Under the pieces are notes generated by a model. That model was not told the DNA's origin, searched no databases, and saw nothing but the letters and a program-made list of their open reading frames with translations. Both the position numbers and the translations under genes were made by a program. A DNA stretch of 64,000 bases from Hericium rajendrae (lineage: Eukaryota; Basidiomycota; Agaricomycetes; Russulales; Hericiaceae). The DNA lies in the NCBI GenBank assembly GCA_033439255.1, contig CM065881.1, positions 2,046,001 to 2,110,000 of the forward strand. The letters are read 5' to 3'. Of the stretch, positions 1 to 64,000 are shown one piece after another; position 1 is the first letter of the stretch, and every line of letters starts with the position of its first letter.

Positions 1-472
1 ACCCAGACATTCATTGTGTTCGGGCGTCCTTAGCAAGGAAAGGTGATGGTCGGGGTAGAGAGACGGAGAAGAAGGCACGGAGCGCTTGCTATTGGCGGGC
101 CACAGGCCTCCGTCTATTAGCGTGTGAAGAGGTTACTACTTTTGGCCAACGTGGACGTGTCAACAAGCTGACGTTTCTCGAATCGAAATCTTTCAGCCTG
201 CTTCAATTGTGCTAAGTAGCATAACTATCCTATCACTCACGCAATGCCATGAATTCCCGCATAACCCTTGTGGCTGCCATGTTCGACTCGAAGTTCAATC
301 TCGCAGAAGCACATAGTACCAGCGTGCTCACTGCAATGCTTTTCGGTGGTTCTTCATAACTTATGAGAAGCAGACACAATTCGGTGGATACAACACACGT
401 TGGCTTTCCAAGTATGCAAGATGGTTATATATGCAATGATGATTACTGGAATATATGCATACCAGAGCAACA
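1..472. other. 3' flank of RPF1, no gene seen
   Basis: I see no coding region, RNA gene or clear repeat here. Reading frames are short and match no family I recognise. It is the downstream flank of the minus-strand RPF1 gene. Confidence 0.5.
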
Positions 473-1945
473 TCACAAAAAGAAAGTACGACGCGTAGTC
501 TCCAACTCGGGCTATTATTAAGAAACAAATGAGCTCCAGTATCAGCGGCCTCCAACAGCAAAAGACACACCTTCCAAGCCCATTCGAGTTCATTGACCTT
601 CGGTGGTACCTTTGCCTTAGACGTCGGCGCCGGCTCCTCTACATCCTTCTCCCCTTCCGATGGCGCATCTGCCTTGTCCATCTCCTCGTCTGCTGCTGCG
701 TCCTGCTCTGCACGTTGCGCCAGGTCTTCAAAGTTGTCGAACTCAAGAGAAGGTGGAGCCGCGCCATAATCTTTGACGGCCGGTAACCCCTTTTTAATGG
801 ATCGCAGCTTCAAAGTGAACCGCGGACCTATCTCCTGCAGTGCAACTTTCTCGGTCGAGCGGAATGCGTATCTGCGTGACGTGAGAAGACTCTTCAAGCA
901 ATTCAGAAGGAATAGTAGGCTTACCGATGGCGTCTAAAGAATAGAAAATCGCGCTGATTATGGAGGGTGACCACTTGCCGGCCTTGAAATTCGGGAAGCG
1001 GTGGGAAGAACGTCTGGAACATCCGTCCTACTGAGTGGCCAAGTCGGGTAACGAAGTTGTTTAAGACAAGCTCGGGGTGATGTGGTGTTGCTCGTGCATG
1101 ACCCTACCGTCAGAATTTAAGTATGTACGGCAAGGAGAAACCCGGGGAATAGAAGGACTTACGAAAATCTTCTTGGTGAGTTCGATGGACGACAGCTTGA
1201 AATAAGCCGTAGGCCCATCGGGTAAATGGACCATAGTGATGGCATCTATCTCCAAATTAGCCAATCCACAGGATGAAAAAAGAATCACGCTCACTTGGCT
1301 TTTTGACATCCTCATTTACAACGATCAGGTTGCTGAAACCTCTGCCCGCCGCCCATCCCGCAATCCGCCCCATCTCAAAACCGCGCCCTTTAGGCCGCCT
1401 ATGAAACTCTGCACCCGGGAATATGCCGACAAGCTCATCGCAGAACTCGTATGATACTCGTGTTGCTTTTGGGGAGGTGGTGATTAGGACTTTTGGAGGA
1501 ATCGACGGATCGTCGGTTGAGGAAAAGTAGGATGCAAATGGGTCAGATGCAATATCTGCTGCAGACTCAGCAGAAGGTTGTTGGGATCCAGAAGCCTCGC
1601 CCAAAGGCTCATCTCCGACCTCAGTTTCAGTTGGAGGTTTCACAGACTTTAAAGACGAAGGGTCTGCAGTGAGGATGGATGGGTCGAACTCGCGCGTGTT
1701 ATCGAGTGTACGAGGGACATTTTCTGCTAAGCGTTTCTGAAAAACGTCCTGGTCAACTGTCACTCTAGTCATAATTATTTGAGTGGACATACTTTCTTAA
1801 CCAGAGGGTCGTTCGCTTCAACCTTGGCTAGAGCAAGCCGCTTCTGCAATTTTGCCTGGCCCTTCGCCCTCTTGTTCTTACGCGAGACCTCCTCGCGCTT
1901 GTGCTTGTTTTTAATGGACGATGGCTCGAATCTAGAAGTCGGCAT
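473..1945 (-). CDS. RPF1: Ribosome production factor 1 (RPF1), Brix domain, spliced
   Basis: This is a nucleolar Brix-domain protein that acts in 60S ribosomal subunit assembly and rRNA processing. The model has six exons. Exon 1 (1793-1945) starts with [19 protein letters not shown] and is strongly basic. Exon 2 (from 1748) carries [19 protein letters not shown], typical of Rpf1. Later exons give [49 protein letters not shown] and [14 protein letters not shown], the family signatures in the expected order. The last small exon encodes [12 protein letters not shown] and the stop, matching the conserved C-terminus after EWAWK. Introns are short with GT-AG ends. An acidic, alanine-rich linker ([12 protein letters not shown]) precedes the C-terminus. 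All exons read open. The start is the only ATG in frame with the basic N-terminus. Confidence 0.93.
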
Positions 1946-2099
1946 GATTGCAGGATAAATGAAGTCAATGCAACAAGCAGGACTGGCCAGGAAAACGAGG
2001 AATCGGGGAGTTCTCACGGGCCGAAAGGGGCAATGAACGGTCCCGCGACGTTGCCACGACCAACGAACAGCTTCACCCATCTACCACAGGCAGAGGATC
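1946..2099. promoter_or_regulatory. Divergent promoter between RPF1 and the p24 gene
   Basis: The start codons of two divergent genes lie only 154 bp apart, so this interval must hold both core promoters and both 5' untranslated regions. No clear TATA box is visible. Confidence 0.6.
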
Positions 2100-2928
2100 A
2101 TGCCCTCTCGCACACGACCCAGTCTCCCTTTCTCCTTATGTTTATTGCTTTTACTTTCTTCGGTCGCCAATGCACTCCATTTTTACCTTGACGCCAATGA
2201 GAAGCGGTGCTTCATAGAAGAGCTGCCGACGGATACTGTAGTGGAGGGTGCGTCTTTCTTGAAGCTTCCCGTTGGATTATACTGAAGTTGGAACATTTCA
2301 GGACACTACAAAGCTCTGGAATGGAACGAGCAGTCGCAGCAGTACGGCATTAACGAACATCTAGGTATCCTCGTCGAGGTGGACGTGCGTACTTGCGATC
2401 CATCACGGTCGCCAGCGTCTATATCATTCGTTCACAGGAAATGGAATCCAATCATGCCGTAGTAAAAACGCGAGGCCCAGCAGACGGCCGCTTTACATTC
2501 ACCTCGCACGACGCAGGAGACCACTCCATATGCCTCTCCACCAACTACTCCTCGTCATGGTTCGGTCCCACCGCCCACATCCGCCTCTACCTCGACATCA
2601 CCGTCGGCTCCACGAAGCCCGATGCCGAACATGATCGTTCGCACATTTCCTCCATCTCGTCCAAAATCCGCGACCTGAATATCAAGTTGGAAGACGTGCG
2701 CAGGGAGCAGCAGTATCAGCGTGAACGAGAGGCGGACTTCCGGGATCTGAGTGAGGTGACAAACTCCAGGGCGGTATGGTATAGTGTAATTCAGATCATC
2801 GTCTTGTTGGCAACATGTGCATGGCAGCTGCGGCATTTGAAGGTCTGTCTTTATATTCGGTCAACTATTCCTTTTGCTAATCTAACTTCGCTCTGCAGCG
2901 ATTCTTCGAGGATAGAAAGATGCGCTAA
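2100..2928 (+). CDS. p24 (EMP24/GP25L) family cargo receptor
   Basis: p24 proteins are type I membrane proteins that cycle between ER and Golgi in COPI/COPII vesicles and help select cargo. The model starts with a signal peptide (PFSLCLLLLLSSVANA) followed by LHFYLDANEKRCFIEELP, the GOLD-domain start. Exon 2 gives HYKALEWNEQSQQYG; exon 3 gives GRFTFTSHDAGDHSICLST, a p24 signature with its conserved cysteine. A coiled-coil stretch and a C-terminal membrane span (VIQIIVLLATCAWQLRHLK) follow. The last exon encodes RFFEDRKMR, a short cytosolic tail with the FF and basic signals used for COPI/COPII sorting. This resembles the p24-alpha class (Erp1/TMED9 type). Introns are short GT-AG. Everything reads open. 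Confidence 0.92.
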
Positions 2929-3012
2929 TGCACATACATTACTATCCGTGCTCTCTATACCCTAGCCAATATGCAATCCGCTATCCGCGCATATGAGTTG
3001 ACATGGATAATG

Positions 3013-4464
3013 TTAATCTTCGGGCTCTTCGATCCTTAACAGGACCTTTCTGCCGTACTTCCCTTCGCTCATCTTCGCTATTATGTTGCGCACTTTGTTT
3101 GCTACCTCCGCATCGGAATCGCCCTTGGGTAAAGTCAAAACCTCATGCTTAGGTTCCTTAAGCTGTGAACGAGCACTCAGCAAAATCACACATTGGCAGC
3201 GGGATGAACGTACTTTGCCATTCTTTATGAGCTCTACCAGTGCGTTCACCAGCTTTTCTCTTTCCTCCCTGCTTCGACGGGTGTACCATGTGCTCTGCCA
3301 GAACCCATGGCATGTCAGGTTTTTGAAGATGAAGAGTGAAGTCGGCAGGGACAAGGGCTGCTTGGACATTGCACCATACGACACGAGATGCGCATCTTGA
3401 CCCAGGTAACGGGCCATCAATGTGGTCGGCTTGCCGCTCACGCAATTCAAACCCAGGCGAATATCCTGGACAAATGCATGTGACGTCAGTCCCATTGATA
3501 TGCACAGAACAAGCTGTGCGTCAGTGTACCTTGCCGCCAGTCCATTCTTTCACTTTGGCTCTCATGCTCTTGTCGGCCAATTCGTCAAAGGTAAGGACAT
3601 GATCCGCCCCGAGATCTGTCAACTCCTTCTTGAGCTCTTCGATGTTTTCTCTGAGGATAGGAACTGTCAATCCTCGACGTTCATCATTTGAAGTGAAGAG
3701 GGGCCATACCGATTACGCACAAGATTGATAGTTTTGAGACCGCGGGACTTCGCTATCTGTATCACAGCTTGCCCGACCTGCATTCACGCAGTGAGCACTG
3801 AATGAATAAATACTCTGTAAAACCGAGCTGGTACATACGGCACTGTTAGCGCCGTTCTGGATCACCCAGTCTCCAGGCTGCAGGTCGACAAAGTCCCTAA
3901 GCATGTTGTACGCCGTCGGTGGATTGACCTGACCATGTCCAAGGAATCTCAGCATAATCATTAGGATACTCCCAATATAAAATGCTCGCGCACAGTCAGT
4001 GTAGCAGCATGCACTGCGGTGAGCTGCTCCGTCCTAGGTACCTTCACCACGTCCTGCGCGCCCACGTTCAGCGCCGAGCTCCACGTCCCGCCCTGCGGCT
4101 TCGTGAGAATGACCCAGTCGCCCTTCTGCAGTCCCGAGACACTCGAGCCCGTCTCTGTAACCTCTGCAAGCCCCTCATTGCCCGGGACGAAGACTTCATA
4201 GTCCACGGATGGAAATACCGTGGGCTTGGGCTGTCGAGGATATACGCCTTCAATGACATTGATGTCGGAAGGGTTTAAAGGGGAAAGAAGGACACGAAGG
4301 TTGAGGGTTCCGGCTGACGGGGAAGGAAGATTTGGATATGTTAGGGCTCTAAGCACAGAAGGGGGAGGGCCATGCTCCGAATAGTAGAGCGCCCGATTGG
4401 CATTGGCTGTAGCTGAAGTGGAAAAGCAGCGTCGGGCAGCTGGAACACAACGAGACATCAACAT
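3013..4464 (-). CDS. ETR1: Mitochondrial enoyl-[acyl-carrier-protein] reductase (ETR1/MECR type)
   Basis: This is an NADPH-dependent 2-enoyl thioester reductase that performs the last step of mitochondrial fatty acid synthesis (MDR superfamily). The first exon begins with an Arg/Ser-rich presequence (MSRCVPAARRCFSTSATANA), then ALYYSEHGPPPSVLRAL, PLNPSDINVIEGVYP and KGDWVILTKPQGGTWSSALN, all hallmarks of the family. The second exon continues TVNPPTAYNMLRDFVDLQPGDWVIQNGANSAV at the nucleotide-binding fold. The C-terminal part has YGAMSKQPLSLPTSLFIFKN and FWQSTWYTRRSREEREK, then KYGRKVLLRIEEPED before the stop at 3013. At least five exons. Two ATGs lie two codons apart at the start (4464 and 4458). 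Function is confident; some inner splice sites were not fully resolved. Confidence 0.9.
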
Positions 4465-4832
4465 AGTGAGGCTGGTCGAGGTCTGTAAACGCTGTCAGCG
4501 TTATCGAGCAGCCTTTGGTCACATTCAAGGTCAACTGTGGAACAATCTAGCTCCACGGCACGACAGTGACGCGACTTGCACGGTCAGGTGACCCGCAAAA
4601 CTGATCACACCACCAGCGCGTTTTTGCCGTGCAGTGGTCGCGTTCGACTGCTTCAGATTGTGCCGGATGTCCCCGGGCCCATAGGGATACTCATGCACAT
4701 TCGTCCGTTAGCTGGTTCTACAGGAAAATCTCTTTAACATAACTACTGTACATCTCTATGTAAGTATGATCAATGAGTGTCATCTTCTGTGTCTTTTGCG
4801 TTTACTTTTGTTATGTGTAAGTACTACATCTT
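4465..4832. other. Spacer at the left edge of duplicated module copy 1
   Basis: No gene seen. The sequence near 4632 (GCAGTGGTCGCGTTCGACTG) recurs near 9655 at the matching place upstream of the second DUF6533 copy, and similarity continues into the 3' flank. This suggests that the left edge of the duplicated unit lies here. Confidence 0.5.
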
Positions 4833-6611
4833 CTACACGGCGGATGACGACGACTCGGCACGACCCCTCCTGATATCCAGGACATCATCCATCTCGATCT
4901 CGCCCTCGGTAATCACAGCTTGATTAGGAAAGTTACTTTCGCCTTCCTCCGAACAGGGAACCGCCGGCGGCTCAAGCAATGGACCGCCTAGCCATGTTCC
5001 TGTAGATGTCGACGACGAATGAAAACCAAAGGCCATTTGGTCGCGAAGAGTAGACAGAGTAGTATCGTCCATAGGTGCGTAGACCTCGTACAGATTGAGC
5101 ATCAGACGAGACATGAGCGTGACCGATATACTGTGAACAAGGTAAGGTCAGATGTATACTAGTGACCAGAAGTAGTAAATATGGAATTGCGACGTGCCAG
5201 CTTGTTAAAGTCGAGAGAAAGCCTTTCAGAATGGGCTGACATGATGGTCAATACCTTGTATATAGAGTGTGGCTCGGAAGTGGCAGACCTCCGCGAGCTG
5301 TAGCGAAACGATTAGCTTGGAAAAAGGAATAGCTCAAGACGCACATAGAAAGTCAAAATGTTCGCGACATTAGATACTACCATTACACTATGACAATCCG
5401 TCAATTTCGCAACTTAGTACAAAAAATGATCATTGATGACAGATGCTTACGCAAAATATAAGGCACCTACAGTATGACGAAGGGACATGAGAAAGGATCG
5501 ACAGAATAGTCATTCAGACCTACCATCACGAACGATGACAGCCACCAACCCTGAGTTCCTTCCATTGAGATTATCTTGGATTCGCTCTCGCCGAGTCCGC
5601 AGTGTCTTCAAGACGGTGAGCACAAAGATTGTCAGATCAAAGACAGCTTGCGCCTCCCAAACTGTCGCTAAGTCTGAAAGGCCGTAGTGAATGGGTATCC
5701 GCACTACTAATAATACAAGACGGGTACTTACTTACACCCCTAAAAATACAGATTAGATCAGTTAACTAAGAGAAGAATGAGAACCCACGCCGCCCGCGAC
5801 ATGGCCATATGGCAACCTTGAAAATCGGGGGTTATGCTGTTGTCCCGGCCGACCAGAGCCCACTGAACCCATCCGGCGTAAGTCGATATCATTTAGCAGA
5901 AGTATGCGACTAGACATACGAGGCCGAGAGCAACTGCAGCAATGGCTATACAACCGAGAAGCCATGCAATCCTTCGGGAGCAACTGTACAGTGCATATGT
6001 TCGCAAGGCAAGAAGTACTGTCATAAGTGGGCATGTTCAGTCAGTCTGCGAGCTGGGAGATACATTTTGATATCATGTAGACGTACGGCACACGACACCT
6101 TGATTTGCTGCGAGAAGGATTTGTCGAGCAAGAGAGTACTTCCGGCATCTAAAAAAAAACCAGGGAATGAGTATTCTCCCAAAATTATGATTATCCTCAA
6201 CGCACTTCTAACAGGTTTACGCAACATAGCAAGCTGTCAGTGAATACGACACTTTCAAAAAAATTTCAAAATACACATTTTACCTCCTCAGATGCTGTCA
6301 AGCTGGAAAAATCGTACACAGCAACTGCGATATTCCCAAACAGCGGGATATACCGATTGGCGACAAAACATAAGGCGGATTTCGACAGCGGCTTCTTCAG
6401 CCACACGCAAGTAATTTCCGTAGGAAGGGTGATGAGGTAGTCATAGAAGAATATGGCTATTAAAATAGATTAAGCTCAAACGACGAGTACATAGTGAAGC
6501 GAAGGCTCACTGAATGCTATCAACTCGGTATGAAAGGCTCTATGAGTGCGTTCGTCAGTCGATCTGGCTATGCACCAGCATCAAGCCTTACGTAGAATTT
6601 GTTAAGCCCAT
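4833..6611 (-). CDS. DUF6533 multi-span membrane protein, copy 1
   Basis: The function of this basidiomycete membrane family is unknown. The start ATG at 6611 is conserved in all three copies. The spliced N-terminus reads MGLTNSTAFHTELIAF, then TIFFYDYLITLPTEITCVWL and RYIPLFGNIAVAVYDFSSL, the typical DUF6533 domain. Next come an LALRTYALYSCSRRIAWLLG-like span, a WALVGQDNS-like loop and another hydrophobic helix (TVWEAQAVFDLTIFVLTVL) followed by basic TRRERIQDN. The last exon holds SRLMLNLYEVYAP and an acidic tail ending in IRRGRAESSSSAV at 4833. About nine short introns. The junction after the DUF6533 domain could not be phased with certainty, so inner exon borders are approximate. It is followed on the same strand by a spacer and a kinase remnant. 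Confidence 0.78.
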
Positions 6612-7548
6612 CGGAGGTAGGGTTGATATTGACGCGACGCAAGGGCAACGAGGACCTAGTGCAAGAAGGCAGAGCAAGTGATAACTGTACCTCTAGGGTA
6701 TTGTGCAGACGTGCAGACGGCACGGCTGTTATCTTGAACGAGGGAGCAAAAGCGCAAATTGAACACCACGTACAAGCCTGATTGATGTTCTTATACTTGT
6801 CTATAGCATGGCGACGCATACCGATACATTTGGAGCTGGAAAGCCAAGGGTTCTGATGAGACTGTTCTCCAACGTCCAACCTTGGACGATGGATTCCATG
6901 TTACTCACCTGGACAGGAATATGGATCGACGACAAACACGACACTTCTGGCAGTTCCATGTCTCCACTTGTTGGTCGTGAATCGGCCGCCACAAATCGGG
7001 GAAGATGACGGCCGAAACAGGTGAGCTGTCGAGCCTCGCTGATCCGATGGGCTTGAGCTTGAAACCAGTCTGAGTGATGGTTTCTATCTTTGATAAGTAG
7101 CCTGCAACTCACCTGTATGCCCCGATGGCACGTAGCATTGACGTGATGATCATTTACTGACTCGCGGTCAACTCGCACTTCCCGACTTCCATTGTGCAGC
7201 AATAAATAAACCCTCTTCCAGGCCAACCAACGGATCGAGTCGAGTCGTATCAATGTCGTGTTAGTGTCGTGTCGCAGGGTCCCGCCGGACATGCACGAGT
7301 GCGTCAGGGTCATGTAACGAGCATAGCGGCATAGCCAAGCCGGACCATCGACATCTACAAGTACAGCAGCTCTGTTCGATATAGTAGGCACATCTGGAGG
7401 ATGCATCGTTACCAAACACGCACACACGAAATGCAAAGAACCAGGGACCAGCGCGTACCTCGACATCAATCAACACCAACCGAATGATAAGATATACTAC
7501 TCACTTCATTTGCTTCTTTCTTCTTCTCGACAAGGCGTATCCTGCACA
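6612..7548. other. Conserved module spacer, copy 1
   Basis: This spacer separates DUF6533 copy 1 from the kinase remnant. It is recognisably similar to 11591-12490 and 14247-15036; for example GGTCAACTCGCACTT near 7168 recurs near 14732. Several frames stay open for 60-220 codons on the minus strand, but they differ between copies, so I do not call a protein. Part of it may be 5' untranslated region and promoter of the DUF6533 gene. Confidence 0.5.
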
Positions 7549-9064
7549 TCAGTTCCCGACCAAAGCCTCGAGCAGCACCTGAACGCCCCATGCACCGGGG
7601 TCTGGCACGCGCTCGTTCTTGAGCCTGTCTCCCTCGAAGTACGCACTGTGCCCCGCCTTCGCCTGCACATCACCGTCCCCTCCGCCGCTCTGGCCGCAGC
7701 CGCAACCGCACCGCCCGCATCCGCTACCTACCAACATCAGCACACTTACCACGAAAGCAAACGCACAACGCACCAGGCTTCGCCTTGAACGTCTCCACGA
7801 ACGCCGCGAGCGGGTCCACGAGCGTGCACGACGGCGGGCGCGCCCGCGTGTACAGACGCGCCAACGCCACGTCGAGCGCGCCCGCCCAGATCTCGGGCGT
7901 TGCGACGCCGGGCTTGCCGCCCGCGGCGGCCGTGAAGCCCTGCGCGAGCACGGAGAAGAAGATCGAGTACAGCGCGCCGGTCGTGCCCCCCATCTAGTCG
8001 ACGACGATGCCCGAGATCGCGATCGACCCGCCGACGACATCCTCGCCGCTCATGCTGCCCTTCTGCAGCGCGTCCAGAATGGCTACAGTGCGATGCACAT
8101 CAGTAAGGATTGCGGGGTGGTCAGAGGCGGGACGCACCGTGCGCGCCGGACTACAGCGTCAGCCCACAGTCGTCGCCCGCGATGTTGTCCATTTGTGTGA
8201 TTTCAGGCTCCGCCTTGTCGATCGCGCGGCATGCGCGCTCCACCGCTGCATTGAAGGCAGATGGGTCCAGCGCGCGCAACTTGATAGTATGGGCCACGCG
8301 AACCGGTGCTGCGGCCTTTGCAGCGGAGGGCGGCTCTCCCTGCACGGTGGAGATGAGCGCCGGGGATGCGCCGGAGGATCACTTGCAGCCAGGGGTGGCG
8401 GCGGGCACGTCGATGAGGCGGAGGAGCAGCTCTGCCGGGGGCCCGGGGACGGACTTGGACGGGAGGAGCAGACTCAGCTGAAGGGGGTGATCGAGAAACC
8501 AGGCATGTTCAAGCTCGTCTGCATGAATGCATCATTGCATGGTCAGATTCACTAGGGACGAGACGTCTGCGCGTACTGTACCACGAACGTGCCGCTCAAC
8601 ACCCCCTCGAGGCTTTTTCCAACCTCGCGTACAATGGCTCCGAGTTCGAGTTCGCTCAGACCGCCGAAGTTGTTGACCATGAGAACAAGCTCGTCGTCCT
8701 TGCCCGTGAGTGGTGGGAAGAGTTTTGCAGTGAGGAAACTGGCGAGACACTTCGCGACGGGTTCGTTGTGAAAGTACCCATGCCGATCTCGATTTCGTTG
8801 TTGCCTGGCTGCTCGGCATGCGGGGCCTTGCGGGCCGCTCTGTTCCTCATTGGGACCACTGCGGAATACACTTCCTTCCTTCCTTCCAAGCTGAGAGTCC
8901 GACACAGCGGTACCGGGGACCTGCAAACATAACAAAAAATCATTAACGTGGGTGGCGGTGTAGACGAGATGATACACTGGCAATGTTCGGAGCCTACACC
9001 GATGGTCGCGGTGTACTTCGCGACATACTCAGCGGTTTTATAAACATCATCGAAGCTACTACTA
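7549..9064 (-). pseudogene. Dihydroxyacetone kinase remnant (DAK copy A), 5'-truncated
   Basis: This is a decayed copy of the kinase at 15037-17499. It keeps the end of the DhaK domain (DDVYKTAEYVAKYTATIGVG), GKDDELVLMVNNFGGLSELE, the DhaL stretch MDNIAGDDCGLTL, MGGTTGALYSIFFSVLAQG and the C-terminus LLEALVGN with its stop at 7549. It lacks everything upstream of SFDDVYK, and homology stops at the edge of an inverted-repeat element. Compared with copy B, the DhaL magnesium-binding motif is GDDCG instead of GDGDCG, the lysine before MGGT is a TAG stop near 7994, and an 82 bp insertion (8806-8887) shifts the frame in the DhaK part. It cannot encode a working kinase. Confidence 0.88.
8806..8887 (+). 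repeat. 82 bp insertion in DAK copy A, shared with 57371-57447
   Basis: Aligning DAK copies A and B shows exactly 82 extra bases in A between GTTGTTGCC and AAGCTGAGAG. The insert runs from TGGCTGCTCGGCATGCGGGG to a (CTTC)n run. The same sequence, somewhat diverged, occurs at 57371-57447, also ending in repeated CTTC. A simple-repeat 3' tail recalls a short retroposed element or the 5'-truncated end of a LINE, but the family is unknown. Confidence 0.7.
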
Positions 9065-9519
9065 TGGTGCGGGACACCTAGTCACCGCTACTTTTGTACA
9101 ACCCAAATAGGAAGGTGACATTTCACCCGATTTCTTATTCCTCTTGCAAAAGTGCTCCGTTTGAGGGGAGGAACAATCCTACAAGAGCATTTGTCGCTGC
9201 GCTCAAAACTGACGGAGATAATGATTCCGGCGGGCCGGATTTGGCCACCGTATGTAAGCATATACCATATATGGTAATACCACACGTGATACTTGCCTAA
9301 CTGGGACGGCGCCTAACAGACACCTCCTGCTCGAGACAAGCCATTCGAAGGGCAGATTGCGGCGAAATGGGTCGGAATCAGCATCAGCCCGCATCCTGCA
9401 GCTCACAGATGCATTTTGAGGCAAAATCGGCCATATTTGAGGTACAATTTGATTTTTTTTTTCGGCGGGGCCGATTTGGCCACTGTCCAAATGTAGCGGG
9501 GACTAGGTGTCCCGCACCA
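9065..9519. mobile_element. MITE-like non-autonomous DNA transposon, 455 bp
   Basis: The ends form inverted repeats: TGGTGCGGGACACCTAGTC at 9065 and its reverse complement ending at 9519, matching at 26 of 27 positions. A TA dinucleotide flanks both ends (9063-9064 and 9520-9521), which would be the target duplication of a Tc1/mariner-like element. The interior has no convincing ORF. It contains a repeated block, CGGCGGG[G]CCG[G]ATTTGGCCAC, near 9229 and again near 9463. The superfamily call rests only on the TA site. Confidence 0.75.
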
Positions 9520-9826
9520 TATGTCCTTATCTATCTTTTTAATCATCATTTTGCCACGGATAAAATTGGGTCATGCATGCAGTGACAGTCTGGAGAACGT
9601 TCGGGATGTGGAAGTCCGGGTTTTGTTTACCGGACCCGCTGGTCGCACTGGCCGCAGTGGTCGCGTTCGACTGATGTTCCCATAGGTACATTCATGTGTT
9701 AGCTAAGTGAGCTTTGTGGGACAATCTCGTAAAACTAATCACTGTCCATCGCTACACAAGTACAATTGTCATTCTCTGTGTCCTTTGCATCTAATTTTGT
9801 TATGTGTACTAAGCATCTTGATTCTT
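9520..9826. other. Spacer at left edge of module copy 2
   Basis: No gene seen. From about 9655 onward it resembles the region downstream of DUF6533 copy 1 (starting with GCAGTGGTCGCGTTCGACTG). No kinase-like sequence continues on this side of the transposon. Confidence 0.5.
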
Positions 9827-11590
9827 CTATACAGCGGATGAGAACGAATCGGCAGCACCTCTCCTGATATCCAGAACATCGTCCATCTCGATCACTTCCT
9901 CAGGTATCACAGCCTCAGCAGGAAGACTGCTCACGCCTCCTTCCGAGCGGGAAACTGCCGATGGTTCAAGCAATGAACCACCCGTCCGTGCTCCTGTGGA
10001 CGTCGGTGATGTTTGGAAGCCAAAGACCATTTGGTCGCGAACAGTAGACTGATCAGCATGGTCGGTAGGTGCGTAGACCTTGTATAGATTCATCATCAGA
10101 CGGGACATGAGCGTGACCGATATGCTGCGAATAAGGTAACGTCAAGTGTATACCGGTGACCAGAAGTAGTCAATATGGAAACACAACGTACCAGCTTGTC
10201 AAAGTCGAGAGGAAGCCTTTCAGGATGGGCTGACATGATGATCAATATCTTGTATATAGAATACCATTCGGAAGTAACAGACCTCCGCGAGCTGTAGCGA
10301 AACGATTAGCTTACAATTAAAAAAAAGTTCAAGACACACATAGAAAGTCAGAAGGTTTGCGACATTAGAGACCACCATGACGCTACGACGGTCTGTCAAT
10401 TTCGCCAACAAAAACTAAGGGTGATATTGATGATAGATGCTCACGCAAAATATAAAGCACCTAAGGCAAGAGGGCATGAGAAGATACCGACAGAACATAC
10501 ATTCAGACCTACCATCACGAACGATGACGTCTGCCAGGCTCATATGCCTTCCATTAATGTTATCTTTCATTCGATTTCGCCGGGTCTGCAGTGTCTCGAG
10601 GACAGTGAGGACAAAAATTGTCAGATCGAAAACAGCTTGTGCCTCCCAGACTGTCGCCAATTCTGAAGTGATAGTCATTGGCTATCCGTACTGCGAATGA
10701 TACAAGATGGGTACTTACTCACACCCCTGGGCACACGGGATTAGGTCAGATTAAATGAAAAAAGGATGCAAACTCACGCCTCCCTCGAGATGGATGGATG
10801 GCAACTTTGAAGATCGGGGGTCATACTGTTGTCCTGGCCGACCAGAGCCCACTGAACCCATCGGGCATAAGTTAAAGCCATTTAACAAGAGTATTAGCCT
10901 GGACGCACGATGCTGAGAGCGACCGCAGCAATGGCCATACAACCGATAAGCCATGCAATCCTTCGGGAGCAACTGTACAGGGCGTATGTTCGCAAGGCAA
11001 GAAGTACTGCCATAAGTTGGCATGTTCAGTCAGGTCTGCGACATGCAGAAGTTGCTATTTGATAGACGTACGGCATACGACAATTTGATTTGCTGCAAGA
11101 AGGAGTTGTCGAGCAAGCGAGTATTTCCGGCATCTAAACCCCACTGAGTTTGTATCCTCCTTTAAAAATCGTGACCGTAGCCAACGCACTTCTAACAGGT
11201 TTACGCAAGCAGTTAGCAAACACGAGACTGTTTCAGATATAGATATCCTACCTCCTCGGATGCTTTCAAGCTAGACAAATCGTACACAGCAACTGCAACG
11301 TTCCCAAATAATGGAATATACCGATTGACGAGAAAACATAAAGCGGCTTTCGAGAGCGGATCTTTTAACCAGACGTAAGTGATCTCCGCAGGAAGGGTGA
11401 TGAGGTAGTCGTAGAAGAATATGGCTGTTTAGTAAATAATGTATTAACGGTGAGGTGTATAGCGCTGAAGCGAAGACTCACTGAAGGCGACCAAATCAGT
11501 ATGAATGGCTCTACGAAATAGATGTTCGTCCGTCGACTTGACTAGGATTTGCATTAACATCAAGCCCTACGTGGAATTTGTCAAGCCCAT
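9827..11590 (-). CDS. DUF6533 multi-span membrane protein, copy 2
   Basis: Paralogue of the gene at 4833-6611 with the same exon plan. It starts MGLTNSTAIHTDLVAF and continues TIFFYDYLITLPAEITYVWL and RYIPLFGNVAVAVYDLSSLK. A hydrophobic segment (LLLALRTYALYSCSRRIAWL then IGCMAIAAVALSIV), the loop WALVGQDNSMTPDLQSC and a helix TVWEAQAVFDLTIFVLTVLE follow. The last exon has SRLMMNLYKVYAPTDHA and the acidic tail EEVIEMDDVLDIRRGAADS, ending FSSAV. Frames are open in every exon I could place, so this copy looks intact. Function is unknown. As in copy 1, one acceptor after the DUF6533 domain is unclear. No kinase gene follows it, unlike copies 1 and 3. Confidence 0.78.
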
Positions 11591-12507
11591 CGCAGGTAAG
11601 GGCGATACTGACGCAAAATAAGAGCGGCGACAACCTAGAGCAAGAAAGTATGCAGAGCAAGTGGCAACTGTACCTCTGGTGAATCATGTGGATGCGCAGG
11701 CTGTTATCTTGAACAAGGAAAGAAGGCGTAGATTAAGTACTATGCAGAGCCGTGGCCGGTGTCTTATTCTAAAGATAATATGGATACTAACGTGGGAGAC
11801 TTTGCTCCCCAGCGTGTACAGCGTGAGGACGTATAGCGTCGCATCTGGAGCTGAGCGCTGAGGTACAAGTTCTAATGAGACCGTCGTCCAACAATAGACA
11901 ATGCCTTCCATGCAACTTACCGGGACAGAGATCTACATTGACGACGGTCACCACACTACTTCAGTCTTATGCCTCTACTTGTTGGTTGTAAATCTGCCGC
12001 CGTAGACTGACGAGGAACCGACGACCGATAAAAGTGCTGCTGGAGTCTCGCTGATCCGATGGGGTCGAAACTAGTCAGACTGACAATCTCCATCTGTGAT
12101 ACACTGCAACTCAGCTGCATATCCCGACGGCAACTTACCTACCATTGACATGATGATCATCTACAACTCGGTCAACTCGTATTTGCCGGCTTTCGTTGTG
12201 CCGAAACAAGTAGCCCCCTTCTAGCTCCCGCCGGAGTTCGGATATACAGAACTGCGTTGGGGTCGTGCAATGGGCATAGCCCGGCCGAACCATCGAACTT
12301 TAGCAACAGAAAAGCGCGGTTAGCACGTCTGGAAGACATATCATTATCAAACACGCACACATGAAACACAGGGAACCGGAGCCTAGCTCGCACCTCGACA
12401 TTGATCAACGCCCAAGTGAACGGTAAAATAGATTGCCCACTTCATTTGTTCCTTTTATCTTCTCAATGGCATGATCCCAGCTTTACTATCCATGCGCGAG
12501 GATGAGA
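11591..12507. other. Conserved module spacer, copy 2
   Basis: Diverged copy of the spacer at 6612-7548. The right end (about 12170-12470) aligns with 7150-7520 and 14710-15000, including ACACGCACACATGAAACAC and CACTTCATTTGTTC. No gene is called. Confidence 0.5.
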
Positions 12508-14246
12508 TTATATGGCAGACGAGGACGACTCTGCAGCACCCCGCATATCCCGTATATCATCCATCCCGACCACTCATTCGGTATTCATAGCTTCCGTATA
12601 CCAGCTATTTCTGCCCTCCTCCAGACCATGAACGGCATGCAGTTTGGTCGATGGACTGCTTACAGATGCCCCTGCTGGCGCTGGATGGGAAACCGATGCC
12701 AGCTCGTAAACAATGATACCGTCGGTATGTGTGGAGGCCTCGTATAGATTGAGCATCAGGCGAGACATGAGTGTGACCGAGATGCTACGAATTGGTCAAA
12801 TTCAGGCATATGTCCACAAGTGGTCGAGATGGAAGCGCAACATACCAGGTTGCCAAAGTTGAGAGAAAGCCTTTCAGGACGGGCTGATATGATTGTCAAT
12901 TCTAGTGTGCAACGAAAAGTACGGAGGCAAGGAACAGACCTCCGCGAGCTGCAGGCATCCTGTTAGCTTTGAAAAAGTGATAGCTCAAGACGTACATAAA
13001 AAGTCAGGATATTTGCGACATTGCAGACTACCATGGCGCTGAAAAGAACCATCAATCTACTCGCAAAGCATCATAAGACGATAACGGATGATAGAGGCTT
13101 ACGCAAAATATAAAGCACCTGTGATATGAGGCCATCAGACAAGCTCGAAAAAGTTAGCATTTGAACTAACCATCCCGGAAAATGACGTCTGTCAACTGCG
13201 GTCCCTTCTCACGAACATTCTCCATCATACACTCTCGTCGGGTCTGCAGCGTCTTCAGGATGGTGAGCACAAAGATCGTGAGATCGAACGCAGCTTGCGC
13301 CTCCCAAAGTATCGCCAAGTCTGATACACCGTGGTTGGAAGACATTCGCATCACGACTTATGCAAGATGGGTACGTACGCACACCTCTGGAGATAGGAAT
13401 TAGATATAAGGCGAGTTGGAAAAAAAAAACGGGGACTCACGCGGAGGACGAAACAGCCTCATGGCAACCGTGTACATCAGGGGCCTTGGTGTTGTGTTGG
13501 TTGACAAGAGCCCACTAGATTCGTCTTGCATAAGTCAAAACAAGAGAGCATCAGCACGAGACTAGACGTACGCCACCGAGAGCAGTCATCACAACGGCCA
13601 CGCAAATCATGAAACAGGTAATCCTTCGAGAGCAATCGTACAGAGCATATGTTCGCAAGGCAAGAAGTACTGTGTAATCGTGTCCAGTGAGCCTTGCAAC
13701 ACGGTCGAAGCATTGTTTGACATACGGCATACGACGATTTGATTCGCTATAAGAAGTAATTGTCGAGCAATCGTGTATGCATGGCACCTGATAAACAAGA
13801 CATGAGCCATTTCTTCAAAGACCTATGATGACTCTCGGCGAACCTCTATCGTGATGGAGGGAACAAAGACTGTCAGCAAATACAAAAATATTTCAATAAA
13901 TAAACCCACCTCTTCAGATTTTGCCAAGCTAGAGAAATCGACCATGGCGATTGCAACATTCCCGAAGAACGGAATATACCGATTGACGAGAAACCATAAA
14001 GCCGGTCTCGAGAGCGGCTTCCTCAGCCAGACGCGAGTAACTTCCGTAGGAAGAGTGATGATATAGTCATAATAAAAGATAGCTATCGATAAATTGAGCG
14101 ATGCCTAGCTATGAGTAAGTGAAGACTCACTGAACGCAATAAGTTTCGCTCTGTCGTACGCGATTGTCAGTCAGGACTATGATATGCGCGTCAAGCTAGC
14201 AATTGATCACGACTTACGCCACCTCGAGATCCGCGATTGAGCCCAT
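12508..14246 (-). CDS. DUF6533 multi-span membrane protein, copy 3, early stop
   Basis: Third paralogue, most diverged. The start reads MGSIADLEVAAKLIAF, then TIFYYDYIITLPTEVTRVWL, RYIPFFGNVAIAMVDFSSLA, and later ARQLLLIANQIVV and ALRTYALYDCSRRI. The helix DLAILWEAQAAFDLTIFVL and basic TRRECMMENV follow. The last exon starts SRLMLNLYEASTHTDG. A TGA at 12574-12576 ends the frame after AMNTE, but the same frame continues as VVGMDDIRDMRGAAESSSSA to a second stop at 12508, clearly matching the acidic tail of the other copies. So the protein has lost its last 21 residues or so. Whether it still works is unknown, because the membrane domain is unaffected. Confidence 0.72.
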
Positions 14247-15036
14247 CGGAGGTAAGGGTATCAACAATGAGGCGATCTGAGCGGTCAGATATCAGGAAGC
14301 CTAAGATAGGAAGCCTGAGATACGAGGGCAGAGCAAGTGTTAAATATGCCTCCGGGAGATATCGGAATGTGCAGAGCTAAACAAGGAAAAGAAAAGCAGA
14401 AGCGGGGATGGAGTAGCGTGATGAAATTTCCAGATTTATCCTTTCGCAAGGACCCGAACATCATTGCCTTTGGGTTAGAAGTATCGACAGTGAGGCACAA
14501 ACCACGTACACTGGTGAAGTTTCATCAGTACATCAGCTTGTTCCCGTGGGTCGCGAGTTGAGATCAGAGGATCACGCGAAACGCGAAACGCGAAACGGGG
14601 AAGACCGAACGGCGGCCAGATCATGTTGCAGGTATTTGTGATTTTGACGGGCTGTTTTTTTTTTATCCTCTAACGCAGCATTGCTGCTATAGTGACGCGA
14701 ACCATTGATATGGTGTCCACTTACGACTCACGGTCAACTCGCACTTGCTGAACTGTTACATTGTGTCGCAATGAGCAGTCCCCCTCAGGGCGACCAACAA
14801 ACTGGACAGCTTCTCATCGGACCACTGATGCTTATAGTTAACAACGACACTGTTCGATACAGCAAGCACATCTGGAAAATACATCGTTAACACACATGCA
14901 GACACGAAACGCAAAGGACAGAAGATCAGGACGTACCTCGGCATCGACAAACACCAACAGATTGATGTGATACACTACTTACTTGATTTGCTTCTTTCTT
15001 CTCGATCACACAACCATGTCCACATCCTTATCTAGG
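14247..15036. other. Conserved module spacer, copy 3
   Basis: Spacer between DUF6533 copy 3 and the intact kinase, similar to the other two spacers in its right half. A direct triplet GAAACGC/GAAACGC lies near 14578-14595. No gene called. Confidence 0.5.
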
Positions 15037-17499
15037 TCAGTTGCCAACCAAAGCCTCCAGCAGCACCTTCACGCCCCATGCACCAGGGTCGGGCACACGC
15101 TCGCTCTTGAGCCTGTCTCCCTCGACATACGCACTGCGCCCCGCCTTCGCCTCCACATCGCGCGTCCCCTCCGCCGCCTTAGCCGCCGCCGCAACGGCAG
15201 CGCTCGCATCCGCTAACCGCCCGCATCAGCACACGCATCACTGAAACAAACGCATAACGCACCAGGCTTCGCCTTGAACGCCTCCACGAACGCCGCGAGC
15301 GGGTCCACAAGCGTGCGCGACGGCGGGCGCGCCCGCGTGTACGTGTACAGGCGCGCAAGCGCCGCGTCGAGCGCGGCCGCCCAGATCTCGGGCGTCGCGA
15401 CGCCGGGCTTGCCGCCCGCCGCGGCCGTGAGGCCTTGCGCGAGCGCGGAGAAGAAGATGGAGTACAGCGCGCCGCTCGTGCCGCCCATCTTGTCGACGAG
15501 GATGCCCGAGATCGCGATCGACCCGCCGACGACGTCTTCGCCACTCACGCTGCCCTTCTGCAGCGCGTCCAGAATAGCTTTGCAGCAGACGTCAGTGAGG
15601 ATCACGCGGATGCTCATGGGTAGAGCGTACCGTGCGCGCCGGACTGCAGCGTCAGTCCGCAGTCGCCGTCGCCCGCGATGTTGTCCATTTGCGTGATCTC
15701 GGGCTCTGCCTTGTCGATCGCGCGGCATGCGCGCTCCACCGCAGCGTTGAAGGCAGACGGGTCCTGCGCGCGCAACTTGATAGTGTGAGCCGCGTGAACC
15801 GGTGCCGTGGCCTTTACAGCGGGGACCGGGTCCCCTTGCACCGCGGCGACGAGCGCCGGGGGCGCGCCGGAGGACCACTTCCAGCCGGGGGCGGCGGTGG
15901 GCGCGTCGATGAGACGGAGAAGTAGGTCTGCCGGGGGCCCGGGGACGGACTTGGACGGAAGGAGCAGAAGGGTGATCGAGAAGCCGGGCATGTTCAAGCT
16001 CGTCTATATGAAGGCCGGTCAGCTTCAACGGAAAGACAGGATGAGATATCTGCTCGTACCATGAACGTGCCGCTCAACACCCTCTGCACGAGCACTTGTC
16101 TGCCCTCGAGGCTCTTCTCGACCTCGCGCACGATGGCTCCGAGTTCAAGCTCGCTGAGACCTCCGAGATTGTTGACCATGAGAACGAGCTCATCGTCTTT
16201 TCCCGTCAGCGGGAGGAAGGAGCGCTCGGGGTCAGTGGTCGACATAAGGAGGTCGAGAAGCTGCTGAACGAGGTCGTGCAGCGAGGGGACTGGCGAAACA
16301 CGCTTCGCGCCGGGTTCGTTGTGAATACCCATGCCAATTTCGATTTCGTTGTTGCCAAGCTGAGAGTCCGACGCAGCGGTACCGGGGACCTGCAACCAAG
16401 ATGAGGGCTCGTTTAGCGTGAATGGCGGTAAAGACGAAATGGCACGCGTACATGGCAATGTTCAGAGCCTACACCGATGGTCGCGGTATGGTTCGCGACA
16501 TATTCAGCGGTTTTATAAACATCGTCGAGACTGGCGCCACTACGGGCCAGGGCACCGGCGATCTTGTACACCAGGACAGTACCCGCGAGACCTCTGTACT
16601 AGCGGTTTAGCATATTTCCAGCACGCGACGGAGTGCCAGATATAATGGCGGACGGAGACGACTGTGTCGAAAAATAGACGAAGCGACCCACCTGCGACCA
16701 ACAATTGCACCCTGACTCCTTCCCACCGCAACATCATCGCCGACGACCAAGAACCGTACTCGGTCGGACTTTTCGGCGTGCTCGGCAGCGAACTGCTCCT
16801 TTGCAAGGCCGAAATTCAGTACGTCGCCCGTGTAGTTCCTTCGTCCTAGAGTCAATCCAATGATCGAAGTCGCTAGAAAATTCTTACTTGACGATGATGA
16901 GTGTCCTGCGGAAACGCAGTCAATATATGCGCATGTATATTGGAATGTTGACGTACCCCTTGTCATTATCGGCCACTTCTATGCCTCGACGAACTTGGTT
17001 CGGGCCAGGAGAGGCAAAGACGTTGCCACATACGGCAGCTGAGCGCCACGGCAGAGTAAGCCCCGCGTCTTTCAGATGGATTCATGCACAATTTACCACT
17101 CAGCATGCCATTGCCTGTGTTTAAAGCACATTACATGATGGGTTGCATTGAAGCGAAGAGTGTACTTACCAACGTAGCCTGCGTGTGCGGGTTCGTGGCC
17201 GGCGCCGCCACCGCAGATGATCGCAACCTTGGAGCGATCCGGCTCAGCGAGATAGACGACTGCGTAGGATCAGTCCATCGCGCTCGCTCTCTGTCCAGTA
17301 TAACCAAAACCAACCTTTTTGCTCCGCATCTAGCTTGACTTGTGGGTTGATAGTGCATAGACCCTCAAGTGACTCCGTCACGAGCGTAGAGGATGAGTTC
17401 AAGAAGTGCTTTGCTACACAATGATCAAGTCAGTCCGCGATCGCGTTGCATCTCGAATCTGAATGGCAGCCAGCGGCCACACGTACTCTGTATGCCCAT
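15037..17499 (-). CDS. Dihydroxyacetone kinase (DAK copy B), intact
   Basis: Cytosolic ATP-dependent kinase that phosphorylates dihydroxyacetone and often glyceraldehyde, feeding glycerol or C1 metabolites into glycolysis and detoxifying dihydroxyacetone. The first exon is 13 nt (ATGGGCATACAGA); splicing gives MGIQTKHFLNSSSTLV, as in other DAKs. The DhaK domain shows IICGGGAGHEPAHAGYVG, AAVCGNVFASPGPNQ, VKNYTGDVLNFGLAKEQ and VVGDDVAVGRSQG. It also has SEHCHVPGT, whose histidine covalently binds the substrate. The C-terminal DhaL domain has DNIAGDGDCGLTL, whose aspartates bind Mg-ATP, and DKMGGTSGALYSIFF. It ends VPDPGAWGVKVLLEALVGN. I could phase about ten GT-AG introns with all exons open, giving roughly 600 residues, the usual family size. 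Confidence 0.92.
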
Positions 17500-17585
17500 G
17501 ATGTAGCTCTAAAGAATGGGCCTTCTAGGCTGAGCAGGTGGCTTGGGAAGGATGAGACGAGGCCACTCCTAACGTCCCGCCTTGC

Positions 17586-17593
17586 ATTTATAG
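17586..17593 (-). promoter_or_regulatory. Possible TATA box of DAK copy B
   Basis: On the minus strand TATAAATG lies about 90 bp upstream of the kinase start codon at 17499, a plausible TATA distance in fungi. Nothing else confirms it. Confidence 0.35.
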
Positions 17594-17599
17594 CTTGGA

Positions 17600-18429
17600 G
17601 CTACGGAGAGCAGCTGACGCCCGACGCGAGCCTCGACTCAATAAACGCACGTCACCCGTCCGTGTCACGCCCACATCTCTCCCCGCCTTGCCCCAGAGCA
17701 ATCGCCAGGGCCGGCTTGTCACATCACAGTATTAGTCGGCACGACCGGTGCGCCCTCCCGCCTGGTGCCTGATTGGCTCCCTCTACGCATGCGTCCATCT
17801 CTGAACATAGCAAGCAGGCGATATCCCACACATGCCGTGTAGAAAGCCTCGATCTCTTCGATACCCAGACCGTAGCAGAAGGGAGGGAAGATGTCCTCAA
17901 GAAGCCTTCAAAACCATTCCCATCGGACCTGGACTGGAAGCAGCTCTGGAGTGTAGAGCCTGGCTTTACCAGGACAGCAATTCACGTAGATGTGCACGAG
18001 GTGACGAGCGGAATCGACAGTCGGTGGGAAGGCAGTCCTCTGAGGCGCAAGGTAGTCTCCATTGTCGACCTCACGCAGAGAGCGACTGTTCTTGAGGTCT
18101 AGGAACCAATCGGAGTGTATGGGCTTTCCAGAGGATCGATGTGATTTCCGAATGACGCGTCGGGAGTATGAACGCACTCACCGTCCTTATGTTGGGTCAG
18201 AGTTGTAGGATCATTTGCATGACGATGGAGTCGCGTCGATGCAACGTCGACATGAGAGAAAGCGCGTCGTCGCCATCGGATGCGTTGAGAACGGCACGGC
18301 GAAAGCCGGGATGCAACTTGCCTGAAATGCCCGTCGTGCTACTGGCTCGCTTACCATCAACTCCTGCTCATCCTACTCTGCCTCCTCCCTACCCTCCCTC
18401 CCCATCCCCCTTATCACAGCACTTCCACC
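17600..18429. other. Intergenic region, no gene recognised
   Basis: It separates DAK copy B from the cytochrome c heme lyase gene. Both strands stay open for 90-110 codons around 17773-18177; the minus frame contains HSDWFLDLKNSRSLREVD and the plus frame KPFPSDLDWKQLWSVEPGF. Neither matches a family I know and they overlap each other, so at most one is real. Pyrimidine-rich sequence just before 18430 (CCTCCCTACCCTCCCTCCCC) probably belongs to the next promoter. Confidence 0.4.
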
Positions 18430-19284
18430 ATGGGCCAGTCAGTATCATCTTCGCAGTCACCAGCAGCGTCGGGCGGGTGCCCCATCGACCACAAATCCCT
18501 GCCCAAGCCAGCGTCCTCGTCATCTGGCTGCCCGATCGACCACCCTACCTCCTCATCACCCAGCCACACTCCACCACCCTCCCAACGCCCCGCCGAATGC
18601 CCAATGCACGCGGAGCAGCTCGACCCCTCTACGCATCTCCCACCTCTCTCCCAAACCCCCGCCGCGCACCAGACCGCCGACCTTCCCACCTCGCGCGAGA
18701 CTTCTTCCATCCCGCGCGACACCGGCGCGCACTGGGAGTACCCCTCCCCACAGCAGTTCCACAACGCACTCGCGCGCAAGGGCTGGGAGACACCGGAGGA
18801 GCACGTCGAGACCATGGTCCAGATCCACAACTTCCTGAACGAGAAGGCGTGGGACGAGGTCCGCCGCTGGGAGGCCGCGGTCAACCCCGCCGAGCACCTC
18901 CAGCTCGTGCGCTTCAAGGGCCGCCCCGGCGAGCTCTCGCCCAAGGCCCGCTTCTACATGTTCGCGGGCTGGCTCCTGCCCTCGCGCTTCGGGTGCGTCT
19001 TGCTTCGTCTGCGTGCCTAGGCTGGGTTGACAGGTCCGCGATGTAGCTCCGAGCCGCCGTTTGACCGACACGACTGGATCGTCCGCCGGCCGTCGACGAA
19101 CGAGGAGGTGCGCTACGTCATCGACTACTACAGCGCCCCAGATCTGCCGGACGGCTCGCCCGTCTTCTCGCTCGATGTCCGCCCCGCACTCGACAGCGTC
19201 AGCAGCATCGGCATGCGCATACGCGCCGCGACGCAGGAGGCGTGGGGCAATGCGCCCAACGCTCGCCAGGAGGGCCGCTCGTGA
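18430..19284 (+). CDS. CYC3: Holocytochrome c synthase (cytochrome c heme lyase)
   Basis: This mitochondrial intermembrane-space enzyme attaches heme to apocytochrome c. Exon 1 (18430-18992) opens MGQSVSSSQSPAASGGCPID and carries three Cys-Pro heme-regulatory-type motifs: GCPIDH twice and ECPMH. The family signatures TGAHWEYPSPQQFHNALARK, GWETPEEHVETMVQIHNFLN and FKGRPGELSPKARFYM follow. Exon 2 (19047-19284) joins as SEPPFDRHDWIVRRPSTNEE, then VRYVIDYYSAPDLPDGSPVF and SLDVRPALDSVSS, ending QEGRS. One intron of 54 nt. About 266 residues, normal for the family. The histidine in the GAHWEYPSP region matches the conserved heme ligand. In the absence of a second copy I cannot say whether it serves cytochrome c, c1 or both. 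Confidence 0.93.
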
Positions 19285-19622
19285 GTGGGCAGCGCGGCTC
19301 GCATCATGATATCCACGACCCCCACTTTGATTTTACCCGGGTGCGATGCGGGGTGAAAAGTACGTAGATCCGGTCTGAGGATATATTACGATAATACATA
19401 TAGACACCACTTCCCTCTATCTCTTGGGTGGATCTCCCGACATACCCTGCTTTAGGAGAAAGATCACATGGAGACAGGTATGTACCCGATTATCAGGACA
19501 AACTTCGGCGGGGGGGGGCCTGGTCGGCTCCTCTCATGAGGAAATCCTTGTCATTAATTAACGAACGGCATATCGATACACTCCCCCGTCCTCGCATACA
19601 GATCATACATCCCCGCCCATTC
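19285..19622. other. Intergenic between convergent genes
   Basis: Shared 3' flank of the heme lyase gene (+) and the coiled-coil gene (-). Contains a G9 run near 19510. No gene seen. Confidence 0.5.
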
Positions 19623-20178
19623 TCAAGACCACCGGGCCCCATCCCGCCCCTCCTGCTCGATCCGCCCCGCCCATCCCGCCTGCTTCTCAATCCTATTCCT
19701 CAACGCCACGACCTCCCTCTCCCGCGCCCGCACCTTCTTCTTCACGCGCTGCAGCTCCGCCGTGAGCCGCGCCGCCCGCGCCTGCGCCTCGCGCTGCGCC
19801 CGCACCTTCTGAATCACTGCGCGCCACCCGTCAGAACCCCCTCGAACAAAGGTAAGGGAAGACCGCACCTCCATCTACACCTATCGGCTTGTCGCGGGAT
19901 AGCAGCACGCAGATCTGGTCGAGCAGATGTAGCTCGCGCGTCTCTGCGTCCGTCTGCAGTTCAGGTGCTGCATCCGTCTGCAGCTCTGGTGCTGCGTCTC
20001 GTTTAACTTCTGGTGCGGATATGGGAAGGGGTATGGGCCTCGTGTAGTTCGGGGTGTACGGCGTGTTCGACGAGCCGGATGCGACACTGCCGAAATCCTC
20101 CATAAGCGACGGGGATGAATAGCTGCTGAGTTCGTCTATGGGTTCGAAGGCTGAATAGCTGGGGGATGGGAGTGTCAT
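19623..20178 (-). CDS. Small coiled-coil protein of unknown function
   Basis: I do not recognise this gene. The N-terminal exon begins MTLPSPSYSAFEPIDELSSY and is rich in Ser/Pro. It contains a tandem peptide repeat (PELQTDA twice, then TDAE), followed by TRELHLLDQICVLLSRDKPI. An intron starts after GVDG; the next exon reads VIQKVRAQREAQARAARLTA, then ELQRVKKKVRARE and VVALRNRIEKQ, a strongly basic helix with heptad character, ending GARWS. About 165 residues. It could be the last part of a longer gene reaching upstream, since the next gene (20455-21061) lies close on the same strand. Confidence 0.5.
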
Positions 20179-20454
20179 AATCGGGCGAGTGGCTCAGCGG
20201 GACGGGCGTGATGTAGATGTAGGACGAGAGCTGTACGGCTTCAAGCGCCGGAGCGCACCTTGTTATGCGGAACGATACATTTATTGTTTTGTTGAGTGGC
20301 ACATCATGCATCAGTGAAGAAGCCAGGGCCCAAGAAAAGCGTCTTGTTCTGCATGCGGAAGGTTACGCTTACCGTCTGCAACACAAGACCTGGCTGACGA
20401 CCGAGCTTAAATTTGATTATTTGTTATTGTGAACTTATGATGATCGTAGCGAGT

Positions 20455-21061
20455 CTATTGTATGCTTTGTGTTGTATACGGACAGCACTCATCCGGGCTT
20501 GCGATAGCAGCAGGCTCACGCTCGCGACACATCGCGGTAAGCACCCGCGCAGGGTCCCCAATAGCCTTAGTTGTTTTCATCCTCTGTATCATCTTCCCCA
20601 TTGCGAGCTCCTGCCTGGCATGCCACTGTGCTTGCAACCGACGAGCGTAGTTCGCGTCAGAGTTGCCGTTCATGTACGTATACGCCTTCTGGAGTCTGAT
20701 ATATAACAGTGCTGTACAAGCCCGGGCAGAACGTGAGTCAGATGTGAATCCACGCGCGGAGACGAGAAGGCTGCGTACCATCCATGAGCAGGTCCTCTCT
20801 CGTCAGTCCCTCGCCGACGTCCGGGGTCAGGTATAGTTCTCGGCCGAGCTGGTAGAACAGTTCGTTTTCTCTCTCGACGGCGTCAGGAAGTGTGGGGTCT
20901 TCCGCACTGGACTGCGTGTCCTCGAGTGCACAAGAGACAGGATCCCTGCAGATACGGGTCAGTGAATTTCACGGGTGGGCGGGCATGGTTTGAAAGACGT
21001 ACGAGACTTCCGGTAGCGAGTCAACATGTGAGCTAGCGATGGGGCAGACGTCCGAATCCAT
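20455..21061 (-). CDS. Small protein of unknown function, three exons
   Basis: Exon 1 starts MDSDVCPIASSHVDSLPEVS. Exon 2 continues in frame through an acidic stretch and ENELFYQLGRELYLTPDVGE to LTREDLLMD. Exon 3 joins as ALLYIRLQKAYTYMNGNSDA, then RLQAQWHARQELAMGKMIQR. Both junctions have clean GT-AG signals and keep the frame, which supports a real gene. No family recognised. The 3' end is uncertain: a GT after GDPARV could splice onward, possibly into the coiled-coil exons at 19623-20178. Confidence 0.5.
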
Positions 21062-21618
21062 GCTGTAGTACTGAATAACGAGTATTCAGGTAACGGGTGA
21101 CGGTATTTATGCAGCAGCTCGCTTTGCCATCAGCGGCCAGATTGCTCCAGGAGCGGCACTTGGCTTAGGAGAAGCGCATGGGCTGATCAAAGCGGCATGG
21201 TCAACATGTCGAGAAACTTGGATAAGGACAGTTGTTCGCGATCATCGGCAAGCTGTGTGGCACGTCAATTGCAGGCGCATAGGAGACCATGGTAACAGTA
21301 TGTCAAGGCGACGCTGCTCGAGAGGCTCAAAGTGCGGGGAAGACCACGTTGCGCTGTGGCCCGGACGTTTGAAATTGTAGACTTGTTGTGGACGCTCGAT
21401 GATTTGAAAATGCGCGATGCCGCGGCCCACGATCGTGATGCGCGACGATGTGTCGGCAGGCGTCGGCCCGCCGTCGGGAGCAGGCGTGGGAGAACATTTC
21501 CCAAATGGCAGAATGAGGGAGCGGAGAGGGCGACGCGTCGGGGAAGGAGAAGGAACAAAAAAGGCGCAGGCACAAGCAGCGGGGAGTACATAACAGCGTC
21601 TACCGTACTCTCTATGCT
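21062..21618. other. Divergent intergenic region before the ubiquitin protease
   Basis: No gene recognised. Short antisense frames at 21265-21624 have no family resemblance. It presumably holds the promoters of the unknown minus-strand gene and of the ubiquitin protease. Confidence 0.5.
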
Positions 21619-24600
21619 ATGCACAGTCTGAACGTCCCATCATCATCCGCCGGCCCCTCCAATCTAGTCTCACGAAAGCGACAACGCTCCACGTCCATGG
21701 ATTCAGCCACCTCGTCTTCCTCTCCCAAGCGGTCCGCCTCCGAGGACCCCTCCGCTTCTGCCCAACCCCCCAGCCCACATATTCAAAACATCCCCTTGTC
21801 CGACCCTTCTTCGACCGAAATCGACACCTACATGGCTACCCAGGACATGGATACCCAGGAGTCCGTCCCTACCCCGCCTTTGTCCATAGACCATCCCACT
21901 GCCACTGCGCCCGTGCCACCCGCGCAGCCCGAGCTCTCGCCGGAGGAAAAGTTCCAGCTGGTGCAGGAGAGCCGCAAGCGCGAGATGCGGGAGGGCGAGG
22001 CCTGGTACCTCGTTTCGCGCCAGTGGTTCAGGCGGTGGCAAAAGGCCATGACCGGCGAGCAGGACAAGGACGGCGCCGTGGATATCCACGATCTCGGGCC
22101 CGTCAACAACGCCCCGCTGCTCGACAGCCACGGGCAGCTCAGCAGGTCGCTCATCGAGGGCGTCGATGTCGAGTACGTCCCCGAGCACGTCTGGGAGCTC
22201 TTCAAATCCTGGTGAGCATCGATCTCCATCTGCCGCATCTCGTGCGTTTATCCTGCCCCCCAGGTACGGCGAGCCCCAGCACACCCTCCGCCGCAACGTG
22301 ATCACCCGCGGTCTCTCGCAGCAGACCTCGATCGAGCTCTATCCGCCCCGCCTCCGCGTCTTCCGTCTCGTCGACGATCCAGTTTCGGTGGAAACGAGTG
22401 GCACCACCGAGTACATCACCACCAGCTCGTCCGCGCGACGCGTGAAGGACCTGCTCCTCGATCTCGCCTCCACCATCGATCCGCTCTCCACCGAGGAATA
22501 CCGCGTCTGGCGCGTCGAGGGGGGCAACCTCAGTGGCTCCGATTACCCCCTTGGCAAGCTCATCCAGCAGACCGCCGAGATCCTGGAGCCGAGCGACAAG
22601 ACTCTCGCCGATGCCACGATCGAGTCCGATGATGCCTTTGTCGTCGAGTTTGCCAAGGAGGGCGTGTGGATCGTTGACGAGCCGAAGCGGGCCGTCATCA
22701 CGGGCAAGCTCGTGGAGGATGTGCCCCCGCCGCTGTTCAGCCAGGAGAGTGACTTCTTTAGCAAGCTCGGAAAGTCGTCTTCGTCCTCGACTGCAATGGA
22801 CAGCACATCTGTGTCTGCAAATGGCGTGCTTTCCCCCGACGTGCCTGCATCATCGGCCCTGCTTAAGCCTGCGCTGCCCTTGACCACCACCGCCCGCAAA
22901 CCCACCAATGAACCCGGGACGCTTGGTCTCGGGAACATGTGAGTTGTCCTCTCATTCTGATGAGCTTAATACTTACTTCAGGGCAAAGGGGCAACACCTG
23001 CTTCATGAACTCAGCTCTGCAGTGTCTCGCCCACACCCGCGAGCTCTCCGAGTACTTCCTGAGTACGTCTTCTCCCAGCGCTCACTGATCCTCCTCACAC
23101 CCCCTCCAGCCGGCGTTTTCCAAGAAGAACTCAACCGCGACAACCCGCTCGGCATGCAAGGCGCGATCGCCGAGTCCTTCGGCGCGCTGCTGCGCCGCAT
23201 CTGGTCCCCGACCTCCACCAGCACCTCGTACCCCCCGCGCGAGTTCAAGTCCGTGCTGCAGCGCTTCGCGCCGCAGTTCTCCGGGTACCAGCAGCAGGAC
23301 TCGCAGGAGCTCGTCGCGTTCCTGCTCGACGGGCTGCACGAGGACCTCAACCGCGTGATTAAGAAGCCGTATGTCGAGAAGCCGGACTGGGAAGGCGGAG
23401 GCGACGTCGAGCTCGTCAAGCTCGCGCAGGAGAGCTGGGAGGGGTATAAGAAGCGGAACGACAGTGTCATTGTGGATCTGTTCCAGGGGCAGTATCGGAG
23501 CACGCTCATTTGCCCGGAGTGTCAGAAGGTATGCGGCTTCGTGGTTCTGTTGGAGATGGGTATTGATGTATCTGCTTTCTGCAGGTCTCGATCACTTTTG
23601 ACCCATTCATGTACCTCACGCTCCCGCTTCCGGTGCAGAAGAAGTGGAGGCATACCATCCTCTATATTCCATGGGATCTCGACAAGCCGGCTGTCAAGGT
23701 CCCGGTCGAGATCAACCGCGATGCGTCGTTCAAAGACCTTCGCAATCTGCTCGCCCGCTGGATGGGCACGGAATCCGATAACGTATGTTTGTTCCCCCTG
23801 CCATTGATCTGCGTCTCACTCTCCATCGCAGCTCCTTACCGTCGAACTCTTCTCCAACCGTGTCTACAAGAACCTAGACGACACCTTGCTTTGCGGCGAG
23901 ATGGCCGATGGCGACGTCATCGCCTGCTATGAACTGCCAACCCATGCCCAACAGGCGCGCTCATACGCAGCGAAGAAGACAGACAATGACCCCTTCATCA
24001 TCCCCGTCTTCATGAACGAGGCCTCGCCGACAACGCGGCACTCCTTCGCGCGCAACCCGTCGCCCTTCGGCCAGCCGTTCTTCATCGCCGTCAGCCGCGA
24101 GGACGCGTGCAGCCTCGAGCGCATCCAGACGATCGTCGTCGAGCACCTGCAGCGCTGGACCGCGCACGCGCGCGACCTGTGGTCGTGGGAGGCGGGCGAC
24201 GTGTCCATGGAGGAGGTGCAGATCCCGCTCGCGACGTCGTCCGTCTTCGAGTCCATCACTGAGATCCAAGAGAACGGAGACGTCATCACCGTCGAGGAGG
24301 GCGACATCTCCGACATGAAGAGCGCCGTGCTCATGGAGGAATCGCCGGAGCGCGCCGAGCACGAGCCGCGGTGCGTCGGGCCCAAGCCCGGCGTGTTCGC
24401 GCTGCGGCTGCAGAGCAACACGAAGGACTTCGGCGCGGGCTTCGGCGGGTACGGCGCGCACGGGCAGAAGTACGAGACGTGGGAGAGCCGGCAGGACGCC
24501 GCGGGCACGGGCGCGGACGGCGCGCTGCTTCGGCCGCACGACGCGCTGTTCCTCGAGTTCGACGAGAACACCAAGGCGTACTACTTCGGCGACGACGCGT

Positions 24601-25927
24601 CGCGGTGGGAGCACGCGCGGTGGGAGGCGGGCGCGTGGGACACGTTCACGCACCCGGAGTACGAGGCCGCGCTGCGCGCGGGCGCGGCGAAGCGCGAGGC
24701 GGGGATCACGCTGCGGGACTGCCTCGATGAGTTCACGCGCGAGGAGCAGCTCGGCGAGGACGATCTGTGGTACTGCCCGCGCTGCAAGAAGCACCAGCAG
24801 GCGACGAAGAAGTTCGACGTGTGGAGCATGCCGGACGTGCTCGTCGTGCACCTCAAGCGCTTCTCGAGCTCGCGCGCGCTGCGCGACAAGATCGAGACGT
24901 TCGTCGACTTCCCGGTGCAGGGCCTCGATCTGACCGACATGGCGCAGGAGCGCCTTGTCGCGAAGGCGCTGCAGGAACAGGGCGTGGACGTGTCGGCGAT
25001 GGGGCTGGACGATCTCGACGAGCCGCTGGTGTATGATCTGTATGCGGTCGACGAGCATCTCGGCGGGCTGGGCGGCGGGCACTATCGCGCGTATGCGTAC
25101 AACCATGTCACCAACCAGTGGTATCATTTCGACGATTCGTTTGTGACGCCCGCGCGACCGGAGGCTGCGGTGGTACGTCCATCTACGAGGCATCCTTCGA
25201 ACCTTGGCTAATGCCATATTTGCAGAATGCCAACGCATACTTGTTATTTTACAAACGGCGTTCCAGCAAACCGCTCGGCGGAAAGACGTACGCGAAGATA
25301 CAAGCAGCGAGTTCGCAATCCGTCGAAGACGATGCAACCGAGACGCCGGTGTCCATCAACATCAGCAGCCAGATACCCACCCCACCCGAAGACCCGCGGC
25401 CGTCAAATCCATCGCAGCTCGGCTCGCTAGAGGATCTCACGTCCATCATCTCGAACGACAAGCTAGGCAACTGGGCGACGCCGCCGTCCGAGTCCGCCTC
25501 GCAATCGTCCTCCCCGCCGCCGCTCGATGACCAGCTCCCATCGTACATGGAGATCCAGCCCGAGGTCTCCGTCGACTTGTTTCAGACGGTGTCCCAGCAC
25601 CTCGACTTTCTGGAGCCTTCGTGGAAGGCGTCGCCCACGTCCTCGAACGAGGTCGAGCTCGACTCGGACGACGAGGGTCGTGCGGCGCGCACCACGCAAT
25701 GGGAGAACAGCAACGGGCTTGGGATGACGGGGATGGAGCCGTTAGATGCGGCCGGGCGGTGGAGGTCGAGCCAGTTCACGGAGAACTCCCGCGAGGAGGA
25801 CTACGATGCCGCAATCGCGCGATTCCAGGACGAGATGCTGAAGCCGGAGAACCTGTCGCGCACGCCGCCGCCGGGGACAAATAACGGGCTGAAGAACATC
25901 ATCGACCTGCCGCTGCCGAACCCATGA
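21619..25927 (+). CDS. Ubiquitin carboxyl-terminal hydrolase, DUSP type (Ubp12/USP15-like)
   Basis: This is a cysteine protease that removes ubiquitin from proteins. After a low-complexity Ser/Pro N-terminus, the DUSP domain starts at [17 protein letters not shown] and runs to [13 protein letters not shown] ubiquitin-like segment follows. The USP catalytic core starts at [20 protein letters not shown], with the active-site Cys codon at 22999-23001. It continues with [20 protein letters not shown] and [13 protein letters not shown]; a second zinc pair appears in [20 protein letters not shown]. The catalytic His lies in [11 protein letters not shown] and the third residue in YHFDDSFV. A large insertion splits the catalytic domain, as in Ubp12 and USP4/11/15. 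The tail (from about 25270) is Ser/Pro-rich and likely disordered. Seven exons, about 1,330 residues, all open. Confidence 0.94.
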
Positions 25928-26174
25928 GGGAAGAAAGAGAGGGAAGGATACTCGGACGCTGTGCACGCCATGGACCACGCAGCACACATACAAATGCAAT
26001 CCACTACTATTAGATGATGTGTAATCTACTGTCTTACTACTGCCTACTTCCGCATGTTTTCTGTATTTCCAGCCCACGACGTAACGAATGGCATCCCAGT
26101 TGTATTTCCCGCACTGAGCTACACTTATAACCTGACTCCGTCCGCACTTGATTTGCTTGACTAGGAACGACAGG

Positions 26175-28769
26175 ATGGCGCAGGCGATCGTACAAGCTGG
26201 GGCAACGCGTCGGGATCTGGAGACGCCTCACCTTGCACAAACGCCCACTGAGCTCATGAGCAGGCTGCCCCCAGCTCTCCTCTACCTGGCCATCTACAAC
26301 CCGACGCTCCGCCCGACTGGCCCCGTCGCTGAGGACGACGAAGATGCGGAAGAGCAGGCCCACATCCTCTTCTACACCGCGCGCGAGCGGGCCGTGTCGA
26401 GGGACAGGATGCTCAGGCAGATCGGCCTCGCCAAGGCCCTGAGCAATTTCTCAGAGTACGTATCTTTGTCCATGTAATGAGAAGCTGACATGAACGGGTA
26501 TGGTCAGGATGTTCTCGCAAGATGAGCCCTGCGAGAACGTGCACTCCCAGTCCCGCCGCATGATCATGCTACAGCCTGAGCCCGATTTCTGGATTCATGC
26601 AGTGAGTATTCCTTGCGCCTGTGACTCTTTCTATGTCCTATTTATTCAACAGGATCACTAGTGCATCGAACTCGCAAAGTCTCCCCGGAGGGTGGGGCCA
26701 CTCAAGGGCAAGAATCAGGCGAAGGGTAAATCCGCGGACAAGGGGAAGGACAAGGGAAAGGAGGTGGAGCTCGTGTACGACCATCACGATGGGTCAATAC
26801 ACGACCTTGCACTGGAGTCGCAGCTGATGAGGGGGTACGAGCAGTTTAAGGTGAGCCGCATATTATCTGAAGTTACCCTCTTCTAAGTCATTGTCCTGCA
26901 GCTCATCCACGGCTCGTTCTCTCACATCCTGCACACCCTCGGACAGCAAGCCCTGGAACTACAGCTTGAACGCTTCTTCACCGTCTGGGCATGGAGGTGG
27001 GATATAGAGCAGGATTCTGATTTTGGTTCGCATCTAGGTGCGTAGCGATCATTCATGTCCCGTACTTGCCTGACCGTCCTTATGCTGCAGGACTACCTTT
27101 ACACCCACATCATAGAGCACTAGTTCCTCTTCTAGATAGCTTTGCGTCGCTTATACCCTCGACACCCGATGCGTCGCCGTTCGCCATTATCCCTCCTTAT
27201 ATCGTGCCTTCCACGTCCTTCACGAGCTCTGGCAACCTGTCTGCCCTTCCACCTTATCTCCGCGCACGTATACCTCCACCACGCCCGCCCTCACCTCTGG
27301 TTGCGTCTCTAGACTCCATTACCCCGAGCGCAAGTTCGAACACGGACAACGGTGCTGACGGTGCCTTCGGCGGCAACGTTTTCCTCTCCTCCATGGATGT
27401 GCGCAAGTGGGGCTGGCCGGGCTACCTGACGTTCGGGAAGGGAAACGGAAAGAAGACAGAAAGCCAGGAGTCTATCGCATCGGCAGCAGCTGAGAAGCCT
27501 CCAGAGAAGGAGCTCGAGGAGTCCGTTGAGAACAAGGCCCCGGAGAACGTCCGGGAACCCGTCCAGGATGGGCACTTAAAGGTCGAAGCGATGCCCGTGC
27601 AAGTGGATGCTGAGAGCCTTCATGATGCTATATCTTCAGATTCTGTCAACGGTCTTGCGGACTCCGCACAGCAGGATGGAGAATCTGGAGATCGGTCTCC
27701 CGCTGACAAGGATAACATCTCTACGTCGGAGTCAGTGTCGAATGTTGACGATCGCTCGCCTGCGCCAGAGCAACACCAATCACCAACGGAACCTGCAGTC
27801 GATGGAGGGGATGTGGATGTCCATGCCCCGATAACAGATATACCCGTCGCATCACCTCCCTCAGCCCCTTTGCCCCTGATTCAGACCCAAACGAGTAGCA
27901 CCACCGATGCAAACGACAGCATCCCTCCTGAAATCACATACGAACCCCCTCCACCAGAGCCTTCCATTTCGCCCTCCCGATCTCCCTCATCTTCGCCCCC
28001 GGCAGTGTCATCCGAAGATCACTCGGCAGACCCTTGCCTATCTCCCGACTTCTCAAGGTTTTCCGTTTACGTAGCGCCTCGGGACGACCCACAAGCTACC
28101 ATGCAACGGAAAGTCCAATACCTTGTCGTAAGTACATCTATTGGAATCGCTCAGGTAATTCTCATGATGTTTATCGCGAAAACCTAGCACGAGCAGCTCG
28201 CACTCGCCTTTTTGGCCAGAAAGAGCCCGGCATACTCTGACGATGAGCTGCTTTCGCTTCGTCACGCCGCCTCCGAATGTCTCTCCAACCTCCAGAGTCG
28301 TCTGCACGAGGAAGAGGCGAAGGGGTAAGGATCTTCTCCACTCCACTACGGACCCGATTCTGATTGAGTTTGCAGGACGCCTGAGACATCCCTCCCATCA
28401 GCGTTGAAGATCCTTCAGCCGAAGGATAAGTACATCATCGCAACAGGCCATGGCACAACCGTCTCAAGCCCCAACTTCATATCCCGATCCGAGCATCTCT
28501 ACAACGGCGAGCAGCTGTTAAGGTCAGTCTCCCAACTCACCTCCGTGACGCTTTCGCATTTGACATGCAACCGCTCGACTGTTTGGACACATAGCAATCC
28601 CGACGTTGTCGAAGTATTCTCTCGTACGCAGGGCCCGCAGCACTGGTATATCTCGCGTCGTGAGCCGGAGGGTGCCGTATTCATGGAGGTGTCACGGAAG
28701 GAGACAAGCTTGACGGATGTGGACAACGAGCTGGCGGGAGTGATAAGGAGAAGTGGGGATGGAGGCTAG
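26175..28769 (+). CDS. CCZ1: CCZ1, subunit of the Mon1-Ccz1 Rab7 exchange factor
   Basis: Mon1-Ccz1 activates Rab7/Ypt7 on late endosomes, vacuoles and autophagosomes. The first longin domain is plain: PALLYLAIYNPTLRP, then EEQAHILFYTARERAVSRDR and LRQIGLAKALSNFSE. After an intron come CENVHSQSRRMIMLQPEPDF and WIHACIEL. Exons 3-4 have YDHHDGSIHDLALESQLMRG and LIHGSFSHILHTLGQQALEL. The middle (27300-28060) is a long Ser/Pro/Glu-rich linker. The C-terminal domain ends EPEGAVFMEVSRKETSLTDV and RRSGDGG. Eight exons, about 730 residues. The start is uncertain: an in-frame ATG also lies at 26148, and the conserved domain begins only at about residue 30. Confidence 0.88.
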
Positions 28770-28894
28770 TGTAATTATGTAGAGTATTTAGTGTGTCGGC
28801 CGTGAACATATGCATGGTTCACATTGGCCGTGGTTGCGAGTTAGGTGACTGCGAAAAATCTCTATATGGACATTTTGTCAGATCAATATCCGTG

Positions 28895-28969
28895 AGCAGC
28901 ATGGCGCAGCTGGTATAGCGCGCAGGGCCCATAACCCTGAGGTCCCTGGATCGAAACCAGGTGCTGCTA
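28895..28969 (+). tRNA. Initiator tRNA-Met (CAT), no intron
   Basis: All four arms fold. The acceptor stem AGCAGCA pairs with TGCTGCT and is followed by discriminator A. The D stem is GCGC/GCGC. The anticodon stem CAGGG/CCCTG holds loop CCCATAA with anticodon CAT. The T stem CCTGG/CCAGG holds loop ATCGAAA. The A1:U72 pair, three stacked G:C pairs below the anticodon loop, and A54/A60 in place of the usual T loop mark the eukaryotic initiator. Length is 75 nt. The first T4 run downstream is near 28991. Confidence 0.95.
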
Positions 28970-29256
28970 ATGATGCCACACTTTGGAATCATTTTACATT
29001 TTCGTTCTCCCTATTTTTTGTTCTCCCTATTTCCTTTCGGCTTCCTAATGTTGTCTAATTATTGAAATCATTCTACAAAGTTAACTGGCTGATTTGAGTG
29101 GCAAAGTAGACTTGCAGGCTGCTCAGTTGCTAAATATAGCTTTGTGTTGACGGAGCCCAAGTTGGAGCAGACAATATTGCTGACCAATGAGCAGTCACTG
29201 TCTCACCGATGCGTTTTCTCACGGATTCTCTCTGCACAACCTGCGCTCATACCACC
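28970..29256. other. Region between tRNA and ZC3H3-like gene
   Basis: Contains T-rich sequence (TATTTTTTG near 29016) that could terminate Pol III, then the likely promoter of the zinc-finger gene. No other gene seen. Confidence 0.45.
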
Positions 29257-30743
29257 ATGGCCTCCACATCTGATGCTGCTCTCAAGCTCGAAATCGCTCG
29301 CCTGACAGGTCTTATCTTTGTGCTTTCCATTTGTATCCGGTCTATCTCACCATTTCATATGCAGGTGCTATCAATCGTCACAAATCGGAACCTCAACAGC
29401 CCAAGCCTCAACCCACTAACCGTCGCTGGAACAACTACGTCAACCCATCTTACAAGCCGTCTTCAAACAAATATGTTCGTCCAGGATCCTCAGCAAGTGA
29501 AAGCATTGCACCAAGCCAGTCAAATGCACCAGTAGGTCCAGCTCCAGCTCCGGATTCCTCTGAGTCTCGCGATATCATCATTGGCGGTGTCGCTTTTGAG
29601 AAGTCACGGCGGTCTCTCGTGCGCAAAGATCGTGAGTTGCTTTGAGTTGATTTGTCAATCATTCAATCTTCCTTATATCCCACTTTTCCAGTACCTAAAT
29701 CTGCGTCGGCCCCTCCGCCTCGTCCTGCTCCTTCTCGCCCTCCCCCGGATTTTATTCGCACCAAAGCTGGTCACCTCATCAAGAGCAACAGAGTATATAA
29801 GCCAAAGCCTCCTTCTCGCTATGCCGTTAACCGGAATCGCAACATGACACTCGCAAATGGACGAAGATCATATCAGTTCGTCCGGTTACTGAAGCATCCC
29901 TCGTCTGACACGAACGATGTCCCTAGATCGCGCCGCGTCTCGTCGAAGAAATATGTCGAGAAGCCTTGCCCGCGATTCACAATGACAGGTGCGCCTCTTT
30001 CCGCTTCCATCCATTCGCACCCTAAGGTTCCCGCACTTGGTTCCCGTTCACCGCATCTTTCATCTACAGGTGCTTGCAACCGCGGCCTTACATGCCTCTA
30101 TCAGCACGATCCCAGTAAGATCGCCATCTGCTGGCCTTTCCTGCAAGGCACCTGCCCGCACTCCGCGGACACCTGCCCCCTCTCGCACGACCCGACGCCG
30201 AACCGCACGCCGCTCTGCGTGCACTTCGCCAACAACGGCCGCTGCACGCGCGAGCACTGTCCGTTCCCGCACGTGCGCGTCGGGCCGCGCACGGGCGTGT
30301 GCCGCGACTTTGCCGTGCTCGGCTACTGCGAGAAGGGGCTCGATTGCGAGCACCAGCATGTGCGCGAGTGCCCCGACTTTGCGGAGCGCGGCGTGTGCCA
30401 GACCAAGCGCTGCAAGCTGCCGCATGTCATCCGCGCGAATCGCAGCCGCCAGGCTCAGGCGCCGTCTGCTGCTACTGCCTTTGTTGATAAAGTTGGGACG
30501 AGCGCCGCCAAGGCTCCCGCCGCTGATGCTGGTAGTGCTGACTCTGCTCCCCGGTCTGATGTGCCTTCGGTAACTGCTGAGGATGCTCAGCTCGGGGATG
30601 AGTTCATCTCATTGACCTTCAATGAAAGCGAGAGCGATGAGGAAGATAGTAATGAGGAGAATAGCGAGGAGGATGCGGACGAGCATGTTGAGAACGAGGA
30701 AGAGGGTTCAGACCCCAGCCATGAAAAAGATGAGGAAGAATGA
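29257..30743 (+). CDS. CCCH zinc-finger protein with five fingers (ZC3H3-like)
   Basis: In animals ZC3H3 is needed for mRNA polyadenylation and export; the fungal role is inferred from the finger array only. The start MASTSDAALKLEIARLT is followed by an intron with clean phase. A Pro/Ser/Lys-rich N-terminus contains RPPPDFIRTKAGHLIKSNRV and YVEKPCPRFTMTGACNRG, as in ZC3H3. Five CCCH fingers run back to back: CPRFTMTGAC..CLYQH, CWPFLQGTC..CPLSH, CVHFANNGRC..CPFPH, CRDFAVLGYC..CEHQH and CPDFAERGVC..CKLPH, with spacings near CX7-8CX4-6CX3H. The C-terminus is very acidic (SESDEEDSNEENSEEDADE) and ends HEKDEEE. Five exons. The other candidate would be a CPSF30/Yth1 protein, but the N-terminal motif and adjacent fingers fit ZC3H3 better. 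Confidence 0.85.
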
Positions 30744-31116
30744 AATGATGTCTCTTTTTGCACATACCTATATGTTGTATATCTTGACTGGCACGTAGTA
30801 CATGTTTCAATAGACTTGTTCCTTGCAAAAATTCTATTTGGCTTCCCTGCAAGCTTTGAGAAGGACTTGACACTGCAACCAACTCGAGGATTGGATCTTG
30901 GATGATCATCGACCGTTCCATGTAATTTGCGCCGCGATATGAACTATATTTGGAAGTCACGGATGAGAAATCGTGCAGATTTTGTCCAAAACCACCGGGA
31001 TGACGACGTCGTCGAGTGCTTGAGCATGGGTCTGAACATCGTCAACATGTCGTGATAACTTACCAGTGTTTGACACAGTACTTGCCAATCATCTTCAGAA
31101 CACCAATCTCTTCGCT
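30744..31116. other. Intergenic, promoter of MET8
   Basis: No gene seen. An in-frame upstream ATG at 31066 would add 17 unremarkable residues to MET8. Confidence 0.45.
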
Positions 31117-31833
31117 ATGCCCAACTCAGAGCAGAGCGAGCCGCCGGCTTCGCTGCTCATCGCATGGCAGCTCAAGGACAAGCGCGTCCTCATCGTCGGG
31201 GGCGGCGACGTAGCCTCAGGACGCATCCACCACGTCCTGGTCGCCGGTGCCCACGTCACAGTCGTATCCCCCAAAGACGGCCTGCACCCCGTCACCCAGC
31301 AGCACATCGACACCTCCCCGCGCGTCACCTACCATGACCGCCCCTTCGCGCCCGAGGACCTGGCCGGCGCCGACATGGTGCTGACGGCCATCGACGACGT
31401 CGACACGTCGCGCGACATTGCAGCGCGGTGTCGCGCGCTCCGCATCCCGGTGAACGTCGCGGACGATCCGCCGTGCTGCGACTTCTTCTTTGGGTCGCAG
31501 ATCCGACAGGGCCCGTTGCAGGTTATGATTTCGACCAATGGGCGGGGCCCGAAGCTCGCGAATATCATCCGGAGAAGGATCGAGGAGAGCATCCCGGAGG
31601 GTGCAGGTGCCGCGATTGAGAGGGTTGGGGTGCTGAGGCAGCGCCTTAAGGAGCGCGCCCCGGGAGTGGGCGGCGATGTTAGCAGGCGACGGATGAAGTG
31701 GATGTCGGAGCTGTGCACGGCTTGGGAAATGGAGGATCTGGCTTCGCTTGGAGATGAGCAGATTGAACGGATGCTGGCGGAGGGTTGGGACAGCAATATC
31801 GTTCTCACCCCGGCAGAGATAGGCTTGCGGTGA
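31117..31833 (+). CDS. MET8: Siroheme synthase MET8 (precorrin-2 dehydrogenase / ferrochelatase)
   Basis: A bifunctional enzyme that oxidises precorrin-2 to sirohydrochlorin with NAD and inserts iron, giving siroheme for sulfite and nitrite reductases. From the start chosen here the protein opens MPNSEQSEPPASLLIAWQLK and goes straight into the Rossmann fold with VLIVGGGDVASGRIHHVLVA, the GGG..A NAD-binding motif. The conserved aspartate region is MVLTAIDDVDTSRDIAARCR. PVNVADDPPCCDFFFGSQIR and GPLQVMISTNGRGPKLANII follow, both diagnostic, then IRRRIEESIPEGA. It is a single exon of 238 codons, close to the length of yeast Met8. The upstream ATG at 31066 is less likely. Confidence 0.94.
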   Translation: MPNSEQSEPPASLLIAWQLKDKRVLIVGGGDVASGRIHHVLVAGAHVTVVSPKDGLHPVTQQHIDTSPRVTYHDRPFAPEDLAGADMVLTAIDDVDTSRDIAARCRALRIPVNVADDPPCCDFFFGSQIRQGPLQVMISTNGRGPKLANIIRRRIEESIPEGAGAAIERVGVLRQRLKERAPGVGGDVSRRRMKWMSELCTAWEMEDLASLGDEQIERMLAEGWDSNIVLTPAEIGLR

Positions 31834-32575
31834 TGTTCCCTTGTACAGACGAAGGTATGTAGATCCTCCCTTCAGTTCGTTGCATTCGATGCTAACTGGA
31901 CGCAGGTGCACTGATGTATGATATGAATATGTGTATAAATAACATCCACTTTTCCATTGACAGTCCTTCCACTGTCTTGCCTCGGAGATGGTTCAAAATG
32001 AAGCTATAGCTCACCCACCAATATTCCTGTTGTAAGTCACATCGACGCGACAACGTGAGTAATTAATTTCTGGCTTACTGTGTGGACCGTAAGCTAGGAT
32101 TCTCGACAGTTCCCAGATGATATTTGGAATGCCAGGGGCAGGTCCCACCTACTCCGTAGGCGACCATTGCACAAGATTAGGGATCCCTGGATGGCGTTGC
32201 TAAGAATCTTCTGGCATGCGGTTGGCAGAGCAATGAGCATCTTCAAGAAGAACCTTTTTTAAATTTGCGACAGGGAAGTATGGGGAAGTATGTATAATTA
32301 TCTCAAAATCAAGTGGGTGGATTGGTTTTTGATTGACAAGACGGCCTATAGGATGTACGTATCTGACATAAAACCAGAGTATATGCCAGATATTCGTGCT
32401 GAGGGCACTGGAGAAATCTGCGCAATATGACCTGGTCTACGACTACTCATAGCTGGCTGAGCGCCGGGACCTGGGTTCGCTTTCTCCCGAATCTCCGACG
32501 TCCAGGAACACTCGGCTTCGCTTGACGCGTGCTTCTATGTCTATCTCGACCTTTGTGTGGCGTACCATAGCCAGA
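31834..32575. other. Intergenic, no gene seen
   Basis: AT-richer than the neighbouring exons, with no open frame of note and no repeat that I can see. Confidence 0.5.
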
Positions 32576-33479
32576 ATGCATATTCAAATTGTAAGTGACC
32601 TCCATCTCGAGATTGAACGACAGAGCAGCCAGCCAGGTCATGAATTCTATCACTGCACAATTCCCGTCAATGCAGAGCACCTCGCGCTCTTGGGAGACAT
32701 AGGCTGGACAGCCGACGGTCGACTGTTTGGATGGCTCAAGGAACAGTTGAAGTCGTTCAAAACGGTCTATTTCGTGTCTGGAAATCATGGTACGCCTCAT
32801 CCTTAAAAGACCTTTGGACTAGAACCATCATTGAACCATTGACAGAGCCCTACCGTTCTTCTATTGTCTGTCTTGCCACATTTTCACACTCCTTCAATGA
32901 TTATTCATCAGCTTTCAGGACGAGTGCATTTCGAAACTTGAAGCCTTTTCCAGCGAGGTTGACAAAGACGAGTCGCTGGGCAAATTCGTATACCTCAATC
33001 GCACGCGCTACGATGTATCCCCATCCCTGACAATTCTGGGCTGCACCCTCTGGTCTGCCCTCAATCCCGCCGACCTTGACATCCTTTCATGGTCCTTGAA
33101 CGACTTTCGGCGTATTGATTCTTTCGACCCCACGACCTACGGCTCCTTGCACCATGCCGATCTCAAGTGGCTCAACGCCACAGTGTCTTCCATCGCCGCC
33201 GAAGAGCCGCACAGGAAGATCGCCATCTTCACGCACCACGCACCGACGGTTGCGGGCACGGGCGATCCGAAGTTCATCGGGGGGGCGACCAACTCTGCGT
33301 TTGCGACGGAACTGACGGGGCAGGCGTGCTGGACCGCGGGCGACATTGTGCTGTGGGCGTTTGGCCACACGCATTGGTCTTGCGATTTCGTTCGCGATGG
33401 TGTGAGGGTGTACAGCAACCAGCGTGGTTATGGCAACGGAGGCCCTGGGTACGATGCGGGAAAGGTGGTCGAATTGTGA
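32576..33479 (+). CDS. Calcineurin-like metallophosphoesterase
   Basis: A metal-dependent phosphoesterase; the substrate is unknown. The family blocks appear in order: MHIQIVSDLHLE (DxH), LALLGDIGW (GD), VYFVSGNHEP (GNHE, completed across an intron), IFTHHAPT and ALWAFGHTHWS-like GHTH near the C-terminus. Exon 1 starts at the ATG directly before the DxH strand. Two introns (from 32789 and from about 32862) keep the frame; the third exon opens DECISKLEAFSSEVDKDESL and reads through VYLNRTRYDVSPSLTILGCT to YGNGGPGYDAGKVVEL and the stop. About 260 residues. Such proteins are common in agaricomycetes and often poorly characterised. An in-frame ATG at 32522 would add 18 residues. Confidence 0.88.
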
Positions 33480-33781
33480 CGGTAAGCCTGTCTTCGTACC
33501 GTTTGAACAGTCGACTTACATTAATTATCGCATTAGATATTGATATCACTACTTTTAATGACGAAAAACCCTTGATTGAATTTAAGCTTGTCAAATGCAA
33601 TCTCTGCCGGACTTTGAAGAATTCCGCTGTCTTGTCCTCATAGTACTCCAATTCTCTCACTGATAGTAGATCGCCAGCACAATCGTTAGACACTCTGTTG
33701 CATCAGGGTAAGGTACAAATACAATCAAACCAGTCTCATCTATGTAAGCATACCAATTCTCGTATTATCCGCCCATTCTCG
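33480..33781. other. Intergenic between convergent genes
   Basis: Shared 3' flank of the phosphoesterase (+) and the F-box gene (-). Nothing else seen. Confidence 0.5.
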
Positions 33782-35599
33782 TCAGCGACTCTCGCAGACA
33801 ACCTGTGGTACAATCTCCTCCAGCTGTCTGATGAACCGTTCATCCTCTTGCATTATTCGGGGCTCAAGACAGACCGTCTGTATCGCCCTGGCCTTCTGGC
33901 GTGTGCCCAATAGGTCCAAGAAGCTCCTATAAAAGGAGTCTTTGCTCTTCCCGTCCAAAAACACGTCCAGTGTGAGACACTGCAGGTTCTCAAGGAGTGC
34001 GCCTCCTTCCTGGTCGACATGCGTGGCGAGGGCCGTGCAGAAGTCCAGCGTATCGTCAGGGCCTCCCTGGAATCGGACTTCCTCGACCATCCTGCACTTC
34101 TCCAACGCGTCGGCCCACTGCCGTATTCGCTCGGATATCATGTGCACGAGCTCAAGATAGCGGACGTTCGCTAGTGGGAAGCTGCAACACAAGGAAACTA
34201 TGATACCCCACATCGTTTTGTTCGGAACTTCTGGATAAGAGACTTGGAGAGTATGCCACGTCTCAGTCTTTGCGCCATCGCCCGCTGCCATTCGTGAAAC
34301 TGTGAAAAAGGAGTATGCATCATCGATGTGCAGCACTAGCGAATGCAGGGGAGCTGGCTCTCTTGTTGCATGGGCATGGAAAAAGGATAAAATGTCGGTG
34401 GTTATCTCTGATTCTTCGCCTTCAAAGCAAATGAGCGACAGAGCACATGAGGGGGGTATTTTGATGGATTGGATGAAGTTGGAAGTGCGCTTCTGTTCGT
34501 CCCTCAGGGATAATGACTTGAGGTGAGGCAAATCTACGACGTCATTGTCGGTTAACTGTCTAGGCCAGGGAACCAGACAACCGCCAAGGCTTAGCGTCTC
34601 CAAGGCAGGCATTCTATGGAGTGCATCTAGCAGCTGGCCAACGGATGTCGGAGCAGGTGTACTGTTGACATCTAGGATGAGCGGTTCAGATGAACTATCG
34701 AAATCGAGCTGGACCTTGAGGTGTATCAGGTTACGGAGGATTGGAGCAGACCAAGGGATGTAAACGTGCTGCAAATCAACCGAACGAAGCATAGGTGCGT
34801 AGTCCTGGAATATGTGTTCAGATAGCCAGAGATCGGCATGATTGGGATGACGCTGCCTTAAGCAGAGATATTGCAGATTGTTGGCAGGGGAGGTCAGCAC
34901 CGACTGATAAGCCGCGAAACGTGCATGGTCTGCGAGAAGGGAAAGCCTGAGGTCGCGGATGCGGGGAACATGCTGGGAGATCTCCGCACACCAGTAGGGT
35001 TCAGTGGCTGGAAATTTGTCGAATATGACTGAGATGGGAGCTGACTTTCCTCTTGCGAGCACCACTTCCAACCAACGTGTGTTAAGCCCAACATGGATGT
35101 CTGTCCAAAGGTGTGGATAGTGCAAGGCCGTTTCACGCCAGACCTTGCACACATGAGTCATCTGTATCCAACCAAGGCTCCGGTCGGCAGGTCGCTCCTG
35201 ATGGGTCATCGGTGGGAGAACGTTGGCAATAAACAGAAAAACGCGGGCAAGGATCTCGGAAGGAAGACGAGAAACCGGAGCCAGGGTATTGCGCTGCGTA
35301 CGTAGTGCACACAAGGCGAAATGCACGGTCTGTTGCATGACGACTAATTCGTCGTCTATCTCCTGGCGAGCCTGTGCGATGACAATAGGCTGGGCGACAG
35401 ATGTCGCGTTCTGGATATGAGCAATTCTTGGCCAAATACATCCCGACCAAAATTCCTGTGGACTGCCATACGCAGAGACATTAGAGTCATCGCATAGTAG
35501 TGAGTAAATAGGCACGGACTCCGACATCGAACGGCTTTCCATGCTCGATCTCCCCAAATCGACAGTCTTCAGAGGTCCGCAGGCACGCACCACCGCCAC
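33782..35599 (-). CDS. F-box protein with degenerate leucine-rich repeats
   Basis: Probable substrate receptor of an SCF ubiquitin ligase; the target is unknown. It is a single exon of 605 codons. A helical N-terminus (ARQEIDDELVVMQQTVHFAL) leads to the F-box: SRLPSEILARVFLFIANVLP, then IQMTHVCKVWRETALHYPHL and WTDIHVGL. This arrangement is typical of the large agaricomycete F-box-like family. The rest has irregular leucine-rich stretches such as LRDLRLSLLADHARF-like segments, LHRMPALETLSLGGCLVPWP and DVVDLPHLKSLSLRDEQ. The first ATG (35599) lies about 85 residues before the F-box; an ATG 19 codons further in is an alternative. Confidence 0.88.
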   Translation of the reverse strand: MAVVRACGPLKTVDLGRSSMESRSMSESVPIYSLLCDDSNVSAYGSPQEFWSGCIWPRIAHIQNATSVAQPIVIAQARQEIDDELVVMQQTVHFALCALRTQRNTLAPVSRLPSEILARVFLFIANVLPPMTHQERPADRSLGWIQMTHVCKVWRETALHYPHLWTDIHVGLNTRWLEVVLARGKSAPISVIFDKFPATEPYWCAEISQHVPRIRDLRLSLLADHARFAAYQSVLTSPANNLQYLCLRQRHPNHADLWLSEHIFQDYAPMLRSVDLQHVYIPWSAPILRNLIHLKVQLDFDSSSEPLILDVNSTPAPTSVGQLLDALHRMPALETLSLGGCLVPWPRQLTDNDVVDLPHLKSLSLRDEQKRTSNFIQSIKIPPSCALSLICFEGEESEITTDILSFFHAHATREPAPLHSLVLHIDDAYSFFTVSRMAAGDGAKTETWHTLQVSYPEVPNKTMWGIIVSLCCSFPLANVRYLELVHMISERIRQWADALEKCRMVEEVRFQGGPDDTLDFCTALATHVDQEGGALLENLQCLTLDVFLDGKSKDSFYRSFLDLLGTRQKARAIQTVCLEPRIMQEDERFIRQLEEIVPQVVCESR

Positions 35600-35985
35600 A
35601 AGTACTGTGGTCTGGGCAGGATAATGGTATCTCGGAAAACCGATGAATGAAAAATGTCAAGATGCTGCTGTTTAGCCGCTGATGCGATGAAAACTTTGGA
35701 TGATAGTAGTATGGCGTAGGGTACGGGGGTAACGTACTAGGGCCTTTGCACTTACTTTAAACGCGCGGACTAGGAAGATCGTGAATCAGAACACGTTTGA
35801 CGCTCGACAGCGCTCGACGCTTTGCCTCCCCGGTTTCTCACGTTTTCCTCTTCCTATGTACTCGCTATGTGCGTATTGAGGATGATGCAGATCTTTCAGA
35901 TCAGCGCTCATGCACGTTCCTCAGGCTCTGCAGGACAAGAAAAGGAAGTACGGTTGAACTGGTTCCATAAAATATGGTAGTGCAT
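35600..35985. other. Intergenic between the F-box gene and its decayed relative
   Basis: No gene seen. Contains repeated CGCTCGAC (GACGCTCGACAGCGCTCGACGC near 35800), which is probably part of the F-box gene promoter. Confidence 0.4.
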
Positions 35986-37450
35986 TTACCTTGTATTCCA
36001 AATCTCGTCCATGAGCCTCCACTGTCTGCCTTCATGTGTCCTCATCTTCATGACTGTCAGACTTCCACTCAACTTGCGGTACAATCTGCTCTGACTCTCT
36101 GATAAACCATTCGTCATCTTCACGGAAAAATAGCTCGATGCAGGTCGTCTGAATGGTCTTGGCATGCGTGAGATCTGAAAGGTGCAACACAGGTCAAAGG
36201 TTCTAATCTCTAGCGCTTGCAGAGGGGTCTGCGCTCTAATCGCATGCGCGTGGAAAAGGGAGATGACTTCGCTAACAAAGCTTGCCTCTCTGGCTCCGGA
36301 GCAGGACATGTCTAGATTGCATGAGGAAGGGATTCTAAGACAGCTGGTGAGGAAGACTCATCGCTTTGTTCCATCCTTCAGGATCAAAGACGCGAGACGC
36401 GACAAGTCTACGACGTTGGTGGAGGGTCTAGATGTGGCAGGTATGCAACGCGTAAGGTCCAATACCACGAGGACAGGCATCCTTCGAAGTGCATCCAGCA
36501 GTTGGCCGAATGATGTCAGATACTCCCTTCGTGAGGAGAAGTGGAATCCGCTTTCCGTCGATGCCATTGAGTTCGACCTTCAGATGTGTCAAGTTGCAAA
36601 GAACCCGAGAAGACCAACGGATGTAAACGTTGAACAGTTTGACAACACGAAGCACCGGCGCGTGATCCTGGAAGATGTCTTCGAGCAGCCATGGAACTTT
36701 CTCGCCAAAATGACGTTGTAAAGTGTCCGCCGGATGTGCCAGCATCGGCCTCAAGATGGAGCCCAAATTTGGCCAAGCTATATCGTGGAGAGCAAGGGAG
36801 ATGTCAACGATGCGTGAGGCTTGTTCGGACATTTCTGCCCAATCGCGAATAGTTGCTCGGACATTGTCAAAGGTGACCGAGATAGGAGTCGACTTTCCGC
36901 GTGTCAATGGGTATCGAGTCCGTCGTGGACATCTGCCCAGAGGTGAGGGTCGTGCAGGGCTGTTTCGCGCCAGAATTTGCATACGTGAGCCACCTGTGTC
37001 CAACCAAGGCGCCGTCCGGCAGACTTCGAGCTTGAGCGACGGCATCTGGATTGCAAGGAAAAGAGACTTTCTGGATATGTTCCAACCTAGGCTGAACGTA
37101 CGCCGACTAAAAATCCTGTGCGTTTCACGCAAAGACGTCAGGCTAATCGCATTAAAAATACAATAATGAGCACAAACATCAAGATCGGAGAGCTTTCCAT
37201 GCTCGATCAACCCAACGAAGGATCCGAACTGCTTGATTGCGCGGGTTCTGGATAGGATCAAAGTTGACTATCCCGAAAGATCAAGCAAGAAATGTCAGGA
37301 CTCGAACGTATTGTCTGGCTGTGGTGACGAAACTCTACCTCAGTCGTCGAGAATCTGCCTGGACAATAAGACTGACCGGGGCCTCGTTGCCGAAGGAGCG
37401 AAGAACAAAGCGGAGATCGTCCCGTTCATGCCTCTGTCTAATTCTGTACA
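35986..37450 (-). pseudogene. Decayed F-box paralogue
   Basis: Pieces in different minus-strand frames follow the order of the intact neighbour. They are an N-terminal stretch (RFVLRSFGNEAPVSL near 37360, compare LRTQRNTLAPVSRL), KSTPISVTFDNVRATIRDWA (compare KSAPISVIFDKFPATEPYW), LLEDIFQDHAPVLRVVKLFN (compare HIFQDYAPMLRSVDLQHV), FGQLLDALRRMPVLVVLDLT and FVSEVISLFHAHAIRAQTPL (compare DILSFFHAHATREPAPL). The F-box core itself is mostly unreadable. At least two frame changes and lost segments separate the pieces. It lies on the same strand directly upstream of the intact gene, so it is best explained by an old tandem duplication. Confidence 0.8.
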
Positions 37451-38439
37451 CTTCGCACATGAGGGCAGGATGGAGAAACAGATATCAGCGTATTCTTGGC
37501 ATCAATTGTTGACATCCCATCTCCCACACACCCGGCGCTTCTCCACATCTTCCGAAAAAAACAACCACTGCATCCAAACTGCATCACGATTTTTTCATCC
37601 CGAGGTCCACAATAACGAACACATCGCCGTCGTAGTCCTCTTTGATATCCTCCAAAGATACCAATCATACCGCTCCCAGACACTATTATAACCCCGGCCT
37701 CAGTTCCGTAGATCGGACCTGTGCAACGCACCGGGAACCCCATTGCTTTTCGGGGACGGATGCCTTTGGACTTGAAGGCAATGCGTCCATCGCATTTAAT
37801 CGGCATTTAATCGGACGGCGAGCTGAATTTGACGACCTATCTTATATGGTATATTGCTGTTGCCTTGCAATAGCCGGTGGTTCAGATACGATGGCGCACG
37901 GCCTTTTCAGGGCCGCAGTGCGCAGCACAACGACCGACTCAGATACAGATTCGGTCGGCATACCCGTGTTTTTCGTAGCGTCGCAACCATCGGAGCGTCC
38001 GACATCGCTCGAAAGGCGATAATAGGCGAAGCGGCCGTACGGGACGGCCAGATGCAACGGCAAGCTCAAGCAGGCGCGGGACAGCGGCTGCGAAAATGGA
38101 TACACGCCGAAGTCGGAGGTCAGTCTGCTGAGTTCCTCTCGAGTCATCGTGGATGAATTTCTACGAAGTCGCAGTATACGCAAAGTCATCCATAATCAGA
38201 ATCAGGCCTGGATGGTGATACTGTAGTATAGATTGACCCTGAAGGCCCGAGTATTGACTATGGGTTTTGATGCGCCGATGACGCATGCTAGGCTTGTCAA
38301 CTGGCAGAACTTCAACCACCACACTACGCAGTCTGCAGTCGTACGACGCGAGACAATCAAACGCCCAGCCGCCGTTCCTGGTCACCGTCCGGGGAGATAT
38401 CGTTGAGGAATAGACTCGCTTTGCGAGTCCATTGCGCCC
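37451..38439. other. Intergenic, no gene recognised
   Basis: Frames of up to 126 codons exist on both strands, but none resembles a known family or has convincing splice context. Confidence 0.4.
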
Positions 38440-38975
38440 GTTCCCGAGCCCACCGTGCTCTTCTCATGCCGCCCCTAGCGCCGCAGAGTTCATGCTCGCC
38501 GCCCTCGAGGCCACAGAGTATCGTTCTCGCCGCTATGGCAGCCACCTGCCGCCCCCTAGCGCCGCAGAGTTCGTGCTCGCCGCCCTCACGGGCACAGATC
38601 GTCGTCCTCGCCGCTCTGGGGGCCGCCGTGTCCGTTCTCGAGCCCACCGCGGCTCTTCTCATGCCGCCCCTAGCGCCGCAGAGTTCGCGCTCATCGCCCT
38701 CACGGGCACAGAGCATCGTCCTCGCCGCTACAGGAGCCGCCGTGTTCGTTCTCGCGCCCACCATGGCTCTTCTCATGCCGCCCCTAGCGCCGCAGAGTTC
38801 GCGCTCGCCGCCCTCGCGGGTACAGAGCGTCGTCCTCGCCGCTATGGGAGCCGCCGCGTTCATCCTCGAGCCCGCCGCGCTCTTTCCCATGCCGCCCCCC
38901 AGCGCCGCAGAGTTTCTGCTCGCCGCCATTGGTGGCGCAGAGCGTCGTTCTTGCCGCCATGTCTGCCCTCCACCC
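38440..38975. repeat. Minisatellite, about five units of ~115 bp
   Basis: The unit contains GCCGCCCCTAGCGCCGCAGA, then a GCTCGCCGCCCTC block, a CGTCGTCCTCGCCGCT block and a CGTTCTCGAGCCCACCG block. The anchor recurs near 38468, 38550, 38663, 38778 and 38894, giving spacings of about 82, 113, 115 and 116 bp, so one unit is shortened. The repeat keeps both strands free of stops in several frames, which creates long but probably meaningless ORFs (up to 334 codons). Confidence 0.8.
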
Positions 38976-39794
38976 CTATCTCAGCCTGTAGGCCCCTATC
39001 CCTTGTTCCGCGGGACGGGGTGGTCAGCAATGCTGCGCATCGCCACGTGCGATTCTGTCGTCATCGCAGTTCTCACGTCGCCGCCCCGCGAGAAGCTCTG
39101 TCGACACGCTCCGTACGCACATTGCGCGTGCTTTCTGAGCAATGCTTGCTGTCCCCACCTGCTTCATATACCTATGGCTCCGTGCTCCACAAAGCGCAAC
39201 ATATTCCTACCGCACTGTTTTTCTAAGGCACAGAAGGCGCGTAATCTGGGGAATATCACCTTCGCACTAAGTGACCTCATTGGCTCCCTGCCTGTCTGGC
39301 AGGGCTGTATCCTGTACACTGTGACGGTTGTTCCTCACTTCCTTCCTGGTTGCGACATTCTCCCTGACATTAATGCTGTCCTTATCCCGCCATTGGATGT
39401 TTTCTAATATAATGTTTCGGTGCCGATTGTTAGGTCTATCGTGGCGCTCCCCGCTCGTTTCCCTGTTTACTGACACTCAGCTCGAGCCCCTCCGATATCG
39501 CCGTCTACAGCTGGCATACTGCAGCACTACGAGTCTCCCTCTGCGATGTTCCTTCATGGCCGCACTGAGCTTGTCTGTCACGCAGAATGTCCCATCCACA
39601 CCGTCTTCTTCTTCCGGCCATACCTCCGGGTTTTCATACCTGCTTCCCACGTCACACTAACGTGACTGCCACTCTCTGACCATCGCATGCTTTCCCGCCT
39701 GCAATATCAACTGCTCTCTGTCATGTGCGGCTTCATTGGAGGTCACGGAGCTCTTGACTGCATGGCCATTGGCAGTCCATCCCTCAGTGCAGGT
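38976..39794. other. Intergenic left of the LTR nest
   Basis: No recognisable gene. Frames of about 100 codons are present without family resemblance. Confidence 0.45.
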
Positions 39795-39799
39795 CATCC

Positions 39800-40286
39800 T
39801 GTAACGGATGGTTTATCAGTTACTACTATAGTCTTCTACTTTCTTACTCTTTTCTACTTGGCTTACTTTTCGAGTTTTGCAGAGTTTCCTTATTAGGATA
39901 GCTGAGTTTGAATCATGTACTTAGAGCGGATTTCCTTATTGGGAATAAGCATCTATCTTGCCAACTCACCACCATCTGTCTGCTTTTGTCTCAGTCTCTG
40001 CTTGTTCTCCTTATATCTGAAAGGTTCTCTTGGGATCCAACCCTCAAAGGAAGGTGTGTGGCCCCCAATACCCTCATCAGGAGGTCTATATCTGCTGCTG
40101 GCCCTCAGAGGAGGTGCCAGCTCATCACTCATCTGCTTGGCTGCAGGACTGAGGCATCCTCGGTTCTGTTAGCTCTAGCTCGTGGACTCTCTCTAGGAGG
40201 TCTACGACACCTTTATACCCTCCTCACTCGCTCGCCTACCTTGGACTTCCCGGACAGTAGCGGCTCGACCTCTATCGTCCGTTACA
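39800..40286 (+). repeat. 5' LTR of outer element
   Basis: 487 bp, TGTAACGGA...TCCGTTACA, identical by eye to the copy at 56547-57033. A frame of over 130 codons inside it is a coincidence, present in both LTRs. Confidence 0.93.
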
Positions 40287-41376
40287 AAGGTGGACATATC
40301 CGGAAGTCCACTTGTCTCTGGCTGGCTGGTGAGGACTTCACATGTCTCATTCAGTTCCCCTCTCCCTGGACGTGGCATCCATGTCCAGGTTCCTTATCTC
40401 AAGCGACGATGTCAAGTCGTCTTATCGCCATTTGCTGGAGAGCCGCGTTCTTGCTCTCCGGTCTCATTCCCTTGTCGACAGTGATCTTGTTGACAATGGG
40501 CTTGGTATCCGAGCCCATCAGTTTCGGATCAGGGAGCCCTTGCTCCACTTTGCCTTAGAGGTCATCGAGCAACTTCAATCGTTGCTCGATCAAGTTGGGT
40601 TTTGCCTGCCATACCCCCCGAGTTCTGTCTTTATGGTCGACAGGGATCTCGTTCTCTGTTCCTGTCTCCATGGGTCACCATCTCCCTGGGACGTTCGTTG
40701 GGCCTGGCGCACTTTGCAGGCACGAGTCGCCGAAGGTGTCGATATCCTATTCCAGTATGCAGGTGCTCTTCCTCCTGCCATCAAGACTCCTCCTCCTCCT
40801 CGAGTTGAGGACCTCAGGGACGTGGAATCCATGTCCCTAGCAGTCCCAGGAGCTCTCTACCTTCGCACAGAACATGTCCCATGTGTTCTCCGGCCACTGT
40901 CTGTTGACGCAAGACTCGCTCGGCCATTCCAGGCCTCCTCCTCCTCTGGGCAGCTCCCTGCCTCCAGCTCCTCCTTCGGCCCAATTCTGGCTGCTTGGAG
41001 GGCTCTATATGCATCTCTAGTCCTCATAGAGATGCTTCGCTCATCGCCCTATCAACAGGGCCTTGCCTCGAGAACTCCCATGCCGAGGAGAGGGTCAGGG
41101 AGCCTGGTAGTTCACCCCCTCTCTAACTCTCTCATTTCTGGACGGATTCCCTCGGTTTCTTTTGTATCCTATTCGCTTTTCAAACGCTTTCCACCTCGCT
41201 TCAAGTCCAGGAGGCTGGGGGGGCTGTAGATCGCTGAAATCAGGCTCTGTCAGGCGATGTAGGGAGGGTTTGGATGCAAATCGTGCTTTGTACGTTGCCC
41301 CTGCTCCTTAAACCACTCCACCATCCTCTTTGCCTTTTCAAACGCTTTCGAATGAGCCCAAGAACGTCTCAAGCGC
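40287..41376 (+). other. Outer element interior, left part
   Basis: Sequence between the outer 5' LTR and the Gypsy insertion. It has open frames of up to 295 codons but no retroelement domain that I recognise. Near 41208 it holds CAGGAGGCTGGGGGGGCTG, which recurs near 54405 in the right part. Confidence 0.6.
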
Positions 41377-42353
41377 TGATGCGCCCTTTAGCGCGCCTTG
41401 CAACGGCATTGCCCACTCCCCGCCTCCTTGCCCGTCCCGCTTCACTTCACCTCAGCCGCACCAAGTCCGCCCACCGCGACGTTGCTCCCCGCACAGGACA
41501 AGCGCCCCCACGGGTTCGGGACCGACCGGGTCGGACTAAAGCCGGCGTCCCGTGGTCCGATGCACCGAACGGGCAGGAGATCAACCGGCCGGACGAGTCA
41601 GCGGCACAGGAACAGAAGCGCGCCCAGAGAACCAGCCGGCTCAATCAACGCGCCCTCGAACGCCCACACGCCCCCGGATCACGAGCGGCGCCCGCGACAG
41701 TGCACTACTGACGTCATCCCAGCCATTCAAGCTCGACGTGCCCGCCGTTCCCGACGCACGCCCGGGCGACGTTGTAAGGCGGCACCTTTGATTCGTTCGT
41801 ACCACGCGCACGCCCTCTGCCCTGCACGGGCCGAGTCGCAACGACTCCACTCGCCAAGGGACCCGGAGCAGGCAGGATCAGGAAGGAATTGGAGATTGGG
41901 TCGGTCAGCGGGAGGTTGTCGTAGGGAGTCGCGCCGGGCCGCCAGAGGCGGCCTTGCCCATTTGTACCGTAGCTACTGACTTAGAGAATCGGAACGGAAT
42001 CTGCCTTTTTCCCCTCAGAGCTCAGATCTCACAAAGCCCGCCGTTTGACGTTCTCACCCCAGTCTCTAAGCACGTCTCAGACGTAGCTCTTCTCACTTTC
42101 TCGTGTCGCTCATCATATTCGTCGTACTCGTCGCCGCGCCGTTATCTACAAGCCGTATCACCTAAGACCCGTGAGTCTTGTCGTACCGTCATCGTCCCTA
42201 GCAGAGCCGTGTCGGAAGTCGCCCGCGCGCAGCAAGCTCGCCCTCCGCGGCCTTGCTCCCCTACCCGTAGTACGATCACCCGTCAGCTACACGTCTCGGC
42301 GCTCCCCTCTTGAGATACTTGGTCCCCTCGCACCCCCCGGTACTCTGTTGGTT
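41377..42353 (+). repeat. 5' LTR of Gypsy element
   Basis: About 977 bp, ~99.5% identical to 52509-53484 by eye. The right border was set where the two copies stop matching, so it is exact to a few bases only. Confidence 0.9.
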
Positions 42354-42824
42354 TTGGTTTTGGCTGCCGCCTCCATTCCCAGGGTCCACACATCATTTTG
42401 GAGCCCACCGCGAGGGTTCCATACTCAAAATAGAGCCGCGTCGTACTAGGAGTAGCGCACGGTCGAATCCAGATCGTACCCTCGAACAAGAAGTCCGTGT
42501 TGCGACTCAGGACCCTCAGCAAGTTTCCCCGACCTACCGTCACCTTTCCCGCCGGTTCCAACTCCCACTAGTCCCCTTACTCCCATCGACGAAGAGTTCG
42601 AAATTCCCGAGCTCGAGCGTTCCTTCATCGTTCCTACTCCACCCGTATCGCCAACTCCGGCGCCGCGACCCCTTGCCGGCCCCTCTGCTACCGCGGGTCC
42701 TAGGACAACGCCGCACCAGGCGACTTTCCCTGCTACCCCCCGTCCCCCTTCTCCTACTCAACAACACAGCCCGCTAGCCCCTGCACGTTTCCCCTTCCCC
42801 AGGCCACCAAGTATCCAACCAGTC

Positions 42825-45332
42825 ATGCCGCCCCCCTCCATGCCTATGCGCGGCGAGAGCGGTGCTCCCAAGTTCGACACCAACTCCCCCCGCGAGCTGG
42901 GCCGTTACTTCCTCGATCTCGAATTTTGTTTTCAGCGTTCCTCCGTGGCAGATGACGCGGAGAAAAAGAGTCATGCGGTCCGTCTCCTCTCAGACGTTGA
43001 CGCACAAGAGCTGTGGCGGTCCGAGGCCAAGTACGCCGCCGGCACTTGGGACGAATTCAAGAAAGCTATCCACGAACTCTACCCGGGCTCGGCTAAGGAG
43101 AATACCTTTTCGCGTCAAGATTTGGAGTCACTCGTCCACCGAACTGCCGAGTCCACCCTCAGTTCCGTCGGCGAACTTGGTGCGTTCTCGCGCGAGTTCA
43201 CGGTCATCACGCGCTACCTGAAAGGCAAGAACCGCATCTCCGATATCGAGGAACAACGCTGGTTTTTGGCGGCGCTCCCCGAACGTCTTCGCCTGCGGGT
43301 AGAGGACCGCCTTGCTCTTACCAAGCCTGATCACCATCCCGACGATCCGCACCCGATCAACGACGTCTATAGGGCCGCAGAGTGGTGCATGTATGGCACT
43401 GCCATCACCCCCGACCCGTACCTGCGTGGACCGTCGTCAACTCAAGCCACCGCGTCGTCATCAACCGCCGATGCAGGCTCAGGGACGACTATCCAGATTA
43501 AGAGTGAGCAGTTAGCGTCACTGGCCGATATCCTCTTGAGGAGCGCGCAGCAGCCGTCGCGTCAACCGATGGTCTCCGGAGGTAATCAAGGCGCGCCAAT
43601 GCGCGGGCGAATGGGGTCGGATCAGTGCAACTTCTGTGGGAACGTGGGGCATTTCGTGCGCGAATGCATGACAGCCCGGGAATACATGGCCGCCGGCAAG
43701 TGCAAGAAGGACGTCCAAGGCAAGATGGTCTTACCCTCTGGGGCTTGGCTCCCGCAAGGACCCCCAGGCGCGACTATGGCCGAACGGATCGACGAATACC
43801 ACCGTATGAACCCCAATCAGCGAGCCACGGGTCAGCTTATGATGGGTGTAGCCGGTACCCACCAGGCAAGTTCGCCGCGGGCGGGGCTCCCTCCCTACGG
43901 CTATCGCGTCGCGCCGGCATACGCTCAGACCACCGCGTCCCCCTATACCCAGGTCCAGGCAGGGTTGTACCAGCTCACCACAGACGCGCGGATCGAGAGC
44001 CTGGAGGGCGAGCTACGGCGGTTATACCAGTTGAAGGACGCCTCGGTTGTGCCCCCACCCAATGCCGCGGCCAGCCGTGATAGAGCTAACCGGGCGTTGG
44101 AACGAGCTCGCAGGATGGAAGAGCCTGCCCGCCAACCAGCCCCTCCACGATTGCCCCGTGCGCCGCCGCGCCCGACCATCGAGGACGAACCAGAGCCGCC
44201 GCGGGCGTCCCTGCCCCCTCCGCAAGCTTCACCGGCCCCAGGCCCGGAACGAGACGTCCCCCCCCACCTTCTATCTCAACCTGCGGTACGCGACGACCTC
44301 CGCGACCCTGATGGTCCCGTCCACCCATTTGCCAGAGCCCGCGACGGTGCAAGGCCCGCGCAAGTCCCAGTGATCGAAGTAGTCGAAGAGACGGGCCCAA
44401 CCCGTCGTGCGCAAGACTCAGTCGGGCAAGACGTACTGGACCGCGTGTTCGCGCGCGCCATGTCCCTCCCTATCGAGGTCACCCAGGGCGAGCTCTGGTC
44501 CCTGGCTCCTGCACTACGTGCAAAATACAAGGAGGCAGTCTCACGGCGTCACACGCGTCCGGTGGCGGGACAGAACCTGTTGGAAGTCCTTAACGAGACT
44601 GACCTGCTCTCCGAGCTGCCAGGTGAAGATGCAGTCGAGGAGCTGGCCTCGCCAGCGCGTCAAGTAGAGCTCGCTGCAGGTATCCAGTTCGCGAGCGAGC
44701 CCGCCGAAGGCGACCGTGTGCAGCATCCGGCCTCGCCCCCTCATCCACGAGTATCTATCCTTTCGCACCAGTGCGCCGAGCCGCCGGAAGGTGCTGTCGT
44801 CCTCCCGGATCCCTACGAGCAGTACCTCAAGCAACTCCGCCCGGACGAAAAGCCTAAACCCCTGATCGTCTCGCGCGAGTCTGCGGCGCTGCGTTCTATT
44901 GCAGCACTCATAGATCATCAAGAACCGGTCGAGTGCATCTTGGACCCAGGTTCTCAGGTCATCTCCATGTCAGAGAGCGTTTGCTACACCTTAGGCCTGT
45001 CGTATGACCCCACGATTATCCTCACTATGCAATCCGCCAACGGCGAACTTGATGACTCGCTGGGCCTGTGCCGAAACGTGCCTGCAGTCTTCGGCAACAT
45101 TGTTCTCTACCTCCAAATACACGTCCTCCGGTCGCCCGCCTACGATATCCTACTCGGACGCCCCTTCGATGTGCTTACCGAGTCAGTCGTGCGCAGCTAC
45201 CGCAATGAAACACAGACCATCACCATCTTCGACCCAAACACCGGCGAAGCAGCCACGATCCCCACCCACCCGCGCACTGACATTCAGTATACGCTCGCGG
45301 CAAAGGAGGATTTTCGCGCTTCGATGATTTGA
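42825..45332 (+). CDS. Gypsy gag with zinc knuckle and protease
   Basis: One long frame of the Gypsy element. The N-terminal half is capsid-like, a CCHC zinc knuckle (CNFCGNVGHFVREC) lies near 43627-43668, a long Pro/Arg-rich linker follows, and an aspartic protease domain with the DPGS core is near 44940. Part of the element at 41377-53484; the true start could be upstream. Confidence 0.85.
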   Translation: MPPPSMPMRGESGAPKFDTNSPRELGRYFLDLEFCFQRSSVADDAEKKSHAVRLLSDVDAQELWRSEAKYAAGTWDEFKKAIHELYPGSAKENTFSRQDLESLVHRTAESTLSSVGELGAFSREFTVITRYLKGKNRISDIEEQRWFLAALPERLRLRVEDRLALTKPDHHPDDPHPINDVYRAAEWCMYGTAITPDPYLRGPSSTQATASSSTADAGSGTTIQIKSEQLASLADILLRSAQQPSRQPMVSGGNQGAPMRGRMGSDQCNFCGNVGHFVRECMTAREYMAAGKCKKDVQGKMVLPSGAWLPQGPPGATMAERIDEYHRMNPNQRATGQLMMGVAGTHQASSPRAGLPPYGYRVAPAYAQTTASPYTQVQAGLYQLTTDARIESLEGELRRLYQLKDASVVPPPNAAASRDRANRALERARRMEEPARQPAPPRLPRAPPRPTIEDEPEPPRASLPPPQASPAPGPERDVPPHLLSQPAVRDDLRDPDGPVHPFARARDGARPAQVPVIEVVEETGPTRRAQDSVGQDVLDRVFARAMSLPIEVTQGELWSLAPALRAKYKEAVSRRHTRPVAGQNLLEVLNETDLLSELPGEDAVEELASPARQVELAAGIQFASEPAEGDRVQHPASPPHPRVSILSHQCAEPPEGAVVLPDPYEQYLKQLRPDEKPKPLIVSRESAALRSIAALIDHQEPVECILDPGSQVISMSESVCYTLGLSYDPTIILTMQSANGELDDSLGLCRNVPAVFGNIVLYLQIHVLRSPAYDILLGRPFDVLTESVVRSYRNETQTITIFDPNTGEAATIPTHPRTDIQYTLAAKEDFRASMI

Positions 45333-48300
45333 TCGAAGATCAAGGAGAGGTCGCCTTCATCGTTGATTTCGACTCGGAGACGCCGCAAATCACGGCTTAT
45401 GCCGCTATACCCCCAGAATGTTCCGAAAACCCAGAAAAACGCCAAGATCATCTTCAATCTCTTTATCTCTATGCCTGTGATGCCTCGCTTCTCGACTCTA
45501 GTCCGGGGGGTCCTTCGCTTTCGGATGCCCCCGATAAATCTAATTTGTTGTCCGCCTTTCTCTCCGCTACAGCCTGCAAGTCCGCTTCCGCTTCCAAGCA
45601 AGGTCGCCCGGGTCCGCCGCCTCCTGGCGCGACGGATACCGGTCCTCCTGTCGCCTCTTACGCCGCAAAGAAATACAAGCCAGTTGCCCAAAAAGTCCGC
45701 CCAGTATTTACGGACCTCCCCGAGCGTTTTCGGGTTCTCCGTAACATCAAAGGCGACCCTCTCCAAGACCTGCCGGAGTTATCTCCCAATCCGCCCCCGT
45801 TCGCTCCCACCGCCCGCTATACCGAAGAAAGAAAAGCGGTTATCGATCGCGCCCATCCAGAAGGTTTCCTCTGGCCCTCCGAGCGCGACCTACTCCACCA
45901 TTTCATGTGTCTCCACGATACCGCCTTCGCCTGGGACGATTCAGAGCGGGGACATTTCCGCGAAGACTTCTTCCCCTCAGTGGTTATGCCGGTGATACCG
46001 CACACCCCCTGGGTCTTGAAGAACCGTCCAATCCCGCCAGGCATCCATGACAAGGTCTGCGAGATTATCCGTACCAAGATCGCCGCCGGCGTATATGAGC
46101 CTTCGTCGTCGTCATATCGCTCACGCTGGTTCTGCGTCACCAAAAAGGATGGTACAAGCCTGCGCATTGTGCACAGTCTCGAACCACTCAACAAGGTCAC
46201 CATCGCTCACTCGGGCGTCCCGCCTTTTACCGACCAGCTCGCCGAGCAGTTCGCCGGGCGTGCTTGCGGCGGCATCCTCGATCTCTACGTTGGTTACGAC
46301 GAGCGACTCTTGGCGGAGGAGTCCCGCGACATGACCACGTTCCAAACCCCGTTCGGGCCCAAACGGCTCGTTACGCTGCCCATGGGGTGGACGAACTCCG
46401 TGCCTATCTTCCACGACGACGTTACCGAAATCCTCCGGCCAGAAATCCCAGCTGTCACCATGCCCTATATCGATGATGTCCCCATTAAAGGCCCAGCTAC
46501 CCGTTACGAGTTGCCCGGCGGAAATTTTGAAACTATACCCTGGAACCCAGGTATTCGTCGCTTTGTCTGGGAACACTTCCAGGGCGCGAACCGTGTCGTC
46601 CAACGCATGAAATATTGCGGTGGTACCTTCTCAGGGAAAAAGACTGTCCTTTGCGCGCCGGAAATCATCGTCGTCGGCCATAGATGCACGCCGGCGGGCC
46701 GTTTGCCAGAACTCAGCAACCTCGCCAAGGTCAGCAACTGGCAACCTTGTACCGACCTCTCGGACGTTCGCGCTTTCCTCGGGACCATTGGCGTGGCCCG
46801 CATCTTCATCAAGAACTTTGCAAAACGTGCTCACCATCTGGTACGGCTTACGCGCAAGGACACCCCATTCGAGTTCGGCCCAGACCAGTTGGCTGCGCAG
46901 GAAGACCTTAAACAAGCGCTACTCGCATCACCCGCCCTGCGCGCGATAGATTACGAGTCTCCCGCCTCAGTGATCCTGGGCGTCGACACCTCCTATATTG
47001 CCATCGGTTACCTACTCTGTCAACAGGATGTGGACGACCCCAAAGTTCGCCGGTATGCTCGCTTCGGCTCTATCGCCCTGAACGACCGTGAGGCGCGCTT
47101 CTCCCAACCAAAGCTGGAATTATATGGCCTATACCGGAGCCTTCGCGCACTCAAACTCTGGCTCATTGGCGTTCGCAACCTGATTATCGAAGTCGACGCC
47201 CGTTATATATCCGGCATGCTGAATAATCCCGATCTCGCCCCTAGTGCGTCCATGAACCGGTGGATCGTCGGCATCCTCATGTTTCAATTTACCCTGGTCC
47301 ACGTCCCTGGCGAGAAGCATGGGCCGGATGGCCTCTCCCGGCGCCGCCCCCAGGACGATGATGCGCCCGAACCCGACGACGACTTCGACGACTGGGTCGA
47401 CCGTGCTTATGGCTTTGTACACATAATAAATGTGCCTCGGATCGGCCACGACCGCCCTCAGCTGGCCCAACAGCTCATCTCGACCAATGTCGCCGCCGGC
47501 GATTTTGTCGCGCCTCCTCCGCAAGACCACTTGGCGTCCTACGCAGACGTTCCAAGGTCCGAAAAATCCCTCCTCACGGATGCCCGACTGCGCGCCGTCA
47601 CCGACTTCCTGCTCCATCCGATCCGCCCTGACGGACTGACGGACCGGGAATACGCTCGCTTCCTGCGTTATTGCCGCGACTTCTTCATGAAAGGTGGCCG
47701 CCTCTGGAAGCGCGACAAGACAAATGCGCACAAACTAGTGCTCCCGCCGACCGGCCGCTGGGCTGCTCTCGTTGAGACTCACGAGTCCGCGGGACACCGT
47801 GGCGTCGCCGCAACCGCCCTCCTGCTCGCGGTCCGTTTCTGGTGGCCTTTTATGGGCTCGGATGTCGCTTGGTTCGTCCGTTCGTGCCATATTTGCCAAG
47901 CGTTCCAGATCCGCAAAGTTCTTATCCCGCCAACGGTTGCGGTGCCCGCGCCTTTATTTGCGAAAATGTACATGGATACCATGCACCTGCCGAAATCCAA
48001 CAATATGCAATACCTGGTCCAAGGGCGCTGCTCGGTGTCCCACTTTCCCGAATGGCGCATGCTGCGCAAAGAACGCAGCGAGCACATTGCTGATTGGATT
48101 TACCAAGACATCTTGTGCCGCTGGGGTATGCTCACCGAAATCGTGTCCGACAACGGCGGCCCGTTCGTTAAAGCCTTGACGCAGCTGGAAAAGAAGTACC
48201 ACGTCCGGCATATCCGCATCTCGGGCTATAACTCGAGAGCCAACGGCATCGCTGAGCGTGCACACTTTGACGTACGCCAAGCCCTGATCAAGGCCGCCGA

Positions 48301-49033
48301 CGGCGTGGAGAAGAATTGGAGCTACTCAGCCCACTCCGTGTTCTGGTCGGAACGTATCACCATCCGCCGGCGCATGGGCTGTTCCCCATACTTCGCGGTA
48401 ACCGGTACGCACCCCCTGATGCCGCTCGATATCGCGGAAGCCACCTACCTGCTACCGCCGCCCGAGGCGATCTTGTCCTCTACCGACCTGATCGCCTCCC
48501 GCGCTCTTGCCCTGCAGAAGCGTCAAAAGGACCTTCAGCGACTTCACAGCCGCGTCTACGAGGCCCGCCTCCAGGCAGCACGAAAATTCGAACTGGAACA
48601 TGAACGCACGATCCGCGACTTTGACTTTCGCCGCGGCGAACTGGTACTTGTCCGCAATTCCGCGTACAGCACCAGCCATTCCCGGAAGACCAAACCGCGC
48701 TACCTAGGCCCGTACCTCGTCCTCGGCCGCAACAAGGGGCGTGCTTACCTCTTGTGTGAGCTCGACGGTACGTTATTCGACCGGCCCACCGCAGCCTACC
48801 GCGTTGTCCCGTATTTCGCCCGTACCATCCTCGATCACCCGCCATTGGAAGATTTCCTCGATGTCGGCATCGAGCAGTTTGAACGTTTACTCGCCTCCAC
48901 CGTCACAGACCCGGATGACGAAACCGCCGGCAGCGACCTCGGCGGGTCGACAGGTCCCGACCAAGTTCGCCCGCGGCGTCCTCTGACCACTCGACTAGCG
49001 AGGAGGACTGAGGGCAGTCCATTTTTCAGTTAG
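45329..49033 (+). CDS. Gypsy pol: reverse transcriptase, RNase H, integrase
   Basis: This frame overlaps the end of gag by 4 nt and lies in the -1 frame, consistent with the ribosomal frameshift used by many Gypsy elements. The RT has YIDD near 46466, RNase H spans about 46960-47330, the integrase HHCC zinc domain is near 47770-47920 and the integrase core near 47960-48300, followed by a GPY-like segment near 48700. The order RT-RNase H-integrase places it in Ty3/Gypsy. It looks whole. Confidence 0.88.
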   Translation: MIEDQGEVAFIVDFDSETPQITAYAAIPPECSENPEKRQDHLQSLYLYACDASLLDSSPGGPSLSDAPDKSNLLSAFLSATACKSASASKQGRPGPPPPGATDTGPPVASYAAKKYKPVAQKVRPVFTDLPERFRVLRNIKGDPLQDLPELSPNPPPFAPTARYTEERKAVIDRAHPEGFLWPSERDLLHHFMCLHDTAFAWDDSERGHFREDFFPSVVMPVIPHTPWVLKNRPIPPGIHDKVCEIIRTKIAAGVYEPSSSSYRSRWFCVTKKDGTSLRIVHSLEPLNKVTIAHSGVPPFTDQLAEQFAGRACGGILDLYVGYDERLLAEESRDMTTFQTPFGPKRLVTLPMGWTNSVPIFHDDVTEILRPEIPAVTMPYIDDVPIKGPATRYELPGGNFETIPWNPGIRRFVWEHFQGANRVVQRMKYCGGTFSGKKTVLCAPEIIVVGHRCTPAGRLPELSNLAKVSNWQPCTDLSDVRAFLGTIGVARIFIKNFAKRAHHLVRLTRKDTPFEFGPDQLAAQEDLKQALLASPALRAIDYESPASVILGVDTSYIAIGYLLCQQDVDDPKVRRYARFGSIALNDREARFSQPKLELYGLYRSLRALKLWLIGVRNLIIEVDARYISGMLNNPDLAPSASMNRWIVGILMFQFTLVHVPGEKHGPDGLSRRRPQDDDAPEPDDDFDDWVDRAYGFVHIINVPRIGHDRPQLAQQLISTNVAAGDFVAPPPQDHLASYADVPRSEKSLLTDARLRAVTDFLLHPIRPDGLTDREYARFLRYCRDFFMKGGRLWKRDKTNAHKLVLPPTGRWAALVETHESAGHRGVAATALLLAVRFWWPFMGSDVAWFVRSCHICQAFQIRKVLIPPTVAVPAPLFAKMYMDTMHLPKSNNMQYLVQGRCSVSHFPEWRMLRKERSEHIADWIYQDILCRWGMLTEIVSDNGGPFVKALTQLEKKYHVRHIRISGYNSRANGIAERAHFDVRQALIKAADGVEKNWSYSAHSVFWSERITIRRRMGCSPYFAVTGTHPLMPLDIAEATYLLPPPEAILSSTDLIASRALALQKRQKDLQRLHSRVYEARLQAARKFELEHERTIRDFDFRRGELVLVRNSAYSTSHSRKTKPRYLGPYLVLGRNKGRAYLLCELDGTLFDRPTAAYRVVPYFARTILDHPPLEDFLDVGIEQFERLLASTVTDPDDETAGSDLGGSTGPDQVRPRRPLTTRLARRTEGSPFFS

Positions 49034-49467
49034 GGGGAGTAGAGGCCGTCAGTCAAGCGTGTCGACGACCTTGGACGCCCCACCAATACCCACACGCACG
49101 AAATAAATCTATTGTTACTTGCATTTCGACAAACTCGCCTTGGGCGATCTTCATACCATCCACCACTCAGATGTTACCTTCACCAATCGTATAGGCCCTG
49201 ACAAGATCGCCTGGGGCGACTTTGTTTCTTTCTGGTTTTCCCCTTTAGATTCACACAGGTTCAGACTTCAAGATGGGCTCCCATTCGGCAGGAGCAACGA
49301 TACAGTAGGACTCGGCGTCCCGATTACGAGCGACCTATAGTAAAAAGCCGGGCCTAAGGCCCGGGCAACACAAAACGTATGCGACAACTTCCACGACGAC
49401 AAAACAAGATAGCAAATTTAAAAGGGGAGGGTCTTTCCCTCCCCGCGCAAAGCGACAGCCCCGCTCG

Positions 49468-51388
49468 TCAGGAGTCAGCCGGCACGACTTCCTCTGACGC
49501 GGCCACCTCAGCGACAGGAGCCGCCGTCGGCTCCAACGGCTCACCAGGACCCTCGACCGAAGGAACGGGGGACTCCCTCGCGAGCGGGCGCGAAGACGGA
49601 CCCGCGGTGGGACTCGCCGCGGCCTCCTCCTCTGCGTCGCTAGCGGCGTCCGCAGGCTCGTCCTTGGCGACCTTGCCCTCTTCATCCGCCTCCGCCGCGA
49701 TATACTCGCCGCGCGTGCCCGTATAGAGGGCCGTGACGAGCCTCTCGACGGCGAGGATCTGGCCGTGGTTCGACATGCGTTGGAGGTACAAACCGACGAG
49801 CTGCCGCTCGGTCTCCGCAAGCAGGGTGCGGCGGAGCGACGAATCGCGCGGAATGCACACGTAGGGGTCGACGTAGTCCCAGGCCCCTGGACGGAAGCCG
49901 TTGGAGACCGGGAACGGAAGGCGAGATGCGAGCACCTCGAACGGGGCTGTAGGATGGTCATCCGGTCAGCAAACGCGTAGCAACAGTGGGGTAGCGACTT
50001 ACGGAGCGCGCCCGCGGAGTCTGGTATCCCCGGCAAGACCACGGGGGAGTCGGCCACCTGGTCGCGACCAGAAGAAGCCGCGGCGGCGCGCGCAGCAACG
50101 GGATCCACGACGGGCGCACCCATCCGCGTCAGATGCGCGTTGAGGTCGACACAGGCGAGGCAGGAAGTGCGCTTCTCGCTGCACTCGCAGCATCGCTCGT
50201 GCTTCGCGCGCCCGACGTTCTTCGCAGGGAGGACCCGGCGGAGGCACTCCTTGCCCTCGTTGATGCACGCGGTGCACCACTGCTCGGGCAGGCACTACGC
50301 AAACAGAAAATTAGCGTCGAGCACAGGTGGAGGAGATGGGTACTTACCGGACCCCACTTCTCATCGGGCTCCTTGGCCTTGGCCTTCCCTTTCCCCTCGT
50401 TCGCAGCGACGGCGCCAGCCGGCCCCGTACGCGCCCTCTTCGCCGGCGGGGGCACTTCGACAATCTCGTCCCCCGCCTCCTCCTCCTCGACAGGTGCTAC
50501 GGCCTTGCGCTTGGCCGCGCGAGTCGCGGCGGACACTGGAGCGTCCAGAGCCGGGTCTACGTCCCGCTCGGCGGACGCGTCTACAACACCGGTGGCGGTC
50601 AACAGGGCGGCGACTTCGAGGCGGTCTTGCTCACCGGTCTGCGAGCGGGGCGGCGACGGAGCCCTGGTGCGCGTGGAAGACGAGGCCTGCGGGGTCTCGT
50701 TGGTTGGCGCGGCCGCCCTTTTGCCCTTAGGGGGCCCTGTCTTGCGCGTTGAAACGGGCGCGACCTGCGCGGGCCCCTTGCCCTTGGGTGTCGCGGCCGC
50801 GAGCGGGGTGTCGTCGTCGCTCTCCTCGAGCTCGTCGGTCTCCCGGTCCTCTGTCTCGGTCGGGTCTTCGGGGGGCTCGAAGACGTCGAGCACCTTGGCA
50901 CCCCACTTGCGGTCGGACTTCAGCTCGAGGCGGCTGAAGACTACACGGGCGTCGGCGATCCCGCGACGGAAGAAATCGTTGTCGAGGTGGGTCGGTCGAC
51001 CTCAAGAGAGGGCCCTGTCAGGAGTGGTGGTCAGCGGGGACGGAAGCAAAACGTGCGCCGGCGGACTCACCAAGCAACTGGCAACCTGGGTGATCCACTC
51101 TGCCCAGACATTGCCGGGGTCGCCTTCGCGCGGGTGGCCTGACCCGAAGAGGCGTTCGAGAGCCTGAATACCCTTGGGGCGGTTGTCGACGTATGCGCGA
51201 GCCATGGGAGACGAGGTGCTGAGGAGCGAGTCGCCTCGCAACTCAGTGTTCATAAGGACTCCGCGACAAGACGGAAGCGCCTGGCGAATTGCCTCCGGAG
51301 AAGCCCCCGCGTACAGGTAGCTTCGCAGCTTCGCGCAGAAGCCCGCGACGCGGGCACCCGGCCAAAACAGTTGTCGCTTCGGACTCAA
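49468..51388 (-). CDS. Antisense cargo gene 1: Cys-rich acidic protein
   Basis: Not recognised. Several exons on the minus strand inside the Gypsy element. The 5' part starts MSPKRQLFWPGARVAGFCAK. The middle is acidic and Pro/Ser/Lys-rich with a likely nuclear signal (PPPAKRARTG near 50450). An exon after a GT-AG intron (50297-50346) carries a cysteine cluster, CLPEQWCTACINEGKECLRR and later CCECSEKRTSCLACVDLN, arranged like a double zinc-binding motif. The last exon ends ASEEVVPADS at 49468. Exon borders in the 5' part are uncertain and I cannot say whether the gene is whole. The cysteine cluster and nuclear signal suggest nucleic-acid binding; that is inference. Confidence 0.55.
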
Positions 51389-51558
51389 TCAGGATCTCAG
51401 GCCCCGATTGGCGCCCATTTGTCATTTCAGCCGCGTCTCGCGAACAGGAAGCCTATTCAACGACGGGCAAGTCCCACAGACAGCATAGTGCGCCTTGGCA
51501 CCAGAATAGTTCAATTGAGCGGCGAGGCATGCTCGCCACCGGCGTACATCGTACTATA

Positions 51559-52311
51559 CTAATCCGCGGCCCCTCCCGCGACCCTGTCACGGGCGCCCTC
51601 CTCGTCTGCTCGGTAGGGCGGAAGCCGCAGCAGCTCGGCCAAGTCGAGTGCCTCCGCCACTAGGCGGTGCATCGTCTCTAGCTCATGCGGATCCTCGCTC
51701 ACCTCTCCCCCGGCGTCTTCCCACGGCAACTCCGGCGCGGAGACCGCTTGATGCAGCCTGGCGAACAACGGCTCCAGAGCCCGCTTGCAGGCCTCCGCGT
51801 CTATGACGTCATACTGGTACTTGCGGCAGGTGATATCGATTTCCTCCAGGGCCACCGCGCGGCGCGTCTCCCACAGCTCGGACTCGGCCACGGACAGGCG
51901 GTCCGCGGCATCTACCTGATGGTGCTCCAGGGAATCGAGCCACTCGCGCTTCAGCGACGGCATGAGGTACCAACCCCAGTCGAGCCAACGGCGGACTTTC
52001 CCGGACGCGCGGGCGGCCTCGGACAGGAAGTGGTCCGACATCTGCGTGATGTCATCCTGCAGACCCACGTCGATGGCGCCAGCGTAGCGCTGGTAGTCCT
52101 TCTGGAGTCCCGAGAATTAGCAGGTACGCAACAACGCCGCAAACGAGCTTGGACGTACTACGGCGACCATGAGGTCTCGACCCCAGATCTCGCGTTCCCG
52201 GATGACCGCGTCGCGCTTGGACAGCGTGGACGCATCGAGCGGGGTCCACGAGCGCTCCGAAAGGAGCCAGGTCACTTTCTGGCGGAAGACTTGATCAAGG
52301 AAGGTGTTCAT
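51559..52311 (-). CDS. Antisense cargo gene 2: helical protein of unknown function
   Basis: Not recognised. It begins MNTFLDQVFRQKVTWLLSER about 200 bp from the 3' LTR, pointing away from it. After a GT-AG intron near 52103-52157 it continues through VGLQDDITQMSDHFLSEAAR and VRRWLDWGWYLMPSLKREWL, then LSVAESELWETRRAVALEEI, a mostly helical, charged protein of about 210 residues ending VAGGAAD. It lies head to tail upstream of cargo gene 1 on the same strand. The antisense strand of the 3' LTR could supply a promoter. Confidence 0.55.
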
Positions 52312-52508
52312 CGGGACAAGACTGCCGGGCGCGAAGATGGCTCGGAGTTGAGTGCCCTCCCGGGGCGTAGATGCCTTTTATAGGCTCGCTGCAGCACACC
52401 CGCCCAGGGCGCCGTCGCACAATCGGCTTCACGCATGTCCGCGCCCGAATCCCTCGTGGGGCTCCAGATTAGACTACGGAGAGTCTAAATTTTCAGTTAG
52501 GGGGAGAA

Positions 52509-53484
52509 TGATGCGCCCTTTAGCGCGCCTTGCAACGGCATTGCCCACTCCCGCCTCCTTGCCCGTCCCGCTTCACTTCACCTCAGCCGCACCAAGTCCG
52601 CCCACCGCGACGTTGCTCCCCGCACAGGACAAGCGCCCCCACGGGTTCGGGACCGACCGGGTCGGACTAAAGCCGGCGTCCCGTGGTCCGATGCACCGAA
52701 CGGGCAGGAGATCAACCGGCCGGACGAGTCAGCGGCACAGGAACAGAAGCGCGCCCAGAGAACCAGCCGGCTCAATCAACGCGCCCTCGAACGCCCCACG
52801 CCCCCGGATCACGAGCGGCGCCCGCGACAGTGCGCTACTGACGTCATCCCAGCCATTCAAGCTCGACGTGCCCGCCGTTCCCGACGCACGCCCCGGGCGA
52901 CGTTGTAAGGCGGCACCTTTGATTCGTTCGTACCACGCGCACGCCCTCTGCCCTGCACGGGCCGAGTCGCAACGACTCCACTCGCCAAGGGACCCGGAGC
53001 AGGCAGGATCAGGAAGGAATTGGAGATTGGGTCGGTCAGCGGGAGGTTGTCGTAGGGAGTCGCGCCGGGCCGCCAGAGGCGGCCTTGCCCATTTGTACCG
53101 TAGCTACTGACTTAGAGAATCGGAACGGAATCTGCCTTTTTCCCCTCAGAGCTCAGATCTCACAAAGCCCGCCGTTTGACGTTCTCACCCCAGTCTCTAA
53201 GCACGTCTCAGACGTAGCTCTTCTCACTTTCTCGTGTCGCTCATCATATTCGTCGTACTCGTCGCCGCGCCGTTATCTACAAGCCGTATCACCTAAGACC
53301 CGTGAGTCTTGTCGTACCGTCATCGTCCCTAGCAGAGCCGTGTCGGAAGTCGCCCGCGCGCAGCAAGCTCGCCCTCCGCGGCCTTGCTCCCCTACCCGTA
53401 GTACGATCACCCGTCAGCTACACGTCTCGGCGCTCCCCTCTTGAGATACTTGGTCCCCTCGCACCCCCCGGTACTCTGTTGGTT
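52509..53484 (+). repeat. 3' LTR of Gypsy element
   Basis: Second LTR of the element at 41377, 976 bp, preceded by the purine tract TTAGGGGGAGAA. Confidence 0.9.
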
Positions 53485-56400
53485 CTTCATGCTCTCCTCA
53501 TCCTCCCTCTGAAGCGAAATTTCACTGTATTTCCTTCAAAATTTCTTCTATTCCTTCGAAACTTGCTCCGTGGAATCCATGGAGCATTTGATACACCTTT
53601 GCATAACCGCTTTCACCCTGGGAGAAGACCCAACCTGTCAAATCTTCGCCATAGTCCATCTCCTATGGCCGGACTATCCTGGGGCTCATGAAGTCAGTTC
53701 TGCACGGATCCTTATACGGACAGGACGCCTCGATTTGGACCATCCACACGAATCCAACGAGCCCTTGCACGAGCTGATTGGAGCCCTAGTTCCCATTTCA
53801 TCGGCGATCCTGCTCTGCCTGGAGGAGAGATCATATTGCACTGCTGTATCTCTCCTTTCCCTCTATCGATTTGGAACCGGGTTTTTGCACGTCAATGTGT
53901 GCCTTTAGGACCGTTCCGCTCACTGGGACGCTTTTCAGAGTGTCCAGCCATCCCCTTGGAATCCGAGGGTATCAAGGACGCTTCCTGGTGCGCTAAGATG
54001 GCCATAGCGTGGCGCTCATGCTAGCTATGACCAAACGGACTTTTGGCCCGAGTCCGCATTGCAAATACGCTTCGAACGAGCCCTCATACGTCCAGATCCG
54101 ACCACCGGTTCTCATTATGCTCGAGGGGCTACTCACCCTGCTGCCCCTCCTGAGTGCCAGCTGGTATCTCCCTTAATACTGGACCGATTTCGAAGCGGTC
54201 TTTTGCACTCGACTCGCATTATTGACCCGGTACTGGAACACCAAAACGATTTGAGGGACGTCCAGCCGTTCCTCCGGAATTGTGTCCATAGTCCAGGGGA
54301 TTCCCCAGGCAGCCCCAGCTCCATATCTCCGTGACCAGGGGTGCTATCAACAAGCGGTTTCTTGTCATCTATTCCTTTATTTCACCATATCCATTCGTCT
54401 TAAGACCAGGAGGCTGGGGGGGCTGCCAATGGCCGGACTTGGGCGACCCTGGGCAATGTAGTGGCACTTGGATGAAGCTCTGTGGTATCCACTGGAGCTT
54501 CATTCCTCCTGTTCTTCCTACATTCAGCCTACCCTTTGCAAACGCTTTTCAACAAGCCCAAGATCGTGCTGATTGGTCCAGCCGTTCTCAAGATCGAATC
54601 ATCTCCTCTTCCTCCTCCCTCTGGGGCGAATTTTCCTTGTATCTTCTTCAATTCTCCTCCAATTCTTTCGAAACCTTTCTCGGTGGAATCCACTGAGAAT
54701 TCGCTTTCGTATTCCTGCATTTGTTTTGCCCTGAGAGGCTCCTTTCTTCGCCATCTCTCTGGCCCTGCCTGTTCTTCAGGCCAGACTTATCTCTACACCC
54801 AAGGCCGAATATCTGGCGGATTGTCAAACGGTTTGAACACCCAAGTTTGCGTTTTTAATGCGATTCCAACAAGCCCTCATACGACCTGATACGACCAGCC
54901 CTTCCCATTTCACCTATGGGGCCACAGCCTCTGGGAAGGGTCCAGACTGCATATCCATATCTCTGCCGTCCGTGGATCAATTCCTAAGCGGATTCTTGCA
55001 TCTGGACCGCAATAATCATCGTATTCTGGGGCACCCAAAACGTCTCTACAAACGCTATCCCATTCCGTTGGATTCCAATGGAACTGATGGCGCTCTTGGG
55101 TGCCTTAGAAGGCTTGTAGCGCTCGATCCACATGTGCTATCGCTGCAAACTCTTCTGGTCCTTAACACGTTCATAAAGGGGATCTAAACGAGCCCTCACC
55201 CATTGTCATCCACCCAGCCGTTCCCATTCGACCTTCGCCTGGCTTTTGCAGCTAGCCATCCTCCCTATCCTGCCACATCTCCTTCGTTTCTGGACCAATT
55301 TGGATGCGGATTTTTGCGCTCTGCTCGCATACTCGAACGCTTTTGAATCCCTATACAAGCTCTGGGGTATTCTATGGCTTGGGTAGTCATCCAGCAAGTC
55401 ACTTGGCGATTTAGGCCTCTTTTGGCTCGGCCATATCTCGGCATCCAGACCACTAATCAACAAGCGGATTTTTGCATCTCCTCCGCATTGTTCACACCTC
55501 CAAACGCGCCCTCACACGTCCTAATCCGACATGACGTTGCTCCGCAAATCCCTTCTCTCCATCCTCATCTCCTTCAACATCCTAGGGATGGCATCCATCC
55601 CTTTCTGCTTATCTGCAACCCTCGCTACTCTTACGCTCTGTGATCCTCATTCAATCCTGTCTACTCTCAACTCAAATCTCCTGCACCAGTCTGGGGGGGC
55701 TCGCACGCCTCACTCATCGTCCATCCTCGACCCCACCATCCACCCATATTTTGGACTTCCATCTAGTTTCTGATGCGGAGTCTGGGGGGGCTTGTGTGAC
55801 TAGGGCCTGTGGCACAGTTTTCAGGATTTTGGGACCTTAGAGGTATGGAGGTTTCGCTCCCCCTGTCCATCTACTGGGAGTACCTGCACAGAGCTAGCGA
55901 TGGGGGGCTATAGGGATGTATAGGAGGGAGGCTGGAGCCTTGCAGAGCACTGGATCCAGCATTCCTTTGGAGTCAGACCCTTAGGGCTGAGAGCAGCTGG
56001 GAGCTGCATAGGAGCTTGTGAGATCCTGCCTTCCTGCTGTGAGCAGACTGGAGGAGTGGCTGGATGTCTCAGGCCTCAGCCATCCTGAGACCAGCTTGGA
56101 GACCTAGGAGCTGAAGAGATCCTGTCTCTTTGCTGAGAGCAGTCTGGAGTCTGGGTGGCTGAGATAGCCTGTGGCCTTGGCTTAGCATCTTTCATCCTTC
56201 CCTTTTGGATGTGAAGTGCTGCAGCTGGAGGACTTGTAGCTTGGCTAGGGTTGGAGGCTGCTCTGTTAAAAGAGCTTGGTGCAGTTAAGTCTGGAGCTGC
56301 AGAGCTTCACATGCAGATTTTCTCTTCAATTTTCTTCTCTAATTTTTCACTCTAATTTTTCACTCTAATTTTTCACTTTTATCTTGTTTCTACTTTCTTC

Positions 56401-56546
56401 TCTAGATTTTTCTCTGATTTTTCTACTTTAACCTTTTTTCTTCTTTTCTAATTTTGTCTTGTTCCCTTTCTGCTTTGTTCATTCTCAGCTTTGCACTACT
56501 CACTTTGTGTTCAGGAGTCTCAAAGACCAAGAAAGTGGGGAGGCTC
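53485..56546 (+). repeat. Outer element interior, right part: degenerate tandem repeats
   Basis: Non-coding sequence in which a GCGGATTTTTGCA-like motif recurs near 53877, 54192, 54989, 55307 and 55463, and a GAGCCCTCATACGTCC-like motif recurs near 53757, 54080, 54866, 55190 and 55503. Spacings cluster at about 315-320 bp with one of about 156, so a unit of ~157 bp or its double is likely. The last ~250 bp are TC-rich (TTTTTCACTCTAA repeated). No retroelement protein is visible. Confidence 0.6.
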
Positions 56547-57033
56547 TGTAACGGATGGTTTATCAGTTACTACTATAGTCTTCTACTTTCTTACTCTTTT
56601 CTACTTGGCTTACTTTTCGAGTTTTGCAGAGTTTCCTTATTAGGATAGCTGAGTTTGAATCATGTACTTAGAGCGGATTTCCTTATTGGGAATAAGCATC
56701 TATCTTGCCAACTCACCACCATCTGTCTGCTTTTGTCTCAGTCTCTGCTTGTTCTCCTTATATCTGAAAGGTTCTCTTGGGATCCAACCCTCAAAGGAAG
56801 GTGTGTGGCCCCCAATACCCTCATCAGGAGGTCTATATCTGCTGCTGGCCCTCAGAGGAGGTGCCAGCTCATCACTCATCTGCTTGGCTGCAGGACTGAG
56901 GCATCCTCGGTTCTGTTAGCTCTAGCTCGTGGACTCTCTCTAGGAGGTCTACGACACCTTTATACCCTCCTCACTCGCTCGCCTACCTTGGACTTCCCGG
57001 ACAGTAGCGGCTCGACCTCTATCGTCCGTTACA
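56547..57033 (+). repeat. 3' LTR of outer element
   Basis: 487 bp, identical by eye to 39800-40286, followed by the CATCC target duplication. Confidence 0.93.
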
Positions 57034-57130
57034 CATCCCCTGGTGGGTTGGTCCTTGTCTTGTCGTGAGCTGCTGGCTCACAAGCGTGTTGCTATGGACA
57101 TTGCTCAGGGTTGATGCATATCCTTCACCT

Positions 57131-57262
57131 GGTTTTCCCATTGCAGTGGTTTTCTCCTCACCTGAGGTTTTCCTTGTATGGGTTTTTCATTGGGTGGGCC
57201 CGGTTTTCCCATAGTCACGGTTTTTTTCCTTAGAGAAGGTTTTCCGGGCATGGGTTTTTCAT
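57131..57262. repeat. Array of GGTTTTYC motifs at ~17 bp spacing
   Basis: Eight GGTTTT-type motifs (GGTTTTCC, GGTTTTTC and relatives) occur at about 57131, 57148, 57166, 57181, 57202, 57219, 57239 and 57253. On the other strand this reads as repeated GGGAAAACC. I have no firm identity; it may be a terminal fragment of an old retroelement. Confidence 0.5.
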
Positions 57263-57370
57263 CGGGCCTTTCTCTTCTGTCTTTCACTTACTGATTTTTG
57301 GTTATGTTATCTCCCTGAGCAGTGATCGGAGTAGTTACATGATACGCATGTCAGTATGTAGTCTGTGCCT

Positions 57371-57447
57371 GACTGCTCGGCATGCGGGCTGCTATGTTCC
57401 TTATTGGGACCGCTGCGGAATATACTTCCTTCCTTCCTTCCTTGCTC
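57371..57447 (+). repeat. Copy of the short repeat seen at 8806-8887
   Basis: Runs from CTGCTCGGCATGCGGGCTGC through TTGGGACCGCTGCGGAATA to (CTTC)n, matching the insertion in DAK copy A but lacking about 10 bp in the middle. Confidence 0.65.
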
Positions 57448-60323
57448 GTTGCAATGGTGATCGCAGTAGCAGAGACGCTGCGGGCGCTAAACAGGTTCAG
57501 GAGAGCGAGATAAGCATTTTCGGATCGATTCAACTTTTCAATCTTGTAAAACTTAGAGTTATACAGCTGCACGCAGATCAAATAGATAAATCTCACTACT
57601 TAGCTCAAGGCGGCGCCGATGCTAAACGAGTTTTCTGCCAATCGAGCCCAACTCGTTTCTTAATTCCACCTGCTGTCATGGAACTTCCGGCAGATTATTT
57701 GTCAAAAAAAAATGCCGACATTCCTCCCGTTATGTCATTTCAGAAAACAAGACGCCCCCCTCCGACGTACACCTATCGGCCGACAACGGCCACATGCATC
57801 CCCGGAATCAACACCCCTTCCCCGCCATCCCACAGGGCTTCTAGCCTTCTAGCCTGATCGCAAGCTTAATTAAATCCACGTCCGCCCTGATTCGCCCACC
57901 ACGAACAAGACCGCTAACAAAACATACCCGGCGCCCGCTCTTCAACCTTTTCCCGGCCCGCCACCATTCTGCGAACCAGAAACAGAAAAACAAGAGCAGA
58001 TTATCACCCCCATCAGAGCGTTCCGCATCTGATGCAGCGGACGCGCAGAACAAGACCATCGCATGTCGTCAGCGCCACCACGCCGCGCGAGCGCACCCAA
58101 AAGCTAAATGCCGCTTGTATGTAAACGCCCTCACGATGCGCGGGCGATCAGGTGGGCGGGCACGGATCGACACGCATCAGGGCGCGCGCATATCAGATTG
58201 TCTGCGGCGCGAGATCAGCGCCGAGATCGGTCGGGGATCAGGTGCTCAGGGATGGGGGGGATTTGGCGAGATGGATCGGGCGCTGTGGGTGTCGGTGGGC
58301 TCGTGGGACGGGCAACAGTATGGGTGTAGATGTAGGAAGGTGCGGGACGTGTGTTTTGCTAGGGACTGCGAGGGCTGGGATGGTAAGCAATATTAGGGCC
58401 ACCGATCATGGAATGAGGCACCGGGACAAGATGCCGAACGCCTGTTGTTATAAACAGTACACTCGAAAAGAATATCTGGGGGGAGTCTGTCCGCTCGATA
58501 GTTGCTCGGATACTGTCAACAGTTTGAAGCGGTTCGAGGCTGATTGCGATGTCCATCGCACCTGGGAAACAGGCTGTTCTATGTAGTATCCAGAAACGAA
58601 TGGACAGTCCAGCGAATCTTCCTGCTGTGCCTTGCCATTCCCGCATTGATTACCAATGCGCATGCAAGAGCGGTGCGGGCGATGTTGTGCACGGGCACAG
58701 AGTTAGCGGCGACAAGCCCACCAAGCCAGCCGAGAGAATTGGCATCTAGCACGTCGGTCGAGGACCTGGTCGATTTACCACACCAAGAGCCTGCCCGCAG
58801 CACGTTACAGCGCGTCGCCCATCTTGAACGTCGTTCGACACCGCCTGGCACGCAGGGCCAGTGGGAACAAGTTGAAACGGGCCAAGTTAGTTTGCACATC
58901 AGAGGCGGGACGGAGGCAATCTTGCAAGATGCTTTAATTGAAAGAAATCCAAGATCGATCGATGTCGGATCGTAACCCCGGGTTTGGGGTCGGACCATCT
59001 GCAGATCGACGTAGGCAGTGAACGTGTCGAATGCAACTGCCGTGCAAAGGCACTGCGTTTGCCTGCGATTCCCCAGGAGTGGTTGTACGAGCAGTAAACC
59101 CGAGCTACTCTAAAACGGCAGAAGCACGAGTCTCTGAAAACTGTATGCCGCGGATCTGCCTCCGTGCCAGAGTACGAGCTGTGCCTCTACTGCGTCGGGA
59201 CCGAGCATCATTCCATAAACCTCCGCGCGGACAGCCGTACGCTTGGGAAAATCCAGTAAAAAGGAAATTGCCACGGTCCCAGCAACGGATATGACGGGTC
59301 TGGCGCCAATAGACCTAGACCGCGGCCGAGCGCGCGCGCAGCGGCTTGCACGGAAGAGTGGAGAGACGCATGCGCCACAAACAGGACCGGGGAGGCCACA
59401 GGTCAGGCGACTGCGGCTAAAGACGAGAGACGCCGCGATCGAGAGGGCCGCGGAGAGATCTGGCGGCAGGAGATTGCCATATGCGATGACGCCTGGAGAG
59501 CTGTCAGCGCGGGAACACACACCGCTGTACGTTACCGTCCTCGTCCTTGGAGATAATATCGGCGGTCGCGCTGCGAGCACGTTGTTACCAGTGGGGGTCC
59601 CCGTGGCGCCTGGCACCTGGTTATTTAGGGTGCGCGGGCAAGTAGACCAGCTGCCGACACAGGATCGGGGCACTCGGCGGCACTGTAGACGTCAGAGCAT
59701 GGAGGCATGGGAGTGTACAGTGCATCGGCGGAGGAGATGGGCGGCGTGGTGCATTGCATTGCTCAGGCGATGATGTATGTTACGGTGGTCGGAGGGGAGG
59801 GGCCGAGGAGGGAGATGGGGAAGCAGGATATGGGACTGGCCGCGCGCATCAGTGCTGGCATGTGCGCATCATCTCTCGGCCTGGCGTGGGACGACAGCAG
59901 ACTGGGAACCCTGTCAGATAACGTATACGCTCAATTGCTGTCCCTGTCTGCAAGGATCGGACGAGTGCAAAGAAAAATGGAGAAAAAACTGAAAATAAAT
60001 GTGTGCGCGGTGGCAGAGACTCGTGTGCGCTGAGGATGTGCGATGGCGAGATCTGATGCGGGCAAGGGCTAGGAAAGGCTGTCAGAAAAGAGAGGTGGAA
60101 GGATGATGGGGAAAGTAGGAATGAGGCCGTGCGGAAGAAATCCCAAATATGCGAGGATAACAGGACCTGGCCTTTTCTCTTTCCTTCCTGCTCTTATGTC
60201 CCAAGCCCTTTGATCCTTCCTCCCCCCGCTTTCACATGAACCTTTCCTTCTCTCACATGCTCAAGGCGTGTTGACTCCCTCTCTCGACATCTTTCTTTCC
60301 GCCGTGCTGTTCGTCGTCCTCAC
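57448..60323. other. Long region without recognised gene
   Basis: About 2.9 kb. Open frames of 60-190 codons occur on both strands (for instance near 58544-58998 and 59110-59773), overlapping each other, with no family resemblance. The last 200 bp before 60324 are CT-rich, as in fungal promoters. It may be a large upstream regulatory region of the transcription factor gene, or hold fast-evolving genes that I cannot see. Confidence 0.4.
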
Positions 60324-63207
60324 ATGGACGTCCATCCCCAGCCGCCGTCGCAGTCCCACTACCCACCCGGAATGTCTCCTGGCGAGCTTCAATATCCACA
60401 GCAGCCTTCCCAGCAGCAGCAACAGCAGCAGCCGTCCCAGCAGCCGCCCTCGTGGCCATCTGCGCCTCATCTGCTGCAGCCGGGACACGCCCAGCCGGGC
60501 TACCCGCCCCCACCCTCCGGGCCTGGCGGAGGCCAACCGTCGCTCGGCGGGGAGCACCAACATTATCCGGGTTATTACCAGGGATCCGCGCCGCCGCCAA
60601 TACCCGAAGGTGCCATGATGGAACGCGGCACCTCGTTGTCTCTTAACCTCTCTTCCCTCTCCGTCGCATCCCCGACAAACCTCTCCCCGATCAACCAGTC
60701 CCCGCACACATCCACCGCGACCAGCGGTGTCTCTCCCATCACACCCATCAGCCCCTCAAACCCAGCCATCCAGGGCCAGAACCCCTTCGGCGCCCATCAA
60801 CTTCCGCCCTCTCACCCGCCGTACGGTCAGCACCCGCCTCCAGGCTCGCAGCACCAGTTCTCCTTTGCGCCGCCGGAGCAGTCACAGGGCATCCGTTACG
60901 AGGACCCCAATTACGACATCTCCCGTCGCATGGGCTTGTCCTCTCGCTCATCTTCGTCCTCCGAAAAGTCCGTCCCCCGAAAGCGCAGCTTTACTGCCGG
61001 GCCCTTGCCCATCCCGCCCAACATCGAGGAAGCGAACATGTTTGACGCCTCCGGCACAAGCATGCAACTAGACAACCCAGCGGAGGCATATGATGAAGTC
61101 GACATGGGCTATCCCTCCGTCGACCCGAACGGGAGCCCCATCGATGGGAGCACGAGCAGCGGCGAGCAGGACGACCAACTCAAGCCGCTCATCGACACGC
61201 CCACGGCCCAAAGCCAGCACGCGATGCAGGCGAGCAGCATGAGCATCATTGGCAAGCCCATGGGCACGAACAACTTCGTCACCAAGCTGTATCAGTGAGT
61301 CCTTGTTGCTGCTTCCCGTCCTTCTTCATCATCGCGCTCCGCTCTTCCTTCTTCGGCCTCTGAGCCCGGCGTGTCGGGTCTTCTTGTCCTCCTTTGGCGT
61401 CATCGTGTCTGACTTGCGGCCTACTCGTTTTCTTGTGTCTCTTTACCAGAATGATCAATGACCCCAAATCGGCACATTTCATTGCTTGGACGGACTTGGG
61501 CACCAGGTCAGTCCGCGTTTCCGCTCTGTTTCCGCGTCTGTCCCCACCTCGTGTTTGGACACGCGCTGTTGCACCTCTGCACACCCTCAAACTCGAATGC
61601 CTTGCGCTGATGTCACCGTGTTGAATACAGCTTCGTCGTATCTAATGTCGGCGAGTTCAGCCGCAGCATCCTTGGCTCGCATTTCAAGCACAACAATGTG
61701 CGTGTTTTCATTTCGTCGATGACGTCCTGTCGTGCCGTAGAGGCCGCGAACGGACGCTCGTCGGCGCCAGCCTGGATGAAACACTGATTCAGATGATCAC
61801 CGTCCAGTTTTCGAGTTTTGTGCGGCAGTTGAACATGTATGGGTTCCATAAGATCAATCGCGTGAGCATCATCATCCTCCCTTCTTTGCGTCTCTTTGGT
61901 CTTTGCCATCTTCTCCGTCCCAAATAAACCCTCACGCCGTCATCACACCCTCCGTCATCTGCCCTCGTTCCTTCCTTCTTCACCCCCTGCGTCACCGCGT
62001 CTTGACATCTTCTCACCGCGCCCGATCCGGACTGTCTGCTGACTGGCACACCCCTGCATGCAGACACCACGCGCGCAACGCACGTCAACCGACGCTCAGA
62101 CCTGGGAGTTCTCACACCACAAGTTCCTGCGCGGGCGCCCAGATCTGCTCGAGGAGATCAAGCGGAAGGCACTCGAGCCCGATCCGTCCGTGAAGCACCG
62201 CGTCGAGCTACCGGGCGAGGTCGCCGCGCAGCTTTCGCAGATGCGCGAGGAGAACCGCCGGGTGAGCGGCGCGCTCAGCGCGGAGAAGGCCAAGGTCGAG
62301 CGACTCGCGCTCGTGACCAAGTCGCTGTACGACGTCGTGGAGAAGAACTTCCCTGGCTGGCGTAAGTGGTATATTTTGCGCGCGGTGGACGACTGGATGC
62401 TCATTTTCTGATTTAATTCTGTCTGACCACGCGCGCCTCGACAACTGTCTCCGCTGTCTTCGCTTCTCTGACGTAATGCGAATGTCTAAATTGGCTTCTC
62501 CGTTGCCCATTCTCGACGTCTCCGCCCCTTCTCCTCGGCCCTGAACACCCGGTTCGCGCCCGGACCGATCTGCAGTCCCGACGCCGTTCCCCACCGACAT
62601 CCTCGAACCGAGCGACAACCCGAACATCTACGTGACCTCCCCCACCATGATCGTCCCTTCGCAGGGCCACCAGCAGCATGGGCTCCCCATGTCTGGCCTC
62701 TCGAGCGCCAGCGCGTCGCTGCACTCGCTCAGCCCCGGCTCGAGCCCTACGACAGGCGACTTCCCTGCACACGTCCACGCGCACCACCACGCGCACGCGC
62801 CGCACACGCTTTCACGCCAGCAGTCCTTCCAGCACGGCTACGAGCACCTCGGCCCGCCTCACAGCCGCTTCGATACCCCGCTCTCGACGCCGCTCCCGCC
62901 ATCGCCCGGACCCGGCCCCGGCGCGCCCATGGACTTCGGCGACGAGCAGGGCCGCAAGCGTCAGCGCACAGGCGCGGGCCAGGGCGAGGCGAAGCGCCTC
63001 TCGCGCGCACGCAGCGACAGCGCGCCGCTTGGGTACGGCGGGATGAGCGTTGGCATGGGAGGCAGCTGGGCCGCGACGCGCCCGCGGAGCGGCAGCGGGC
63101 TCGTCGTGCGCCCGCCGCGCAACGACGTCAACATGGGCCCGATGGCGATCCCGAACATCGGGCGCGCTGTCAACCAGAACCTCACGAAGCAGTCGCCGGG
63201 GCCGTGA
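60324..63207 (+). CDS. Heat-shock-factor-type transcription factor
   Basis: Nuclear DNA-binding protein of the HSF family. Exon 1 gives about 315 residues of Pro/Gln/Ser-rich sequence (a Q-run QQPSQQQQQQQPSQQP near residue 27) that ends NNFVTKLYQ, the first helix of the domain. Later exons add MINDPKSAHFIAWTDLG, SFVVSNVGEFSRSILGSHFK and FSSFVRQLNMYGFHKINR, the recognition helix, then AQTWEFSHHKFLRGRPDLLE. A coiled coil follows (LSQMREENRRVSGALSAEKA and VERLALVTKSLYDVVEKNF), the usual trimerisation region. The C-terminal exon starts PTPFPTDILEPSDNPNIYV and has a His-rich patch and a basic NLS (RKRQRTGAGQGEAKRLSRAR). It ends NQNLTKQSPGP. No response-regulator domain, so it is not Skn7; Hsf1, Sfl1 and Mga1 types remain possible. 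Confidence 0.9.
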
Positions 63208-64000
63208 GGCTGCCAGTCAAAAGTGATGTCTTTTGGGAGGATGGAAGGGTGGCCTGTGCTGGCCTGTTACTCCATCGCGTCTGTCGCGCTTTCTTGTCTT
63301 CGTTTCCGGTCTCTCGCAATGTCTCGCAAAAGCATGCATGGCGCGCGCGCCGTGCATCCGTCTCCAACTGCCGTCTTTCCTTGTACACCCGCCCGTGCTT
63401 GAACCGCACAAAGCAGCTTTCATCCTTGCTTATACCATCGGGTTTATAAATACCGCCCACTCCTCATCCACGTCTCCTGTGTATTCTGTTTTCGGCGCCA
63501 TGCCCGTGTTCCATCGTCTCACAGCATCATCGGACATCCGCGTACACCGCTCGCTGTACACCACCCTCTTTCGTTCGTTCGCGTTTTGCTGTTGTCGTGC
63601 TTCATCTTCCGCTTCTTTGTCTATTTTTCGCCGTGCCGCCTGTGCTCATATCCCGCTTTCACGCAATGTGCGTCTATACCGCGCCGCCACATAACCCATA
63701 GATTTGTATGATCACCCCCACCCCCGCTACAGACAGAAAACCCGCCGTGCATCGTGTTGCCACATGTATAGAAGCCGTCTCTTTGTTCTTGAATGCAGTT
63801 TGCATTAGCATACCCCCATCCCTTCCGCGTCGCTGCTGTGTGGTCGAGGCGATGGACCGCCGACTGATTGATTGATTGACAGGTGGGGAGCTCTTGTCGT
63901 CCTGCGGACAGACGGAGATCGGAGCGCTTGATGGGCAGGCTGGCAGGCAGGCTGCCCGGTGTCCTAACAATCAACGTTCGCACCCCATCTTCCGAGTTGG
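63208..64000. other. 3' flank of the HSF-type gene, no gene seen
   Basis: No coding region recognised. Short frames on both strands lack family resemblance. A small GATT repeat (GATTGATTGATTGAC) lies near 63863. Confidence 0.45.

Follow-up and report, generated by a model that had tools for sequence, protein, structure and literature searches.

Introns are normally erased by reverse transcription, and an intron in a retrotransposon is a paradox unless the gene that carries it lies antisense. Near the 3' LTR of HTLV-1 lies HBZ, an antisense gene whose transcript is spliced and whose product is a bZIP protein and nuclear regulator. The HTLV-1 antisense promoter is located in the 3' LTR (PMC7264820). 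Amongst the plant LTR retrotransposons, antisense reading frames of the aORF-3R kind are described for Grande (gene23), RIRE2, Retand (TRP28) and PvRetro13; a nuclear or DNA-binding role is suspected for them and, in the case of Grande, a promoter of its own has been reported, according to the accounts in PMC7264820 and PMC11963269. Papers citing Zhao et al. 2011 (PMC7264820, PMC8365987) attribute to the Boty-like elements of Botrytis cinerea an extra gene in antisense, brtn. The LTR elements of bdelloid rotifers carry family-specific extra ORF3s after pol, not all of which are envelope genes; in the available part of the source these have other domains (DEDDy, GDSL) and are not described as antisense (PMC5408684).

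We report a block of two antisense genes with four introns in a Ty3/Gypsy element of Hericium rajendrae. In comparison to the plant aORF-3R elements, the Hericium element has two genes, four spliceosomal introns, a fungal host and, for the exons scanned against Pfam, no match to the TRP28 domain (PF04195). It shares with Boty, as the citing papers describe the latter, a fungal host and extra coding capacity in antisense, although the host of Boty is an ascomycete and one gene is cited for it. The likeness to HBZ lies in the antisense position near the 3' LTR and in the introns, and would extend to the putative nuclear-regulator role of gene 2; HBZ differs from the Hericium genes in being a bZIP protein driven from the 3' LTR, and we claim no homology. 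The word 'intron' is absent from the main text of the Retand paper, 'antisense' and 'intron' are absent from that of a survey of fungal LTR elements (PMC3248453), and our searches of the open-licence literature turned up no basidiomycete element described as carrying a pair of antisense genes with introns. An earlier note on this DNA knew of no such pair, but novelty of the kind itself is not supported: plants and Boty are known to have accessory ORFs in antisense, so that the Hericium block is a variant on a known theme, the novelty of which is the presence of two antisense genes with four introns in a fungal element. Should the proteins act, they would offer a fungal, experimentally reachable counterpart of the plant antisense accessory ORFs and of the retroviral antisense regulators.

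The DNA analysed, hereafter the window, is a stretch of 64,000 nucleotides (G000:C4:2046001-2110000), and the genome searched is the 46.8-Mb assembly of 19 contigs. The features of the element, in positions of the window, are as follows.

41377..42395, plus strand: 5' LTR, TGATG...CATCA, 1019 bp, from the LTR alignment, with its true end set from other copies
42456..45332, plus strand: ORF1, gag with a CCHC knuckle and aspartic protease; open frame from stop to stop, weak Pfam matches
45281..49033, plus strand: ORF2, pol (RT, RNase H, integrase), with its stop codon inside polypurine tract 1
49023..49039, plus strand: polypurine tract 1 (internal copy), with a hairpin just before it
49468..49946, minus strand: gene 2 exon 4, acidic C-terminus and stop
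49947..50002, minus strand: gene 2 intron 3, 56 nt, GT-AG in 20/20 close copies
50003..50294, minus strand: gene 2 exon 3, double cysteine cluster
50295..50347, minus strand: gene 2 intron 2, 53 nt, GT-AG in 20/20 close copies
50348..51014, minus strand: gene 2 exon 2, with an acidic run and with basic motifs resembling nuclear signals, picked out by eye
51015..51070, minus strand: gene 2 intron 1, 56 nt, GT-AG in 20/20 close copies
51071..51253, minus strand: gene 2 exon 1
51559..52101, minus strand: gene 1 exon 2
52102..52158, minus strand: gene 1 intron, 57 nt, GT-AG in 19/19 close copies covering it
52159..52311, minus strand: gene 1 exon 1
52374..52383, minus strand: TATA-box-like motif of gene 1, a consensus match only
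52490..52506, plus strand: polypurine tract 2, adjoining the 3' LTR
52509..53484, plus strand: 3' LTR, without its last ~40 bp in the window copy

The two polypurine tracts are identical, at 17 bp each, and enclose the antisense block, which measures 3,467 bp and lies between pol and the 3' LTR; the borders given previously for a 3.5 kb minus-strand block (49040-52489) were right almost to the base. Tract 1 has no change in any copy displayed for the tract. The two LTRs of the window element are 99.6% identical in alignment, and the last ~40 bp that its 3' LTR lacks are present in 17/20 other copies read. Assignment to Ty3/Gypsy follows from paired TG..CA LTRs with a short target duplication (perfect and of 4 bp in 12/14 testable copies) and from pol, where RNase H and then the integrase H2C2 domain score above the curated Pfam cut-offs in an order that fits this group. 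The RT motif of pol was recognised by eye, with no Pfam RT match listed, and the gag matches to zf-CCHC (E 0.0018) and protease (E 0.00012) are both below the curated cut-offs. The element is itself nested in another repeat, the outer 488-bp ends of which (39799-40286 and 56546-57033) are identical. Elsewhere in the window, host gene-like units that are ~71-82% identical over the longer matches stand in tandem at 4778-16528.

Gene 1 has two exons and encodes 231 aa, with TATAAAA at ~52382, ~70 bases before its start; gene 2 has four exons and encodes ~540 aa in the copies with an open frame. We scanned 49043-52490 for introns of 48-70 nt with a GTRNGT donor, a CTRAY branch site and a YAG acceptor. 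On the minus strand the scan returned just the four introns of our gene models; on the plus strand it returned none. Dinucleotide shuffles of the minus strand gave a mean of 0.11 introns and a maximum of 3, with 0/500 reaching four. The clear GT-AG introns that had been described in two minus-strand genes between pol and the 3' LTR are thus borne out as four canonical introns. GT and AG are retained at every covered intron in all 20 close copies, and amongst seven divergent copies two (L034, L035) have lost a splice dinucleotide of gene 2 intron 3. Third-position GC of the antisense genes is 0.75-0.83, compared with 0.67 for pol, 0.66 for gag and 0.54-0.89 for six host open frames in the window.

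The exon of gene 2 that bears the cysteine clusters has 43 matching stretches in the genome, representing 42 places, the longer of these stretches being 72-100% identical to it; exon 2 of gene 1 has 50 matches, several of which are pieces of one copy. A polypurine tract lies at the normal spacing on at least one side of 41 of the 42 cysteine-cluster places and on both sides of 26, the 26 tract pairs being 3447-3519 bp apart within a searched range of 3300-3600 bp. Other tracts on the same strand stand closer together, as in a pair separated by 1137 bp that encloses a shortened block, or further apart, as nested insertions would give. Read from the tract, a block match is found within 3.6 kb of 76/81 exact tracts among the matches listed, and the contigs of the remaining five also carry the block's genes, further off. 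Because the cysteine-cluster exon occurs at 42 places, 41 of them with a polypurine tract, the block is not a chance insertion; these places, with the target duplications, likewise rule out a one-off event or an artefact, and the fear that the block might be found only once was not realised. As an incidental observation, we met no copy in which pol is joined straight to the LTR with the block missing. At least 18 further places, on contigs that include C2, C4 and C8, carry the same tract with one identical base change, which suggests a separate group of repeats whose tract is related.

With one partial match excluded, 41 places were compared with pol. A pol match in the correct orientation lies within 20 kb of 31 of these, and within 5 kb of 24 of the 31. 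Across the 31 pairs, which leave aside the other ten places, block and pol identity correlate with r = 0.94, the block being the faster to change. The block thereby resembles the plant aORF-3R frames in its location between pol and the 3' LTR on the strand opposite to gag-pol, in its presence in most copies of the family and in a conservation comparable to that of gag-pol, judged against pol by this correlation and by a comparable constraint that is weaker in gene 2 exons 1 and 3-4.

The earlier note had proposed that the genes could pass through retrotransposition with their introns kept, and the insertions bear this out. The 5' LTR and flank were also read for 16 copies, of which L010 and L019 were excluded owing to a truncated LTR. 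Of the 14 insertions that could be tested, twelve are flanked by a perfect target duplication of 4 bp; that of L021 is off by one base and the flanks of L012 do not match. Between the two LTRs of a full-length pair there are 0-29 differences in ~1019 sites, and the twelve insertions are independent and of different age. All four introns are retained in each of these twelve copies, every one with its own perfect target duplication, and the antisense introns therefore pass through retrotransposition. The genes are inherited across the family and, as the counts below show, the frame of gene 1 is constrained.

Insertion was observed at NCGN sites: the right flank reads N-C-G in 17/17 cases (3' LTRs of L009-L027, three of 20 copies being without the LTR end), all 12 perfect duplications have a central CG, and in the window copy the corresponding left flank was read at 41366-41376. 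NCG also adjoins the LTR end in three sister copies without the block (L029, L030, L032), which is why the preference is probably a trait of the integrase. Integration guided by the block's own products was considered, given the NCGN insertion and the cysteine clusters of gene 2, and was ruled out by these same three block-free loci, L031 not being among them.

CpG transitions account for 63 of the 72 gene 1 SNPs and 243 of the 294 pol SNPs among the close copies, suggesting host CpG methylation or a RIP-like process. As such transitions dominate, expected counts were computed per mutation class, and the uncorrected dN/dS against divergent copies (0.25-0.55), which overstates selection because so many of the gene 1 SNPs are CpG transitions, was set aside in favour of these CpG-aware counts. 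In the predicted frame of gene 1, 36 of the 72 SNPs are non-synonymous where 50.2 are expected (z -3.7). The corrected figures for gene 2 are 48/94 against 58.2 expected in exon 2 (z -2.2), 63/111 against 69.8 in exons 3-4 (z -1.3) and 11/18 against 12.7 in exon 1 (z -0.9), and those for pol are 184/294 against 196.8 (z -1.6). Neither of the remaining forward frames is short of non-synonymous changes in gene 1 or in gene 2 exons 3-4, and in exon 2 they reach z -0.6 at most; the reverse-strand frame that shares the codon boundaries necessarily repeats the deficit of the predicted frame. Stop-making SNPs are no rarer in the predicted frames than expected (gene 1: 1 vs 1.0) and so add no evidence. 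SNPs common to at least two of 27 copies give z -4.0 for gene 1 and z -3.0 for gene 2, and shared SNPs in the 20 close copies alone give z -1.0 for gene 1, z -2.2 for gene 2 and z -2.4 for pol. The gene 1 deficit in these 20 copies sits in singletons (z -3.7), which is not what the simplest expectation of selection on transmission predicts. On our reading of these counts, gene 1 is under real constraint and gene 2 under a moderate one; a lack of conserved frames between copies, on which the earlier note would have given up its reading, is not what we see, the deficits falling in the predicted codon phase.

To assess intactness we translated the exons of every copy as they stand. The frame of gene 1 is open in 16/20 copies (the window included; L026 does not cover it) and gene 2 in 8/19 (the window included, as broken; L025 and L028 are incomplete), whilst pol is free of stops and indels in 3/16 fully covered copies besides the window. 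In the window copy the frame of gene 2 is, under our model, broken across exon 2, which is 2 bases shorter than in the commonest state, the difference lying at a hypervariable palindromic site. Some of the 1-base indels may be assembly errors. Compensation between indels in gene 2 was ruled out, as 5/13 copies with exon 2 indels are in frame by hand count, no more than chance. The hypervariable site of exon 2 (50990-51000) is a 14-base perfect palindrome in 10/21 close copies, with a single substitution in one further copy and in four other states of length or sequence in the remaining ten, the window included. Six to nine changes are required at this site on a weakly supported tree, and its variation may reflect a hypermutable site, strand-switching by the reverse transcriptase or assembly error.

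Searches for relatives of the two proteins returned little. The Pfam scans gave no credible domain for the exons scanned of either gene and no transposase domain; for gene 2 exon 3 the only match was Trehalase at E 0.47, below the cut-off, and no Zn2Cys6 or CxC model matched. Fungal Zn2Cys6 regulators and KDZ-associated CxC clusters are look-alikes of this cysteine cluster. A sequence search of the PDB gave nothing credible for the two genes, the hits to Translocon-associated protein alpha (E 0.028) and Phycoerythrin (E 0.88) looking like composition or chance. The two AlphaFold models, one for gene 1 exon 2 and one for gene 2 exon 3, had pLDDT values of 44.5 and 42.1, too poor for a fold search, and no relatives of pol or of gene 1 came up in scans of IMG/VR. 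Outside the family, no relative of gene 1 or gene 2 was found in this genome at E up to 1, and no donor gene for the antisense pair was found in this genome, Pfam or the PDB.

We consider the block to be, on balance, an accessory module in antisense orientation that belongs to one Ty3/Gypsy family as a whole. Both genes would be transcribed from a minus-strand promoter of their own, marked perhaps by the TATA-like motif, and their transcripts spliced in the nucleus. The full-length sense RNA would carry the complement of the introns, which the spliceosome cannot remove, and the introns would persist because that RNA bears their reverse complement. Gene 2 might then encode a nuclear, acidic zinc-cluster regulator and gene 1 a helical partner, the two proteins perhaps jointly promoting expression of the element or helping it to evade the host's apparent CpG methylation; such roles are suggested by the cysteine clusters, by acidic and basic stretches picked out by eye and by the pattern of the known systems. 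The doubled polypurine tract suggests an ancestor ending in pol, tract and LTR, into which the block would have come between the tract and the LTR, the tract being doubled in the process. Against an accessory module count the broken gene 2 of the window, its open frame in just 8/19 copies, frame retention at chance level in the copies with exon 2 indels, the weak constraint on exons 1 and 3-4, a gene 1 deficit that in the 20 close copies sits in singletons, and searches that gave no credible domain or fold. A more specific form of this proposal, which we put forward tentatively as possible, is an obligate, self-promoted, intron-bearing two-gene unit acting in trans, for example through a zinc-cluster anti-silencing or transcription factor, with its antisense placement letting the introns persist. 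Were this so, splicing would mark the mature mRNA as nuclear-made and would separate accessory expression from the packaged sense genome.

A rather unlikely alternative, though one with real points in its favour, is that a neighbouring pair of host genes was caught once between tract and LTR and has since been copied passively, with no help to the element. Introns of 53-57 nt, third-position GC in the host range and above that of pol and gag, a gene 2 broken in 11/19 copies and the want of any relative in the four sister loci examined would all fit such a capture, but passive copying leaves the frame-specific deficit of amino-acid changes and the retention of a 3.5-kb block across the family to be accounted for, and no donor gene was found in this genome at E up to 1. 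Were minus-strand transcription over the 3' region what matters, through dsRNA or interference, with the proteins incidental, the TATA-like motif and the antisense orientation would be expected, and the source on plant elements discusses this possibility for them (PMC7264820); the conserved splice sites and codon phase are, however, needless for a non-coding RNA, and we regard this as improbable. Least probable, and to us very much so, is a two-gene DNA transposon nested in the family's ancestor: direct repeats do flank the block and it is absent from the four sister loci examined, but these repeats are the polypurine tracts, the block ends have no inverted repeats, no transposase domain was found, and no free copies are evident because 41/42 places adjoin a tract.

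The four sister loci, with an RT region ~50% identical to that of the window element, were read downstream of pol. No match to the block's genes was found in them (best E 1.3), and the block is, as far as we have seen, specific to the window's family; in its place the sister loci carry a sense ORF after pol. This ORF of 390-460 aa was noted at ~453-2677 of L029 and at L030:4094-5476 (minus strand). Its matches flank pol on both sides and on the same strand at 13/29 sister pol matches, with 47/57 ORF matches entered, and are missing on one or both sides at the other 16; the two-sided matches would place the ORF inside the LTRs. The sister families therefore appear to encode a protein of 390-460 aa within their LTRs, 28-45% identical across families and with no Pfam domain above the cut-off. 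Its position recalls the sag gene of MMTV, and it is possibly as interesting as the antisense module. Next to one sister element, at L032:3157-3250, lies a 94-bp piece of the LTR end of the window's family.
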